From Candidatus Nanoarchaeia archaeon (GTDB lineage Archaea > Nanobdellota > Nanobdellia > Woesearchaeales > UBA525), in assembly GCA_028279755.1 (NCBI GenBank), contig JANQNB010000011.1, positions 130,501 to 194,500 of the forward strand: DNA of 64,000 bases. Direction: 5' to 3'. A program made the position numbers and the translations under genes. Of this stretch, positions 1 to 64,000 are shown piece after piece. The notes below the pieces were generated by a model. It ran no database searches and had not been told where the DNA came from. It saw only the letters and a program-made list of their open reading frames with translations. The stretch's first letter is position 1, and each line of letters begins with the position of its first letter.

Positions 1-2320
1 CGAACGCGCCGAAACCATACGAGCCGGTGTAGGTGCCGGGTACGAGCGTTGAATACGGTTGGAGGATGAGGGTGAGGTTGCCGGCCCGCACGAGGCCTGT
101 TGCGACAAGGTTCATGGTGACGTAGTCTGGTTCGCTGGTGATGCCTTGCAGCGTGACATTGCCCGCGTTGCTGTAATCAGTCTCAGGCGTTGTGGCTACC
201 AATACCGAGCCGTTGGACAATCGGGCGAAGCCAGTGTTGTATTCTTGGGCGCCATTGGTCAGATTGATGTATGACTTGATAGTATCACCGGCGCTCTTGA
301 TGAACAATGCGAAGGTGAAGGTCGCGTTGGCTCCATTGATCGTCGCGCTTTGGCTGCCGGCGCTTGTGAGCGTGGTCGTCATGGCCGGGATGCTCATGTA
401 TGTGTGCGTCACACTGCGCTGGACTGTGCCGTTGTCAGCAGTCACGTTGAGCGTCCACGTCCCTGCAGGCAGGTAGATGCTGTTGAAGCTGTATTGGAAC
501 GCGTAGTCTGAGTCGTTCAGCTCTGTGGCGTTCGACGAGTTGAGGCTCCAGGTTGTGCCGCTGCTGTTCGCGATCGCATAGCTCGACGTGTTTGTGTCGT
601 TGCTGAAGCTCACGTTGAAACCGAAGGTGCCGGAACTGACATTGCCTTGTGTGGGGGTGAGCACGATGAACGGGCCAGTGCCTTGCACGCTCCAGTTGAT
701 CGGCGTGTCGTTCAATAGGGTGAGCTCGTTGTATTGGCCGCCGAGCCCTGGCAGGTAGAGATAGAAGGTGTCGTCGTACGTGCTGCTCGTGTAGGTCAGG
801 TTGGGTTCTGCGTAGCCGTTCGCGTCGGTCAAGCCTGTCCAGGAGTAGCTGCCCGGGCTTGCGAGGCTGGCGATCACCGTGACGTTCGCACTCGCGATCG
901 GAACGCCGCTTTCGTTCACCAGGTAGAACGGGTAGACGCGGAGGATGTTGTACGTGCCGCTATAGCTCACTGGCGTGGCTTCGCCGAAGGTGACATTGCC
1001 GGTCATCGTGAGGTTTGCGGTGACGCTTGCCGCGCCGAGCGTGATGTTCGCGATGTTGTTGATCTGGAGGAAGGTGATGGTGTAATTGCCGTAGAATTCC
1101 GCGTTGGTGACTGTCCAGTTCCTGGCTTCGATGGTTGAGCTGTTCGTCGCGCTCATCGTGTCAAAGTCATGCAGTGTCACATTCGTGAGATACAGGGTTT
1201 GTCCTGCACCTGAAGGATCTGCGTCGAGCTCGCCGACATTCGCGTTCGTGAGCCGCACTGTGGCGTTGTCCACGCCGATGATCGTGATGTTCGCGTTGGT
1301 GATATTGACTTCGCCGGTTTCTGCGTTGATGTAGGTCTGATTGCTCGTGATGGTCGTGAATGTTCCGCGCGTTGTTGCTGTTTCCGCGATAGTCGTGCTG
1401 AAGGTGTTTGATTCGTTCGTGAAATCGTCGAACTGATAGCTGTAATTGTAGAATGTCACCTGCAAGCTCAGGAAATTCGTATTGCCTGCCGTGATGTTCA
1501 TCGTGCCGGTGCCGTACGTGAACGTGGTCGATGCGAATGTCGAATCATTGATGTAGACATTGTCTGCAAGGCTCATGCTGAGGGAGTAGTGGGTGGCGTT
1601 GACGTTGTCAAGCGTGACATTGATGCTCCGGTCTGTGCATGACGAGAAGACAAAGATAGAGCGTGGTGTTGATCCGTTCGTCATGTTCGTATTGCGTAGT
1701 GTCACGACATTATCGCACGTCGGGACAATGTCGCCGTTGTATGTGGAGTCTTCTATGAATATCGTCGACGCGTTGTACGCCCAGGTGCCTGCGAAAAGCG
1801 TGTTGTCAAAGGTGATGCTGCTCAGCGTGATGTTCAGGCTTGCGCTTTCCTGCAAGGTAAGGGTGTTATTGAGGTGCATGGAGAGATTTTCAGCATAGAT
1901 CTGCGAAGTGCCATTGGCTTTGATCTGCGCAGTCGAGAATGTCGTGTTGGTAAAGCGCAGGATGCCGCCGGTCATGTTGAAGTTGCCGGAGAGGTTGCCG
2001 CTGTTCTGGAAGGTCGCGTTGCCGTTGCTGAGGTTCAGGGTAGCGTTCATGTAGCTGGAGTTCTCGAAGAGAAGCGTGCTGGTCGCATCCTTGATCCACA
2101 GGTACGTTGCTGTCAGGTTGGTGCGGTTGGTGAAGGTGACATTGCTGTTCGTGACGTTCACAAGCCCTGAAACCGCGATCCAGGTGTTGTTCTCGCAGAT
2201 GACATTCAGGTTGGTAATGCTCCAATCGCCGCTTGCTGGCGGGTTACAGTTCAGATTCGCGAGCGCAGGAGCTAAGCATAATAAGAAGACTAGGGCGAGT
2301 ATGAATCCGTGTCTCAACAC
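1..2320 (-). CDS. Secreted Asn/Thr/Ser-rich surface protein, probable parallel beta-helix; C-terminus beyond window
   Basis: Minus-strand frame open from GTG about 2320 to position 1. Starts (V/M)LRHGFILALVFLLCLAPALANLNCNPP (signal peptide), then many NxT/NxS sequons, e.g. NVTNSNVTFTNRTNLTATYLWIKDATSTLLFENSSYMNATLNLSNGNATFQNSGNLSG. Same frame gives PYSTLVPGTYTGSYGFGAF at the left edge. Missing from ORF track because it has no stop in the window. Confidence 0.85.
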   Translation of the reverse strand, partial: MLRHGFILALVFLLCLAPALANLNCNPPASGDWSITNLNVICENNTWIAVSGLVNVTNSNVTFTNRTNLTATYLWIKDATSTLLFENSSYMNATLNLSNGNATFQNSGNLSGNFNMTGGILRFTNTTFSTAQIKANGTSQIYAENLSMHLNNTLTLQESASLNITLSSITFDNTLFAGTWAYNASTIFIEDSTYNGDIVPTCDNVVTLRNTNMTNGSTPRSIFVFSSCTDRSINVTLDNVNATHYSLSMSLADNVYINDSTFASTTFTYGTGTMNITAGNTNFLSLQVTFYNYSYQFDDFTNESNTFSTTIAETATTRGTFTTITSNQTYINAETGEVNITNANITIIGVDNATVRLTNANVGELDADPSGAGQTLYLTNVTLHDFDTMSATNSSTIEARNWTVTNAEFYGNYTITFLQINNIANITLGAASVTANLTMTGNVTFGEATPVSYSGTYNILRVYPFYLVNESGVPIASANVTVIASLASPGSYSWTGLTDANGYAEPNLTYTSSTYDDTFYLYLPGLGGQYNELTLLNDTPINWSVQGTGPFIVLTPTQGNVSSGTFGFNVSFSNDTNTSSYAIANSSGTTWSLNSSNATELNDSDYAFQYSFNSIYLPAGTWTLNVTADNGTVQRSVTHTYMSIPAMTTTLTSAGSQSATINGANATFTFALFIKSAGDTIKSYINLTNGAQEYNTGFARLSNGSVLVATTPETDYSNAGNVTLQGITSEPDYVTMNLVATGLVRAGNLTLILQPYSTLVPGTYTGSYGFGAF

Positions 2321-2438
2321 CACACCTCTCCACTGCTGCAACTGACGAACACGGTATTTAAAGGTTTCGACGATAGTCTTAGGGAAAAACCTTTCGCAGA
2401 TACTACTGTTGAGTAAAGAAAGTATTTTAAAGTGATTA

Positions 2439-2924
2439 TTGTTCCTGGCACACATGTTTCGGGAAGCCTTGCTCTTTACTGTGGCGACAAGTCTGACAGC
2501 GTGCACTCCTGCAACGAAGCCGCAGGCCGTCCAGGTTCTGGAAAGCAGGGTGAATATTGTAACGAGCTTGCCAGCCGCGAGAATCGCCTTAGACAGTGCG
2601 ATGAACGCCAGAGAACCCGCAATCTACGTCCTTTCCGCAAAATGGTGCACGTATTGCAAGCCATTGGAGGAAGATCTCAAGCACTTCGCAAATGGTTCCC
2701 GACGGGTTATTGTCGCCCAGCTTGATGATCCGAACCCGCTGATCCGCTATGCAAACAGGTATGCGAAGCACGATAATGTCACGGGTTTTGGTCGCGAGAT
2801 ACCCAACAGCATTATCATCGCCTTTGATGGCCAGAATGTCTGGGCCACAGGATACAGTCCTGAAACGAACGAGTTCCCGAATAATTCGCTCGGCAGATCT
2901 ATAAGCATGGACGAGTTGTTCTAG
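2439..2924 (+). CDS. Thioredoxin-fold lipoprotein
   Basis: Hydrophobic N-terminus with lipobox-like SLTAC; thioredoxin-like AKWCTYCKPLEED (CxxC); cis-Pro-like EIPNSIIIAFDG. Confidence 0.75.
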   Translation: MFLAHMFREALLFTVATSLTACTPATKPQAVQVLESRVNIVTSLPAARIALDSAMNAREPAIYVLSAKWCTYCKPLEEDLKHFANGSRRVIVAQLDDPNPLIRYANRYAKHDNVTGFGREIPNSIIIAFDGQNVWATGYSPETNEFPNNSLGRSISMDELF

Positions 2925-5900
2925 GTCTTGCACGTACCCTTAGAGTCGCCGCAGCCTGTATCGCACCACTTGCACGCCTGCACCGCAGTATTCCCTTCAC
3001 GCTGGCTGGCGCTCGTGGTCTTCTGAGCGCAGAACACCGACACAGACACACCATCGATGCCTGCCATGGTCTCATCACGAGCTGAGATCGCGCAGGAAGA
3101 CTTTGAACCGCCGCTTGCCGCCGGGCAGCATTCAGGCCCGGTGAACTCGGTCGGTGGGAAGTCGCGGTTCTCGACAGCGTCAGCGACCAAGTCGCTGCAT
3201 TGGTCCAACGCGTCGAGCACTGCATCAGCGAGGACATCCGCTTCTGGACAGTCAGACGATTGGCCTGTGAGTTCGCACAGCTTGCCATACCAGAAGTCCC
3301 TGTCAAACTGCGAGCTGCAGTCGCCACAGCCGATCTGGTCTCGCCATCCGCTGATCATCCGTCGGCATTCATCCTCTGTCGTGCATTCTTCCTCAATATT
3401 CAGGCTGAAATAACTGTTCTGATCAATGACACCCTGCGTGATTCCTGCAGGCCTGAAGAACTCGGGGCAGGAGATAGAAGCCTTGCCAAGCCCCCATACC
3501 CAATTATTATCTGCAGTATAACCGGTCAGCGCGCGTCGTGTCTCCAATTCCGGCGTCACGACCTGCATGTAATAGACGTTGTCGTCCTGGTCGAACACGC
3601 CGCCAGGTTCCATGACCATGCGGAACTGGTTCTGTTCCTGCATAAAGCGGCGGTATTCCTCGTTCTCGTTCAGGACGCCCAGCCTGCTTGCACCGAGGTC
3701 AGCATTGTATTCCCACGGATCTGAACCGCCTGCAGAGTCGAAGACAAGCTGCGCGTTCGCGTCGCCTGCCCATCGGTGCCCAAGATATGATTTGACCTTG
3801 CCGTCGCTGGCGAAGTACACCGGGATCTTCTCGACCGGGTCAGCGCCGACACCAATCCAGGGCGATTGACCGTCAGGCTTATCAGACACTGTCAGGTAGG
3901 CAGGACGTGGCGCGTTCGAATCGATCACATTGCCAGTGATGGCGACGACCTCGCCAGTCAGCTCTGTAGGTCCTTCCTCTTCTTCTTCCTGCAATCCTTC
4001 TTGTACGTCGTAGGTGTTCCAGTAATCGTTCTTGCGTGGCGAGAAGAACTGCGACCATGGCGCTTCGCCTGCTGGTTCATCGTCCCGCACGTCGATCGCG
4101 AGCTGGTACATGCCTCTCTTTGATTCGATTGGCGCTTCGCCGAACAAGCTGCTGGACAATTCCTGGATGCTTGAGATCACATTGTCGAACACGAGGATGA
4201 ATGGCGCGTCGGCGAATCCCTTGTCATAGAAGCGGAACCTGGCTTCAAGCCCGCCACCGGCTGTGTACGAATCTGAATTGCCCTCGCCGCAGCTTTCATC
4301 TGTGGAGGCCCGCCATCGCACTGCCCATTGCTTGTCTGTGTCGAGCTGGATCAGGGCATGATGCACCGAGCACATATCGGTTCCTTCTTTGGTCTCGATG
4401 CGCAACGGCATGGGTTCAAAGTCTGCATCGCCGGCATTGTTCCACGTGTTGTCAGCCTGCAAGTACGGGATCCTGACATGGCTGTTCGTGCGTCGCTCGT
4501 TCAATAGCCTGAATGAGTAATGGTTCGGTGTCGGTTCCTCGACGGTGACTTCTACAATGCGAGTATCGTGGCCGCTGTCGGTCGGTCGCCAAACATAAAC
4601 AAATTTTGTCTTTGGCGAGCCATCGAACTGGAAATGCATATTGCCCGCATAGCTCATGCTCTTTGTCAGGACAGTCGCTTCGCTGACAAATGGCGCTGCT
4701 TCCAGGGCTTTCTGATCGCTACAGTACGTGAATCTGTCGTCCGAGTTTTCAAGATCCATTCGTTGCATAACAGACCCTGCGACTGACGTGTCATCATCAT
4801 GCCAATACCCAGTACGATCTCCCTGTTTGATCTTACTGTTCGTTGTTTTGAAGTTATGCTGGACGGCGTCCCCAACAGCGCCTTTGAAGCAGTAGTGAAC
4901 ATATTTGCTTGATTGTGTTGTTCCTCGAATGACATCCTGCAAGAGCAGCACCCCTACGGGGGCGTTCCCCTCACTACTATATACATATCCACTAAAGTAT
5001 TGCGTTTCTTCATGAGCGATACTACCTACACCGTTTTTGTGGATGACGATCACCTTGTTATAGTCGCTCGTCGAGCGATAGATGCCTACCGCGCTGTCCG
5101 GTACATTTTTATCCCTCCTGAAATGGGCGTACGTTGGATTACTTGAACTTGGCACCGGATCGGCATTGAAAAGTTGCTTCTTCAGCTCTACCCTGTGTTG
5201 TGTCTGATCGACGTGCAGGATGGTCGAATGGCTGGAGGGAGCTGCATCGGCATCATAATCTGGCACCTCGTAATCCTTGTTCAGGCAGTAGATGAGTTCA
5301 TAGTCGCCCCAGGCTGCTGGGAGCGCTGGTGCGCAGGGATTTGTCGGCAGGCCGTTGGGGCCGAGCGCAACCGTGCCGTCACCGCCAGTACCATCGCCGT
5401 CGCCAGTTCCATCACCTGTTCCATCTCCGTCACCAGTGCCGTCACCATCTCCTGAACCATCGCCAGTACCGTCTCCACCACCTGTGCCGCCAGCGACGTC
5501 GTTCGCGTCCTTCAGGATAAGCTCGCCGCGCGCACCAGGCGGGGTATAGTCGATATTGCGGTCGTGCCCCATCAAGGCAACGCCATCGTGGATGATGTTG
5601 TCGACCGTGACTCCGCCATCCGAGTCTTCGGTGTCGCTCTGCCGCAATCCCTTGTTCGGCAGGGTGTACATCCGCACAGTGCGCGTCCCTGTGCCGACGG
5701 GCTGGTCTTTCTTGTTGAAGGTCAGGGTGAACTTCTCGCCGTCCTTGAGCCGCTTGCACGGCAGGATGAAGCGCAGGTCAGTGTTCTTGCCAGTGTCGCT
5801 CTCGCCGATGACCGCAGTGCCGTCATAGAGATTGGCGCGTGCGTTGCCCACGTTGAGCGGCTGGCCGTTGGTGAAGCCGACGATGCAGTATGGTGGCAAT

Positions 5901-7408
5901 TCCTTGTTCTCGGTCGACGAGACCTTGATCGTCACGTCGCAGGGCTCGCCTGCAGTGCATTCCGGTTTTGTCGGCGTGTAGCTGACACGGAGGTCGTCGC
6001 GGTCGATGTCTGTCGGTCCGCTGATAACGTCTGACTCTTCAGAAGTTTCCGGTGTTTCGTCCGGAGTCTCTTCTGGAGTTTCTTCTTCACTTGTTCTTGG
6101 CGGGTCGCCTTCCGGACATTTTATTACAGCAGGGAAAAAACGATGGGTATCAGACACATCTTCGCTCTGTGCAGGCTCGTCTTGTCGGCTGACATAGAAC
6201 AATCGAACACGCTCCTCGCTATCAACCCATAATCCAGGGAAGAGATAGACACCGCTACCGCGGCCGTCAGCGTACTCGAACTCAAAACCAGCTTCCGGAT
6301 GGTCTTCAATCATGTCAGGATCCATTGCCGGGTTCTTGCACAGTCCTGGCAGGACCGCGAGCTGGATCGACGTGAGCGGTTCCTCCCCAGGAAGAAGCAG
6401 GGGAGTGGCTGGTTCCCAAGTGACAGTTACCCAGTCGTCATCCCCTAAGAGGAAGGTACCCTCGGTACCCCACGCCTTATACAGCGCAGAGAACAGGCTG
6501 AGATCGGGGATGCTGTCGATAGGAACGCAATACAATTGCAGATATTCTTCTGCAGACATTGCTGGCTGGTCGTCGTGGGGTTCGCAGGCATAGAGCCGGT
6601 CGTCTTTCTCTGCAGCCACGATCGTGTGGTCTGCATAGGCAGTGCCGCGTTGGAAATAGATACTGTAGGAGCTGCGCGTGCATTCCGACACTTTCAGGCC
6701 TGCGCGTCGCATGCCGGTCACAGAACGCGGTGTGGCCGTTGCTTGCGCTACAAAGGTGCCTGGTTTCATGCCGTAGCTCGCGTAGGCTTCTGGCTTCGGG
6801 TCGATGTTGACCAGGCAGCCGTCCTGCACGTCGAAGTGGAGGTTCAGCAGCAATCGCTTGTAGGCGGAGATGCGTTGCTCTCCTTCAGTCGGTCCCGGCG
6901 CTGCTGGCTCGCCCTTGTACGGCACAGAGCCGCCGTTGATGATCTTGTACGGATGTTGCGGTTCCTCTTCGCTCGACGGTGTCAAGAGCAGTTTCTTCCC
7001 GTTCTGGCTGATCCACACCCGATATTCGAGGATGCAACCGGTCTGGTCGCTTGGTGATCGGCAAATGGCTGACCGTTTCATGCTGGTATAGATTGGTAAG
7101 GAGGTGCGGAGATATTTGACACGGATGAAGGCATCGGTCTTGAAATAATCCCTGAAGCCGCGGTCGATCCTGTTCGCGCGGTCGCGTTCGCTCGTCGCGA
7201 GGAGGTTCTCGACAGTGAATGATTCTGTCTGCAAGAGCTCATACGCCGGGCTGCCGCTCTCTTTTTGTACGGTGTAGGTGTTGCCGTTCTTGGTGAACAC
7301 CAGTCCGGGCTTTGGGAAGTTGCCCTTGTTATACTTGTTCGCCGCGAGAACAAGGCTGGCGACCAAGAGTATGACAATAAGTGTGCTCAACACTGTTTTG
7401 TATTTCAT
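2921..7408 (-). CDS. Very large (1495 aa) secreted Cys-rich protein with Gly/Asp-repeat linker
   Basis: N-terminal MKYKTVLSTLIVILLVASLVLAANKYN signal/anchor; low-complexity GDGTGDGSGDGDGTGDG linker; Cys-rich C-terminus. Confidence 0.9.
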   Translation of the reverse strand: MKYKTVLSTLIVILLVASLVLAANKYNKGNFPKPGLVFTKNGNTYTVQKESGSPAYELLQTESFTVENLLATSERDRANRIDRGFRDYFKTDAFIRVKYLRTSLPIYTSMKRSAICRSPSDQTGCILEYRVWISQNGKKLLLTPSSEEEPQHPYKIINGGSVPYKGEPAAPGPTEGEQRISAYKRLLLNLHFDVQDGCLVNIDPKPEAYASYGMKPGTFVAQATATPRSVTGMRRAGLKVSECTRSSYSIYFQRGTAYADHTIVAAEKDDRLYACEPHDDQPAMSAEEYLQLYCVPIDSIPDLSLFSALYKAWGTEGTFLLGDDDWVTVTWEPATPLLLPGEEPLTSIQLAVLPGLCKNPAMDPDMIEDHPEAGFEFEYADGRGSGVYLFPGLWVDSEERVRLFYVSRQDEPAQSEDVSDTHRFFPAVIKCPEGDPPRTSEEETPEETPDETPETSEESDVISGPTDIDRDDLRVSYTPTKPECTAGEPCDVTIKVSSTENKELPPYCIVGFTNGQPLNVGNARANLYDGTAVIGESDTGKNTDLRFILPCKRLKDGEKFTLTFNKKDQPVGTGTRTVRMYTLPNKGLRQSDTEDSDGGVTVDNIIHDGVALMGHDRNIDYTPPGARGELILKDANDVAGGTGGGDGTGDGSGDGDGTGDGDGTGDGTGDGDGTGGDGTVALGPNGLPTNPCAPALPAAWGDYELIYCLNKDYEVPDYDADAAPSSHSTILHVDQTQHRVELKKQLFNADPVPSSSNPTYAHFRRDKNVPDSAVGIYRSTSDYNKVIVIHKNGVGSIAHEETQYFSGYVYSSEGNAPVGVLLLQDVIRGTTQSSKYVHYCFKGAVGDAVQHNFKTTNSKIKQGDRTGYWHDDDTSVAGSVMQRMDLENSDDRFTYCSDQKALEAAPFVSEATVLTKSMSYAGNMHFQFDGSPKTKFVYVWRPTDSGHDTRIVEVTVEEPTPNHYSFRLLNERRTNSHVRIPYLQADNTWNNAGDADFEPMPLRIETKEGTDMCSVHHALIQLDTDKQWAVRWRASTDESCGEGNSDSYTAGGGLEARFRFYDKGFADAPFILVFDNVISSIQELSSSLFGEAPIESKRGMYQLAIDVRDDEPAGEAPWSQFFSPRKNDYWNTYDVQEGLQEEEEEGPTELTGEVVAITGNVIDSNAPRPAYLTVSDKPDGQSPWIGVGADPVEKIPVYFASDGKVKSYLGHRWAGDANAQLVFDSAGGSDPWEYNADLGASRLGVLNENEEYRRFMQEQNQFRMVMEPGGVFDQDDNVYYMQVVTPELETRRALTGYTADNNWVWGLGKASISCPEFFRPAGITQGVIDQNSYFSLNIEEECTTEDECRRMISGWRDQIGCGDCSSQFDRDFWYGKLCELTGQSSDCPEADVLADAVLDALDQCSDLVADAVENRDFPPTEFTGPECCPAASGGSKSSCAISARDETMAGIDGVSVSVFCAQKTTSASQREGNTAVQACKWCDTGCGDSKGTCKT
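5369..5500 (-). repeat. Degenerate short tandem repeat encoding the (G/D/T)n linker
   Basis: Repeated ccatc(g/t)cc(g/t)tc(g/a)cc(a/t) units giving GDGTGDGSGDGDGTGDGDGTGDGTGDGDG. Confidence 0.8.
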
Positions 7409-7421
7409 TCGCTTTCCTCCC

Positions 7422-8171
7422 TCACCCTACACACGTTGGATAATATCGTGATGCGACCAGCGGGTTGCCCTCGCTGTCCAATTGATTGTAATCATAGAAG
7501 ATGATCGCGCAACTGCCATCATCATACACCAGCATGTCTGCGAAGATGCCTTCGTCCTCGAAGGCTCCAAGGTCGACATAGCCGTCGTCGTCGATGAACG
7601 ATTCGTCGCCTGCAAGCCCGTCAAGCGCTTCCTGTATCTGCTCATCCAGTGCTGCCTGCCGTTCGATGACCCTGGCAAGCTCGGTCGCTATCTGGCCGCT
7701 GAACTGTGACATGCGATACGTGAGATCCATATAGTGCCCTTCGACACTATACTCCGCATCGACGAGCATGCTGTCGTCCACGAGGCTGACGATGATGCGC
7801 GGCTCGTCAAGGTCGGTGATCACCAGCTTTTCCCGCGTGTTATAGCGGAAGAAGCAATTCGGGAAGTTCAGGGAGATCTCGTCAGCAAGATAGGGCTCTG
7901 CTTCGGCAGGCGTCGCTACGGGGATGCCGACTCCAGCAAAGTCAGTGGCTGCCTCAGCAGCGACCTCTTCAAGGCAGCGCTCGACGCGTTCGCGCATGCG
8001 GGACACTTCTGCCTGCAGGTCAGGATTGCCTTGCAATATCTCGTCCGGCGTCTCTGTCGCGATGTTCACTTCCTGCTGGTTGAACAGGACGATCGCGAGG
8101 ATCACACCGACAAGCACGATCACGCCTATCAGTACATAGAGAGCCACCTGGCCACGCACCGTTCCACCCAT
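7422..8171 (-). CDS. Type IV pilin-like membrane protein
   Basis: N-terminal MGGTVRGQVALYVLIGVIVLVGVILAIVLFNQQE resembles archaeal class III signal/pilin N-terminus; directly upstream of the 1495-aa ORF. Confidence 0.65.
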   Translation of the reverse strand: MGGTVRGQVALYVLIGVIVLVGVILAIVLFNQQEVNIATETPDEILQGNPDLQAEVSRMRERVERCLEEVAAEAATDFAGVGIPVATPAEAEPYLADEISLNFPNCFFRYNTREKLVITDLDEPRIIVSLVDDSMLVDAEYSVEGHYMDLTYRMSQFSGQIATELARVIERQAALDEQIQEALDGLAGDESFIDDDGYVDLGAFEDEGIFADMLVYDDGSCAIIFYDYNQLDSEGNPLVASRYYPTCVG

Positions 8172-8212
8172 ACAGGCCTTTCTCGACGATAGGCCTATTT
8201 AAAGGTTTCGGC

Positions 8213-8431
8213 CTACAAGTATTGAGAAAAGATCTCTTCATCGATTTGAGCGAGTTTCAATACGCCTTTGAGAGTGCCACGCTTCAATTGCGGATGCAGT
8301 GGCACAACAGTAACTATGTTTCCTTTTCGCAGCACGACATGGCTTCCGCGCTGGCGTCGCTTCTCAAAACCAAAATTCGTGCAGAGAATCTGAACACACT
8401 TCTTGCCAGAGAGCTGTTTACGCCTTCCCAA
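8213..8431 (-). CDS. hicA: HicA-like mRNA interferase toxin
   Basis: LSGKKCVQILCTNFGFEKRRQRGSHVVLRKGNIVTVVPLHPQLKRGTLKGVLKLAQI matches HicA (GSHV.L, LKRGTL). Start uncertain (TTG about 8431 or upstream ATG 8494). Confidence 0.8.
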   Translation of the reverse strand: MGRRKQLSGKKCVQILCTNFGFEKRRQRGSHVVLRKGNIVTVVPLHPQLKRGTLKGVLKLAQIDEEIFSQYL

Positions 8432-8630
8432 GCGCCGCCACCTCAAAGGTGGAGAGTATGGGGCGTGGTTTTGGCGCAGCGTTTGTCTCTTCAAGATAGA
8501 GCTCAGTCGCTTCCTTCAGGTTTGCTATCGCTTCTTCGACACTCAGACCCTGGCTGGTTGTGCCGATCTCAGGGCAGGAAGCAACATACTGATCATCTTC
8601 TTTCTGGATAATAGCAGTGAAGGTCACCAT
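8418..8630 (-). CDS. hicB: HicB-like antitoxin
   Basis: MVTFTAIIQKEDDQYVASCPEIGTTSQGLSVEEAIANLKEATELYLEE is the HicB-like N-terminal domain. Confidence 0.85.
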   Translation of the reverse strand: MVTFTAIIQKEDDQYVASCPEIGTTSQGLSVEEAIANLKEATELYLEETNAAPKPRPILSTFEVAALGKA

Positions 8631-8712
8631 AGCACGCTCTTAACTCTCTGGTTCTTTTAAAGTTTGCGCGCTTGAAAAACCTTGTCGTCGCGCTCTCGGA
8701 CGCGCTCCGGGT

Positions 8713-9915
8713 TCACAGCAAGAAAAACAGCATGACCGGCAATAAGAGACAGCCCATCGCGTGCACGCGCGCGACTTTCACTGTTGCGGGGATCACTCCA
8801 AGCGCTGTCGCTGTGAGAAGAATGAGCACGCCGGTCCACGACGAGAGAATCGGGGTGAGGAAAATGATAAAAAAGATAATTCCCCATACTAATCCTTGAT
8901 AATTAACTTTTGAGATGATTCTTGAGAAAAACCTGCCGATCCATAGTGCCAAGCAGGCACCAATTCCCGCTGCAATAAGGGTCACGGCTAGGTACACGAT
9001 GATATGCGGTACTGAAACGGTCTCTACTAATTGCTGCACAGCGATAATACTGCCGTTGCGTGCTTTGTCAAGCACGAGAAGCGTTGCTAAGGAAAGTATG
9101 AAGTTCACAGTGCCGATGCTGCCTTGCAGTATCATATAGCCATGATCGCCAAGATCGCGCGTGATCTGCAACGAGAGCACTGCTGCTGTAGCAGCGCCCA
9201 GCCCTGGCAGCATGGCGGTGAGAAAACCGGAAAATTGGCCGGAAACTAAGGCCTTTATTCCTAGGCTCTTCTTGACCTTTATCTTTGGATCAGAGGTAGT
9301 CTGTGGCGGTATTGCGGTGTTATCGTTTAGGCTGATGAGGAGAGTTGAAACGCCAAACAAGCCTGAAAGCAAGGGAAATAATGGGTTTTCCAGGCCCTTA
9401 ATATTCAAGACTATCACGCCCAGCGTGCCTGCGAGCAGGAACACGAGCGCTGCCCAGAGCTTTTTCCTGTCTCTGAGTATCATGAAGAGCGCCACAGCGA
9501 CGAGGAGCCAGCCCATGACGAGCTTGAACAATGGATAGGCATATGTGACGACAAGGACAAACAGTGGAAACAAGACGACACTCAACACAGCAGCGCCAAG
9601 CGAGCCGATGATCGTCAGTTTCACTGCCATCAAGCCCCAACCTTTCAGCAAGTAGCGATGTCCAGGCAAGACGCCCAAGGCTGTCGCTGCGTCTGGCGCG
9701 CCGAGGAAGATGCTGGGGATGCTGTCAAGGAAGGTGTGCACAACACTCATGCTGATGATGAACGCTGCGAGCGCCAGCACCGGGAAATACACTGCCAGGA
9801 CAGGACTTGCAGTGACGAGAAGGACAGCGACGAGATTGATGTGAATCCCTGGTGTCAGGCCGGTCACAATGCCGGCGAGGATGCCGCACAGTATGGCTGT
9901 AAAGACGAGGATCAT
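8713..9915 (-). CDS. TctA-like membrane permease (tripartite tricarboxylate transporter family, archaeal type)
   Basis: Polytopic, 400 aa, N-terminal GILAGIVTGLTPGIHINLVAVLL typical of archaeal TctA-like proteins. Confidence 0.75.
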   Translation of the reverse strand: MILVFTAILCGILAGIVTGLTPGIHINLVAVLLVTASPVLAVYFPVLALAAFIISMSVVHTFLDSIPSIFLGAPDAATALGVLPGHRYLLKGWGLMAVKLTIIGSLGAAVLSVVLFPLFVLVVTYAYPLFKLVMGWLLVAVALFMILRDRKKLWAALVFLLAGTLGVIVLNIKGLENPLFPLLSGLFGVSTLLISLNDNTAIPPQTTSDPKIKVKKSLGIKALVSGQFSGFLTAMLPGLGAATAAVLSLQITRDLGDHGYMILQGSIGTVNFILSLATLLVLDKARNGSIIAVQQLVETVSVPHIIVYLAVTLIAAGIGACLALWIGRFFSRIISKVNYQGLVWGIIFFIIFLTPILSSWTGVLILLTATALGVIPATVKVARVHAMGCLLLPVMLFFLL

Positions 9916-10259
9916 CGTGTCACCAAGTTCTCGACGATCAGCTCTGGCTCGCCTTCGTACATCGCGACTTCGCCTTCAAGCTCCAATCGCATTCCCTGGC
10001 TGAGATTGACGAAATCGAACACCACAGCCTTTCTCGAGACCTGCTGCGAGATCGTCAGCAGCGTGATCGTGTCGTTCTTGACATGGCGGACGCCTTCGAT
10101 CTCGCCCACGACACGGACAGCATCTCCTTCATGGCCTTTATCCACCACTGTCAGCTCAGCTACCGGTAGTTGAGAGAGTGAGAGTACACAATAGAGTCCT
10201 AGAATTCCCAGCAGCGAGATACTCAGGCCCCCTATGATCACCACGCGTTCGCTCAGCAT
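9912..10259 (-). CDS. Membrane-anchored OB-fold-like protein
   Basis: One N-terminal TM; GDAVRVVGEIEGVRHVKNDTITLLTI...MRLELEGEVAMYEGEPELIVENL. Overlaps downstream permease by 4 nt. Confidence 0.55.
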   Translation of the reverse strand: MLSERVVIIGGLSISLLGILGLYCVLSLSQLPVAELTVVDKGHEGDAVRVVGEIEGVRHVKNDTITLLTISQQVSRKAVVFDFVNLSQGMRLELEGEVAMYEGEPELIVENLVTR

Positions 10260-10379
10260 GGCCTGGCAAACGAATTCCGGCTTAAGAGCATCTCTGCGTC
10301 AAATTCGGACCTTATTCGGTCCTACATATAAAAAGATAGCTTTAAAAGTAATCTGGCCTTCGCCCTATGAGGTGAGGTC

Positions 10380-12290
10380 GTGGCGACAAAGAAAAACGCT
10401 CCAAAGCCTGAATTCTCGTTCAAGACGACAAAGGAGATCGCAGTCTCGAAGACGATCATCGAGCAAGTCATCGGGCAGGAAGCGGCAGTGAATGTCATCA
10501 AGAAGGCGAGCAAGCAACGACGCCACGTGCTCTTGATCGGCGAGCCAGGCACTGGGAAAAGCATGCTCGGCCTCGCGCTGGCTGAACTCTTGCCAAAAGA
10601 GAAGCTGGTGGATACGCTTTCCTTCCCGAATCCGAATGATGAGAACCAGCCAGTCATCCGTGCAATCAAGGCAGGGCAAGGCCGCCAAGTTGTGCTCAAG
10701 GCGAAGATGGAATCCGGCGGCGTGTTCAAGAACTTCAACATCCTCGGCCTCATCATCGGCTTTGTACTCATCATGCTCTCGTTCTGGGGCTTTGACCATT
10801 ACACGACCAAGTTCAACGCGACTGTGGGCGCGATCATGTTCGTCGCGTTCTTCATTTCAGCCTTGCTGATCATCGTTGTCATCGGCATGAGCGCGCAACT
10901 GCCAAAACGCATGGGGCAGCAACGCAACGGCAGTCCGCCGAAACTGATCGTGGACAATTACGGCAAGAAGCAAGCGCCGTTCTTCGACGCGACAGGCGCG
11001 CACGCCGGCGCTCTCTTGGGCGATGTCCTGCACGACCCGTTCCAGTCAGGCGGCTTAGGAACGCCAGCGCACGAGCGCGTTGTCGCTGGGATGATCCACA
11101 AAGCGCACATGGGCGTGCTGTTTGTCGACGAGATCGCAACCTTACAGCCGCACACGCAGCAGGAATTGCTGACTGCCTTGCAGGAAGGAAAATATTCCAT
11201 TACTGGACAGAGCGAACGCTCAGCAGGCGCAATGGTCCGTACCGAGGCAGTGCCGTGCAACTTCATTCTTGTGGCTGCTGGCAATGTCGAGACGATCAAG
11301 AACATGCACCCAGCCTTGCGTTCACGCATCCGCGGCTATGGCTACGAAGTGCACATGGAATCGACCATGCCGGACAACAAGGAGAACCGCATGAAGATCG
11401 CGCGTTTTGTTGCGCAGGAAGTGGTCAAGGACGAGAAGATCCCGCATTTCAACAAAGCTGCAGTCGAAGCCATGGTCGAAGAAGCGCGGAAACGCGCCAA
11501 TAGAAAAAAACGCTTGACGATGCGCTTCCGCGAGCTCGGCGGCCTGATCCGCGCAGCCGGCGATCTCGCCCTCGAGGAGAATGCCAAGCTGGTGACGCCA
11601 GCACATGTCGAACGCGCCAAGGGTATTGCACGAACGCTTGAGCAACAGATCGCTGACAAGTTCATCGAGCAGAAGAAGGAATACGAAGTCATCGTCACAA
11701 AAGGAAAACGTGTTGGTCGCGTGAACGGCTTGGCAGTCATGGGCTCTGGCAGCACGTACAGCGGCATTATTTTACCGATCGAGAGCCAGGTCACGCCTGG
11801 GGGCAAGGAAAGCCAAATAGTGGCGACTGGCAAATTGGGCGACATCGCGCAAGAAGCCATCACGAACGTGAGCGCGATCGTCAAGCGCATCTTCGGCAAG
11901 GACCTGAGCAAGCACGACATCTTCATCCAGTTCCTGCAGACCTACGAAGGCGTCGAGGGCGATTCGGCGAGTATCGCTGTCGCGACGACGATCATCTCGG
12001 CATTGCACCACGCGCCGATCAAGCAGAACTACGCCATGACCGGCTCGTTGAGCGTGCGTGGCGAAGTGCTTCCTATCGGTGGCGTCACCGCAAAAATCGA
12101 AGCAGCGATCGAAGCCGGTCTTGAGTATGTTATCGTGCCGAAGGCGAATGTCGACGACATCGTCTTGAATGCGGAGAAGACGAAGAAGATCAAGATCGTT
12201 CCCGTAACCAGAATCACAGAAGTCCTCAGCCAAGTCATCGACTGGAAAGGCAAGCAGGCCATTCTCACGAAGATCAAGAAGTTCGGCTAG
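10380..12290 (+). CDS. lonB: ATP-dependent membrane protease LonB
   Basis: Walker [11 protein letters not shown], two internal TMs, [38 protein letters not shown], Lon catalytic region [17 protein letters not shown]...[27 protein letters not shown]. Confidence 0.97.
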
Positions 12291-13129
12291 AGATGTTTCT
12301 TGATCTCGTTCCTGACGCGTTCTGCAATCTGCTTGTTGCGTGTGATCACGAGCTGGATCTCGTTCCTGCCGTGCGTCATCTCGACCAATTGTTCGAAGAT
12401 GTTGAATTTCAATATACCTTTGAGTTTGTAGACTTCATCCATTTTTTTCCGAAGTGCATCACTCATGAAAATCTCAACAACTGTATCGCCATGCACAATA
12501 TATTGGCAGGGCATCGCGCTCTTCACTTTTAATTTGACTTTTCCGAAACCTCTATACCAGGGAAGAAGAATGCGATCGAGCAGCGAACCGCTGCCAATGG
12601 CCGCCAGTGTTGGATTCCGCTTGAAAAGTGCCTTTAATCTATCTCTGCGCTCGTACTCGACGAACGGGATCCAGAGGTGATCAAGCAGCAAGTGAATCTC
12701 GCCGCCATCCTCGAGCTTGAAGTATTTCTGCTCAAGGCTGTACAGCACGAAGTAGCCGAGCTCGCCAAGGCTTTTCAGCGAGACTTGGGTCGTGTCCTTG
12801 TTCATGATCCTGATGTCCTTTCGTTTCGCGACTGCGCGTTTCAAGGCAGCGCTGACGTCAAAGAGCTCTGAGACCCATAAGGGATTGAGCAAGTACAGCT
12901 TCCCCTCCTTGATCACTGCATCACGCTCACACAATTCCAGCACAGCTTGACGCACTGCCTGGTAGGAGAGCGTTCGGTTGAATTCTCGCTTGATCGTGCG
13001 TTGGAGATCGACCAAGGAGAGTTCTCCTGTGGCTGCGAGGGTGCGCAAGATCAGGCCTTTTGTCGACGAGTCCTTCGGGCTCGCGAGGAAGAGCATGTCA
13101 TAATCCATGCGAACGAGGAAGGAAGCCAA
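12287..13129 (-). CDS. Winged-helix transcriptional regulator-like protein
   Basis: N-terminal wHTH-like segment [61 protein letters not shown]. Confidence 0.6.
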
Positions 13130-13199
13130 ATAATTAAAGCTTTTGCTTCAATTGTTGCTGAATGATTGTTTAATAAAGATGTATTCATGGAAGTGATCC

Positions 13200-13682
13200 A
13201 TGAGTATTCGTATAAGCCTCGATCGCGCACGTCGAGGAAATGAACTGATTCGCATCCTCACGGAGAGCATAAGCGAAATGGACGGATTTCAAGTTGCAAC
13301 CATTGAGAGCAAGTACACAAGAGGCAAAACCTACGTCAGGGGTCGAAAACCCTACAAGTGGTGGGAACACATCGTTATTAACTGGAAAGACTATGTGCAC
13401 AACGATCCAGGTGGGCTCCCTTCAATGCAACCCATTGTCCCGTTCATTCCAGTACTCGGACAAATATTCTGGGCTGTCGATCTTTTCTGGAGAGAAAGCG
13501 GTAAGTGCCTGTTCAGAGCAGAGATCGCACCTCATGATGATTATGAAGAACTCGAGGTAGTAATGGGTGGGTGTTGGGCTTACCAAATCGGTGAAAAATC
13601 AGTCTTCTACAAGGAACTCAAGCCTTACGAGGACGAACTTGAAGGAAATATACAGAGGCGATTGCATGGGGTTTCTCAATGA
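13200..13682 (+). CDS. Hypothetical protein
   Basis: 160-aa ORF, ATGA overlap with next gene. Confidence 0.6.
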   Translation: MSIRISLDRARRGNELIRILTESISEMDGFQVATIESKYTRGKTYVRGRKPYKWWEHIVINWKDYVHNDPGGLPSMQPIVPFIPVLGQIFWAVDLFWRESGKCLFRAEIAPHDDYEELEVVMGGCWAYQIGEKSVFYKELKPYEDELEGNIQRRLHGVSQ

Positions 13683-14383
13683 CCCTTGTCGCATTGCAGA
13701 AGACCGGAAATCTCATCCATCAAGTGAGCTATGAATGGTCTACCCTGCGTTCTGAAACGCGCGATGTTACGACAGGAACGGTCGTCCAATCGTTTCAGAG
13801 GAATCTCTTTCCTTATAGACATCATTGGTATTCCCAGATTTGTGGTGCCCGGCAGATCGGCGATGTGATTCATGTCCTCGGTTTTTCACCGCATCGGGAA
13901 TCGCGGTACATCCTTGAGCTTGACGCAGGCAGTGGACGCGTGCTTGAGAAACGACGGTTCGCACGGTACAGGGATCCGACAGTCAACATGGGAATCATCC
14001 AGAGTCTTCTCTATGAACGACGCCGTTCTCCTGAAGACAAAGAACAAGAGAGAAGGTTGAAAGACCTATTAGAAGCATTCGAAGTGCAATGTGAGCATTT
14101 CAAGAAGAGAAATTGGCAGGATATCCTGATTGAGATTGAGAACGTTGAGATTTTCACGGAATCGATCGACGCCTTGACCAATGAAGGGCTTCCTCTTGTC
14201 AGAGCTCCCTTGGAAGGGCCGATGATGTACCTGGAGAATGATACTCTCAACAGGCTCTTGATTGCAGCGCGACGATTAGGTGCTGACGCAATCACGAACT
14301 ACCATTTTATTCCTGTACAAGAATCATGGGGTAAGATAGAAGGCGTTTTGCGAGCGACGCCAGCATTCTATGTCCGAGACTGA
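13679..14383 (+). CDS. Hypothetical protein with YbjQ-like C-terminus
   Basis: C-terminal LLIAARRLGADAITNYHFIPVQESWGKIEGVLRATPAFYV resembles the A..LGA.A... core of YbjQ/DUF74-type domains. Confidence 0.55.
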   Translation: MTLVALQKTGNLIHQVSYEWSTLRSETRDVTTGTVVQSFQRNLFPYRHHWYSQICGARQIGDVIHVLGFSPHRESRYILELDAGSGRVLEKRRFARYRDPTVNMGIIQSLLYERRRSPEDKEQERRLKDLLEAFEVQCEHFKKRNWQDILIEIENVEIFTESIDALTNEGLPLVRAPLEGPMMYLENDTLNRLLIAARRLGADAITNYHFIPVQESWGKIEGVLRATPAFYVRD

Positions 14384-14397
14384 TAAGAAAAATCGTT

Positions 14398-14700
14398 TTA
14401 TTCCCATTCGACGCCAGGCATCTTCTTGGTCGCGATCAGGATGAGATCGATCAGCCACCAGATCCCGAAACCGCCAAGCAGGATCAGCTTGAGAATGCCG
14501 GTGCCGATTTTCCCAAGGTAGAATCGGTCAATGCCCAACGAACCCAGGAAGATCGAGAGCAGCAAAGCGACCAAAAAATTCTTCTTTCCAGATCCCCCTT
14601 CAGGTGCTGCGGCAGGAGCAGCAGTTGGTTCAGCGACAGGTTCTGCAGCAGGCTCTGCTGGAGCTTCTGCAGGCTCTGCAGCTTGTTCATCAGGTACCAT
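14398..14700 (-). CDS. TM2-domain protein with Ala/Glu/Pro-rich N-terminus
   Basis: KKNFLVALLLSIFLGSLGIDRFYLGKIGTGILKLILLGGFGIWWLIDLILI is a TM2 domain; MVPDEQAAEPAEAPAEPAAEPVAEP linker. Confidence 0.85.
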   Translation of the reverse strand: MVPDEQAAEPAEAPAEPAAEPVAEPTAAPAAAPEGGSGKKNFLVALLLSIFLGSLGIDRFYLGKIGTGILKLILLGGFGIWWLIDLILIATKKMPGVEWE

Positions 14701-14758
14701 GCGTTTCCCCTCCACTCTTTTCCTGGTTTTCCGAGAACAGAAATTATAAAGTTTGTGT

Positions 14759-15751
14759 TTATCGCCACCGCACTTCGACGTCGTCAGTGCGCTCATAGGG
14801 GTCGATCGTGAGGGTTTTTGGATCATGCGTGATCCCGCCTTTCGTGTGCATCAAGAAGCCGGTCCAGGCGATCATCGCCGCGTTGTCGACAAGCAAGCCG
14901 TTCTCCGGAATGTAGCACTTTGCTTTGCGGTCCTTGCACATGATCTCCGCCATTTCCTGCAATCGTTTGTTGCATGCGACCCCGCCGCCGAGCACGAGCT
15001 CGTTCTTTTCGCAGTGCGCCATCGCGCGTTCCGCAACCTCGATGAGCATGGCGAAGACAGTTTCCTGGACAGAGAATGCGACATCTTCTTTTTTCTCCTT
15101 CCCCTTACCAATATATTTTCGTTCCAAATGCGTCAGTAAACCGGAAAACGCGACATCCATACCTTTGACTGAATAAAGTAAAGGGAGATATTTCTTTCCT
15201 TTTGACGCCAATTTCTCGACGTGGGGGCCGCCAGGGAAGCCAAGGCCGAGCTTTCTTGCAAAAGTATCGATGAAGTTGCCGATGCCGATGTCGAGGGTTT
15301 CACCGAAGATGCGGTACTTGCCGCCGTCGTACGCGATCACTTGCGTGTTCGCGCCGCTGCAATAGAGCAGGACCGGATCCTTCGCTTTCGAGACAAGCGA
15401 CGCGACTTCGAGATGCGCGATGCAGTGATTCACGCCGACAAGCGGCTTGTTGTGCGTCATGGCAAGCGTTCGGGAAAAGATGCTGCCGATCTTGAGAGCA
15501 TGACCGAGTCCTGGAGCGTTCGAGAACGCGATGAGGTCGACATCCTTCATCGAGAGCTTGGTTTCGTCGAAGGCTTTACGCAAGAGTTCGTCGCAGATCT
15601 CTTCGTGATGGTCTGCAACCTTATTCGGCACCATGCCGCCTTTTTCTGTCGTGTAGAGATCGCGGAGATTGCACAATATCTTTTTCTTCTTCGCGTCGAG
15701 GAGCGAGATGCCGAACGTATGCGCCGTGCTTTCAATGCCGAGGACGATCAT
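14759..15751 (-). CDS. kae1: Kae1/TsaD-family tRNA N6-threonylcarbamoyladenosine synthase subunit
   Basis: MIVLGIESTAHTFGISLLD, KVADHHEEI, NHCIAHLEVA, CSGANTQVIAYDGGKYRIFGETLDIGIGNFIDTFARKLG, GGPHVEKLA. Confidence 0.96.
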   Translation of the reverse strand: MIVLGIESTAHTFGISLLDAKKKKILCNLRDLYTTEKGGMVPNKVADHHEEICDELLRKAFDETKLSMKDVDLIAFSNAPGLGHALKIGSIFSRTLAMTHNKPLVGVNHCIAHLEVASLVSKAKDPVLLYCSGANTQVIAYDGGKYRIFGETLDIGIGNFIDTFARKLGLGFPGGPHVEKLASKGKKYLPLLYSVKGMDVAFSGLLTHLERKYIGKGKEKKEDVAFSVQETVFAMLIEVAERAMAHCEKNELVLGGGVACNKRLQEMAEIMCKDRKAKCYIPENGLLVDNAAMIAWTGFLMHTKGGITHDPKTLTIDPYERTDDVEVRWR

Positions 15752-15774
15752 GGCAGTGAGAGTCACAGAGTGCC

Positions 15775-16005
15775 TTATATATCTAGTTGTTGGGTAAGGA
15801 ATGCATACACATCCTCAGCAAGATAGCCAAGATCATAGGACAGGGATAGGAGGAGTTGGAGTTCTTGTGCTTTCCCATTATCTTCCGGTTCCAGGACCAT
15901 ATCCGTCACGATCTTCCGTATCCGTTCGACGAGATTGCGGGATTCCTGTTCAGGAAAAGTATCGAGTAAAGGATACATGTCGAGGAGGAGTTGATAGGCG
16001 TCCAT
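15775..16005 (-). CDS. Small hypothetical helical protein
   Basis: 76-aa ORF upstream of kae1. Confidence 0.45.
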   Translation of the reverse strand: MDAYQLLLDMYPLLDTFPEQESRNLVERIRKIVTDMVLEPEDNGKAQELQLLLSLSYDLGYLAEDVYAFLTQQLDI

Positions 16006-16065
16006 GCACGCTGCAAAGATTCATCCTAGACAAGCCTTTCGTGTGAAGAACTGGAATGCTTCCGG

Positions 16066-16806
16066 TCAGGAGAGTGCTTTGCAGATCGCTTTCACTCGTT
16101 TTGCGGCGCTCTTGGAGATGTAACAAAGGTCAGATTGGAGGTCACGGGGTAATGCTTCATTCTCGAGCCTTGGCCGGCGCCATCGCAGATCCTGCAGGTG
16201 GTACTCATCGTCTCCGAACGCGAGCCTGATAGCCCTGCCGGTCCAGGGCACGACGCCCTCTGGATCGATCTTGTCCAGCATCTTCAGTGTGCCACGTTTC
16301 ATCTCGTCGATCGACGCATGCACCACCATATTGCCATACCGGAGCAGGGAGGCGCCACCGTCAAAATGCCGGACATGCAGTGATTCAGCGCACGCATGCT
16401 CCTGCGACATATCGACGCCGCGTAGATTGACCACTCGGAAATTCTCTGTCGGAGGGACGCTGTCAGCGATCAAGTCGAACATCAAGCCGAGAGCGGTTTC
16501 GGCAGTCGGTTGATAGAGGCTGGGAAGGCAGGTTGGCGAGCCGCCTTGCTGCACATACGTGTCAGCGAGCTCTCGCTCCAGCACCACTTCCTCCTGTCGC
16601 CATTCCTCCTCGGCACGGCTGCTGCCATCAGGAGTGAGATAATTGATCACTCGCAGATCAAGGTCTCGGCCATCCAGAAAGGCCATATGCGCTTTGAAGC
16701 GTGCCAGGAGTTCAGAAGCGCCGTACGCGAGCAGCGGGACGAGAAATGGCATCGATGCGATAACTGCCGGTCCTCGAGTAATCACTGTTCGCCGATCGAT
16801 GCTCAT
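16066..16806 (-). CDS. Hypothetical protein with N-terminal RR + hydrophobic segment
   Basis: MSIDRRTVITRGPAVIASMPFLVPLLAYGASELL N-terminus; no recognised family. Confidence 0.5.
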   Translation of the reverse strand: MSIDRRTVITRGPAVIASMPFLVPLLAYGASELLARFKAHMAFLDGRDLDLRVINYLTPDGSSRAEEEWRQEEVVLERELADTYVQQGGSPTCLPSLYQPTAETALGLMFDLIADSVPPTENFRVVNLRGVDMSQEHACAESLHVRHFDGGASLLRYGNMVVHASIDEMKRGTLKMLDKIDPEGVVPWTGRAIRLAFGDDEYHLQDLRWRRPRLENEALPRDLQSDLCYISKSAAKRVKAICKALS

Positions 16807-16924
16807 TGGCGCTGGAGAGCGGCAGCTCATATATATAATTTCGTATGATACTCATTCAAAAGTGGGGACGAGCCTGTCGGCTGATTCTTGTAAAAAAGAA
16901 AAGGACAAGAACCGTACAGGGAGC

Positions 16925-19850
16925 AATTGTCACTTGGTCGGACTGTGTAATACGGACGGTTGGTAACAGCGGGCTGAAAATCTCGCCGAAGCTCGATTCT
17001 TACACCCCTGTCCCATCAACCCCATCTTCTATGGGGGTCCTCATGTCTCTTTTCGAGGAGGGCTTCGTGCTTAGATGCTTTCAGCACTTATCCCCGTAAC
17101 GCGTAGCTGCCGGGCGTGCCCTGCCGGACAACCCGTCGACCAGCGGCGTCGAGCCACCGTTCCTCTCGTACTAAGTGGTCCTTCCCCTCAGACATGCAAC
17201 ACATCCAGTAGATATCAAACATACTGCCTCACAGCGTACTGAACCCAGCTCACGATCCCTTTTGATGGGTGAACACCCCCACCCTTGGCCGCTTCTGCAC
17301 AGCCAGGATAGGAAGAGCCGACATCGATGTAGCAAGCCGCGCCGTCGATATGAGCTCTCGGGCGCGACAACTCTGTTATCCCCGGAGTAACTTTTTGGTC
17401 AACACTAGGCCCCAACAAGGAGCACTAATGGATCGCTAGGCCAAGCTTTCGCTACTGAAACTCGTCACGTTTGAATCCCAGTTAGGCCGGCTTTTGCCCT
17501 TGCACTCTACAACCGATTTCTGACCGGTTTGAGCCGACCTTTGGGCGCTATTGATATTTTTTCAACAGCGTGCCACCCCAGCCAAACTGTCCACCTACTG
17601 ATGTCCCGCGCTAGCGGTGAGTGGCGCAAAACTCAAAGAGAAGTGTTACATTGTCGTCTACACAAGAACTGGCGTCCTTGCTTAAGAAACTCCTTCTTAC
17701 GCTATACAACAAGCTTCACGTCACAACAACAGGCTACAGTAAAGTTTCACGGGGTCTTCGCTTCCCACTGGACGTCTCTGGCCTTTGCACCAGAATGGAA
17801 TGTTCGGAGGGTTCCGGTTAGGGACAGCGGAGATTTCGTTACGCCATTCATGCAGGCCGTCAATCAAACGGCAAGGCATTTCGCTACCTTAAGAGAGTTA
17901 TAGTTACTCCCGCCGTTTATCAGCCCTTAGCTCCCTTGGAAAGGAGTTTTAGGTACTGACACTGGGCAGACGTCACCAACTATACACACCATTCCTGGCT
18001 AGCAGATGGTTACGTTTTTGTTAAACAGTCGAACCTCCCTAGTCACTGCGCCCTACAAGCGCATCCATACGGATACACAAATAGGGACCCCTTATGCCGA
18101 AGGCACGGGGCGAATTTGCCGAATTCCCTTAACCGGATTATCCCTACTCGCCTTAGGCTACTCACCCAGGGGCACCTGTGCTGGTTCTGGGTATGGATAT
18201 CCATGATCTGTCCACGTTCCCTTTTCATGGGTTCCAGGCATCACCTGAACGATCCTACAGGACCGCTTTTCCCAGCATTACTCGAGTTCTCATCGTGACG
18301 ATACTCCCTCGACTTGCACTGGTTAACACACTTGGCAGCTTGTGTCAGGCTAGCCCGCAACGTCAGAAGCGTGGCTTGCGTTGCCGCACATACATAGATA
18401 GTACCGGAATATTAACCGGTTTCCCTTTCGCGAACACACTCCAACTAGGAGCTCGCTTAGGACCAACTAACCCTTCCCTGATCTGCATTGGGAAGGAACC
18501 CTTGCCCTTTCGGCGACGGTGATTCTCACACCGCTCTGTTCCTACTCTTACCAGGATTCTCATTCCTGCTCGGTTCACGTACACTTGCGAGCACGCTTTC
18601 GCCCAAGCAGGACGCCTGCCTACCACACGTCTTGCGACGGTCTACAGTATCGGTAGTCGCTTTAGCCCCGTCCATTTTCGGCACCCACACCCTTGACGAG
18701 TAAGCTGTTACGCACTTTTTAAAGGGTAGCTGCTTCTAAGCTAACCTCCTCGCTGTCTGTGGACATGGACAACCTTCACCCTTTCACACTGAAACGACAT
18801 TAGGGACCTTAACTGTAGTCTGGGTTGTTCCCCTCTTCCGACTCACCCTTACGACGAGCCGGCGTTTCCTTGCGTCAACGGCACACAAGCGTTCGGAGTT
18901 TGACAAGAAACCGAGGGCGGTAGCCCCCTAAATCCCCAATCAGTATCTCTACAACTCGCGTCACCTCAACAAAGACTAGACTACGGCCTATTTCGGCAGG
19001 AACCAGCTATCGCCGGTCTCGATTGGCTTTTCACCCCTACGCCCAGATTACGAGAGCACTTGCACGTAGCACCTCTACGGGCCTCCACGAAGTTTTACCT
19101 TCGCTTCACCCTATCCAGGCGTAGCTCGACCGGTTTCGGGTCGTGTCCAGGTGACTTGAGGCGCTTTCACACCTTAGCCCTCATTGCTTGCGGCCATTCG
19201 CTTTCGCTACGACTCCCCCTTTACGGGTTAGTCTCGCCACACAGACACACTCCCTGGCTCGTTATTCAAAACGGACGGCGCACGCCCGAAGACGCGCGCC
19301 CCTCTATACCTTGCAGGTTTCGAGATCTTTTCACTCTCTGTGAAGAGTGCTTTTCAGCGTTCCCTCACGGTACTGTACGCTATCGGACTCGAGTCGTATT
19401 TACGGTTGGAGCTTGTTGTGCCCCAAATTCATGCCCCATTTCCAAGGAGCCTTACTCAGGAGACTTCCACTGCCGTCCACTTTTCCAGTACGGGGCTTTC
19501 ACCCTCTCCGGCACGCCATTCCAGGCGACTTCTCGTCTAGTGACGAGGCATAAAAGGAAGTCCTGCAACACCACATCTCCTACATCTCTCAATGCAGGAT
19601 TCAGTTTGCCGTCAGACGCTTTCACTCGCCGTTACTCACGCCATCCCAATTGGTTTCTTTTCCTGTCGGTACTCAGATGTTTCACTCCCCGACGTTAGCT
19701 AACCTTACGGTTTTTGAAGGAAGTCCTATTCGGAAATCCCGGGTTCAAAGGCCACATGCACCTCGCCCGGGCTTATCGCAGCTTGTCACGTCCTTCATCG
19801 CCGTCTCGAGCCAAGCTGTCCACCTACAAGGGTTGGAACAGTCTTTAACC
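16925..19850 (-). rRNA. rrl: 23S ribosomal RNA (ends approximate)
   Basis: Reverse complement of conserved LSU segments throughout, e.g. ccagctcacgatcccttttgatgggtgaac, cccagccaaactgtccacctac, and 5' portion GGTGGACAGCTTGGCTCGAGACGGCGATGAAGGACGTG. Confidence 0.95.
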
Positions 19851-20109
19851 TAAGATTGAATCATGGGATTCAATCCGTGACATATTGCTCCTCTGCACGG
19901 TTCTCATCGAACGCGAAACAACGCCCGCCTCAGCGGCAAGCACTGCTTTGCCATCTTGCGATGCACTGTCCCGGGGGGGACGGTTCTAAAACCCTTAACC
20001 CGTCAACATACATTGACGAGCCGCACTCGTGATAGTTGAGTATGATTTGTGAATAGAGACTGGACCCAGCGGAAAGATTTCCTGGGGTGCCATTTCAGCT
20101 TCGCTGAAA

Positions 20110-20183
20110 TGGACCCGTCGGGATTTGAACCCGAAGCCTTCCCGTTGCAAACGGGACGCTCTACCAGGTTGAGCTACGAGCCC
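20110..20183 (-). tRNA. tRNA-Ala(UGC)
   Basis: Cloverleaf GGGCTCGTAGCTCAACCTGGTAGAGCGTCCCGTTTGCAACGGGAAGGCTTCGGGTTCAAATCCCGACGGGTCCA; anticodon loop TTTGCAA; lies in 16S-23S spacer. Confidence 0.95.
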
Positions 20184-20252
20184 AGAATGAATAGGAATGG
20201 TAGGCGTGTGACCCAAAAAGATGTTCGGCCAATCGTGAGATTGGAAAAAAAT

Positions 20253-21708
<1,456 letters not shown>

Positions 21709-22054
21709 TGTCAAAGACATTTGAAGCCGCGTCTCTGAACATTGACATCCTGTTTATTTTCGTTCGCAATTTATTTTGAAACTCTTTTGTCACAAAGAAT
21801 TGTCAAGGGTCTTGTATCTGAGCAGATACATATAGAGAATAAATTCTCTACCACGCCTACCAAGCATACCTGATTGCTAGCTCAGGCATGAACATGCTAT
21901 GCGCTACCACAGAAGTGGTCGTACCTTGCCGCTGCGCTTCTCGGTTGCTCCGCGCGTGTTGCGGCAGATGGAGGTGATAGCCATCGTTCGATGGCAGGAC
22001 ACCCGACGTTTCAGGCGCCCATCCAAATGCGCAGCCCCGTGGAGAAGACGTCTC

Positions 22055-22063
22055 TTTATAAAC
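22055..22063 (-). promoter_or_regulatory. Putative TATA box of rRNA operon
   Basis: Minus strand ATATAAAGGTTTATAAAGAGACG upstream of a ~330-nt leader before 16S. Confidence 0.5.
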
Positions 22064-22217
22064 CTTTATATGTTAGAGCATATGTTGCGAGCATAAAAAC
22101 CCCTGCCCCAGCAACAATATGACGTCTTCCGAACAACGGGGTATGGTAGATTATTGGTAAAATTGATTTATAAAGTTTGTGAAGCATTTAAAAATAAACT
22201 GAAAAAATTGCATGGGC

Positions 22218-22463
22218 TCATATGATAGAACCAACAGCAGCGATCACTACTCGGATATCATCGATGGAAAGCAATCCATAAGCTGCTAGATAGGCGACAA
22301 CTGAAATCAATATCAGTAACAGAAGCACGAGGACACCCTTGTAATGAGTACCTAAATACCTTATGGTACCGTCCAACAACTTCAGAAGACAGCATAGCCA
22401 ATTCACGAAGGAACTCACTAATTCTACTGTAGCGACACTCAATTTCTGATTTGACGATTTCAT
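22218..22463 (-). CDS. Small membrane protein
   Basis: 81 aa with strong hydrophobic segment GVLVLLLLILISVVAYLAAYGLL; 8 nt downstream of next gene. Confidence 0.55.
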   Translation of the reverse strand: MKSSNQKLSVATVELVSSFVNWLCCLLKLLDGTIRYLGTHYKGVLVLLLLILISVVAYLAAYGLLSIDDIRVVIAAVGSII

Positions 22464-22471
22464 CTCACATG

Positions 22472-22855
22472 CTACTTCCTCAGCTTTATCACAAGCAATC
22501 TACCAAGTTTACGGTCATCATACTCGATCGCTTCATATCGATCACAATACTTTTCATAATCAATGCCATATCGCTTGAAAAAGGCCTTACACTGGAATAA
22601 ACCATATGATGGCCTTGGATACTGAATCTTGAGCATGCCGTGTGACCTCTCTTTGCTAAAGAAAAAGCCGATATAAACATTATTCACATCTTGAGCGTAC
22701 GTCAACCCCACATATGCTGGTTTGTCGCCCATATATTTGCTCACAAAGGAGTTGTTGAAGCCCACTCCACCCTTGGAATGGATGCTCACCACAGGATCTC
22801 TGGAGGGAGCACCCTTGCCAGAGACGAACTTTTCAAATTCCAGATTCCCATCCAT
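22472..22855 (-). CDS. Small uncharacterised protein
   Basis: Pattern PVVSIHSKGGVGFNNSF...YVGLTYAQDVNNVYIGFFF...QCKAFFKRYGIDYEKYCDRYEAI resembles a widespread unnamed small domain in bacterial hypotheticals (from memory). Confidence 0.55.
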   Translation of the reverse strand: MDGNLEFEKFVSGKGAPSRDPVVSIHSKGGVGFNNSFVSKYMGDKPAYVGLTYAQDVNNVYIGFFFSKERSHGMLKIQYPRPSYGLFQCKAFFKRYGIDYEKYCDRYEAIEYDDRKLGRLLVIKLRK

Positions 22856-23022
22856 AATATCACGCTCCGTTATCAACAACAAGAAGCTTCGTATGAGTAT
22901 TTAATACTTTCCCATATTATTCATAGACTACTAACAAAAATTACCCCACATAAGCCATTATTGACAAATAACGGTGGAATTCGACTGTTATCTGCCGAAC
23001 ACAACTTTTGATACGGAACCCA

Positions 23023-23036
23023 ATTCTCTCCTCGTT
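23023..23036 (+). repeat. 14-bp direct repeat, left copy (ATTCTCTCCTCGTT)
   Basis: Identical to 25725-25738; flanks the R-M genes. Confidence 0.8.
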
Positions 23037-23199
23037 AGAGGTGTTCAATGATCTTAAGGCCGCAAGCTGAGAGCTCCTAATGCCGCGAAACAAATTGAGT
23101 TTTTAACTTCGAAGATTAGAGGCAGTCCCGAAGCTAGCCTTCCGAGGATTGAGGGTCTACAACCGTTAGACTTGCGAGAAATGAGCAGGAGTTAATATA

Positions 23200-24015
23200 A
23201 TGGATATGCCATTTGTCCAATTGATGCACTGGCCAACCATCATGAAAGGATTTATAAATAAGTTTCTGGCTATCAGGTCTAGGATGGTAGGTCACAAATC
23301 TCCGTATGAAGTAGAGATCCGTAAAGCGGTTGAGTATTTCTGGTCAACGAGAGAGAAACAGGCTTCTTCACAGAAGGAGCGGCAAGTCCGAGATCAAGGA
23401 ACGCGCGGTGCCGTAACTGGCGGGAAGCAGATGGACGGCTTTGTTGCACTCTTGCGAAAAATTGCTATAGATATGGGCGTTCCTCAGGACTGCATTTATG
23501 TTCGGGGCAATGAATTGCCAGGCTATTTCCGAGCAACCAAAGACTGGGATTTCATCATTATTTCGCCAAAAAAACACCTGATATGCTGCATCGAAATGAA
23601 ATCGCAGGTTGGCTCATTCGGCAATAACTTCAACAATCGCACCGAAGAGGCCTTGGGCAGTGCAGTTGATATCTGGACAGCGTTCCGAGAGGGTGCATTC
23701 TCAAGTCAAGAAGCTCCGTGGCTCGGCTATCTCATCGTTGTCGAGAAATCAAAAAAGAGTATGGCATCTGTCAGAATTAGAGAGCCACATTTTTCCGCGC
23801 TAACAGAGTTTAAGGATACTTCCTATCTCGATCGATACAAGATTCTCTGCACTAAACTCGTCATGGAGCGTCATTACACGAGCGCAGCTCTCATTTGGAC
23901 TGCTCGAACAGAGAACAAAGCGGATTTCGGCTATCTCGACGAAACGACCTCTATGAGTAATTTCGTTGATTCCTTCATTGGTTATCTGAAAGGGAAACAA
24001 GTCGAGTGGAGTTAA
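23200..24015 (+). CDS. Type II restriction endonuclease, PaeR7I/XhoI-like (predicted CTCGAG)
   Basis: TGGKQMDGFVALLRKI...GYFRATKDWDFIIISPKKHLICCIEMKSQVGSFGNNFNNRTEEALGSAVDIWTAFREGAF...PWLGYLIVVE matches the PaeR7I family. True start may be M29 (23284). Confidence 0.88.
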   Translation: MDMPFVQLMHWPTIMKGFINKFLAIRSRMVGHKSPYEVEIRKAVEYFWSTREKQASSQKERQVRDQGTRGAVTGGKQMDGFVALLRKIAIDMGVPQDCIYVRGNELPGYFRATKDWDFIIISPKKHLICCIEMKSQVGSFGNNFNNRTEEALGSAVDIWTAFREGAFSSQEAPWLGYLIVVEKSKKSMASVRIREPHFSALTEFKDTSYLDRYKILCTKLVMERHYTSAALIWTARTENKADFGYLDETTSMSNFVDSFIGYLKGKQVEWS

Positions 24016-24019
24016 TTAA

Positions 24020-25663
24020 ATGGTATATAGTAATCGTGCCCGAGGTGGCGTACACGGCTCGGTCGACACAAAGAAAGAAGTCATCCGATCGATGTATCGA
24101 TTGGCCGGAGTGACTACTCATAAGAATCTTAGCACTTTCAAGATTCTTGATCCGGCCGGAGGAGATGGGCGTTTCATCGTGGAGTACCTGAGATTGCTCT
24201 GGAACTCTGCGAAGAAAAATAAATTTGATTTTGCAGCTGCGTTGCCAAATGTGAGAATCACAGAGATTGACAAGAAAAAATGTGAAAACATCCGCTCAAG
24301 CATCAAGGAATTCTTGAAGCAGAACGGCATTTCCATTAAACAATCTGTACTTGACACAATGATTGTTCAGGGCGATTTTCTCGATCAGCATTTTTTCGGC
24401 GGGCAGTTCGATTTAATCATCGGAAATCCACCATATATCCGCTATGATAACATTCCTGACATGCAAAAGAAAAGATATCGGAAGATGTTCTCCACTTTCA
24501 GACATAGAAGCGATATCTACATCGCTTTTTTCCAGAAATCCTTCGAGCTTCTGAGTAAACAAGGAAAAGTTTGCTTCATCTGCGCGAACAGGTGGTTGAG
24601 AAGCCAATACGGAGAACCTATACGACAGGCAATCGCTAAAGAATATGCCATACCTGTGATTATTAACATGGAAGAAGCCGACGCTTTCGACGAGAAAGTC
24701 GATGCCTACCCCGCAATTACCATATTCGAGAAAGAGAAAAAAGGGGATTTCGTTCGCTATTACGACATTAACAACATCAAACTACTTGACAAAATATCTG
24801 TGAATCAGGAAGCTGTTAACTATACTAAGCTTCCTCAGCCCGTGGACGGTAACTGGGAGAGTATATTCATGTCCGACCTCCACGCGGATGACCGCTTCGC
24901 ATTCCTCGAAGAACAGGGATTCAGTTTGGGAATTGGTGTAGCAACCGGTGCCGATAAGGTTTTTATCGGAAAAACTCTGCCCGAAAAAATTGAGAAGGAT
25001 CTGCTCTTACCTTTGATTGTTTCCAGAGATATAAATGATGGTGTGGTAGAGTGGTCTGGTAATTACTTGCTCAATCCTTACGCTGAGAATGGAGAAGTAA
25101 TCGATCTTGATGCATACCCTCGAGCGAAAAAGTATTTTGAACAGCACAAAGAGCAATTATCTGCCCGCCACGTCGGGAAGAAGTCTCCCGATAAGTGGTA
25201 CAAGACAATCGACAAGGTGAAAGCAGACCTCACTGCGAAACCAAAACTTATTCTGCCAGATATGAAAAAAAATTCCATTTTTGTTATTGAAGAAGGCAAG
25301 TTTTATCCGCACCACAATCTTTACTACATCACTAACGATATGGAAGAGAACTTAGCAATCTTGGGTGCAATACTCAACACGGATTTCGTGATGAGCCAGA
25401 TGGAGCACATCAGTAACAAGATGAACGGTGGTTATGTGCGCTGGCAAGCCCAGAATCTAAGAAAAATCAAGATTCCTCGACTGGAAAAACTCAGCGAAGC
25501 ACAGAGATCTGCTCTCTTGAAATCCTACCATGAACGAGACCCAAAACTTGCAGAACAAGCTATTAATTCGTACACTTCTAAGACTGGTGCAGAGACAACA
25601 GATTTCCTAGCTCCCAACTCCCAAAGTAAAATTCGAACTTCGTTAAACACTCGTTGTGTGTAA
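24020..25663 (+). CDS. N6-adenine DNA methyltransferase (cognate of PaeR7I-like REase)
   Basis: LDPAGGDGRFIVEYL (motif I), FDLIIGNPPYIRYD (motif IV NPPY), CFICANRWLRSQYG; starts 4 nt after the REase. Confidence 0.92.
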   Translation: MVYSNRARGGVHGSVDTKKEVIRSMYRLAGVTTHKNLSTFKILDPAGGDGRFIVEYLRLLWNSAKKNKFDFAAALPNVRITEIDKKKCENIRSSIKEFLKQNGISIKQSVLDTMIVQGDFLDQHFFGGQFDLIIGNPPYIRYDNIPDMQKKRYRKMFSTFRHRSDIYIAFFQKSFELLSKQGKVCFICANRWLRSQYGEPIRQAIAKEYAIPVIINMEEADAFDEKVDAYPAITIFEKEKKGDFVRYYDINNIKLLDKISVNQEAVNYTKLPQPVDGNWESIFMSDLHADDRFAFLEEQGFSLGIGVATGADKVFIGKTLPEKIEKDLLLPLIVSRDINDGVVEWSGNYLLNPYAENGEVIDLDAYPRAKKYFEQHKEQLSARHVGKKSPDKWYKTIDKVKADLTAKPKLILPDMKKNSIFVIEEGKFYPHHNLYYITNDMEENLAILGAILNTDFVMSQMEHISNKMNGGYVRWQAQNLRKIKIPRLEKLSEAQRSALLKSYHERDPKLAEQAINSYTSKTGAETTDFLAPNSQSKIRTSLNTRCV

Positions 25664-25724
25664 CTAGTTATGCTTTATAAAGAAAAACGCGCCCACCCCA
25701 ACCAAATCTTTTTATAAAATCTCT

Positions 25725-25738
25725 ATTCTCTCCTCGTT
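25725..25738 (+). repeat. 14-bp direct repeat, right copy (ATTCTCTCCTCGTT)
   Basis: Identical to 23023-23036; followed by related sequence (gggggtggtt vs agaggtgttc). Confidence 0.8.
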
Positions 25739-25746
25739 GGGGGTGG

Positions 25747-28131
25747 TTGCAGATGCGATGCGTGCAGCGACTATGTGTGATTCTGATTGTGGCTATGTTT
25801 ATGCTCTCAGCTGTGAGTGCTGAGACCGATTTCTATGGCTTTGGCGAGAAGCAGGCAGAGCCGACGATACCGAAGGATAGTCTGACTGATGATGATTATG
25901 ATCCTGACACTGATCCTGATCTCGAAGAGTTCGATAAGTTCATGGAAGGCCTCGAAGAGCAGGAACAAGGTGGCGCCGCAGGACAAGGTGATGGTGATGA
26001 TGGTCTTGGTGATGGTGGTGAAGGTGGCACCCCTACTCCTGACGCTGGCGCTACCGACGCCTCTGGCATCCAGAAGGATCCGAACTGTCCTGAATGCGAT
26101 CCGATCTATGACATGCTCGAACTCGCACGTGCGGAACTCCAGGAACTCAAGGACGCGATCGAGGAAGCAGAACTCGCAATCAAGCATTACATGGAAGAGC
26201 TGCAGGACTTCGAAGAACCCAGTAGTTCTGCCTCAAGCGGCGGCACAACCCTGACCTCAAGCGATCTTAAAGTGCGGGACTGGGCTCGACAACACGTCTG
26301 GCAACAATACCAGGATGGCGACCTAACCGCGCAGCAAGTTGAGGATTTCTGGGAGAACATCGATAATGAAGATCTCAGCGAGTACGAGGATGCGTATCGC
26401 GATGATATCCAGGCTGATATTGACGAATGGACTGACTACAAGAAAGAGCTGATGGATTATCTCGAAACCTACACTGAAACAGTGGAGGAATGGGAGCACG
26501 CCTATGCTGACTGCCTGGACAAGTGCAAGAAGGGCGAGAAGGTCGACATGGGCGTCTACGGTCTTGGCGGGAATTGGTTCGGTGACATGATGGAAGCCTT
26601 GGGCGGCATCTTCGGTGGCGGCGGCGAAGAGGAAGAAGAGCCTGCTGAGCCAGACAAGCCAGAAGGCCCTGACAAGCCTGCTGAAGGACCACAGGTAGGC
26701 GAGGGAGAAGCAGAATCACCGCCTGAAACTGAAGGCAGTTCTGAATGCCCAGAATGCGATCCAATAAAAGCCCTGCTTGAACTGGCACAGTGGGAGTACG
26801 ACCAGCTGAAGGCTGACGAGGCAGAAGCAGAACTGGCAATTAGAGACTACATGAATGAGCTGCAGGACTTCGAAGAACCGTCAAGCTCAGCCTCAAGCGG
26901 CGGGAGAACACTGACGTCAACCGATCTCAAAGTGCGCGACTGGGCACGTGCGCACGCCTGGGAAAAATACCAGAACGGCGACCTAACGGCGCAAGAAGTG
27001 GAGGATTTCTGGGAAAACATCGATAACGAAGACCTGAGCGAATACGAAGATATGTACCGCGACGATATCCAAGCTGATATCGACGAGTGGACTGAGTGGC
27101 TCAAGAACATCCAGGACCAGCTCGAACCAGCCTACGATGCAGTCCAGGAATGGGATGCTGCGTACAAGGATTGCCTCGAAAAGTGCAAGAAGGGCGAGAA
27201 GGTCGACATGGGTGTGTACGGCTTTGATGTCGGCTTCTTCGACGGCTTCATCAACTGGATCGGCGAGATGTTCGGTGGCGGCACCACTTCTGAGGATGAT
27301 GACCCTGAAGGCACAGAGACTGAACTGGATGATGACGGTGCACCCAATGATGAAGACTACGACCCTGAAACCGATCCGGACATGGAAGAGTTCGACGAGT
27401 GGGTTGAGGAACTTGAAGAGCGAGAAGCTGATGACTCGGACGCTGTCCCAACAGAGCCAGAGGACAGCTCCTTGACTGGGGACGACTACGATCCAGAGAC
27501 TGATCCAGACCTTGACGATCTCGACGAGTTTGTCGAAGAGCTTGAAGAGCAGGAAGGCTGCCAAGGCAGCACCGATATCAAGGACGTGTGCGAGAGCACG
27601 TGTGACGTGGGCAATTGTGAATTCGCGAGTACTGCAGACAATGGCGACAAGTGCTACAGCTGCGTTGAACCAGAATGCCCTGATGGCACGTTCGACAGCG
27701 AGAGCGCCTGCGAATCCAGCTGCGAATTAGGGGATTGCGAGTGGGAAAAGGAAGATGGCAAGAAGTGCTGGAGCTGTGAGAAGAACTGCTTCAAGGTGTG
27801 CGACAACCTCGAGATGAGCTATGATCCCTTCGACCACACCGACTCGATCGAGGACCAGTTGGAAGGCTATGAGTGCGTCAGCAGCGTCACGATACAGCTG
27901 CCGAACAACGTGCAGACCGACGACTGCTTCTGCCACGGCACGCAAGCGCCAAGCATGACCTTTGACGAGACCACGCCGGATTGCACAGGCACAGCCTGCG
28001 GCGACGTGCCATGCAACGAAGAAGTCAGTTGCCAGGTCGGCGACGATCTCGTCACTGTGAGCTGCGTCTGGGGCGGCTGGGACAAGCTGGACCAGTACCT
28101 CTACCAGGCGAGTGTTGGCGTGGCAGGATAA
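25747..28131 (+). CDS. Secreted acidic protein with two ~190-aa repeats, EF-hand-like DxDxDxD loops and Cys-rich C-terminus
   Basis: Signal peptide; repeats CPECDPI...VDMGVYG twice; DDDYDPDTDPDLEEFDKFMEGLEEQE-type motif three times; C-terminal CESTCDVGNCEF / CESSCELGDCEWEKEDGKKCWSC. Confidence 0.9.
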   Translation: MQMRCVQRLCVILIVAMFMLSAVSAETDFYGFGEKQAEPTIPKDSLTDDDYDPDTDPDLEEFDKFMEGLEEQEQGGAAGQGDGDDGLGDGGEGGTPTPDAGATDASGIQKDPNCPECDPIYDMLELARAELQELKDAIEEAELAIKHYMEELQDFEEPSSSASSGGTTLTSSDLKVRDWARQHVWQQYQDGDLTAQQVEDFWENIDNEDLSEYEDAYRDDIQADIDEWTDYKKELMDYLETYTETVEEWEHAYADCLDKCKKGEKVDMGVYGLGGNWFGDMMEALGGIFGGGGEEEEEPAEPDKPEGPDKPAEGPQVGEGEAESPPETEGSSECPECDPIKALLELAQWEYDQLKADEAEAELAIRDYMNELQDFEEPSSSASSGGRTLTSTDLKVRDWARAHAWEKYQNGDLTAQEVEDFWENIDNEDLSEYEDMYRDDIQADIDEWTEWLKNIQDQLEPAYDAVQEWDAAYKDCLEKCKKGEKVDMGVYGFDVGFFDGFINWIGEMFGGGTTSEDDDPEGTETELDDDGAPNDEDYDPETDPDMEEFDEWVEELEEREADDSDAVPTEPEDSSLTGDDYDPETDPDLDDLDEFVEELEEQEGCQGSTDIKDVCESTCDVGNCEFASTADNGDKCYSCVEPECPDGTFDSESACESSCELGDCEWEKEDGKKCWSCEKNCFKVCDNLEMSYDPFDHTDSIEDQLEGYECVSSVTIQLPNNVQTDDCFCHGTQAPSMTFDETTPDCTGTACGDVPCNEEVSCQVGDDLVTVSCVWGGWDKLDQYLYQASVGVAG

Positions 28132-28157
28132 ACTTCTTAACAACTTTTAACTAGTCC

Positions 28158-28757
28158 TTAAGAAGTGATTTCTTTAATGAGCTGATGCACATTGCAAACT
28201 GGGTTATTCTGAACATTAAAAAGTACATCTTCTTCGCAGTGATTGTAAGAAGCAATCAATTTTTCTGCATTAAGAATTGCATTCGTTTCTAGAGGCTTGA
28301 GAATATCATAGTAGTCAACATTCTTTCTATAACCATCAGCATCTAGAGCATCAAGTTTCCGAATTATTACCTCCTTATTCAAAGGATCGGTAAGATACTC
28401 AAAGTGCAATAGAAACCACAATTCAAAACAAGGATTTGATAGCACCAAGTTTATACCACTTCCAATTTCCTTTTTCGCCTTGTTAAGCATTTGCTGACGT
28501 TCATGGCTACTCTCTTCAATATCGAAGACAATCCAAATCTCCTCCAAACTATAGCCTAACCTAATGTGGCACTTTTTAGCAAAAGAGATGAGACTTACTG
28601 GATCAGTCTCACTACAAGTAGGTACTCGAATATGCTTATCCCTGACTTGTTGAGCGTATCTCTTAAAATAAATTCGTTCGGTTTTTGAGCCCTCGCAGAT
28701 GAGAAGCATTGATTTCCGCTCAGTTAATTTAGGTATATGCCTTCTTTTTTGCATCAT
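28158..28757 (-). CDS. RloB-like protein
   Basis: LLICEGSKTERIYFKRY...EEIWIVFDIEESSHERQQMLNKAKKE...LVLSNPCFELWFLLHFEYL is the RloB-like signature. Confidence 0.85.
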   Translation of the reverse strand: MMQKRRHIPKLTERKSMLLICEGSKTERIYFKRYAQQVRDKHIRVPTCSETDPVSLISFAKKCHIRLGYSLEEIWIVFDIEESSHERQQMLNKAKKEIGSGINLVLSNPCFELWFLLHFEYLTDPLNKEVIIRKLDALDADGYRKNVDYYDILKPLETNAILNAEKLIASYNHCEEDVLFNVQNNPVCNVHQLIKEITS

Positions 28758-30013
28758 AGAGTATCCTCAGGAATGCGCTCGTCTCCTAAATGAGGAAGGC
28801 CACCAAATTTACCCAGCATGTACTTTCTGAATAATCTTCTGTCACTTCGTTCTGCATAAGAGTGCAATGAGATCAGAGATGTTGACTTATCCTCTTGTTT
28901 GTCTGTTATCCAGATCTGGTCAGTTCTGAATACGTCAATATCGTCTAAAAAAACAACACTGTGACTAGTGAATATTAATTGGGCACCTTTATTGTTCATC
29001 TCGGGATCATGAAACATCCTAATCAGATAGTTTTGCAAACCAGGATGTAATTTCACGTCAAGTTCATCAATTACAATAATCCGGCCTTTCTTCAACGTGT
29101 TGAAAAGAGGTCCGAGGAGGTGGAAGAATTTTTGTGTACCATCAGATTCTTCAGAAAAGAAATCAAATTTTATTGGCTCTCCAGCATTATTTCCCACAGG
29201 TTGATGAAAAGTTTTTAGATCCACACTGCCTTTTTCCAAGAGTATTTCACGAAAAATATCAGGCGCGTCCTTTAGCTCCTCTTCCTTGTATTTTCGAGTT
29301 CTAGCAGTAATATCTTGGATATCCAAGTCGGCATTCTTAAGAGCCTGCAGAACTCGCGTCTTACACTTGGAGTTTTGGTTCATAAAAGCTATCGTTTTAT
29401 CAGTGTGTATAAGATCTGTTGGACCTATAGTATACAAGACGTCCTTAAACCAAGAGAAGATTCTTCTTATAGGCTCATAACCAAGCGAACTTGCACGTGA
29501 TAGATATAGTACATTTTCTGGAGTCTGTTTACTTCTGACTTCCTGCTCCTCAGGATCAACTCCAAACTCAAACTCTTTTTCTCTGATAAAGATTATTCGC
29601 TCTCTACGAATCTTTGTAAAGCGAACGAGTTTTTCCTTGAGAATCCGTTCACTATTATGAACCAACTCGTATTGATGCTCACAATTGTCAACAATAAAAT
29701 TGATTATGAAGTGAGTGGGTTTGGTGCTAAATTCTGTGTTCAGTTTAAATGGAGTATAAGGTAGCTTATCACCAACGTTATGTTTGTCAGATGATAAAAT
29801 CATTTGTTTTAAAGTCTCAAATGCAAATAACACATTTGTTTTGCCCGAAGCATTCTGACCAATCAGGACGGCTGATTTAAGCAAACGCGGAGGATCCCTC
29901 ATTTTGGTATCAATAAGATTATCACTAAGATTACGAATTGAGCTTGGAATCATCGAAAGGCAAACTTCATTCTTAATCGAACGGAAGTTTTCAACCCTGA
30001 ATTCAATCAGCAT
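28754..30013 (-). CDS. AAA/ABC-type ATPase (RloA-like; AAA_15/AAA_21)
   Basis: LIEFRVENFRSIKNEVCLSM, Walker A GQNASGKTN, GRIIVIDELDVKLHPGLQNYLIRMF (Walker B), QLIFTSHSVVFLD; 4-nt overlap with RloB. Confidence 0.88.
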   Translation of the reverse strand: MLIEFRVENFRSIKNEVCLSMIPSSIRNLSDNLIDTKMRDPPRLLKSAVLIGQNASGKTNVLFAFETLKQMILSSDKHNVGDKLPYTPFKLNTEFSTKPTHFIINFIVDNCEHQYELVHNSERILKEKLVRFTKIRRERIIFIREKEFEFGVDPEEQEVRSKQTPENVLYLSRASSLGYEPIRRIFSWFKDVLYTIGPTDLIHTDKTIAFMNQNSKCKTRVLQALKNADLDIQDITARTRKYKEEELKDAPDIFREILLEKGSVDLKTFHQPVGNNAGEPIKFDFFSEESDGTQKFFHLLGPLFNTLKKGRIIVIDELDVKLHPGLQNYLIRMFHDPEMNNKGAQLIFTSHSVVFLDDIDVFRTDQIWITDKQEDKSTSLISLHSYAERSDRRLFRKYMLGKFGGLPHLGDERIPEDTL

Positions 30014-30134
30014 TTGAACTCAAATGTGGCAAGAGTCATTTATTTATAAATGTTGCGAATTTTTGTCATTTTTTGACATTTTAAGCTCGTTTAGGTACGT
30101 AGTATTTATAAATAATGACTGATAATCTGACAGC

Positions 30135-31214
30135 ATGGCCTCAGTCGACGAACGCATGGAGCTCATACGCCAGGTAGGCGAAGAGATCATCGAAGAAGCA
30201 GAGCTGCAACAGCTCCTGCAGGAAAAAGGGGAATTCGTCGCGTACGACGGCTTCGAGCCTTCTGGAAAAGTCCACATCGCACAGGCTGTTCTCAGAGCCA
30301 TCAATGTCAATCGCATGATCGATGCTGGCGCGAAATTCAAGATGTATGTCGCTGACTGGCACGCCTGGGCCAATCTCAAGCTCGGCGGCGATACTGAGAA
30401 GATCGCAGCTGCCGGCGAGTACATGGTCGAAGTGTGGAAAGCAGCTGGCATGAAGCTCGACAAGGTCGAATTCGTCCGCGCAAGCGACATTGTCAAGGAT
30501 CCTGAGTATTGGAGCCTGGTCATGCGCATCGCAACCTCAAGCACATTAAAGCGAGTGCTGCGCTGCACGCAGATCATGGGACGTTCTGAAGACGAGACCC
30601 TACACGCCTCGCAAATCTTGTACCCGTGCATGCAAGCAGCTGACATCTTCCATTTCGGGGTCGACGTCTGCCAGCTCGGCATGGACCAACGCAAAGTCAA
30701 CGTGCTCGCCAGAGAGCTTGCGCCAAAGCTTGGCAAGAAGAAACCGATCATCGTCAGCCATCACATGCTCATGGGCCTGCAAGAACCGCCAAAAGACGTG
30801 CAAGATCCGACAGAGCGCGCCATGGCGATGAAGATGAGCAAAAGCAAGCCGAACACTGCCATCTTCGTGACTGACGACGACAAAACCGTTGTCAAGAAAC
30901 TCAACAAGGCCTACTGTCCTGAAGGCGTTGCTGAAGAAAACCCTGTTCTTGAATATTGCAAGTACATTGTCTTCGCGCTGAAGAATGAGTTCAGTATTGA
31001 ACGCCCGGAAAAGTTCGGTGGGAATGTTACTTTTAATTCCTATGAAGATCTGGAAAACGCCTTTGTCGCGAAGCAAGTCCATCCTGCTGACCTCAAAGCA
31101 GCAACCGCGAAATACGTCAACGAGATTCTCCAGCCGATCCGCGACCACTTCGAAAACGACGCAAACGCCAAGCAGCTGAAAGAGCAAGTAGAAAGCTTCG
31201 CAGTGACGCGGTAG
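30135..31214 (+). CDS. tyrS: Tyrosyl-tRNA synthetase
   Basis: YDGFEPSGKVHIAQ, ADWHAWANLKLGGD, MKMSKSKPNTAIF (KMSKS). Confidence 0.95.
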   Translation: MASVDERMELIRQVGEEIIEEAELQQLLQEKGEFVAYDGFEPSGKVHIAQAVLRAINVNRMIDAGAKFKMYVADWHAWANLKLGGDTEKIAAAGEYMVEVWKAAGMKLDKVEFVRASDIVKDPEYWSLVMRIATSSTLKRVLRCTQIMGRSEDETLHASQILYPCMQAADIFHFGVDVCQLGMDQRKVNVLARELAPKLGKKKPIIVSHHMLMGLQEPPKDVQDPTERAMAMKMSKSKPNTAIFVTDDDKTVVKKLNKAYCPEGVAEENPVLEYCKYIVFALKNEFSIERPEKFGGNVTFNSYEDLENAFVAKQVHPADLKAATAKYVNEILQPIRDHFENDANAKQLKEQVESFAVTR

Positions 31215-31235
31215 AATTCTTGGTTCAGAAATCGC

Positions 31236-31781
31236 TCATCGAACCTCATCAAGACCGTAGACTGAAGAGTGAGATCTGCCCGCAGCTCCAGTATACCTGA
31301 ACATAACTGCTGTTCTTTGTATACTTGCAGAGTGTTTTACGAGATATTGAGCCACTGTTTTCAACACATCGATCTCAGGACTGTCACGAGGGTGATCTGA
31401 CATCGTGCTAAAAGGAACCATGCCAGCGATGAATGTTAGACCGCTATCAGCTCGCATTCCAATCTCTTGAAGAGCTCCCAAAAGAAAACGAACATTCCTC
31501 ACTGTTTGATCGGTCGCTCCGCCTTCAAGAACTCCATCCCAATACTGGCCGAGATTACGTGTGTAGGCGACGGGATTGGCGTTGCCATCCCAAGAAAAAC
31601 CTGCCACATTGGGAAATAGCCAGCCAGGTTTTTCGTCAGCAAGACTAACATCACGTGGATCAGAACAAAGTTTGAAACGAGAATTTTCCACAGAAGAGAG
31701 TGCATCATGAACCGAGCTCACCATCTCAAGTCTACTTATGGGTTCTCTTACTTGCAAAATTATCGTCATGAAGAGCGGCAA
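31236..31781 (-). CDS. Hypothetical protein
   Basis: 181-aa ORF, no recognised motif. Confidence 0.45.
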   Translation of the reverse strand: MPLFMTIILQVREPISRLEMVSSVHDALSSVENSRFKLCSDPRDVSLADEKPGWLFPNVAGFSWDGNANPVAYTRNLGQYWDGVLEGGATDQTVRNVRFLLGALQEIGMRADSGLTFIAGMVPFSTMSDHPRDSPEIDVLKTVAQYLVKHSASIQRTAVMFRYTGAAGRSHSSVYGLDEVR

Positions 31782-31877
31782 ACGAATATATTATATAAAT
31801 ATTCTTTTTTTATTCACTTAAAGGTGGTATTGAAAAATTACAGAAAGCTTTTATTCTTTCTGCGCTTCTCTGGTGCA

Positions 31878-32621
31878 ATGAAGGGGTTAGTTGTGGTGCT
31901 GGTACTGCTCCTTGTTGGATGCTCAGCAGAGGTACCAGAGCCACCGCCTGCAGCGACGCCATTGCTCGAGACAACCGGCACCATTGAAGTGGAGGCGCCG
32001 ATGGAATTCACCAAAGAACGGGTCACGTTCACAGCTGCTGACAGCACGCAGCTGGTGGGCACGTATTACGCAGCTGAAGGCGAGAAATCGCTTTTGCTCG
32101 TGCACCAGTTCAATAAGGATCGATCTTCCTGGGACGCGTTCGCGAGCGAGGTGCAGCGCAATGGCTTTGCTGTTCTCGCGTTCGACCTGCGCGGCCACGG
32201 GGAAAGCGCAGGCACGCATAGCTCGTTCACAGACGCTGACTTCATCGCCATGCTCCAGGATGTCGAAGCAGGCGCAACATTCCTCCGTAATAAGGAAAAA
32301 CGGCTCACCGCGCTCCTCGGCGCGAGTATCGGCGCGAACACAGTCTACAAGTACAGCTCACAACACCGAATCCCGGCCGTCCTCCTGAGCCCAGGGCTCA
32401 ACTACAAAGGCATCGACATCAATGACATCACGTCCAGCGCACCAACCCTCATCATCGTCTCAAAGGACGACACCTACGCATACCAATCAAGCCAGGAGCT
32501 CAACGAGAACAACCTTTTTGGCGAGCACGAGCTCTACGAAATAGCAGGAAGCGCGCACGGTACTGACATGTTGAGCAGCGCAGCTGCCAAGATCGGCTCG
32601 TTCGTCGCAAGCATTGAATGA
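31878..32621 (+). CDS. Alpha/beta hydrolase lipoprotein
   Basis: MKGLVVVLVLLLVGCSAE lipobox; AFDLRGHGESAGTHSSF; GASIGANT nucleophile elbow; SAHGTDM. Confidence 0.8.
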   Translation: MKGLVVVLVLLLVGCSAEVPEPPPAATPLLETTGTIEVEAPMEFTKERVTFTAADSTQLVGTYYAAEGEKSLLLVHQFNKDRSSWDAFASEVQRNGFAVLAFDLRGHGESAGTHSSFTDADFIAMLQDVEAGATFLRNKEKRLTALLGASIGANTVYKYSSQHRIPAVLLSPGLNYKGIDINDITSSAPTLIIVSKDDTYAYQSSQELNENNLFGEHELYEIAGSAHGTDMLSSAAAKIGSFVASIE

Positions 32622-32658
32622 CCTGTTTCTGAGTACCAACAAATATATAAGTAACGTA

Positions 32659-33312
32659 ATGACTTGCACGCGCATGCTCGAGACAACAGCGCTGAAGATA
32701 CTCCTCGCAGTAGCGGCACAGGACAAAGAGACTTCGACAGTGCAGCTCGCAGAAGAAACCGGCATTTCCCAGCAATCAGTCAGCCGCGTCCTCGCAGAAC
32801 TCGACAAGGAAGGCCTGGTGAAGAAACGGCAGCTCAGCAGCGGCCTGCATCTCGAACTCACTGGCAAAGGCCGGCTCGGCCTCCTGAACCTGCTGGGCAA
32901 GCTCAACACCGCAGTCAAGGCAGCGCCAGCCAAGCGCCTGACCGGCACGCTCGAACGCGGACTGGGCGAAGGCAAATACTATCTCAGCCACACCGGCTAC
33001 AAACGGCCACTCGCACGACTCCTGGGCAAAGAACCTTTCCCTGGTACGCTCAACCTGCATGTCAAGCCAGACGAGCGCGCATTGTTTCTCGCCGGCATGC
33101 CCTACACTGAGATCGATGGCTTCACCACAGCGCAACGCACGTACGGCGCTGTCCGGTTCTACAAGATCACGATGGGCGACCGCGACTGCGGCCTCTTGCT
33201 GCCAGAACGAACGACCTACGGCCCAGACAAGGTCGAGATCGTGGACACAGTCGATCTCAGAAAGACGATGCAATTAACAGACGGTGATGAGGTGACGATC
33301 GAAAATGGATAA
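32659..33312 (+). CDS. ribK: CTP-dependent riboflavin kinase with N-terminal HTH
   Basis: N-terminal wHTH then GEGKYYLSHTGYKRPLARLLGKEPFPGTLNLHV...GFTTAQRTYGAVRFYKITM...CGLLLPERTTYGPDKVEIV. Confidence 0.93.
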   Translation: MTCTRMLETTALKILLAVAAQDKETSTVQLAEETGISQQSVSRVLAELDKEGLVKKRQLSSGLHLELTGKGRLGLLNLLGKLNTAVKAAPAKRLTGTLERGLGEGKYYLSHTGYKRPLARLLGKEPFPGTLNLHVKPDERALFLAGMPYTEIDGFTTAQRTYGAVRFYKITMGDRDCGLLLPERTTYGPDKVEIVDTVDLRKTMQLTDGDEVTIENG

Positions 33313-34222
33313 GCGAATACTCGGTGCATTACTCATTTGCGGGGCAGCGATCGCCTGGGGCTTTGACGGCGTTGTGCTCACGCCGCGACTCTACAACTTG
33401 TCAGTTCCCTTTGTCGTCTTCCTCATTCACGCGGTCCCGTTCGTACTCATGCAACCCTTCCTGTACAAGAGCTACCTGGCCTTGAAGAAACTCTCGCCGC
33501 AAGGCTGGCTCTCGCTCTTCCTCGTCGCCGGCACTGGCGGCGCCTTAGGCACGCTCGCGATCGTCAAAGCATTATTCCTCGTGAACTTCCACCATCTCAG
33601 CGTCGTCGTCCTCCTGCAAAAGCTGCAGCCCTTATTCGCGATCCTGCTCGCAGCATTGCTCCTGAAAGAACGCGTCTCATGGAGATTCCTCGGCTGGGCA
33701 GTCCTCGCCATCTGCGGCGCCTACCTGCTCACCTTCGGCCTGGCACTGCCTGACATGGCAACTGGCGACGCGACCGCGCTCGCCGCGATGTGGGCAGTCA
33801 TCGCCGCTGCTGCCTTCGGCTCTGCCACAGTGTTCGGCAAGCAGCTCCTGGGCAAGCTGGATTTCAAGGAAGCCACGTTCGGCCGCTTCGGCATGACCGC
33901 CGTGATCATGCTCGTCTACCTGCTCGTGACGGGCGTGTTCTTCCCGTTCGGCACCATGTCTGGCATCAACTGGCTCATCATCCTCATCATTGCCATAACG
34001 ACGGGCAGCGGTGCGATCTTCGTCTACTACTACGGCCTGACCCGGGTGAAAGCCTCGGTCTCGACCATCTGCGAGCTCTGCCTGCCCTTGAGCGCGATCT
34101 TGTTCGACTGGATCATCAACGGTTCAGTGCTCGCGGCGTGGCAATGGGTCGGCGCAGCTGTTCTTATCGGCGCGATTCTGAGAATTACCTTGCAGCAGGC
34201 GCAGCTCACCAGTTCAGGATGA
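33305..34222 (+). CDS. EamA/DMT-family transporter
   Basis: ~10 TM, two EamA halves (LLLKERVSWRFLGWAVL); overlaps ribK by 8 nt. Confidence 0.85.
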   Translation: MDKRILGALLICGAAIAWGFDGVVLTPRLYNLSVPFVVFLIHAVPFVLMQPFLYKSYLALKKLSPQGWLSLFLVAGTGGALGTLAIVKALFLVNFHHLSVVVLLQKLQPLFAILLAALLLKERVSWRFLGWAVLAICGAYLLTFGLALPDMATGDATALAAMWAVIAAAAFGSATVFGKQLLGKLDFKEATFGRFGMTAVIMLVYLLVTGVFFPFGTMSGINWLIILIIAITTGSGAIFVYYYGLTRVKASVSTICELCLPLSAILFDWIINGSVLAAWQWVGAAVLIGAILRITLQQAQLTSSG

Positions 34223-34376
34223 GCGAGAGGATGATGCCGATCACGACAAGGATCAGTCCTGTCAGGAAAAGGCGCATCGCAGTGAACACCAGACCGAGCA
34301 GGAGGCAGATAACGCCCACAACGATAAAGAAGCCGCCCACTGCGGTGCCACGCTTGTTGTTCAGGAAGTTTTCCAT
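34206..34376 (-). CDS. Small membrane protein (56 aa)
   Basis: MENFLNNKRGTAVGGFFIVVGVICLLLGLVFTAMRLFLTGLILVVIGIILSLILNW read directly; not in ORF track. Confidence 0.55.
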   Translation of the reverse strand: MENFLNNKRGTAVGGFFIVVGVICLLLGLVFTAMRLFLTGLILVVIGIILSLILNW

Positions 34377-34427
34377 TACATCTCCCCCAGGGTAAGAGAA
34401 ATATTGTAGTTTAAATTATTTATTCTA

Positions 34428-34499
34428 TGCCCCTGCGGAGAATCGAACTCCGATCTCGTGGACCGCAACCACGTATTCTATCCATTAGACTACAGGGGC
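34428..34499 (-). tRNA. tRNA-Arg(GCG)
   Basis: GCCCCTGTAGTCTAATGGATAGAATACGTGGTTGCGGTCCACGAGATCGGAGTTCGATTCTCCGCAGGGGCA; anticodon loop TTGCGGT. Confidence 0.93.
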
Positions 34500-34539
34500 G
34501 TATCGACTGAGGGGCGCTTGGTGTTTTTTAAAGCTTGCT

Positions 34540-34977
34540 CTAAAGGAAGAAAAACACCACTGTCGTGAGGAGCAAGGGGAGCCCCATGAATCTCACGCTG
34601 TTGCCAAGCGTCTGCAACCACGGTTCCCTGGCCTTCGCGATCAACGTTGCCGCGAACAAGGTCGCAAGCAGCAAGAACGAAAGGCTCCACAGCTCGAGGC
34701 CACGAGCAACGGCAATGAACAACAAGGGCCAAAGCAGCCAGCGATACAGGCTCAGGATCGGCAGGACGATGCAGCCGAGCAGGACAAGCCCAAGGGCAAG
34801 CGCGTGCAACCACCAGGGCACAAGGCCGTAGGACGCGAGTCCCAAGCTCAGCAAGAGCGCGGCGCAGAGCAAGAACGCGGCAGGCTGTTCCGCTGCCTTC
34901 AATTCCTCAGTGCACAATTTCGCCACCAGCACTGCTGCAAGGAAGAGCGCGAGAAACACGAGAACGAGCCAGAGCAT
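34540..34977 (-). CDS. Polytopic membrane protein
   Basis: Highly hydrophobic 145 aa. Confidence 0.6.
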   Translation of the reverse strand: MLWLVLVFLALFLAAVLVAKLCTEELKAAEQPAAFLLCAALLLSLGLASYGLVPWWLHALALGLVLLGCIVLPILSLYRWLLWPLLFIAVARGLELWSLSFLLLATLFAATLIAKAREPWLQTLGNSVRFMGLPLLLTTVVFFFL

Positions 34978-34983
34978 ACGGCA

Positions 34984-35421
34984 TCAGCTGTAGGCGTCCC
35001 CGCAGGAATAGGTGCCCACGCCTTCGATCGTCAGGTCAAGATGGTCCTTGCCAAGCCCGACACGGTTGCCGGTCGACGAGTTCCCGATCAGGATGATGTT
35101 CCCGTCCTGATCCTGTAAGACGATACAGAAATCGTCGTGTATGCCTAAGAGCTCCTTCAGCTCGTCATAGGTGTAATCGTCGATAAGGTCGTTCAGCTTG
35201 TCATCGTTGATCAGCGTCCCATTGGTGATGCTGCCCTGCTCGTCGCCTGTGAGCTTGTTCGCGATGAGCTGGCTCTCCACATACAGCTTGGACGTGTCCT
35301 CGTTCGTCCGGCTCTGGGTGAAGAAATAGAAGACTCCAATAGCTAAGAGGAAGACAACAACCGCGATGATCAGGTCCATCGACCAGACTTGCCCCCGCCT
35401 CTTTCTCCGCATGCGCTGCAT
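34984..35421 (-). CDS. Pilin-like secreted protein
   Basis: MQRMRRKRRGQVWSMDLIIAVVVFLLAIGVFYFFTQS N-terminus. Confidence 0.6.
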   Translation of the reverse strand: MQRMRRKRRGQVWSMDLIIAVVVFLLAIGVFYFFTQSRTNEDTSKLYVESQLIANKLTGDEQGSITNGTLINDDKLNDLIDDYTYDELKELLGIHDDFCIVLQDQDGNIILIGNSSTGNRVGLGKDHLDLTIEGVGTYSCGDAYS

Positions 35422-35588
35422 CCTTGCGTGCGATATTAAAAAACTTTTCTATTCACCCGAGAGGGAAACAAAGGGGTGCAGAGGAAATAATACCGGAAGC
35501 TTTTTAAATAGATGCAAGCTCTCCTATATAAAGATAGTGTATCGTACGGCTGTGGGGGGTATATAAGCCTTACGATTTGAGGGGGAAT

Positions 35589-36509
35589 ATGGCGTTTGTC
35601 AAGAAATGCCCGGAATGCGGCTCGATCAATCTCCTGCTGAACAAGGAGAAAGGAGAAGTCATCTGCCGTGACTGCGGCCTCGTTGTTGAGGACAAGATGG
35701 TCGACTTTGACCAGGAATGGCGCGAGTTCGACTCAGACAGCGCAGCGCAGAAGCGCAGAACCGGCGCGCCGATGAGCTACACCCACTTCGACCAGGGCCT
35801 CGGCACTGATGTCGGACGCAAGGGCGATCTCTACAGCCTTGATTCCAAGAGCAAGAGCAAGTTCTTCCGCCTGCGCAAATGGCAGCAGCGCATCTCGACA
35901 GCGATCGAGCGCAATCTCAAGCTCGCGCTGAGCGAACTCAAGCGTGTTTCCAGCTTCTTGAAATTGCCGCGTTCCGTGGAAGAAGAAGCTTCCAGGATCT
36001 ACACCCTGGCAGTGCAGAAAGGCCTGGTGCGCGGACGAAGCATGGAAAGCGTGGTTGCAGGCGCGTTGTACGCTGCTTGCAGGCGGCACGATGTTCCCCG
36101 AACCCTTGACGAATTGTCCGAAGCATCCTCAATCGAGAAAAAGGAAATTGGAAGGACCTATCGGTTTATCACAAGGGAATTGGGTATCAAAATTTTACCT
36201 TCAAACCCTGCGGATTACATCGCTCGCTTTGCCAGCGCGCTCAACCTCACGGCTGAAACGCAGAGCAAGAGCGTGGAGATCATCGAACGCGCGCAAGAAG
36301 TCGAATTAACAAGCGGCCGAGGTCCCACTGGCATCGCAGCTGCTGCATTGTACGTCGCAGCCTTGATCAACGGCGAGAAGCGCACACAGCGCGAAGTCGC
36401 TGACGTCGCTGGCGTCACAGAAGTCACAATCAGGAACCGCTACAAGGAACTCCTGAGCGAGCTGGATCTCGAGAGCGAGATCAAGAAGACCAAGAAGAAG
36501 AAGGAATAA
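35589..36509 (+). CDS. tfb: Transcription initiation factor IIB
   Basis: Zn ribbon [29 protein letters not shown]; cyclin repeats [15 protein letters not shown] and [34 protein letters not shown]. Confidence 0.97.
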
Positions 36510-36510
36510 G

Positions 36511-37005
36511 ATGCTGATTGGCGTTGTTTCGGATACGCATGACAATCTCCCGACATTTCTGCAAGCCATCGAACTCTTCAACAAGAAGAAGGTCGACCTT
36601 GTGTTCCATCTCGGCGACTGGGTCTCACCCTTCATGCCAGCAGCGTGCAAGGCGCTCACGTGCAAGGTCTACACTGTCGACGGCAATAACAACGGCGACT
36701 GGCTCGCGACGATGCGCATGACCAAAGACGTTGACATCGAGTTCTGTGGCCTGACAAAGGAATTGGACGTCGACGGCAGGAAGTGCTTCCTGTTCCACGG
36801 GCACTCACCGCAACTCCTCAACGCTGCAATCTCAAGCGGCGAATTCGACGCAGTGTTCTCAGGACACAATCACAAGGCAGAAACGACAATGCACGGCAAG
36901 ACTCTACATGTCAACCCAGGAAGCACGTGCGTCGGCCTTGGACACCCGATAACCGTCGCGATCTACGACACTGAGAAGAACGAAGCCGAGATCATCACGC
37001 TTTGA
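36511..37005 (+). CDS. YfcE-like metallophosphoesterase
   Basis: MLIGVVSDTHDNL, FHLGDWV, DGNNNG, LFHGHSP, FSGHNHKAET, HVNPGS. Confidence 0.92.
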   Translation: MLIGVVSDTHDNLPTFLQAIELFNKKKVDLVFHLGDWVSPFMPAACKALTCKVYTVDGNNNGDWLATMRMTKDVDIEFCGLTKELDVDGRKCFLFHGHSPQLLNAAISSGEFDAVFSGHNHKAETTMHGKTLHVNPGSTCVGLGHPITVAIYDTEKNEAEIITL

Positions 37006-37726
37006 AATGCTCGAGAAGTTCTGGCGAATTATTTGTCATGCTCGCGGCAACACCGATCTTAATCAGGCGATTGTTGCCTTTCACGGTGTCTTCGTTCACC
37101 ACAATGACTTCAGGCACAAATTTCTTGAGCCGTCTCACAATGCTGGCAGTCACCGGCAAGCCGACATGGCGAAGGTTGACCCGGTCGAGCGGCACGGTCT
37201 GGTTCCGGATAAAGGCAGGCAGCAGTATCGCAGGCCGTATCGGGAAGCCGTTGGTCTTCTTGGTATAGACTTTCGGCACGATCGTATAGGCCAGTTTCCA
37301 CGCATGCGCCTGCTTGTGCACTTTCTCGAGGCATCTCGCCGTCCAGGAGACGATGACAACCCGGTCTTGCAGCTTGTATTTGCGGATCATCGCCACAAGT
37401 TGATCTTCTTCGCCGTATTTCTTGATGTCGATGTTGAGCAGCTTGCCCTTGCCTTTCCGCTTGAAGGTCTTGAGCAGGGTTGCGCAGCTCATCAGGCCGC
37501 TCTGCTCAGCCTGCTTGAGGGTCGTGGTGCTAATACGCACCCGCTTGCCGCTCATGGTGTGATAGCTCCAGTCATGCCAGACCACGAGCTCTCGGTCTTT
37601 CGTGATCTGGAGATCCACTTCGATCTCGTCGACATCGCTCGCCAGCGCTTTCTTCAAGGCCGCTAGCGTATTCTCTTCTTCGCCGAAGCCGCGGCAGCGA
37701 TGCGCGATGATCTTGAAGTCTACCAC
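36995..37726 (-). CDS. Glycerophosphodiester phosphodiesterase
   Basis: IAHRCRGFGEEENTLAALKKAL...EIEVDLQITKDRELVVWHDWSYHTMSG. Confidence 0.9.
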   Translation of the reverse strand: MVDFKIIAHRCRGFGEEENTLAALKKALASDVDEIEVDLQITKDRELVVWHDWSYHTMSGKRVRISTTTLKQAEQSGLMSCATLLKTFKRKGKGKLLNIDIKKYGEEDQLVAMIRKYKLQDRVVIVSWTARCLEKVHKQAHAWKLAYTIVPKVYTKKTNGFPIRPAILLPAFIRNQTVPLDRVNLRHVGLPVTASIVRRLKKFVPEVIVVNEDTVKGNNRLIKIGVAASMTNNSPELLEHFKA

Positions 37727-38040
37727 CGATATCGCACCTTCTCAAAGTTCAGAACGACTCCTCGCTTCACGTGTACTCCCTCTTTGTTGAGGAGGGCTAT
37801 CTTGTCCTTTATCTTTTTTCCTCTTACAGCGCCGCCAAAGCCGCCGATCGTGCCGTCGCTCTTCACAACGCGATGGCACGGAATCTTGGGCGCATACGGA
37901 TTGCAACGCATGGTTTGCCCGATTGCGCGTGCTGAGCTCTTCATGGCGCGTGCGAGGTCTCCATACGTTGTGATCTTGCCTTTCGGCACCTTCTTCAATT
38001 TTGCATAGACACGCTCTTGGAACCGCGTTGTGTCAGGCAT
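37720..38040 (-). CDS. MGMT-like O6-alkylguanine-DNA alkyltransferase domain protein
   Basis: FQERVYAKLKKVPKGKITTYGDLARAM..ARAIGQTMRCNPYAPKIPCHRVVKSDGTIGGFGGA with PCHRV. Confidence 0.9.
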   Translation of the reverse strand: MPDTTRFQERVYAKLKKVPKGKITTYGDLARAMKSSARAIGQTMRCNPYAPKIPCHRVVKSDGTIGGFGGAVRGKKIKDKIALLNKEGVHVKRGVVLNFEKVRYRW

Positions 38041-38650
38041 GCTGCACCACCTCTTGCATTAGTTGAAAGATTGAAATATTCTCTTTTTTCTTATTATTTT
38101 TTATATTATGCTTATATTTTTTAGCTAATGCTAATAATTTTGAGCTTTCAATCTGCATACCCTTCTCAGCGAGCTTCGCAGTCAAGTTGCTGCCAGTGAG
38201 AAACTGGCAGAACTGCGTCACGTTCTTCGGGTTCGGTGTCTCGGCACAGCGCTCGAAATCTATCAGGACCGGCTCGCCATTCTCCTTGACAATGATGTGC
38301 TTCCACGGCCGCGTCATCTCGAGCTTGTTGATGCCGAGTTCATCCATGACATGGCACTGCTCCAGGATCGTGAGCAGGACATGGCGCGCAGCCTCTTTCT
38401 CCGCGTCAAGCAACCACTTCCGGAATTCCAGGCCTTCGACATATTCCCGTACTAATTCTCCCTTTCCCTTATCGTATGAAATGAATGCTGGACCAATTCC
38501 CTTTGTATTGAGTAATGTGTTGTACTTGGCTTCGTTGGCAATCGTGTCGACATCGCTTTTCGGATTTTTTACTTTGACCAAGACCTTCTTGCCACGCTCC
38601 TCCCTGAGAAAGACCTCGCCACGCTTCCCTTTCGCCAGGAATTCATCCAT
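38033..38650 (-). CDS. Predicted archaeal Ser/Thr kinase-like protein
   Basis: GKRGEVFLREERGKKVLVKVKNP...EYVEGLEF...GEPVLIDFERCAETPNPKNVTQFCQFL. Confidence 0.75.
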   Translation of the reverse strand: MDEFLAKGKRGEVFLREERGKKVLVKVKNPKSDVDTIANEAKYNTLLNTKGIGPAFISYDKGKGELVREYVEGLEFRKWLLDAEKEAARHVLLTILEQCHVMDELGINKLEMTRPWKHIIVKENGEPVLIDFERCAETPNPKNVTQFCQFLTGSNLTAKLAEKGMQIESSKLLALAKKYKHNIKNNKKKENISIFQLMQEVVQHA

Positions 38651-39191
38651 CGCCAAGCCTCCAGAGCTTGTAGACATACAATCGTTCAAAGAAGTGCGCT
38701 TCCATCAATAACTGCTCAAAATGATAGCCGAGCTTCTTCGCTTCCTGATCAATCCGCTCCTTATTCGTCAGGCTGCTGAAGAGCAAGAGGATGATTCCTT
38801 GTGGCTTCAGATGTTTTTTTGCTTGCTCCAAGAACTGCAGCGTGAGCTCGTAGCCCTCAGCACCACCATACAAAGCTTGATGCTCATCTTTCTCTTCTTT
38901 CGGCAGGTAGGGTGGGTTGAAAATAATCGTGTCGAAGGACTCGTTCTTGAGGTTCGAGAACAGATTGCTTCTCAGGACCTTGATTTTCTTGTTCTTGACT
39001 TTGTTCCTGACATGTTCTAGCGATTCGTCATCGATGTCGACAGCAAGGACGTTCGTCACTTCCTTTTTCGTCGCTGCAGCCAGCGCGAGAAAGCCACTCC
39101 CTGAACCCATATCCAATACCTCGCCAAAGGCGTATTGCTCCACAGCCTGCTTCAGCAATTCGCTGTCTTCTCCTGGTTCGTAGACTGCCAT
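38643..39191 (-). CDS. HemK/PrmC-like (archaeal Mtq2-type) methyltransferase
   Basis: MAVYEPGEDSELL, VLDMGSGSGFLALAAA, FDTIIFNPPYLPKEEKDEHQALYGGAEGYE. Confidence 0.9.
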   Translation of the reverse strand: MAVYEPGEDSELLKQAVEQYAFGEVLDMGSGSGFLALAAATKKEVTNVLAVDIDDESLEHVRNKVKNKKIKVLRSNLFSNLKNESFDTIIFNPPYLPKEEKDEHQALYGGAEGYELTLQFLEQAKKHLKPQGIILLLFSSLTNKERIDQEAKKLGYHFEQLLMEAHFFERLYVYKLWRLGDG

Positions 39192-39304
39192 GCAGGGCCG
39201 AAAATGGCGCGATATAAATAGTTTCGGTAGTTCGCCGGGTTTTCTGCAACGTTTCTGGAAAAACAGGCGCAAGGACCTTTAACCAGCACACCATCAACAA
39301 GACA

Positions 39305-39817
39305 ATGACTGACATGACCCTGGCAGAATGGCAGGCACAGCGACACGAGCTCCAAGCGCAACGGCCGTTCGCCCAACGATTCATCGATGCTACCAAGCGA
39401 ACGATCTACACCGGCGCACTCATCGCAAGCCTCGGCCTTGCTGCAGTCGCAGGCACGTACACGATCAGCTTGTATCGCGGCTTCCAGCACGTAACTGACG
39501 AGATCAGGGAAGTTATGGAGAGCGAGGGCTTCCAATCAGCAGTCGACCTGTCAGTCAGCTCGCATCGCGTCTACAACCACCTGCACCGCGACGGCTTGTT
39601 CAAGAAGATGAACCATGGCTATCTCGGACTCAAAGGGCTTGCCAACGACGAGTTCGCAGCTGACTGGAACGCATGCATGAGCGATTGGGAACGGTTCGAA
39701 GCGAACAGGAGGATACTCGCGTACGAAGCGCAGAACCTCCAAAGCGAGGTAGAAACATTCCTCACTGCTTCCCAAAGACCTGATCGACTGCTGCGATATA
39801 CTCTTTCGCGCGATTGA
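39305..39817 (+). CDS. Single-TM hypothetical protein
   Basis: 170 aa, TM TIYTGALIASLGLAAVAGTYTISLY. Confidence 0.5.
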   Translation: MTDMTLAEWQAQRHELQAQRPFAQRFIDATKRTIYTGALIASLGLAAVAGTYTISLYRGFQHVTDEIREVMESEGFQSAVDLSVSSHRVYNHLHRDGLFKKMNHGYLGLKGLANDEFAADWNACMSDWERFEANRRILAYEAQNLQSEVETFLTASQRPDRLLRYTLSRD

Positions 39818-40232
39818 TGATGCTGTCGAGATAGTACTTCTCGATGTTCTCCTCGAAAATCGTTTTGAGCCGGGCATTCTCGCGGATGCGGTAATTGTTC
39901 TTCACCTTCTCCACAAGAAAGATATCCCGCAAACGCAGCAATTGCCGGCGGATGTTGCTCGGTGCGATGCCGAGGAGCTCGAGCTTCTGCTCCTTGCGCT
40001 TCGCGACAACCCGTTTCTCGACCTCTGTCGAGGTGAGCTCTTTCTCTGCCTCCAACATGACATGCAGCACATCAACAATGACATCCCGAGAATCCCCTGG
40101 TTGCAGCAGGCCGAGGCTCAGGCAGAGCTTCCGCACCAGATCTCGCTTGGAGATACCCTCGGCAGGACGCTCATACTTGCGCAATGTCAATTCGGCTAGC
40201 GGCGTGTCAATACTGATCTTGGCCACAATCAC
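39762..40232 (-). CDS. Predicted winged-helix regulator
   Basis: VDVLHVMLEAEKELTSTEVEKRV...IAPSNIRRQLLRLRDIFLVEKVKNNYRI. Confidence 0.5.
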   Translation of the reverse strand: MIVAKISIDTPLAELTLRKYERPAEGISKRDLVRKLCLSLGLLQPGDSRDVIVDVLHVMLEAEKELTSTEVEKRVVAKRKEQKLELLGIAPSNIRRQLLRLRDIFLVEKVKNNYRIRENARLKTIFEENIEKYYLDSIINRAKEYIAAVDQVFGKQ

Positions 40233-40378
40233 TCCCCCATCACAGTTGGAAGCAAAATGGTTTATATACTTTTCGGAAACGACTAGAAGTTTTGAATAAA
40301 ATCAGGAAGAAGTGAGCAAAACAAGCGTTCTTTGTGACAACCGGAACACATATTAAGCGCGTTTTCGCACACGAAACC

Positions 40379-41407
40379 ATGCAATGGGATCTGTACCTCA
40401 CCCGGCCATCGACACTGCTCGGCACGAGCATCTGGTACGCCTGGTACAGCAGCGAGTTCTTTGACACGGCCTTCGGCATGCACATCACAGACGCGCTCTT
40501 CATCGAACAAGAACAAGGAGGCGTCCGATACTATTGGTCACAAGACGAAACAAACGCATTTCTCAACGCAGTGTCGAAAGGGCCTGAAAAGATCAAGGAA
40601 TGGAAAGCCTTGCTCGCACGCGGCCAGGAACTCAACACGAAAGCGCAACACTGTATCGAACAAGGACCCGGAGCATTCCCGAACTATCGAGACGCTGTCG
40701 ACTTTCTCAACGACCTCGCGTTCCACGCGACGGTCTTCCCGCACCTGACTGTCAACATCACCGGCGAACTGCTTAAGGACAAGGAATATGCCAGTACAGT
40801 TGCAGAACTCAAGAAAGTCTCGTTCTATCCTCCCTTCCTCGAGAAGGTCGTCGTCCCGCTTGTCGAGCACTACCTTGTCGAGCACAACATCGACCCTGCG
40901 GGCGCAACACTGCTCACACTGAACGAGCTCGACACCAAGGCCTTCGACCGTGTCGAGGGACGCCTCACGCGACACGAAAGCGGCGAGCGCTTCATGTACG
41001 AAGTGCATCCTGGCAAGGAGCTCGTCACATTCACGGCAGATATCCAGAAAGTCATCGAAAGCATCGAGGGAAAGCCCGAAGCAGCGACTTGCCTGACCGG
41101 CACTGTCGCGTGCAAGGGCAAAGTCAGGGGCCGGGTGCGCATCGCGCAGACCAACGACCCGGCAGCCGTCACCTTCGCACCCGGCGACGTCCTGGTCGCG
41201 CCGAGCACCTCGCCGACCTTGATGCCGCTCATGAGCATCTGCAGCGCGATCATCACCGACGAAGGCGGGGCGATGTGCCATGCCGCGATCGTCAGCCGCG
41301 AACTCAAGAAGCCGTGCATCATCGGCACGAAGAACGCGACCAAGCTCCTCAGCGACGGCGACCTCGTCGAGGTCGATGCAGAGAAAGGAGAAGTTCGGCT
41401 GGTCTAG
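40379..41407 (+). CDS. PEP-utilising-enzyme mobile-domain protein
   Basis: C-terminal GTVACKGKVRGRVRIAQTN...VLVAPSTSPTLMPLMSICSAIITDEGGAMCHAAIVSRELKKPCIIGTKNAT matches PEP-utilisers mobile domain. Confidence 0.85.
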   Translation: MQWDLYLTRPSTLLGTSIWYAWYSSEFFDTAFGMHITDALFIEQEQGGVRYYWSQDETNAFLNAVSKGPEKIKEWKALLARGQELNTKAQHCIEQGPGAFPNYRDAVDFLNDLAFHATVFPHLTVNITGELLKDKEYASTVAELKKVSFYPPFLEKVVVPLVEHYLVEHNIDPAGATLLTLNELDTKAFDRVEGRLTRHESGERFMYEVHPGKELVTFTADIQKVIESIEGKPEAATCLTGTVACKGKVRGRVRIAQTNDPAAVTFAPGDVLVAPSTSPTLMPLMSICSAIITDEGGAMCHAAIVSRELKKPCIIGTKNATKLLSDGDLVEVDAEKGEVRLV

Positions 41408-44400
41408 ACTTTCTGCACGCCGATCTTCGCGTGCTTGCCCTTGATCTTCAATTGCGCGGTATGGCTGCCGTCGCACGTGCCAGTCGCCAAGCTTTTCGCG
41501 CCAGTGCGCTTGACAATCTCCTTCTCAAAGGCAGTGATGCTGCTCACAAGCTCAGGAGCGTCGATCGTGAGCGCGATCACGTCATTCTTCTGCAGGCCAG
41601 CCTCTTTCCGCAATTGCTGCGTTCTCCGGATGAGTTCGCGGGCAAAGCCTTCTGCCTCCAATGCTGGTGTCATGGTCGTGTTCAGGAACACTGCGCCTTT
41701 CGGGAAGCTGCCCATGCTCCAGCCGTTCGGCACGTTCCTGCTCGTGACAAAATGATCCGGCTTGAACTCGTAGCCATTGGCAGTGATCCGTCCTTCGCCC
41801 GCGCTCTGCGTGAGCAAGCCCGCGAGTTTTGACTGGTTCTCCTTGATGAAGTCTGCGACGTTCCCGGTCTGTTGTCCGAATTCCTTGCCGAGTGTCTTGT
41901 AGTTCGGCTCCACCTGCAGTTCTGCCTCTGCGAAGCGTTCCATGCGCACTGCTTTCACATTGACCTGCTGCTTGAACAGGGCTTCGAGATGCTTGAACGC
42001 GGTCAGTGTCTGCTTATCGCTTGTCTCGATCACGAGCTCTGCCGCAGGCCAGCGCACCCCGAGCTGCACACTATCCCGCGCGGCAAGCGCTGCGCCGATC
42101 ACAGCGAAGAGCGCCTGGAAATCCTGCTCGAGCTGGGTGTCGATCAGCGTAGCTTCATAGCTTGGCCAGGCGCAGAGGTGCACGCTCTCCTCCTCGAGCG
42201 GGAAGCTCTCCTTCAGGAGCTGGTACACTTGCTCTGCGAACATGGGCGCGATGATGCCGAAGAGCTTCATCGCTTCCAGGTAGGTGGTGAACACAGCATA
42301 GAGCACTGCTTGCTTCTCCTTTTCAGTGCCCAGGCTCATCTTGTCACGGACAAGCTGGATGTAATTCCTGCTCAGGTCAAGCAGCAAGGATTCGATCAGG
42401 TGCGGCACTTCGTTGAGCCGATACTCGTCCATGGCCTCGGTAACGGCCTTGATGGTCGAGTGCAGCCTGCTGAGCAGGTATCGTTCCTCGATGCCCAGAT
42501 CCTTGCTCGCCACGTTCGTGAGTTGGACGCCCTGCACTTCTGTCATCTCGACGAGGAGCTTGTGCAGGTTCCAGTAGACGAAGAGGTTGCGGTGCTTGAG
42601 ATCGACGTCGTCGAAATTATAGTTCATGTCAAGACCAGGGTTCGCGGCGCCGATCATATAATAGCGCAGGGTGTTCGCCCCGTACTTGTCCACTACCTCA
42701 TCCGGGAGGATGTAATTGCCCAGGCTTTTGGACATCTTGCGTCCTTGCGCGTCGTTGATAAAGCCGTGCATGTACACGCTCTTGAAGCTCGGCTTGCCAA
42801 GCGCGAGGTTGCTCGCGATGTGCAAGAGGTTGAACCAGCCGCGGATCTGGTCCTTGCCTTCGAGGATGAAGTCTGCAGGGAACAACTTCTTGAACGTATC
42901 AGTCTTATGCGGATAGTCGAGACAATTCCAGCTCGTGGTGCCGGCGTCGACCCAGACGTCGAGGATGTCAGGGATGCGGTGCATGCTGCCTTTGCAGTTC
43001 GCGCATTTCCAGGTGACCTCGTCGATCCAGGGCTTGTGCAGATCCTTCGGCATGCCGTTCTTGCCGACATGCTCCTCGAGCTCTGCACGCGAGCCGATCA
43101 CGACATAGTGCTCGCAGCTGTCGCACCGCCAGACAGGAAGCGGCGTGCCCCAGTAGCGCTGCTTTGTCACGCTATTGTCGCGCAGGTTCTTGAGCCAGGA
43201 GTCGAACGCGTTGTACGCTGCCTGCGGCACCCAGTCGATCTTGTCGTTCTGCGCGACGAGCTTCTCCTTCAGGTCCTCGACCTTGAAGAACCATTGCCGC
43301 GTCGCTCTGAAGATGACAGGGCTGTGGCATCGCCAGCAGTGCGCGTAATCGTGCGTGACCTCGACAGTCTTGATCAGCACGCCTTCCTCGTCGAGCGCGT
43401 CGATGTAGAACTGCTTATCCTCGTGCGCTTTCTTTCCGGAGAATTTTCCCATGTTCTCAGGGAAGACGCCGTATTCGCTCAGCGGGTTGTAGGGAGGCAT
43501 GCCGTTCGCATGACCCACCTCATAATCTTCAGGACCGCCGCCAGGCGCGCAATGCACCAGGCCAGAGCCGGCGCTGGTATCGACATACTCCTCGCTCAGG
43601 ATGACTGTGTGGATGTTCGGATGTTCCAGCCGCATCTCTTCGTAATCAGGGATCTCCTTGTTGAACGGGTGCTGGTAGCGCATCCCTTTCAGTTTTTCGC
43701 CCTTGAATTCTTCCTCTACCTCATAGGTCGCGTCTGCCACTGTCTGCACGACCGGGCCTGCGAGCGCAGCGCTGAGGATCCAGCGTTCTTTCTTGCCGTC
43801 TTGCAGGGTCACCAGGCATTTCTGATATGGCAGTTCTGGATTGACCATGATCGCCAGGTTGATCGGCATGGTCCACGGCGTCGTTGTCCATATGATCAGG
43901 TAAGTGTTGTCCTCGCCTTCGACCGGGAACTTGACAAAGATGCTGGATTCTGTGACTTCCTGGTATTCGCACTCGTGCTTGGCGAGCGCGCTCCCGCAAT
44001 CAGGACACCAGGTCATGGTCTTCAGGCCTTCATAGAGCCGGTTCTCCTCATGGGCTCGTTTGACCAGCCACCATTCGCCGTCGATGAACTCGTCCTTGAT
44101 CGACTGGTACGCGTTCTCAAAATCCATCCACACGCCGAGGCGGAGGAAGTCCTCGTTCATCACGTGCATGTTCTCGACGCAGAGCTTCTTGCACGCCTCG
44201 ATGAATTTCGCGAGCCCGTAAGCCTCGATGTCCTCTTTCGTCGCGAGCTTGAGCTGCTTCTGCGCTGCGTGCTCGGTCGGCAGACCGTGCATGTCATAGC
44301 CAGCGCGGTCCCACACCTTGAAGCCGCGCATGCGCTTGTAGCGCAGCACCTGATCCTTCAAGGCCTTGTTCCAGGCAGTGCCGAGATGAACCTTGCCAGA

Positions 44401-44526
44401 CGTGTATGGCGGGCCGTCAAGGAAGTAATAGTCCTTCGTGCCGCGGGCTCTCGCCTTCTCGTAGATCTTGTGCTGTTTCCAGAACTCGAGCATCGCCTGC
44501 TCGCTGGTCTTGAAGTCGTAGGTCAT
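41404..44526 (-). CDS. ileS: Isoleucyl-tRNA synthetase
   Basis: YYFLDGPPYTSGKVHLGTAWNKALKD, DRAGYDMHGLPTEH, WCPDCGSALAKHE, GRKMSKSLGNYILP. Confidence 0.97.
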   Translation of the reverse strand: MTYDFKTSEQAMLEFWKQHKIYEKARARGTKDYYFLDGPPYTSGKVHLGTAWNKALKDQVLRYKRMRGFKVWDRAGYDMHGLPTEHAAQKQLKLATKEDIEAYGLAKFIEACKKLCVENMHVMNEDFLRLGVWMDFENAYQSIKDEFIDGEWWLVKRAHEENRLYEGLKTMTWCPDCGSALAKHECEYQEVTESSIFVKFPVEGEDNTYLIIWTTTPWTMPINLAIMVNPELPYQKCLVTLQDGKKERWILSAALAGPVVQTVADATYEVEEEFKGEKLKGMRYQHPFNKEIPDYEEMRLEHPNIHTVILSEEYVDTSAGSGLVHCAPGGGPEDYEVGHANGMPPYNPLSEYGVFPENMGKFSGKKAHEDKQFYIDALDEEGVLIKTVEVTHDYAHCWRCHSPVIFRATRQWFFKVEDLKEKLVAQNDKIDWVPQAAYNAFDSWLKNLRDNSVTKQRYWGTPLPVWRCDSCEHYVVIGSRAELEEHVGKNGMPKDLHKPWIDEVTWKCANCKGSMHRIPDILDVWVDAGTTSWNCLDYPHKTDTFKKLFPADFILEGKDQIRGWFNLLHIASNLALGKPSFKSVYMHGFINDAQGRKMSKSLGNYILPDEVVDKYGANTLRYYMIGAANPGLDMNYNFDDVDLKHRNLFVYWNLHKLLVEMTEVQGVQLTNVASKDLGIEERYLLSRLHSTIKAVTEAMDEYRLNEVPHLIESLLLDLSRNYIQLVRDKMSLGTEKEKQAVLYAVFTTYLEAMKLFGIIAPMFAEQVYQLLKESFPLEEESVHLCAWPSYEATLIDTQLEQDFQALFAVIGAALAARDSVQLGVRWPAAELVIETSDKQTLTAFKHLEALFKQQVNVKAVRMERFAEAELQVEPNYKTLGKEFGQQTGNVADFIKENQSKLAGLLTQSAGEGRITANGYEFKPDHFVTSRNVPNGWSMGSFPKGAVFLNTTMTPALEAEGFARELIRRTQQLRKEAGLQKNDVIALTIDAPELVSSITAFEKEIVKRTGAKSLATGTCDGSHTAQLKIKGKHAKIGVQKV

Positions 44527-44713
44527 GGTCGATCGTGTCCTCACGCGGTTTTTATGGGTTTTCCTTCTGGGTCAGTTCGCCGCCAGTCTAGAAGGACGAC
44601 TGGCTCAAATGATAATAGCATGCTGGCGTGCTCGCTGCGATGTCCTCTCTGTGCTCAGCATTGCCATACGCCTGAGTTCAGCGCCACATTTATAAATCTA
44701 TTGGCCTGGTAGC

Positions 44714-45292
44714 GTGCAGGAGAGGAAGAAAATGCGGGTTCCGAAAGGCTGTCCATTGTGTGAAGGCGACGTGCTCGGCACCATGGCCACGGGCTTCTAC
44801 TGCAAGCATTGCAACCTAATGTTCCGCAAGCGGCACGTGCGTTTCAAGCATTACAAGCGCGAAGCGCAGCTCACGATCAAGAAGCACTTCACTGGCTACG
44901 AAAAGGTTGAGGAGGAACACGCTTCCCTGGAGGTCGACAGGATGGAGCTCCCCATGCTTTCTGCAGACGTCGATGCCGAATTCCTCGACACAGTGTCTGA
45001 GAAGATCAAGGACAGTGTCGCAACCTTGAAAGAGGCGAGCCCGCATATCGAGGCGATCGTCGATAAGATGGACGACGGCTATATCGAGCTCGAGGTCAAG
45101 AAGAAAGGCAAGGCCAAACGTAAGGCAAAAAAGAAAACCACCCCAAAACCCAAGAAAACCGCAAAGAAAGCCATACAAAAGAAGAAGCCGGTCAAGAAGC
45201 GTCCAAAGAAGACCGTGAAGAAACGAGCAAGCACGAAACGCAGCGCTCCTGCAGCGAGCACGCCAGGCAAGAGCTTAGAACATCTTCTATAA
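44714..45292 (+). CDS. Zinc-ribbon protein with H1-like Lys/Pro/Ala-rich tail
   Basis: CPLCEGDVLGTMATGFYCKHCNLMF; C-terminal KKKGKAKRKAKKKTTPKPKKTAKKAIQKKKPVKKRPKKTVKKRAS. Confidence 0.7.
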   Translation: MQERKKMRVPKGCPLCEGDVLGTMATGFYCKHCNLMFRKRHVRFKHYKREAQLTIKKHFTGYEKVEEEHASLEVDRMELPMLSADVDAEFLDTVSEKIKDSVATLKEASPHIEAIVDKMDDGYIELEVKKKGKAKRKAKKKTTPKPKKTAKKAIQKKKPVKKRPKKTVKKRASTKRSAPAASTPGKSLEHLL

Positions 45293-45335
45293 TCATCAGC
45301 AAGCTTTATAAAGGGCCTGTTGTTCTCGCGGGGCT

Positions 45336-45590
45336 ATGAAAGGCATCATCACAAACTACCGCCGCTCAGTGCACCGCACCAAGGGCAACCACGTCATAGT
45401 GCAGCCAGAGGGCTGTACCAGCCGCGAAGCCGCTGCAAAGCTCGTGGGCAAGAAAGCAGCCTGGAACACGGGCAAGCGCGCACTCAACGGCGAAGTGGCA
45501 GCAGCGCACGGCAAGAAGGGCGCGATCAGGGTCCGCTTCGAAACAGGGATGCCAGGCCAGTGCCTCGGCCAGGAAGTCCAGATTTCTTAG
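45336..45590 (+). CDS. rpl35ae: 50S ribosomal protein L35Ae
   Basis: MKGIITNYRRSVHRTKGNHVIV...AAKLVGKKAAWNTG...GEVAAAHGKKGAIRVRFETGMPGQCLGQEV. Confidence 0.93.
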   Translation: MKGIITNYRRSVHRTKGNHVIVQPEGCTSREAAAKLVGKKAAWNTGKRALNGEVAAAHGKKGAIRVRFETGMPGQCLGQEVQIS

Positions 45591-45961
45591 TCCATAATAA
45601 AGCATCCCAGCATGAGGAACAATCCTTCCAGCATGAAGAGGATGTAGTAGACGATCGGGCTCAGGAAGGGCACGCTGAAGCTGATCACGTTCATCGAGCT
45701 CAGGATGACCACCAGGCCGAGACCGAAGACGACCAAACCCACGAGCAAGGTCGTGATGCCGATCCCGCTGTGGAACGTGAACTCGAAGAAGCTGTCAACG
45801 ATAATGTACAAGCCGCCAAAAGCCAGGATGTACACGAGGACATTGCCAAGCACGCTGTTCACAGGGCCGAGCCAGGCTTCCTTGCCGATCAGGGGAAACA
45901 GGCCGAGCAGGAAGATGATCACGCCGGCGAAAAAGCTCAACCAATGACGAACGCTATGCAT
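45587..45961 (-). CDS. Membrane protein
   Basis: 124 aa, ~4 TM. Confidence 0.6.
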   Translation of the reverse strand: MHSVRHWLSFFAGVIIFLLGLFPLIGKEAWLGPVNSVLGNVLVYILAFGGLYIIVDSFFEFTFHSGIGITTLLVGLVVFGLGLVVILSSMNVISFSVPFLSPIVYYILFMLEGLFLMLGCFIMD

Positions 45962-46006
45962 GGATTCACCTCAATTTCTCATATACAGGAAAGGGGTTTA
46001 TAAAAA

Positions 46007-47005
46007 TTACGCTGCCGCTCCTTGCAGGCGCGCCATCCGCCTGAATGCGTCGACGCCTGATTTGAGCGAGGTGTGCTCTTCTGTCCGCGCTTCCTCATAA
46101 TGCGCTTTGAGCTTCTCCCAATCTTCCTGCGGAAATCCGGTCTCCCGCAAGTGCTCCAGGATCTTCTCAATGTGTGGCTCGTTGACGTCCTGGTAGTGGA
46201 TCTCGAGATCGGCGATCACCTTGAAGATAAAAAGGAAATCTTCCAACACGCCGTGGAGCACAGGCATCAGGTGCTCAACGCCGCGCTCGATGGCAGTTGC
46301 CAGTTTGTCAAGCCTGTCGATCTGGCGGTCGCTGAGTCGCTGCTGCTTGATCTCAGCTTCCATCTTCTCGATCTCGCCCATGGCGCTCTGCGCTTCGTCC
46401 ATGATCTTGTCGACTTCATGCGAAGCCTCGCGGGTCTGCGAGCGCTGGGTCCAGGCATCATTCATGAGCTGCATCACCTCGTTGTACGAGACGACAAGGT
46501 TCTGGAGCGTGCCACGCTTGTGCTGTTCAGAGCGGAGCAGGGCGTTATACTCTTTCTTCAACGCATCCTCTTCTTCGGTGGCAGCACGATCAAGTTTGTG
46601 GTGCAGCTTCTCGAGATGACCCCAGATATTGCTCAGGTGCTGTCGCGCTTTCGAGTCAGACGGGCAATGCTGATGCAGGGCGTGGATCTTCTCCACATAC
46701 TCTTTGAAGACCTTGCGCAGATGAGCAAAATCCTCCAACGGGCGTTCTTCCGCAGCAATCGCGACCTTCTCGCCTTTGACGAGCTTGTCCATCTCTTCCT
46801 CGACAAGGTCCATAGCCTCGTCGAACTCTTTGTCGACAGTTTCCACACTTCCTGTTTGCTGGCTCTGTTCCACTTCTGGAAACTGCTCTTTCTCGAGCTC
46901 TTCCTGGATACGGATCGCCTCGCGCAAACGTCGCCGGAGCACGATCATCAAACTGCTTTTCGTTCTCCAGAACGTATCGAGCTTCAATTTTGCATGACTG
47001 AACAT
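46007..47005 (-). CDS. Long coiled-coil protein of unknown family (cluster gene 5)
   Basis: 332 aa, almost entirely charged helical heptad-like sequence; 6 nt after gene 4. Confidence 0.65.
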   Translation of the reverse strand: MFSHAKLKLDTFWRTKSSLMIVLRRRLREAIRIQEELEKEQFPEVEQSQQTGSVETVDKEFDEAMDLVEEEMDKLVKGEKVAIAAEERPLEDFAHLRKVFKEYVEKIHALHQHCPSDSKARQHLSNIWGHLEKLHHKLDRAATEEEDALKKEYNALLRSEQHKRGTLQNLVVSYNEVMQLMNDAWTQRSQTREASHEVDKIMDEAQSAMGEIEKMEAEIKQQRLSDRQIDRLDKLATAIERGVEHLMPVLHGVLEDFLFIFKVIADLEIHYQDVNEPHIEKILEHLRETGFPQEDWEKLKAHYEEARTEEHTSLKSGVDAFRRMARLQGAAA

Positions 47006-47011
47006 CGTGTA

Positions 47012-47800
47012 TCACCCGGTCTTCGAGTATTTTGCCTGTTCTTGCTTCGCCACTTCCTGCAACCACGCGATGCGTTGGAGGAGTGGTTTTTTGCGAATTT
47101 TTGAGAGATAATCGAGCATCTGCTGCCGCACGATGCCTTTTTGCGCATCGTTGTACACTGAGACACTATACCCCAGCATCTTCTGGACATAGGTGTAGGC
47201 TTGGCGCACTTGCTGGTCTGTGCGCATCCGGTATGCGAGCTGTCCGTGCAAGGCCTTGGTTTCGTCGAGCTTGCGGCGGAACTCAACTGGATCCTCACCG
47301 TGGTGCCACTTGAGGGTGTCGCGCTCGCCGACATGCTTGAGTTCCATCTCTGTCCATTTGCCGAGATCGTGGATCGCTTCCTCGACAGAGATAGCTTTGC
47401 CTTCGACCTGTGCCATGGTCTGGACTTTCTGATAGGTCTCGCTCCATTCCTCGCTGTGCGCGTAGCGGCCGCCGCCTTCGTGCCAGGCATCGGCGAACAG
47501 GAAGCGCAGGGTCAACTCCTGCGCCGGGAAGTCGTCAGGGAGTTCGATCTCGAACGGTACCTCTGTTTCCTTTCCTTCTGCGATCCTGATGATGAAGGAG
47601 GGCTGGCTCATCGCTGCGTTGTGCGCGAACGTGTCTGGGCCCCGTTCTTCCGCAACCATGAACTTCTCTGCTGGTCGTACCATGAAGGTGAGCCGTTCCC
47701 GTCGGTCGCCGCTATACAGGACAGGCTTCACTGCGAGCAGGATGATGCCTGATGCCCCTTCATTGAAGGGCACGAATGTCTTGCTGGCAGTTACTTTCAT
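47012..47800 (-). CDS. Uncharacterised protein (cluster gene 4)
   Basis: 262 aa; beta-like N-terminus, helical C-terminus; 4-nt overlap with gene 3. Confidence 0.65.
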   Translation of the reverse strand: MKVTASKTFVPFNEGASGIILLAVKPVLYSGDRRERLTFMVRPAEKFMVAEERGPDTFAHNAAMSQPSFIIRIAEGKETEVPFEIELPDDFPAQELTLRFLFADAWHEGGGRYAHSEEWSETYQKVQTMAQVEGKAISVEEAIHDLGKWTEMELKHVGERDTLKWHHGEDPVEFRRKLDETKALHGQLAYRMRTDQQVRQAYTYVQKMLGYSVSVYNDAQKGIVRQQMLDYLSKIRKKPLLQRIAWLQEVAKQEQAKYSKTG

Positions 47801-50800
47801 GGTTGACCACCTGTGGGTGCTGCATGCGCAGTCACCTGCGCCGCTGACGTCAGGACAAAGTCGATGTAGTTGACATCCCAGAGCAGGTTCTCGTTGCCCA
47901 CTGCCTCGCCGCGTTCGAGCGCGCGGATGATGCCGTCAGTGAGCGGCTGGATCTGCGCCGCTTCGGCTCCTGGCTTGCACGCCACGCAGATGAGGCGATA
48001 GGTGCCGTAATGGGCCTTTCGCGCGCGCGGGTTCACTGCGATCTCTGGTGTGAAGGTGATGTTGTTCGTGATCTTGACTGCCTGCTCTGTCAGGGTGCCG
48101 AAGCTGAAGCTGCCAGCGCTGGTTCCTGGGTAGAGGCTCCGGGTCTTGTCGTAATGGAGCGAGGGCAGCATGACAATCTTCGAGTCGTTCGCATTGACGA
48201 ACGCGTCGCTGTACCGGCCGGATCGTGGATCGCCATTGCGATACGCGAGGATGAAGTAGAGCTTTGCTTCCACCTCTCCTGATTTCTTGAGCGTGAAGCT
48301 GAGTTCTGAATTGCGCATGCCCATGCTCATGAGCTTGAGCAGTTTCTTCGCAGCGTCAGGTACGCGGTACACGCCATTCGCTTCGCACCATTCCGGACCG
48401 AAGACCGGCGCGAGCGGCGTCTTGTGCGCTGATCTTTTCCTGTTCTCGAGTTCAGCTGTAGGGTAGACGAGCAGTTTCGGTTCGTTCTGCTCAGCTTCGC
48501 GTTTCTGCACCACGACAATGACATTCTCTTTCGTGTGGTCTTGCTCTGTGAGCGCGAAGTATCGCCGGAACGTGCCGGTGTGATCGTTGAGGGTCTCTTC
48601 CTGTCCCTCGACAGGTTCGACATGCGGCGCCCAATGCTCGGGATCCAGGCCGTGATGCGTCCGTCCTTTCTTCGCAAGCAGTTCGATGTGCTCGCCGTAA
48701 TACGGCAGTCGCAATTCGAAGTGGCCGTCTTCCTGCGTCCATTCTTCGTATTCTGGCTCGACAGTCGCGTTGTCGATCAGCTTGAGCTCTGCCTTGTCCA
48801 CGCCGATGCCTTGCGCTTGCAGCACGCGAGCGATCTGTTCGTCGCTCAACTCAACCTTCAAATTGACAAAATCTTCGTAGGAGCAGGTGAGACCAAGCAA
48901 GGGCTTCACGCCCTGGTCGCCGTCTTCCCACACCACGACGCGGCCAAGGATGGTCGAGGGGCTGGGCTCGTCACTGGGTCCGTGCCTGATCCAGTGCCAT
49001 TTCCAATGCAGCTCGTACGGGCTCAGGCGGGCGTACGCCTCCGGATCTGTTGTCGCGAGTTCGCGATCCTTCACATGAGAGACTGCGGCGCCGAGGCCGA
49101 CGATCGGGAATTTTTTCCAGTCGTTGTTGTCTGCAACCGTGTCTGCGAAGAACGTGTTGATCTCGGTGAGGCCGCTCGCGCCGAGGAAGTTGCCGACTGC
49201 GCGTCCTTCGTCCTCTTTGGAGTTGGAGAGCAGGGCATCGACATCCTTCTGCTTGCCTTCGATGTAGCGGGCGAGGTCTGCCTTGCTGAACACGCGCGGG
49301 TATTCGCCGTGCTCGTTGAGGGTCATCACGTCGTCTTCTTTCGCGAACGCGAAGAACATCCAATAGAGCTCGCCTTCGAATGGCTTTGCGCCTTTGCGTT
49401 TCTTCTTCTCTGCCTTCGCCGCTTCTGCCTGCCGTTTCTCAGCAAGCCGTCTCGCGAGGAGTTGCGCTACCTCGTAGAAGCTACCCAGTTTCTTGACGTC
49501 ATAGGGTACTTTATGGAAATACTTGCGGAAGAGGATGTTGCGATCAGAATCAAGACCGCCCAAGCCCCAGGGACGATGGCTCTGGAAGATGAAGAATGCG
49601 AAGTGGCGTCGCTGAAAGAGCAGGTCGCGAAGATTTCTTTGGGTGTCGGCATCTGCGAGTTTCGCATCGATCTCTGCCATGATGTCTGCTTCGGTCTTGC
49701 CATTCCCGAGCCAGATATACTTATGCATCTCTCGCCAGAAGACAATCTTCAGGCTCCAGATAATTGGCCTGAGATTCGGCTGGGTACGTAAGCGGAGATT
49801 GTCGATTGGCCAGCGCGGGCTGAGCTCCATGCGTCCCATCTCTGTAATAAACTTGCGGCTGTATTCGTCGAATGGGATTTTAAACGCGTTGTTGCCTTGC
49901 GCGCGCATCTCGCGGCGCATGAAAGCGATGAAATGATTCGTGACCACGCCGAGGGTGCGCACTTCGCCGATGATGATATCGACGATCGCCCGTCCGTCTG
50001 GTGCGGTGAGGATGGCTCTATACTGGAAGATACGGCATTCTTCAGCGAAATGGTAGAAGAGCCTGCCAAAGATGTTTCGGCGATTCAGCGCATATCCTTC
50101 CTGGTCGAAGTGCTTGACAATGTGTGGTATCACTCCCCACGCGTTCAGTCCCCAGTAGACAAAGAACTTTGGCCAGGCACGGAAGCGGTGGAGGAAGGCG
50201 GCCATGAAGAGGTTGCGCATCACCTCATGATTCTCAGGCGCCATCAGATCGTCCATGAACTTCTCGATGTCCTTGCTTGTCCAGTTGCCCAGGTACAACG
50301 ACTTGTACATGGGCTTGAGCACGTAGAGCATGCCATATTTCCAAACCGGGTTGCCGACTTTCGTCGCGTCCAAGGCCATCGCCTGGATGTTCAGCGGACC
50401 GACATCTGCCCGGTCGTCAGCGCGCTGTGGATTGGTAATTTCTGAGAGCTTGATGCTCCCATTCGGATCTGAGAGCGCTCGCAAATACGTGCGTGCGGTG
50501 TCGAGATCAAATGTTGCCTGGTCGATGAGTGTCTGAATTTCAGTCTCTGCTGCGATTCGCTCAGCCTGGTCAGTGAGTTGCCTAGCGTTCCTGAGCTGGT
50601 CCTGGAGCCCTTCCAGCTGGCCTTCGAACACCGCGATGTCACGTCGCGTGTCTGCGATCGCGTGCGCATAGACAAGGCAGCGCGGCACTTCGATGTCGCC
50701 AGCGCTATTCACGAATTCGCTGGCAAGCTCGTGGAATTTCTTGTCGAAAGTGAAGTGCTCGTGCACGTGGAGCAGGTATCTGACGAAAAGGACAGACACG

Positions 50801-51804
50801 ACGAGCTGCTTTGGCGAGGGGATGTCCTCGCTTGAGGCGATCTTCAGCCTGTAGAACAGGCCGATAATGCCATCGTGCAGTCCGGTAGCGAATTCACCAA
50901 TGCCGTCCGCGACTTTGCGCCCCTGCTGCTTGATATCACGCCCGAGTTCTTTCCGCTTGAGCTTCCGGCTGAGCTTTCGCCGCATGCCTTTCAGCGCGAA
51001 GTCGTGCTGATTATCGAGATTCTCGAGCCGGACATTGAATGCGTCGGCGTCGTAGCTCAGCTCGAGCGCGTGCATCTCTCGCTTATGGATGCGTTCTTTC
51101 TCCTGGAGAATCTCTTGTCGTTCTGCTTCTTTTTGTTGTTTCTCGACTTTGAATGCTGCGACTAGATCCTTTGTCGCAGCTTTGGCTGCAAAGGTACGGT
51201 CTCGTCGTTCCTTTTTCGCTTCTCGAATTTCCTCTCGTCGACGTTGCCAATTCGCAGATGCGTCTCTTCGTCGCTCCCGATGTTCAAGCGCGCTTTGGCG
51301 AAATCGCTGCGCGATCTGCTCACCCGCATCTGCGCGTCGTTTCCAGAATTGCACGCTCTGCTGCCACACCAGCGCTTGCAGTTCTTCCGGTTGGTTGCGG
51401 AGTTTTCTGATGGTTTCTGCAGCGTCGTTCGCTGCTCTTTCCCGTTCAGGGTCGTTCCTGCGTGCTTCAGCGCGTTGTTCGTTGAGTTCAATGAGTTTAT
51501 TAAGGAAGAGTTCTGTTTGCCGATCGAAGTTCTCTGCTCTGTCAGCCCAATCCTGGGCGCCAGCATTCGCGAGACCGGTAGCTGCTGCGAGGACGCCGCC
51601 AGAGGCTTCTTCCAGCCCTCTCCTGAGATTCTCAAAGAGCGCTTCCGCTTCCTCTTCTGCCCGTCGCCAGCCTGCGAGAGAGTCTCGCTCATCTGTCTCG
51701 ATCTCGTCGAGAGGGAGCTCGACGCTCTCTTCGTCCTCCTCTGGCGCGACCGGATCTTCCGGCGTGTCTCCTTCTGGTGGCGTTTCTTCGTCTGCCATGG
51801 TCAC
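47797..51804 (-). CDS. 1335-aa uncharacterised protein with Glu/Arg-rich coiled-coil N-terminus (cluster gene 3)
   Basis: Single uninterrupted frame; acidic N-terminus, ~250 aa coiled coil, then globular region; no recognised motif. Confidence 0.75.
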   Translation of the reverse strand: MTMADEETPPEGDTPEDPVAPEEDEESVELPLDEIETDERDSLAGWRRAEEEAEALFENLRRGLEEASGGVLAAATGLANAGAQDWADRAENFDRQTELFLNKLIELNEQRAEARRNDPERERAANDAAETIRKLRNQPEELQALVWQQSVQFWKRRADAGEQIAQRFRQSALEHRERRRDASANWQRRREEIREAKKERRDRTFAAKAATKDLVAAFKVEKQQKEAERQEILQEKERIHKREMHALELSYDADAFNVRLENLDNQHDFALKGMRRKLSRKLKRKELGRDIKQQGRKVADGIGEFATGLHDGIIGLFYRLKIASSEDIPSPKQLVVSVLFVRYLLHVHEHFTFDKKFHELASEFVNSAGDIEVPRCLVYAHAIADTRRDIAVFEGQLEGLQDQLRNARQLTDQAERIAAETEIQTLIDQATFDLDTARTYLRALSDPNGSIKLSEITNPQRADDRADVGPLNIQAMALDATKVGNPVWKYGMLYVLKPMYKSLYLGNWTSKDIEKFMDDLMAPENHEVMRNLFMAAFLHRFRAWPKFFVYWGLNAWGVIPHIVKHFDQEGYALNRRNIFGRLFYHFAEECRIFQYRAILTAPDGRAIVDIIIGEVRTLGVVTNHFIAFMRREMRAQGNNAFKIPFDEYSRKFITEMGRMELSPRWPIDNLRLRTQPNLRPIIWSLKIVFWREMHKYIWLGNGKTEADIMAEIDAKLADADTQRNLRDLLFQRRHFAFFIFQSHRPWGLGGLDSDRNILFRKYFHKVPYDVKKLGSFYEVAQLLARRLAEKRQAEAAKAEKKKRKGAKPFEGELYWMFFAFAKEDDVMTLNEHGEYPRVFSKADLARYIEGKQKDVDALLSNSKEDEGRAVGNFLGASGLTEINTFFADTVADNNDWKKFPIVGLGAAVSHVKDRELATTDPEAYARLSPYELHWKWHWIRHGPSDEPSPSTILGRVVVWEDGDQGVKPLLGLTCSYEDFVNLKVELSDEQIARVLQAQGIGVDKAELKLIDNATVEPEYEEWTQEDGHFELRLPYYGEHIELLAKKGRTHHGLDPEHWAPHVEPVEGQEETLNDHTGTFRRYFALTEQDHTKENVIVVVQKREAEQNEPKLLVYPTAELENRKRSAHKTPLAPVFGPEWCEANGVYRVPDAAKKLLKLMSMGMRNSELSFTLKKSGEVEAKLYFILAYRNGDPRSGRYSDAFVNANDSKIVMLPSLHYDKTRSLYPGTSAGSFSFGTLTEQAVKITNNITFTPEIAVNPRARKAHYGTYRLICVACKPGAEAAQIQPLTDGIIRALERGEAVGNENLLWDVNYIDFVLTSAAQVTAHAAPTGGQP

Positions 51805-52535
51805 AATGGTTTGATGATGCCTTTGTACTCGATCGTCTTGTCCTCGTTCGGTGTGATGCTATGGATGAATGGTTCGAAGCCTTCCTGCGATTCGCTGTAG
51901 AAGTCGAGCGTGATGCTGACGTCGTGCGACTCTTCCTTCTTGATCTCGATGTCGCTCTTCACCTTGAATTTGCGTCTGCCAAAGCGTTGCGCGCTCTTGT
52001 ATTTCTCACCTTTCGGCAGCGTATACCGCACGATGTACTTCAGCGTGCCGCTGGGCACTTCGAGATAGCCGCCGTGCGAGGGGAAGATGCCGTCTCTGTT
52101 CGTCTTGTCTGTGTAGTATCGTCCTTTCTTGCCAATCTTCTTGAAGAAGATCTTCGCCTTTGACGGATAGATCACGACACGCGCGCCTTCGATCGGCTCG
52201 TCGTTCCTGTTCCGCACGAGGAAGCGTATCTGGCCGAGATTCTCGAAGTCGACGTATTCTTTTTTCTTCTTCCGTTCTTTCTCGTCGGCATCGTCTTCGT
52301 CTTCTTCTTTCTTCTTTGTCTTCTTCTTATCAGTAGAGGTGTCTCGGTCCCGGCTCTTGCGACTTTTGTCGCTGTCATCGCCGTCCCTCCCTTTGAAGAG
52401 GTTCCCGAGAGCACCCAGTCCTTTCCCGTTTGTAACGAGCGCGAAGAGCATGTAGATGATGCAGAGGACGATCGCGACTGAGAGCCAGTCAAGTATGACG
52501 CGCATAACACTCATCACGACTTGTTCGACTGCCAC
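51801..52535 (-). CDS. Membrane-anchored protein with charged linker and beta-sandwich-like domain (cluster gene 2)
   Basis: TM near N-terminus (VAIVLCIIYMLFALV); KDRDGDDSDKSRKSRDRDTSTDKKKTKKKEEDEDDADEKERKKKKE; IRFLVRNRNDEPIEGARVVIYPSKAKIF resembles Ig/CarboxypepD_reg-like edge; 4-nt overlap with gene 3. Confidence 0.65.
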   Translation of the reverse strand: MAVEQVVMSVMRVILDWLSVAIVLCIIYMLFALVTNGKGLGALGNLFKGRDGDDSDKSRKSRDRDTSTDKKKTKKKEEDEDDADEKERKKKKEYVDFENLGQIRFLVRNRNDEPIEGARVVIYPSKAKIFFKKIGKKGRYYTDKTNRDGIFPSHGGYLEVPSGTLKYIVRYTLPKGEKYKSAQRFGRRKFKVKSDIEIKKEESHDVSITLDFYSESQEGFEPFIHSITPNEDKTIEYKGIIKPL

Positions 52536-53114
52536 TTAGCGACGCCTCCATCTGTTTCGTAACATGCTCACTGGAATGAAGAGGATAATGGGTGCGAGAT
52601 TGAGGAATTGCTGGTAGATCTCAACGATGTAGAGCAGGATGAAGAGCAGGACGAGCGCGATGATGCGCAGGGGGAAGTTCTTGTTCAGGCCTTTCTCCTC
52701 GCTGACAGCGAACCAGATGCCGCCGGCGACGAGCGCAAGGGGTATCATGCCGGCGAAGACGACGGTGATTACGCCGCCCTGCACGATGACAAGCTCTTCT
52801 GGCATCAGGAAGGCTGCGATGATCGAGAAGGCTGCAGCGATGACGCCGCTTGTCTTATTGCTGTCGAAGAGCTTCTTGAAGACCCAATGGCTCACTGCGA
52901 GAAAGACGAGGAATAAGCCGAAACGGATGAAGCCGATCTGGACATATTCGTTCTGCAGGATCGGCACGTTCACCATCCAGCTCATGGTCTCAATGACTTT
53001 ATTGAGCGGGCTGATGCCGGTATGGTAGGAACGGGCGAATACTGCCGGAAGAGCCGCTATAGTAAGAAGAAGGAAAGAGAATACTCGCATCACTGGCACG
53101 AACTGCCGCCTCAC
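52536..53114 (-). CDS. Polytopic membrane protein (cluster gene 1)
   Basis: 192 aa, signal peptide plus ~5 TM; immediately abuts gene 2. Confidence 0.65.
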   Translation of the reverse strand: MRRQFVPVMRVFSFLLLTIAALPAVFARSYHTGISPLNKVIETMSWMVNVPILQNEYVQIGFIRFGLFLVFLAVSHWVFKKLFDSNKTSGVIAAAFSIIAAFLMPEELVIVQGGVITVVFAGMIPLALVAGGIWFAVSEEKGLNKNFPLRIIALVLLFILLYIVEIYQQFLNLAPIILFIPVSMLRNRWRRR

Positions 53115-53225
53115 GTTACCACCGGGTTAAAGGACTATGTCATTTTTTGAGAGAGAGGTTTATAAAACTTTCTGTGGTCGATAGCGATTAATCCTCTGTA
53201 ATTCACTGAGACGGAATTTGTAATT

Positions 53226-53405
53226 ATTGCTTAAATGTTTTATTATATACTAGAGACTATTATAGTATTAGCAATATATAGGATAAACAATAATTGGAAA
53301 ACCAATAAATATGATTTTGTAATAATGGAAATTTTAATTTTTGACTAAAGTTTTTAGAATAAACAATATCTGGAAAATTTACGATTTGCTTAAAGTTTTT
53401 AGAAT
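53226..53405. repeat. Three copies of ~21-bp motif TTTG(A/C)(C/T)TAAAnnTTTTAGAA (53226-53246 degenerate, 53340-53360, 53385-53405)
   Basis: tttgactaaagtttttagaat and tttgcttaaagtttttagaat; related copies at 56098-56118 and 56142-56162. Confidence 0.75.
53293..53306. promoter_or_regulatory. Palindrome ATTGGAAAACCAAT
   Basis: Perfect ATTGG/CCAAT arms; related copies upstream of padR. Confidence 0.6.
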
Positions 53406-53454
53406 TTAATTTCTAAATATATTCTATATGGAAAATAAATATACAAAGAAAAAA

Positions 53455-54282
53455 TCACAACGTGTCCAAGGGGCTGACAACCTTGCGTTTCTCCTCAGAA
53501 GACACGTGCGTGTAGATCTCTGTCGTCTGCAGATTCGCATGCCCCAAGAGCTCCTGGATCACCCTGAGATCAGTCCCTGCTTCCCTCAAATGCGTCGCGA
53601 AGCTATGCCTGAGCTTGTGCGGGCTCACTGGCTTGGTGATACCTGCGCGTTTCGCTGCTTCTGCAATGATCTTATGGGCATTCCTGGCTGTCATCGCACC
53701 AGTCCTGCCAGGGAAGAGCAGACCAGCAGCAATCTTCTGATGACGTGTGTAGCGCTTGATTTCAGCCACAAGAGCCTCTGAGAGGATCACCATACGATCT
53801 TTCCCCCCTTTTCCTGAGCGCACCCAAGCGATACGCTCGCCGAGCTCGAGATCCTCTACCTTCAACGCAAGACACTCGCCAATACGCAATCCTGAGGCAT
53901 AGAGCAATTTAATCAACAAACGGCTCTTCTCATGCGTTGCAGCCTCGATCAGGCGCTTCACCTCTTCTTTTGTGAGCACCACCGGTAGTTTCCTGCCGAT
54001 CTTAGGAGTCTTGATGCCAGTGAAGCCTTTTTCCAGGACTTCGTTGTACAAGAAGAGCAAGGCGCTGCGAGCCAAGGCAACAGAGCTATTTGCCTGGCCC
54101 TTGTCCAGCAAGTCAGCAAGATAGAGCTTGATGTCTCGCTCAGTCATCTGAGCAGGCTCTTTTCTGGCAAAGTCAAGAAACGCCGCATTGATTCGAAGAT
54201 ATTTGTCCCGGGTATATTCGCTCGAACCTCTGAGTTTCAGCTCAGTCTCGAGGTCTTTGAGCACGATATTTGGTGTCTGCAC
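53455..54282 (-). CDS. xerA: XerA/XerC-like tyrosine recombinase
   Basis: LLYASGLRIGECLAL, SPHKLRHSFATHLREAGTDLRVIQELLGHANLQTTEIYTHVS. Confidence 0.95.
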   Translation of the reverse strand: MQTPNIVLKDLETELKLRGSSEYTRDKYLRINAAFLDFARKEPAQMTERDIKLYLADLLDKGQANSSVALARSALLFLYNEVLEKGFTGIKTPKIGRKLPVVLTKEEVKRLIEAATHEKSRLLIKLLYASGLRIGECLALKVEDLELGERIAWVRSGKGGKDRMVILSEALVAEIKRYTRHQKIAAGLLFPGRTGAMTARNAHKIIAEAAKRAGITKPVSPHKLRHSFATHLREAGTDLRVIQELLGHANLQTTEIYTHVSSEEKRKVVSPLDTL

Positions 54283-54447
54283 GGACGAAACCCCCTAAAG
54301 TTCCGATAATGTATATTACAAGAACTTCTTATTTATATAGTTTGCGGAAACGTGCATGGAATGGCACATTTCCACGGAAAAATCCAGTGTTTTGCGCGCG
54401 AAAAACCCATAGGCATAAAAAACGCAGAATGACTCCCGAGTGATACA

Positions 54448-54939
54448 ATGAGTGACACATACCTCGCAGTCACACTCTCCCTTGGCATGGCAGCGGGCTG
54501 CGCTTCAACCCAAAGCACTGACTATGTCAGAAATTGCTCACCGCAACAAATGGCAGAAGCTCTCAGGCCTAGTGTCTCGCTGCTGGCGCAGATTCAACGT
54601 GCCAGCGCCCACGATATGACGCCTGAGCTGGCGACTGAATTGGGCGTGCTCCTGGACCAGATCATCAGCACAGACGGCACTGTCGGAACAGGACCTGTGT
54701 TTCCAGGAGAAACGTCTGCACTCGCGCTGGAGACCAACCTGGCAGTGAGCCAGTACCGACTGGCTGTGGAAGCGGAGAAAGAGGCGTGTGAAGCGCCGCA
54801 GACAGACCAGGCGTATCATAAACGATGCGTTCCTGCACAGCAGCAGCGAATCAGCCGCCACAACATCGCCCAGCACCAGATGAAGACGCTCAGACGGGTG
54901 GTCAACGGTCCAGGGCATCACCACGGCGTCAGCCGCTGA
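54448..54939 (+). CDS. Putative lipoprotein
   Basis: LAVTLSLGMAAGCASTQS N-terminus; no recognised family. Confidence 0.5.
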   Translation: MSDTYLAVTLSLGMAAGCASTQSTDYVRNCSPQQMAEALRPSVSLLAQIQRASAHDMTPELATELGVLLDQIISTDGTVGTGPVFPGETSALALETNLAVSQYRLAVEAEKEACEAPQTDQAYHKRCVPAQQQRISRHNIAQHQMKTLRRVVNGPGHHHGVSR

Positions 54940-55638
54940 TTATTTCCCAAAGCGCCGTTCTCTGCCTTCAAATTCGTCGATCATGGCGTTGAATTCTTCC
55001 TTTGTGAGCGCTGGCAGGAAGGTTTCTGGAAAGAACCACTCGCTGTACGTGCTCTGCCATGGCAGGAAATTCGAGGTGCGTCGCGCGCCGCCAGTGCGGA
55101 TGATGAAATCAGGGTCGCTATTGAGGTAGAGATGCTTCGCAACGCAGTCCTGATCGACCTCAGAAGCTTTGAGCGTGCCGTTTTCGACCTCCTCAGCGAT
55201 TTTCTGCGCCGCATCAGTGAGCTCTTCACGGCCGCCGTAGGCGATGCAGACATTGATCGTGTAGGGCTTGTTGTCCTTGGTCGCGTCCATGAGCTCATTG
55301 ATCAGGCTGTGCAGCTTCTCCGGCAGCTTGTCCAGACGGCCGATACAGCGGATACGGAGCCCGTTCTCCTTGAATTTCGCTACTTCCTTCAGGGCGCGCT
55401 TTGCCGCTGTGGTGAAGATCCGCATCAATTCTGCGACTTCGCGCTCGTCGCGCTGGAAATTCTGCATGGAGAAGGTGTAGAAGGTCAATTCCTCGACACC
55501 AGCTTCCTTGGCCCAGTTGACGATCTCTTCGACGCGTTTCGCGCCTTCTTCGTGGCCTTTCCACGGGTGCAGGTCGCGTTCGCGGGCCCAGCGGCGGTTC
55601 CCGTCGAGGATCACGCCGATGTGCTTCGCCTTTTTCAT
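54940..55638 (-). CDS. uppS: Cis-prenyltransferase (UppS family)
   Basis: HIGVILDGNRRWARERDLHPWKGHEEGAKRVEEIVNWAKEAGVEELTFYTFSMQNFQR; RTGGARRTSNFLPWQSTYSEWFFPETFLP. Confidence 0.95.
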   Translation of the reverse strand: MKKAKHIGVILDGNRRWARERDLHPWKGHEEGAKRVEEIVNWAKEAGVEELTFYTFSMQNFQRDEREVAELMRIFTTAAKRALKEVAKFKENGLRIRCIGRLDKLPEKLHSLINELMDATKDNKPYTINVCIAYGGREELTDAAQKIAEEVENGTLKASEVDQDCVAKHLYLNSDPDFIIRTGGARRTSNFLPWQSTYSEWFFPETFLPALTKEEFNAMIDEFEGRERRFGK

Positions 55639-55985
55639 TTCTTCCGCCTCTGTCGTCGCTGTTTCGTCGTTTTTCGCATTGCAGGGATCTTCTTCCTGAG
55701 CCCGGTGAAATAGCGGCCGAAGAGCTTGTAGAGCTTCTTCAGCTCTGTCTTTCCCGACGAGGTGAGCGTGTAGATCTTCTTGCGCCCGTCCTGAGAGAAC
55801 TTGACGAGCTTGTGCTTCCGCAGCTTTTTCAGCGCTGGATAGATCGTGCCAGGCGTCAATGTCTCGCCTTTCCGCTTGCCGATGCGTTCTGCCAATTGCT
55901 CGCCATAGAGCTTCTCCTTGCTCAATTCGTGCAGTATGAGAAAACTGAGCAGGCCTTTGAATTCGATGTGTGGATTGCGTGCCAT
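55635..55985 (-). CDS. PadR-family transcriptional regulator
   Basis: FKGLLSFLILHELSKEKLYGEQLAERIGKRKGETLTPGTIYPALKKLRKHKLVKFSQDGRKKIYTLTSSGKTEL; TATA-like AATTTAAATA ~25 bp upstream; 4-nt overlap with uppS. Confidence 0.9.
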   Translation of the reverse strand: MARNPHIEFKGLLSFLILHELSKEKLYGEQLAERIGKRKGETLTPGTIYPALKKLRKHKLVKFSQDGRKKIYTLTSSGKTELKKLYKLFGRYFTGLRKKIPAMRKTTKQRRQRRKK

Positions 55986-56021
55986 GGTGCTTCGCGCGGG
56001 AGCGTTGATGTATTTAAATTT

Positions 56022-56220
56022 ATTGGTCATCCAAGTAATGATTCTTATTTATTGGTTACCCTATGTACCTCTGAAGAATATAATATAAATTATCATATTT
56101 GCTTAAAATTTTTAGAATAATATTAATGATAATATTTAGTTTTTGACTAAATATTTTAGAAGTATTATCTATTGGATACACTATCTATTGGGAATACAAC
56201 TATATTCATTGGTTATCCAA
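56022..56220. repeat. Operator-like repeats: 21-bp motifs at 56098-56118 and 56142-56162; ATTGG..CCAAT-type palindromes (56022-56035 and near 56207-56220, plus half-sites)
   Basis: tttgcttaaaatttttagaat, tttgactaaatattttagaag, attggtcatccaag, attggttatccaat. Confidence 0.7.
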
Positions 56221-56277
56221 TCATAAAAAGAAAGAAAAGCAAGAAATATTTCCATTTTTTCTTTTTGTCGACGAGAA

Positions 56278-56808
56278 TTAAATAGCTTTTTCCGTCAACA
56301 ACTGCGCTGAAACTGATTCGTTGATGTTCAGAACGTTCTTCCGCGCCTGCAAGTCCTTGAATTTCAGGTCAAGAGAATGATAGACCTTGCCATTCACGAA
56401 GGTCTTGAGCACCGGCACGCCTTTCGACGCGATATTCAAGAGATACCGATCGACCATCTCGACAGTCAAGCCAAGGCGCTTCGCGATCTCAACAGCAGTG
56501 ATCGGGTCTTCCTGCACATAGAGGATCATGAAAACCTCTTGCTCCCGATGCGTCAGGGAAATCTCGATCTGCGCTTCCTCAGGCTCGAGCTGGAACTGGA
56601 GCGCGTCCATACGCTCCGCAAGCTTATCGAACTTTGCATCCAGCTCGGCAAGGTACTCATAACAGGCCTGGATCTCGTTCGTGTTCTGGTTGATCGCATC
56701 CAGATGCTGGGTCATCTCGTCCTTGACAGTGCCGAACGCGTGCTTCACGCCAGCGTTCATCTTCTTGAGAGAATCATACAAGCGCCGTGTCTCTTGCTGT
56801 GAAACCAT
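56278..56808 (-). CDS. Coiled-coil + helix-turn-helix protein
   Basis: Coiled N-terminus; LTHREQEVFMILYVQEDPITAVEIAKRLGLTVEMVDRYLLNIASKGVPVL. Confidence 0.65.
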   Translation of the reverse strand: MVSQQETRRLYDSLKKMNAGVKHAFGTVKDEMTQHLDAINQNTNEIQACYEYLAELDAKFDKLAERMDALQFQLEPEEAQIEISLTHREQEVFMILYVQEDPITAVEIAKRLGLTVEMVDRYLLNIASKGVPVLKTFVNGKVYHSLDLKFKDLQARKNVLNINESVSAQLLTEKAI

Positions 56809-56926
56809 CATCACCCCAACAGGTACAAGGGCCAGGAAATCGTTTTTAAAGATTCCTGTCATGAATTATGACGATTCAAGGTAGGGAAAGAAAATCTTTA
56901 TAGCAGGAAACGCGTCCCAGGAGCCG

Positions 56927-57529
56927 ATGGTGAGCAAGCAGAGCCTGGCAGTGGCGCTCTCAGAACTGGAGCAGTTCACACAGCCGGACCAGCAGCTCGA
57001 GCAATACGCCACAGACCCGAATATCGCAGCAGACCTGCTCTGGCAAGCGCATATGGCAGGACATCTGCAGGGCACAGTGATCGATCTCGGCGCAGGCACC
57101 GGCATCCTCGCCATCGGGGCAGCACTGCTCGGCGCAAACGTCATCGCAGTTGAAAAGGATGAAAAAGCTATTGAGATATGCAAGAAAAATCTCACAATAT
57201 TTGAGGGGACAGAGTCAGTAAATATTATTCAGGGTGAGATACAAAACTTCTCTGAACACGGCGATGTCGTCATCATGAATCCGCCCTTCGGCACGAAAGA
57301 ACGGCATGCTGACCGCGTGTTCCTCGAAAAAGCAGTGCAGCTCGCGCCAGTCATCTACACCATGCACAAAACGACGACAAGGAAATTCGTCGAATCCTTC
57401 TGCACAGACCATCATCTCGACATCATCTGGGAAGAAAACAAGGACTTCCCGCTCAAACGAAGCATGGACCATCACCAGAAAGACAGGGAACACATCGACG
57501 TAACGCTCTTCTGCCTTCAGAAAAGGTAA
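56927..57529 (+). CDS. METTL5-like archaeal methyltransferase
   Basis: LEQYATDPNIAADLLWQAHMAGHLQGTVIDLGAGTGILAIGAALLGA...DVVIMNPPFGTKERHADRVFL. Confidence 0.92.
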   Translation: MVSKQSLAVALSELEQFTQPDQQLEQYATDPNIAADLLWQAHMAGHLQGTVIDLGAGTGILAIGAALLGANVIAVEKDEKAIEICKKNLTIFEGTESVNIIQGEIQNFSEHGDVVIMNPPFGTKERHADRVFLEKAVQLAPVIYTMHKTTTRKFVESFCTDHHLDIIWEENKDFPLKRSMDHHQKDREHIDVTLFCLQKR

Positions 57530-57963
57530 TAGATCTTCGCGAGCATGATGTTCGCGACAGCATTCATGCCCATGTACAAGACATACTTGAGATCAAAGCG
57601 TTGCAGCGCGTAGTTCACCAAGGCGCCGATCACATGATACGCGATGATGATCGCAAAGAGGTTGTGGATCAGCAAAGCAAGATACCCGACAAGGATCGTG
57701 ACTGGCAGCACCAGCCAGAGGAAGCGGAGATCCTTCACGCCTGTCGCGGCATAGGCGACATTCAGGAACAAAGCGCTGACAACGATATTGTTCCCGTTCC
57801 AGGCCAGGATGGCGATCGCCGCCGGGCTGATCTCGAACGCAGAGAAATGAAACACATAGCGACCGAGAAACGCAAGCAACACGTTCAGGACGATAAACAA
57901 TACCAGGAGCATGCAATGGCGACCCAGGGCGTGTTTATTAAGCTTGTCGTGCACACTCGGCAT
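57517..57963 (-). CDS. Polytopic membrane protein
   Basis: MPSVHDKLNKHALGRHCMLLVLFIVLNVLLAFLGRYVF...; overlaps upstream AAA gene 3' end. Confidence 0.6.
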   Translation of the reverse strand: MPSVHDKLNKHALGRHCMLLVLFIVLNVLLAFLGRYVFHFSAFEISPAAIAILAWNGNNIVVSALFLNVAYAATGVKDLRFLWLVLPVTILVGYLALLIHNLFAIIIAYHVIGALVNYALQRFDLKYVLYMGMNAVANIMLAKIYYLF

Positions 57964-59452
57964 CAAACTGTGCTTGCGCCAAGAATTCCACTCGCTTGTC
58001 ATACGCCCGCAGCGAGACAGCCTCCGCAGTCTCCTGATCAAAACGCCGTTGTTTCTCAGCAAGAAAGGCGTCAATGCCGCGGATCACATCTTCAGCTGTC
58101 AATCGTTGCTCTAGCGTGTCAGACTCCACCAACAACTCAGTTTTTGCCATCGGTGCCAGCAACGCTCGCAATCCGAGATTTGTGACGACATCCTTCACGT
58201 CACGGCCTGAAAACGTGCGCGGAACCTTTCCAGGAATCAGCTGCCCGGCAGCGTATTCGCCGATTGGAAGCCAGTCATCGACCTGCGCAGCACCGTTGCA
58301 ATGGCGCTCGAACGCAAGCGCATACTCTGCAGCAGTCTGCGGCCCAGGCGCGTAGAGAATCAGCTCGCTCAGGCGACTGTCTAAGGCAGGATCAAGCTGC
58401 AAGGCATGGTTCGAGGTCGAGATGAAAAGATAATTGCCACGATCAGAAGAGAGCACGCCATCCAATTCGTTCAGGATAGCGTGCATGATATTCCGCTCCT
58501 CAGGAGAACTGCCCAAGGTTCGTCGGTCCTGAAAGATCCCGTCGATATCATCGGCAAACAGGACGTACGCAGCATTCCCTTCCCGAACCTCCTGAAACAA
58601 AGCGCGCAAGTTCTCAGCGCTCTTGCCGAAGAACGAGCTCTTGAACGCGGTCGAGACCGGCTTGAAGATGAAGGGCACGCTCATCTGCGGTTCCAGCAGC
58701 TCCTTCGCGCACGCGTACACCTGACGCACGCCAGTCGTCTTGCCAGTGCCAGGCGGCCCCTGGATGCTCACTGTCTTCGGTACGCGCAGCTGCAAAGGAT
58801 TCTCGACGCCATTGAAATGCGCGAGCCCGTAGAGCGCGCTCGAGAGCCCTTGCAGCATGTCCTCGTTTCCGACCAGAGGCTCGGTGATTCGAAATCGTGT
58901 CGTGGCAAGATGGCTGGTTTCAGCGAAGCCAGCGTAGTGCTTCTCGCCGATCGCGACAGAGAACGCGGCAGTCAAGCTCCGGAGTGGAGCATATTGTTCA
59001 TCGCTCGACGCGGAATGAGCTGCGTGTCTCAGGCCTCCGAACAAGGAGCCCAGCGCTTCATCGCCCTGCAGATAAGGCTGGAGCGCGCTGTGGAACAAGA
59101 CGCGCCGGCGGTCATACTGCTCACCGCTGAAGTCCACATGCACAGACGCCATTCCGGGTTCGAGCGTCTCGCTTGCCATCGCATGCTGGGCTGCGACACT
59201 TACTGCATACATGTCCAGGAAGCGCGTCTTGATCTCAGGCGGGAACTCGCCATTGATGGCCTGATGCATCTGCTCCCTGAGCTCATCATACACAGCGAGG
59301 AATTCCTGCAAGGCGCTTTTCTCACGTTCGCCGATCTTCAGGGGCAAGCCGCCATTCAGCTCATACTGCAGTATGCCGATAGCGCGTTGGCGTCGCTGTG
59401 CCAGCAGCGTGTCCTCTAGCTGAATAGTGTACTGGCTCCGCATCGGAATCAC
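57938..59452 (-). CDS. Classic AAA+ ATPase
   Basis: SIQGPPGTGKTTGVRQVYA (Walker A), AAYVLFADDIDGIFQDRR (Walker B), NIMHAILNELDGVL, SNHALQLDPALDSRLSELI. Confidence 0.9.
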   Translation of the reverse strand: MIPMRSQYTIQLEDTLLAQRRQRAIGILQYELNGGLPLKIGEREKSALQEFLAVYDELREQMHQAINGEFPPEIKTRFLDMYAVSVAAQHAMASETLEPGMASVHVDFSGEQYDRRRVLFHSALQPYLQGDEALGSLFGGLRHAAHSASSDEQYAPLRSLTAAFSVAIGEKHYAGFAETSHLATTRFRITEPLVGNEDMLQGLSSALYGLAHFNGVENPLQLRVPKTVSIQGPPGTGKTTGVRQVYACAKELLEPQMSVPFIFKPVSTAFKSSFFGKSAENLRALFQEVREGNAAYVLFADDIDGIFQDRRTLGSSPEERNIMHAILNELDGVLSSDRGNYLFISTSNHALQLDPALDSRLSELILYAPGPQTAAEYALAFERHCNGAAQVDDWLPIGEYAAGQLIPGKVPRTFSGRDVKDVVTNLGLRALLAPMAKTELLVESDTLEQRLTAEDVIRGIDAFLAEKQRRFDQETAEAVSLRAYDKRVEFLAQAQFDAECARQA

Positions 59453-60600
59453 GCGTAGGGGATCTCCATCTCCATGATCTTCCTGCCAGCCGTCTTGGCA
59501 TTTTCCAGCCGGTCATTCTGACGCATCCGATAGCCCAGATCGTCGTCCTCAAGACCTGCCATCTTGATTCCTGATTCATACCCCGCAGTCAGTCGTTTCG
59601 GGATCGCGTCACGCACTGCCACGGTTGTCGCTTCGAACGACTTGTCCAGATCGCTCAGCACGCGCTGTGCCTGATCACGGACTCCGCCCAGGCGGATCAT
59701 AGCTTCAGGATTCAGGACCGAGAACTGGTCATCCATGTAGAGCTTGATCGAGCCTGCAAGGAGATCCATCTCTGCCCAGAAATCCATGACCTCGTCGACA
59801 AGCGGCGCGATCAGGCCGAGCATGTACCTTCCTCGCCCAATGCGGAGTTCGCTGATGCTGATGTTGTTCGCTGACAGGCGCTTGCCACGCTCATAGATGC
59901 TCCGTTCATGACGAAGCTCGCTCAGCTCGCTTCGGAACTCGTTGTGCTCGCTGCCGGCCTGTTCATAGCTCCGCACCTTCTTCTGCAGGTCTTCGATCTC
60001 GCCAGCAATAGTGATGAGCCTGCCTTCAGCGATCTCGATATCGTTCATCTGCTGCGCGACAGTGCGCTGGCTCTGCACCAGGCTGTCGATCGTCTGGTCA
60101 TAGAGCTGTTCGATCTGGGTGTTCATCTGGTCCAGCTCGCTCACCGCATCGTCCAGTTTTGTCGTCAGATGCTCCTTGAAGCGCTCGCGCACCACCGGCT
60201 TCATGCTGCTACGGTACTTTTCAGCAAAAGTCGTGCCTGCAAAGCCGAGCATCGTATCAGCGATTTCAAGACGTCTGAGGCGTCGCTGCTCTGACGGGGT
60301 GTAGAAGAATTCGGGATTCTCCGGCATGAACGCGGCGTCATACGCTCCCTGCGCTTCCTGCAAGACATCCCGGAAGCTTCGCAGTCGCTGGTTGATCTCC
60401 TCAGGACGGATCTCCGGCACTTCAGGAACAAGGACGTGGTACTGGTTCGGATTCTTCACCAAGTGCTCTGCGAGCCGTTCTTTTTCGCGCGGATTCATCC
60501 CCTTGTATTTTGGATGCAGTTCTGCGAGCCGTCCGACAAGCTCCATCGCCTCTTCCTTGCTTACCTCAGTAACAGTTCGTTCTTCCAGTGTTGGTTCCAT
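59449..60600 (-). CDS. Coiled-coil protein of unknown family
   Basis: 383 aa, long central helix; 4-nt overlap with AAA+ gene. Confidence 0.65.
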   Translation of the reverse strand: MEPTLEERTVTEVSKEEAMELVGRLAELHPKYKGMNPREKERLAEHLVKNPNQYHVLVPEVPEIRPEEINQRLRSFRDVLQEAQGAYDAAFMPENPEFFYTPSEQRRLRRLEIADTMLGFAGTTFAEKYRSSMKPVVRERFKEHLTTKLDDAVSELDQMNTQIEQLYDQTIDSLVQSQRTVAQQMNDIEIAEGRLITIAGEIEDLQKKVRSYEQAGSEHNEFRSELSELRHERSIYERGKRLSANNISISELRIGRGRYMLGLIAPLVDEVMDFWAEMDLLAGSIKLYMDDQFSVLNPEAMIRLGGVRDQAQRVLSDLDKSFEATTVAVRDAIPKRLTAGYESGIKMAGLEDDDLGYRMRQNDRLENAKTAGRKIMEMEIPYA

Positions 60601-60612
60601 CGAGTTCCCTCC

Positions 60613-61083
60613 TCATGCGATCTTTCTGAATTCCACCGGCAATCTGACGCCGGTCTGATACTGATCAATGAAGCGCGATAGTCTGTGCCTGAATCCTGGA
60701 TGATGCTTGTCGTGTGGTGCAAACCGGACCACATAGAGCCGCACGCCTGCCTTTCGCGCATAATCGATCGCGAGTGGCTGGTAGCCGTGCGTTGTCACGA
60801 CCAGCCCCTGTTCGCGGGCAATCCCGCATACGTCCAGGTCTGCAATGAACTTGGACACGTCGCGTTCGCTGGCGACCTTGTCCTCGCGATACTTGCACTC
60901 GACGTACTCGCTGATCATGAGCAGTGGCGGAACCGGGTACGCGATGTCGAACGGGATCGATCTCCGTCCCCGAGGGCGCACGATGCGTTTCCGCACTTCG
61001 TGCTCCAGCCGGACACGGACAAAGCCGTCGCGTCGGAGCAAGCCTGCAATATACTGCGCATACGGATGCGGTGGCCCCATCAC
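60613..61083 (-). CDS. Predicted PD-(D/E)xK (Mrr-like) nuclease
   Basis: IPFDIAYPVPPLLMISEYVECKYREDKVASERDVSKFIADLDVCGIAREQGLVVTTHGYQPLAIDYARKAGVRLYVV: D...ECK core and Mrr_cat-like continuation. Confidence 0.65.
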   Translation of the reverse strand: MMGPPHPYAQYIAGLLRRDGFVRVRLEHEVRKRIVRPRGRRSIPFDIAYPVPPLLMISEYVECKYREDKVASERDVSKFIADLDVCGIAREQGLVVTTHGYQPLAIDYARKAGVRLYVVRFAPHDKHHPGFRHRLSRFIDQYQTGVRLPVEFRKIA

Positions 61084-61478
61084 TTACCGCCCGGCAAGGT
61101 GTCCGCGACCTTGATCGCGAATTCCATCGAGCCAGGGTGTTGCTGATAGGTCGCGAGCAGGCGTTCTGTCGCGTCAGGCATTGGCACTTCCGCGCCGGTG
61201 CGCGCATTCGTCAGGTAGGTCTCGACAGCGCCGTGCTGATTGACACGCGCATCGATTGAGTACATGCCAGGATACTCGAGAAAGCCCTTGGCAGTCGGGT
61301 GCATCGTCATTTCCTCGAGGGCGGTCGTTGGCGCAGCCCCTTCGCGCACGCCTGCATGGTACCGGCACGAGCCGTAACCGAGGAATGCGCCTATGGCGAC
61401 TGCACCGATCACCGCTTTCTTGACAAAGCTTCGGAGCCTTCCTGTTTTTTTTGGTTGAAAACTTTCCATGAACACCAC
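61080..61478 (-). CDS. Small membrane-anchored protein
   Basis: One TM (KKAVIGAVAIGAFLGYGSCRY); 4-nt overlap with the nuclease-like gene. Confidence 0.55.
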   Translation of the reverse strand: MVFMESFQPKKTGRLRSFVKKAVIGAVAIGAFLGYGSCRYHAGVREGAAPTTALEEMTMHPTAKGFLEYPGMYSIDARVNQHGAVETYLTNARTGAEVPMPDATERLLATYQQHPGSMEFAIKVADTLPGGK

Positions 61479-61599
61479 CTCCGCTGTTCATGCTGTGAGA
61501 AATCTTAAAGAGCCTTTCCGCCGATCTATTGGAAACGCTACAAGAACATGAGCAAGGTTTCCGTTATCCGGAAAGAATGCCGAGAGAGTCGCAAGCTTT

Positions 61600-62286
61600 T
61601 CAACCCAAATGCAGAATGGAGGTTTTCTTCGCTGCCTTGACGCGGATCCGCTCGCCTTCGCGCAGGGCGCGGCGATACTTGAGATTGTCAGCAGCGAGCT
61701 CAGCAGGACCGCGCAGGATCCTGACCTCGATTTTCACGTCCTCTGCAAGGAGCAGAGGCTCTTGTTCAACCGTAACGTTGTTCAACGCGAGGCCGAGGCC
61801 GTTCTCGACCGTGTCCTTCGTGATGCTGTGATAATACGCAGTGCTGCCGAACGGCGTTGCAACCACGAGCCCGTCACCGATCAAGTGTTCGAATACTTTC
61901 TTTTTGTCAATGAACACGTCGAAACGGATCGCGTGCTCCACTCCCTTGTTGCGGATGATGATGTCATTCAGGCCAAGCAGCGTGTCGTTGCCAACTTTGG
62001 CTTCCAGCTTCTTGTGTTCACTCGTGTGAAACGTGCCGTTCTTCAGGAGCTCAAGCGCGTGCGTCATCTCGTGATCATGGCATTTCTTGCAGGTCGGGCT
62101 CGCCCGCAATGGCAGTTTCGGCACGCCAGGATAGACGCGTTCAGCGTGGAGCAAGGTGCCGTCGCCGCCATACGTGATGACAAGATCGGGTTTTTTCGCA
62201 TCATAGACAAAGCCGTATTCCTTGACGTGCTTCCTGCAGAGTTGACAGGCTGCCTTATCCTTTGAGACAATCGCGATACGTTTCAT
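61600..62286 (-). CDS. nadK: NAD kinase
   Basis: DLVITYGGDGTLLHAERVYPG; HLIGDGLVVATPFGSTAYYHSITKD. Confidence 0.93.
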   Translation of the reverse strand: MKRIAIVSKDKAACQLCRKHVKEYGFVYDAKKPDLVITYGGDGTLLHAERVYPGVPKLPLRASPTCKKCHDHEMTHALELLKNGTFHTSEHKKLEAKVGNDTLLGLNDIIIRNKGVEHAIRFDVFIDKKKVFEHLIGDGLVVATPFGSTAYYHSITKDTVENGLGLALNNVTVEQEPLLLAEDVKIEVRILRGPAELAADNLKYRRALREGERIRVKAAKKTSILHLG

Positions 62287-62313
62287 CGACGCCAGCACCC
62301 GGATTCGAACCGG
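62286..62313. repeat. 28-bp copy of the tRNA-Ser 3' end
   Basis: tcgacgccagcacccggattcgaaccgg identical to 62380-62407. Confidence 0.9.
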
Positions 62314-62383
62314 AACAACCTCGAGCGAAGCTCTCGGAGCCCCGCTTCGAACCAGCACAGTGGAAGGGTGCAAGACCCTTCGA

Positions 62384-62487
62384 CGCCAGCACCCGGATTC
62401 GAACCGGGAATTCCCGAAGGAACCGGTTCTCACGCGTCCTTGCGGACAGTTCGAGACCGGCGCAATACCAGGTTATGCGATACTGGC
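62384..62487 (-). tRNA. tRNA-Ser(CGA), class II, with ~21-nt intron
   Basis: GCCAGTA...TGCTGGC acceptor, long variable arm TTCC-TTCG-GGAA, discriminator G, anticodon region CCGGT-CTCGAA-[CTGTCCGCAAGGACGCGTGAG]-A-ACCGG. Confidence 0.8.
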
Positions 62488-62531
62488 AAAACTTGTTTTG
62501 CCAGGAGCGCGCTGGGAACGATAGTGACCAG

Positions 62532-62546
62532 ATGCGATACTGGCAA
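62532..62546. repeat. 15-bp copy of the tRNA-Ser 5' end
   Basis: atgcgatactggcaa identical to 62475-62489. Confidence 0.85.
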
Positions 62547-62580
62547 GTAAGAAACGAGATGAAGAAGGTGTTTAAAAGCT

Positions 62581-63411
62581 TTATCCGCTCACGCCAATGA
62601 AGGTGATGTGATTCTCGCCCTTGTCGAGGTGCTGGTGCGGAATCGTGATCTCATTCACATGACGCTGCACCTCGCCGCTGTACACCTCTTCCTCATTGAC
62701 AAGAACCACCAGCAAGCCTTCCCGGTCCTGGCTGTCAAACGCGAGAATGAGATCGTCCTCTGCTTGCTCGCTCGTCAGGCTGACTTCGTACTCCTCGTAG
62801 TTCTGGATGCGCACGTCAGTCAGGGTCCTGACAGTCTCGCGATCAGCATCGCTCGGCGTGAAACTGATCGAAAACAAGTCCTTCGTCGTATTGCTGCCGT
62901 TCAGGAAGGTGAGATACAACTCGATGTCCTCAAGCTTGTAATCCTCATCGCCAAGCGTGGTGAACGTGAACGTGCTACGTCCGTAGTCAAACAAAGCAAG
63001 CTCGAGATTTTTCTCTACAGGCTCGTTGCAGGGCGGTTCTCTCTCATAGACCTCGTCACCCTCGAGCTTGATCACCAGGGTGCCGGGATCGACACAGTCA
63101 GCAAGGAATCGCAGCGTGGCTGTCTCCATGGTATCGAATTCCTCGTCCACGAGCTTCACGACCGTGATGTCCTCGTCCTTGCCACGCTCGCTCTTCAGGA
63201 GCTCGACATCGTCGAGATGCAGTTCGACATAGCTGCCCTCAAGCTCGCACTCAGCTTCGGGGCATTCAAGCACAGTGCACTCTTCGCATTCCTCGCACAC
63301 TTCGCACGTCGGGCAGAGTGATTCGTTGAATTCGCATTCAGTATCCGCAGGTTCGTCACCACCGCAGGCAGTGAGCGGTAGGGCACACAGGAGAAGAATC
63401 GCAATATATTT
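62581..63411 (-). CDS. Cys-rich lipoprotein
   Basis: MKYIAILLLCALPLTACGGDEPADTECEFNESLCPTCEVCEECEECTVLECPEAECELEG: lipobox and Cys/Glu-rich linker. Confidence 0.75.
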   Translation of the reverse strand, partial: KYIAILLLCALPLTACGGDEPADTECEFNESLCPTCEVCEECEECTVLECPEAECELEGSYVELHLDDVELLKSERGKDEDITVVKLVDEEFDTMETATLRFLADCVDPGTLVIKLEGDEVYEREPPCNEPVEKNLELALFDYGRSTFTFTTLGDEDYKLEDIELYLTFLNGSNTTKDLFSISFTPSDADRETVRTLTDVRIQNYEEYEVSLTSEQAEDDLILAFDSQDREGLLVVLVNEEEVYSGEVQRHVNEITIPHQHLDKGENHITFIGVSG

Positions 63412-63478
63412 CATGACATCCACCTCATCCGATGCAAATCATGAGAAAGAGGGTTTTTAATTATTACTATTACGAAAA

Positions 63479-63605
63479 TGCGGGTGGGGAGACTTGAACT
63501 CCCGACCTCCAGATGGCTCAGCGCCGTGTCCAGTCATCGCTCCGAAGAGCTCGTCACTCACGGCATTTATGAGTCTGGCGCTATAACCAGCTAAGCTACA
63601 CCCGC
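63479..63605 (-). tRNA. tRNA-Met(CAU) with ~53-nt intron
   Basis: GCGGGTGTAGCTTAGCTGGTTATAGCGCCAGACTCATA...TCTGGAGGTCGGGAGTTCAAGTCTCCCCACCCGCA; intron helix GCCGTG/CACGGC. Confidence 0.9.
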
Positions 63606-63650
63606 ATAGCAAGATACCGAGGCAGAAGGCCGTATAAAAAGCTTTGGGCC

Positions 63651-63752
63651 GCTGCCGTCCTGAGATGAATGCAGCGCCGAGTATGAGCGCAGCTCATGAT
63701 TGCGAGGCGCTGATAAAAGCGCGACCAGAGGGAGCGTGAAGGCGACGGCAGC
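63651..63752. ncRNA. Candidate structured RNA (strand uncertain)
   Basis: Nested inverted repeats gctgccgtc/gacggcagc, cagcgcc/ggcgctg, atgagc-gca-gctcat; TATA-like gtataaaaag ~20 bp upstream on + strand. Confidence 0.4.
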
Positions 63753-63753
63753 G

Positions 63754-64000
63754 TTACGCCTTGAGTATCTTCTCCTTCAAGGCCAGGAGTTCATCCTGAC
63801 TCACTTCTTGGGGTGGCCACGCGGCAAGGCCATCTCCGTCAAAGCGCGGGATGATGTGCGTGTGCTGATGCATCACCACCTGGCCAGCAGCCTCGCCGTT
63901 GTTCATGCCGAGGTTGAACCCATCCGCAGCGACAGCCTGCACAATCTTCGCCGCCATGTCCTGCGCAAAGGCGAAGTATCCCTCGTCAAGCTCTTTCGGG
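63754..64000 (-). CDS. HIT-family hydrolase, N-terminus beyond window
   Basis: PKELDEGYFAFAQDMAAKIVQAV...GFNLGMNNGEAAGQVVMHQHTHIIPRF (HxHxHxx). Confidence 0.92.
   Translation of the reverse strand, partial: PKELDEGYFAFAQDMAAKIVQAVAADGFNLGMNNGEAAGQVVMHQHTHIIPRFDGDGLAAWPPQEVSQDELLALKEKILKA

What the first reader, a model, noticed from the sequence alone, without database searches (positions are those of the whole stretch)
57517..61478. AAA+ ATPase / coiled-coil / PD-(D/E)xK-like nuclease / membrane protein operon
Four genes are nearly gapless (4-nt overlaps at 61080-61083 and 59449-59452, 12-nt gap at 60601-60612), plus an overlapping membrane gene. A classic AAA+ ATPase with non-canonical Walker B (FADDID) is coupled to a 383-aa coiled coil and a small D...ECK nuclease-like protein. 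ATPase-nuclease-membrane combinations are common in defence and DNA-handling systems, but I know no named system with this layout.
Basis: partly seen in the sequence, partly recalled or inferred. Interest (0 to 1): 0.68.

Follow-up and report, generated by a model that had tools for sequence, protein, structure and literature searches.

The report
Exchangeable archaeal ATPase–coiled-coil–nuclease gene cassette
A tiny uncultured archaeon carries a compact set of four genes, an ATP-powered motor with a coiled-coil partner, a DNA-cutting-type enzyme and a small membrane-anchored protein, that recurs across its order and appears to swap between species like an immune system, yet matches no system described in the databases and papers searched.

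Summary
The minus-strand genes 61478→57938 encode a small membrane-anchored protein, an Mrr-type PD-(D/E)xK nuclease (Pfam Mrr_cat, above cutoff), an all-helical coiled-coil protein and a classic-clade AAA ATPase. Three congeners keep all four in the same order; two more hold partial copies. The host is a Candidatus Woesearchaeota-type DPANN archaeon. The AAA gene defines an order-wide family: 30 of 33 loci outside the genus have a 280–480-aa gene directly upstream. A nuclease profile trained only on this genus, run over 32 other genomes, gave four strong hits, all beside this AAA gene (chance about 1e-9). D…E-x-K is invariant in 10 nucleases. The cassette occupies a conserved slot but disagrees with its flanks: G002 is nearest by flanking genes and farthest by cassette (AU p = 0.00015). 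This behaves like exchangeable conflict loci. The fifth, membrane gene is linked to a neighbouring methyltransferase and is probably not core. No PADLOC system or tested named system fits. Best reading: an undescribed, probably membrane-associated AAA-driven nuclease conflict (restriction-like) system. Linkage and nuclease identity are well supported; the defence function is inferred and untested. AlphaFold of the nuclease was too poor to confirm its fold.

The parts
61080..61469 (-). Small membrane-anchored protein (P0004, TMa): basic N-terminus, one hydrophobic segment (AVIGAVAIGAFLGYGSC), then a ~90-aa domain; first gene of the cassette. The listed ORF begins at GTG 61478.
   Evidence: GGAGGTG ribosome site ~61482-61476 before ATG 61469; orthologues in G002, G003, G004 at 26-36% identity
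60613..61080 (-). Mrr-type PD-(D/E)xK nuclease (P0003). Catalytic residues by alignment: D46 (60948-60946), E62 (60900-60898), K64 (60894-60892).
   Evidence: Pfam Mrr_cat 8.4e-6 above cutoff; D46/E62/K64 invariant in 10 relatives; profile matches Card1 1.2e-4 and AF1548 7.5e-4
59449..60600 (-). All-helical coiled-coil protein (P0002, CC), GAGGAGG ribosome site just upstream; predicted N-terminal helical domain and a long antiparallel hairpin (residues ~125-215/220-289)
   Evidence: AlphaFold model pLDDT 67, hairpin blocks mostly 71-92; homologues throughout the genus
57938..59443 (-). Classic-clade AAA ATPase (P0001) with a ~190-aa N-terminal helical domain; likely start ATG 59443 (listed ORF start GTG 59452)
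   Evidence: PF00004 7.5e-20; start aligned with orthologues; nearest solved families p97/CDC48 and VPS4
58736..58759 (-). Walker A of the AAA protein (GPPGTGKT)
   Evidence: Direct reading; G232, G235-T239 invariant
58541..58558 (-). Walker B region FADDID (Asp in place of the usual catalytic Glu)
   Evidence: Asp in G000, G001, G003 and G004, but canonical GDEID in G002; mixed across the wider family
57517..57963 (-). Multi-pass membrane protein (P0005, TM5; ~148 aa from ATG 57963), convergent with the METTL5-like gene; probably not a core part
   Evidence: Beside METTL5 in G000, G001, G002, G004 and G005; in G001 without the cassette
56927..57529 (+). Flank: METTL5-like methyltransferase, one border of the slot
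   Evidence: Pfam MTS 5.9e-13; syntenic in the genus
61600..62433 (-). Flank: NAD kinase, the other border of the slot (homology begins near residue 51; the listed start is too long)
   Evidence: Pfam 1.7e-8; 58% identical to G002
62384..62487 (-). Flank: intron-like tRNA gene just upstream of NAD kinase, missed by ARAGORN
   Evidence: Rfam tRNA 41.2 bits; equivalent tRNA-NADK pairs in L020 and L012

Best explanation
A four-gene, ATP-driven, probably membrane-associated nuclease cassette used in genetic conflict. The AAA protein forms a ring remodeller of the p97/VPS4 type (family membership shown; ring inferred). The coiled-coil protein encoded directly before it is its obligate partner and serves as adaptor or sensor arm (genetic linkage shown, physical contact inferred). 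Sensing of invading DNA or an invader protein makes the ring act on the coiled coil and release or load the Mrr-type nuclease onto DNA (inferred). The small anchored protein ties the assembly to, or signals from, the membrane (inferred). The cassette is exchanged between species at a conserved chromosomal slot, as defence alleles are (supported by tree discordance). The nuclease is one of several attachments to a shared CC-AAA core.
For: Conserved four-gene order in G000, G002, G003, G004. Genus-only nuclease profile over 32 other genomes: four hits at E<=1.8e-8, all within ~3 kb of the AAA gene, chance about 1e-9. The wider profile puts 14 of 19 hits beside the cassette genes. 30 of 33 AAA loci have a same-strand 280-480-aa gene directly 5'. 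Catalytic D/E/K invariant in 10 nucleases. Flank tree groups G000 with G002, while the AAA data reject that grouping, p 0.00015; flanks are 55-71% and cassette genes 15-31% identical for that pair. dN/dS 0.17-0.29.
Against: No functional data. No hit to a known defence system. Nuclease absent from many CC-AAA loci, so it is not the core. Long branches in the AAA tree could contribute to the discordance. P0004 looks as if its C-terminal domain faces outward, which fits cytosolic restriction less well. MAG contigs are fragmentary. G005 keeps nuclease and CC but no AAA of the family was found.
Confidence: 0.45

Rival explanations
1. A cell-envelope DNA-handling machine: the anchored proteins and the AAA-coiled-coil complex take up or process DNA from the host or environment and the nuclease trims it, serving nutrition, recombination or repair in a reduced symbiont genome.
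For: Membrane-anchored or lipoprotein-like small proteins precede the nuclease in the genus and in L106; the genes sit in a housekeeping neighbourhood rather than an obvious island.
Against: No helicase, pilin or channel gene in the window cassette; the cassette tree disagrees with its flanks; patchy presence.
Confidence: 0.2
2. A protein-remodelling or effector-delivery system in which the nuclease is a toxin sent into neighbouring or host cells; MoxR-like and vWA-like proteins in relatives act as assembly chaperones.
For: MoxR-type AAA and a weak vWA match downstream of the AAA in L153, transglutaminase-like domains in L106 and L154; DPANN archaea are often symbionts (general knowledge).
Against: No immunity gene, no injection or tail parts seen; the nuclease has no export signal in most loci; these extras are absent from the window.
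Confidence: 0.15
3. A chromosome-associated housekeeping complex (SMC- or ESCRT-like AAA plus coiled coil) with a repair nuclease; rapid divergence reflects weak constraint rather than conflict.
For: Fold search of the coiled coil gives weak generic matches to SMC arms and Vipp1; VPS4 is among the closest AAA structures.
Against: Matches are not significant (E >= 7e-3); the coiled coil has no ATPase head; patchy presence; four genes diverge together while flanks stay conserved.
Confidence: 0.15
4. Unrelated genes that happen to be adjacent.
For: G001 and G005 hold only parts of the set on their contigs.
Against: Nuclease-AAA adjacency in genomes of several other families at about 1e-9 by chance, same order in four congeners.
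Confidence: 0.02

Closest known systems
McrBC type IV restriction
   Same: AAA+ motor and PD-(D/E)xK nuclease encoded together; operates as an NTP-driven nuclease
   Different: AAA here is classic clade (p97/VPS4 type), not the McrB GTPase clade; nuclease is Mrr_cat, not McrC; a separate coiled coil and a membrane-anchored protein are present
CoCoNuTs (coiled-coil nuclease tandems, PMC11090510)
   Same: Coiled coils, AAA+ motor and nuclease in one operon
   Different: Built on McrB-type GTPases, reported as nearly absent in archaea; no McrB-type match here
MoxR-vWA ternary conflict systems, FtsH class (PMC7159879)
   Same: A classic-clade AAA protein with helical partners; some relatives of this cassette (L153) also carry a MoxR-type AAA and a weak vWA match; Mrr-like nucleases occur among the effectors of MoxR-vWA systems
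   Different: The window has no MoxR or vWA gene in the cassette; the FtsH class has two AAA domains in one protein, ours has one
IetAS anti-phage system
   Same: Classic-type AAA matches IetA models at 2e-11 and 6e-11
   Different: Score 42 against an NCBIfam cutoff of 510; no IetS protease in the operon
Mrr type IV restriction enzyme
   Same: Mrr catalytic domain
   Different: Only the catalytic domain is matched, and it is encoded with an AAA and a coiled coil

Membership tests
PD-(D/E)xK / Mrr_cat nuclease | Profile match above curated cutoff | tested here: met
   26.3 bits vs 21; relatives 1.6e-11, 2.7e-12, 6.6e-16
PD-(D/E)xK / Mrr_cat nuclease | Conserved D and E-x-K catalytic residues | tested here: met
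   D46, E62, K64 invariant in 10 sequences
PD-(D/E)xK / Mrr_cat nuclease | Restriction-endonuclease-like fold by structure | tested here: inconclusive
   Model pLDDT 44.7; no meaningful Foldseek match
PD-(D/E)xK / Mrr_cat nuclease | Cleaves DNA | not testable with these tools
   Needs an assay
Classic-clade AAA ATPase | PF00004 match, Walker A, sensor 1 Asn and Arg finger | tested here: met
   7.5e-20; G232, K238, N348, R360 invariant
Classic-clade AAA ATPase | Catalytic Glu in Walker B | tested here: not met
   FADDID: Asp instead of Glu; G002 has Glu. Hydrolysis may still occur; not taken as excluding the clade
McrBC / CoCoNuT | McrB-type AAA+ GTPase and McrC-type nuclease | tested here: not met
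   Pfam gives PF00004 and Mrr_cat, no McrB- or McrC-type family
MoxR-vWA ternary systems | MoxR AAA plus vWA protein in the operon | tested here: not met
   None among the cassette and neighbouring genes scanned; present only in some distant relatives
IetAS | IetA above cutoff and IetS protease partner | tested here: not met
   42 bits vs 510, no protease
CBASS with TRIP13 | CD-NTase and HORMA partners | tested here: not met
   TRIP13 model match 1.2e-11 is to the AAA domain only; no such partners
SMC / Wadjet / Lamassu | Coiled-coil protein with ABC ATPase head | tested here: not met
   P0002 has no ATPase domain; only coiled-coil matches
Anti-invader defence system | Protects against virus or plasmid | not testable with these tools
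   Needs an experiment

The most novel reading that the evidence does not exclude
A previously undescribed, order-wide DPANN conflict system built on a coiled-coil plus classic-AAA core, with interchangeable attachments (Mrr nuclease, MoxR/vWA-like, transglutaminase-like, DUF6638), of which the window holds a minimal nuclease-armed form.
Probability: 0.4. Interest if true: 0.78.

Novelty: new variant of a known kind. Interest (0 to 1): 0.62.

Why it matters
DPANN archaea are reported to be poor in known immune systems (RM and CRISPR-Cas underrepresented; PMC12988326). A recurrent AAA-coiled-coil-nuclease cassette with signs of exchange would be a candidate for their missing defences, and it can be tested from synthetic genes in laboratory strains. 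It also gives a concrete partner pair (AAA plus its upstream coiled-coil gene) conserved across an archaeal order.

Tried and rejected
TelA-like identity of the coiled coil: recalled from memory, no Pfam TelA match in the window protein or seven relatives. ESCRT-III/SMC/pore-forming resemblance of the coiled coil: Foldseek matches only generic helical hairpins, best E 7e-3. Homology of the G006 coiled coil to ours: hhalign probability 0.4%, not supported. Homology of P0004 to small anchored proteins of other families: only L139 at 1e-3, L113 at 0.07, so treated as suggestive. The membrane gene as a core member: rejected on synteny. DUF6638 literature: none found. Single-protein scans of genome and viral collections with the AAA found nothing.

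Full report
What is there. The window lies in a 1.49-Mb draft genome. Three same-genus relatives (G001, G003, G004) hold the same DNA for these genes as public records titled Candidatus Woesearchaeota, so the host is a DPANN archaeon of that kind. On the minus strand, from 61478 down, four genes follow each other almost without gaps: a small protein with one N-terminal hydrophobic segment (P0004), a 155/156-aa protein (P0003), a 383-aa helical protein (P0002) and a ~500-aa AAA ATPase (P0001), then a multi-pass membrane protein (P0005). The start codons of P0004, P0003, P0001 and P0005 are probably internal ATGs (61469, 61080, 59443, 57963), judged from ribosome sites and from where relatives start; this changes the overlaps slightly but not the picture.

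Identity of the parts. P0001 is a classic-clade AAA protein (PF00004, 7.5e-20) whose profile is closest to p97/CDC48 and VPS4. Walker A, sensor-1 Asn and the Arg finger are invariant; Walker B has Asp for the catalytic Glu in G000, G001, G003 and G004 but Glu in G002, and both occur in the wider family, so the odd Walker B is a tolerated variant rather than the key to function. P0003 scores above the curated cutoff for the Mrr catalytic domain. Relatives score better, and D46, E62 and K64 are invariant in ten sequences from seven taxonomic families. The nearest solved relatives by profile are Card1 and AF1548. The AlphaFold model is too poor to use. P0002 is all helix with a long antiparallel hairpin and no recognizable family.

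Linkage in the genus. G002, G003 and G004 have the same four genes in the same order; G001 has CC-AAA at a contig end, upstream of ileS; G005 has nuclease-CC at a contig end but no AAA of this family in the draft. G003 versus G004 gives dN/dS 0.17-0.29 for all four genes, so they are maintained as proteins. The membrane gene P0005 sits convergent to the METTL5-like gene in G000, G001, G002, G004 and G005, in G001 without the cassette. It is therefore probably a neighbour, not a core part.

Linkage beyond the genus. A profile of the AAA family finds relatives in 32 of 371 sampled genomes of the phylum at 1e-30 or better, all listed ones in the same order. Of 33 AAA loci examined outside the genus, 30 have a same-strand 280-480-aa gene directly upstream; of the remaining three, one is cut by a contig end and one has a 120-aa ORF called between the pair. 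The key test is: a nuclease profile built only from the window genus was run over 32 other genomes that carry AAA relatives. It gave four hits at 1.8e-8 or better (G178, G060, G066, G077) and one marginal hit. All four strong hits lie within about 3 kb of the AAA gene, with chance about 1e-9. A wider profile adds G072, G111, G177, G087 and G288; the first four had entered its training set, so they are weaker evidence, and five hits lie elsewhere. The nuclease is missing from many CC-AAA loci, including the sister genus G006, whose operon carries DUF6638. Other relatives carry a MoxR-type AAA with a weak vWA match (L153) or transglutaminase-like proteins (L106, L154). The nuclease is therefore best seen as one attachment to a CC-AAA core.

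Behaviour of the locus. In G000 and G002 the cassette lies in the same slot between METTL5 and NAD kinase, beside an intron-like tRNA gene. By flanking genes G002 is the nearest relative (METTL5 68%, TrmB-like 71%, NADK 58%), but its cassette proteins are the farthest (AAA 23%, CC 15%, nuclease 31%, anchor 27%). The flank tree joins G000 with G002 (support 80/95; G000+G004 rejected, p 0.016). The AAA tree joins G000 with G003/G004 (98/97) and rejects G000+G002 (p 0.00015). The AAA tree has long branches, so this is strong but not final evidence that whole cassettes are replaced at a fixed slot. The slot is not fully constant: G001 and G003 show other neighbours.

Function. Shown: gene identities, order, recurrence, purifying selection, tree discordance. 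Inferred: that the AAA forms a ring acting on or through the coiled coil, that the nuclease cuts DNA when licensed by it, that the small protein ties the system to the membrane, and that the purpose is conflict with mobile elements. I put this reading at 0.45. Rivals are DNA handling at the envelope, effector delivery, and a housekeeping chromosome complex.

Comparison with the known. PADLOC, NCBIfam and Pfam give only generic AAA or coiled-coil matches and the Mrr domain. McrBC and CoCoNuTs use McrB-type GTPases; MoxR-vWA ternary systems need MoxR and vWA; IetAS needs a protease (general knowledge). None of these membership tests is met. Papers searched, including a 2026 survey of archaeal immunity, do not describe this layout in the passages found, but the library does not hold all literature. 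I rate it a new variant of a known kind: an AAA-coupled PD-(D/E)xK nuclease system, with a different motor clade and an order-wide CC-AAA core.

Limits. Gene calls in relatives are mechanical; most genomes are fragmented drafts; coiled-coil relationships between families are weak at sequence level, so 'same upstream partner' rests mainly on position and size; no functional data exist.

Noticed in passing
window 24020-25663 (+) and 28754-30013 (-): An Eco57I-type DNA methylase (7.7e-28) and an AAA_21 ATPase of the AbiEii/RloA kind (1.5e-31) lie ~28 kb from the cassette; possible R-M or defence cluster.
   Followed up: no
window 62384-62487 and 63479-63605 (-): Two tRNA genes with long inserts (intron-like), found by Rfam but missed by ARAGORN; the first lies directly upstream of NAD kinase, and the pairing recurs in L020 and L012.
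   Followed up: partly
L086 4816-13556 (G006): Seven-gene operon in the sister genus with an AAA of the same family (DDID Walker B), a DUF6638 protein (4.3e-23) and a large protein with a P0004-like membrane anchor; no nuclease.
   Followed up: partly
L153 951-10329 (G072): Extended operon: nuclease, small protein, CC, AAA, MoxR-type AAA_5, weak vWA, long coiled coil.
   Followed up: partly
L106 4088-15856 (G060) and L154 1415-7806 (G177): Nuclease-CC-AAA operons followed by a transglutaminase-core protein; L106 also has a lipoprotein-like small gene (lipobox ASGC) upstream.
   Followed up: no
L020 1059-1460 and 1494-1913 (G002): Two tandem copies of the membrane gene between METTL5 and AAA, 31% identical to each other.
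   Followed up: no
L013 1-4246 (G005): Nuclease and CC kept, but the AAA gene is replaced at its place by three opposite-strand genes and no AAA of the family was found in the draft genome.
   Followed up: partly
window 2921-7408 and 47797-51804 (-): Proteins of 1495 and 1335 aa with no Pfam match at 1e-4.
   Followed up: no
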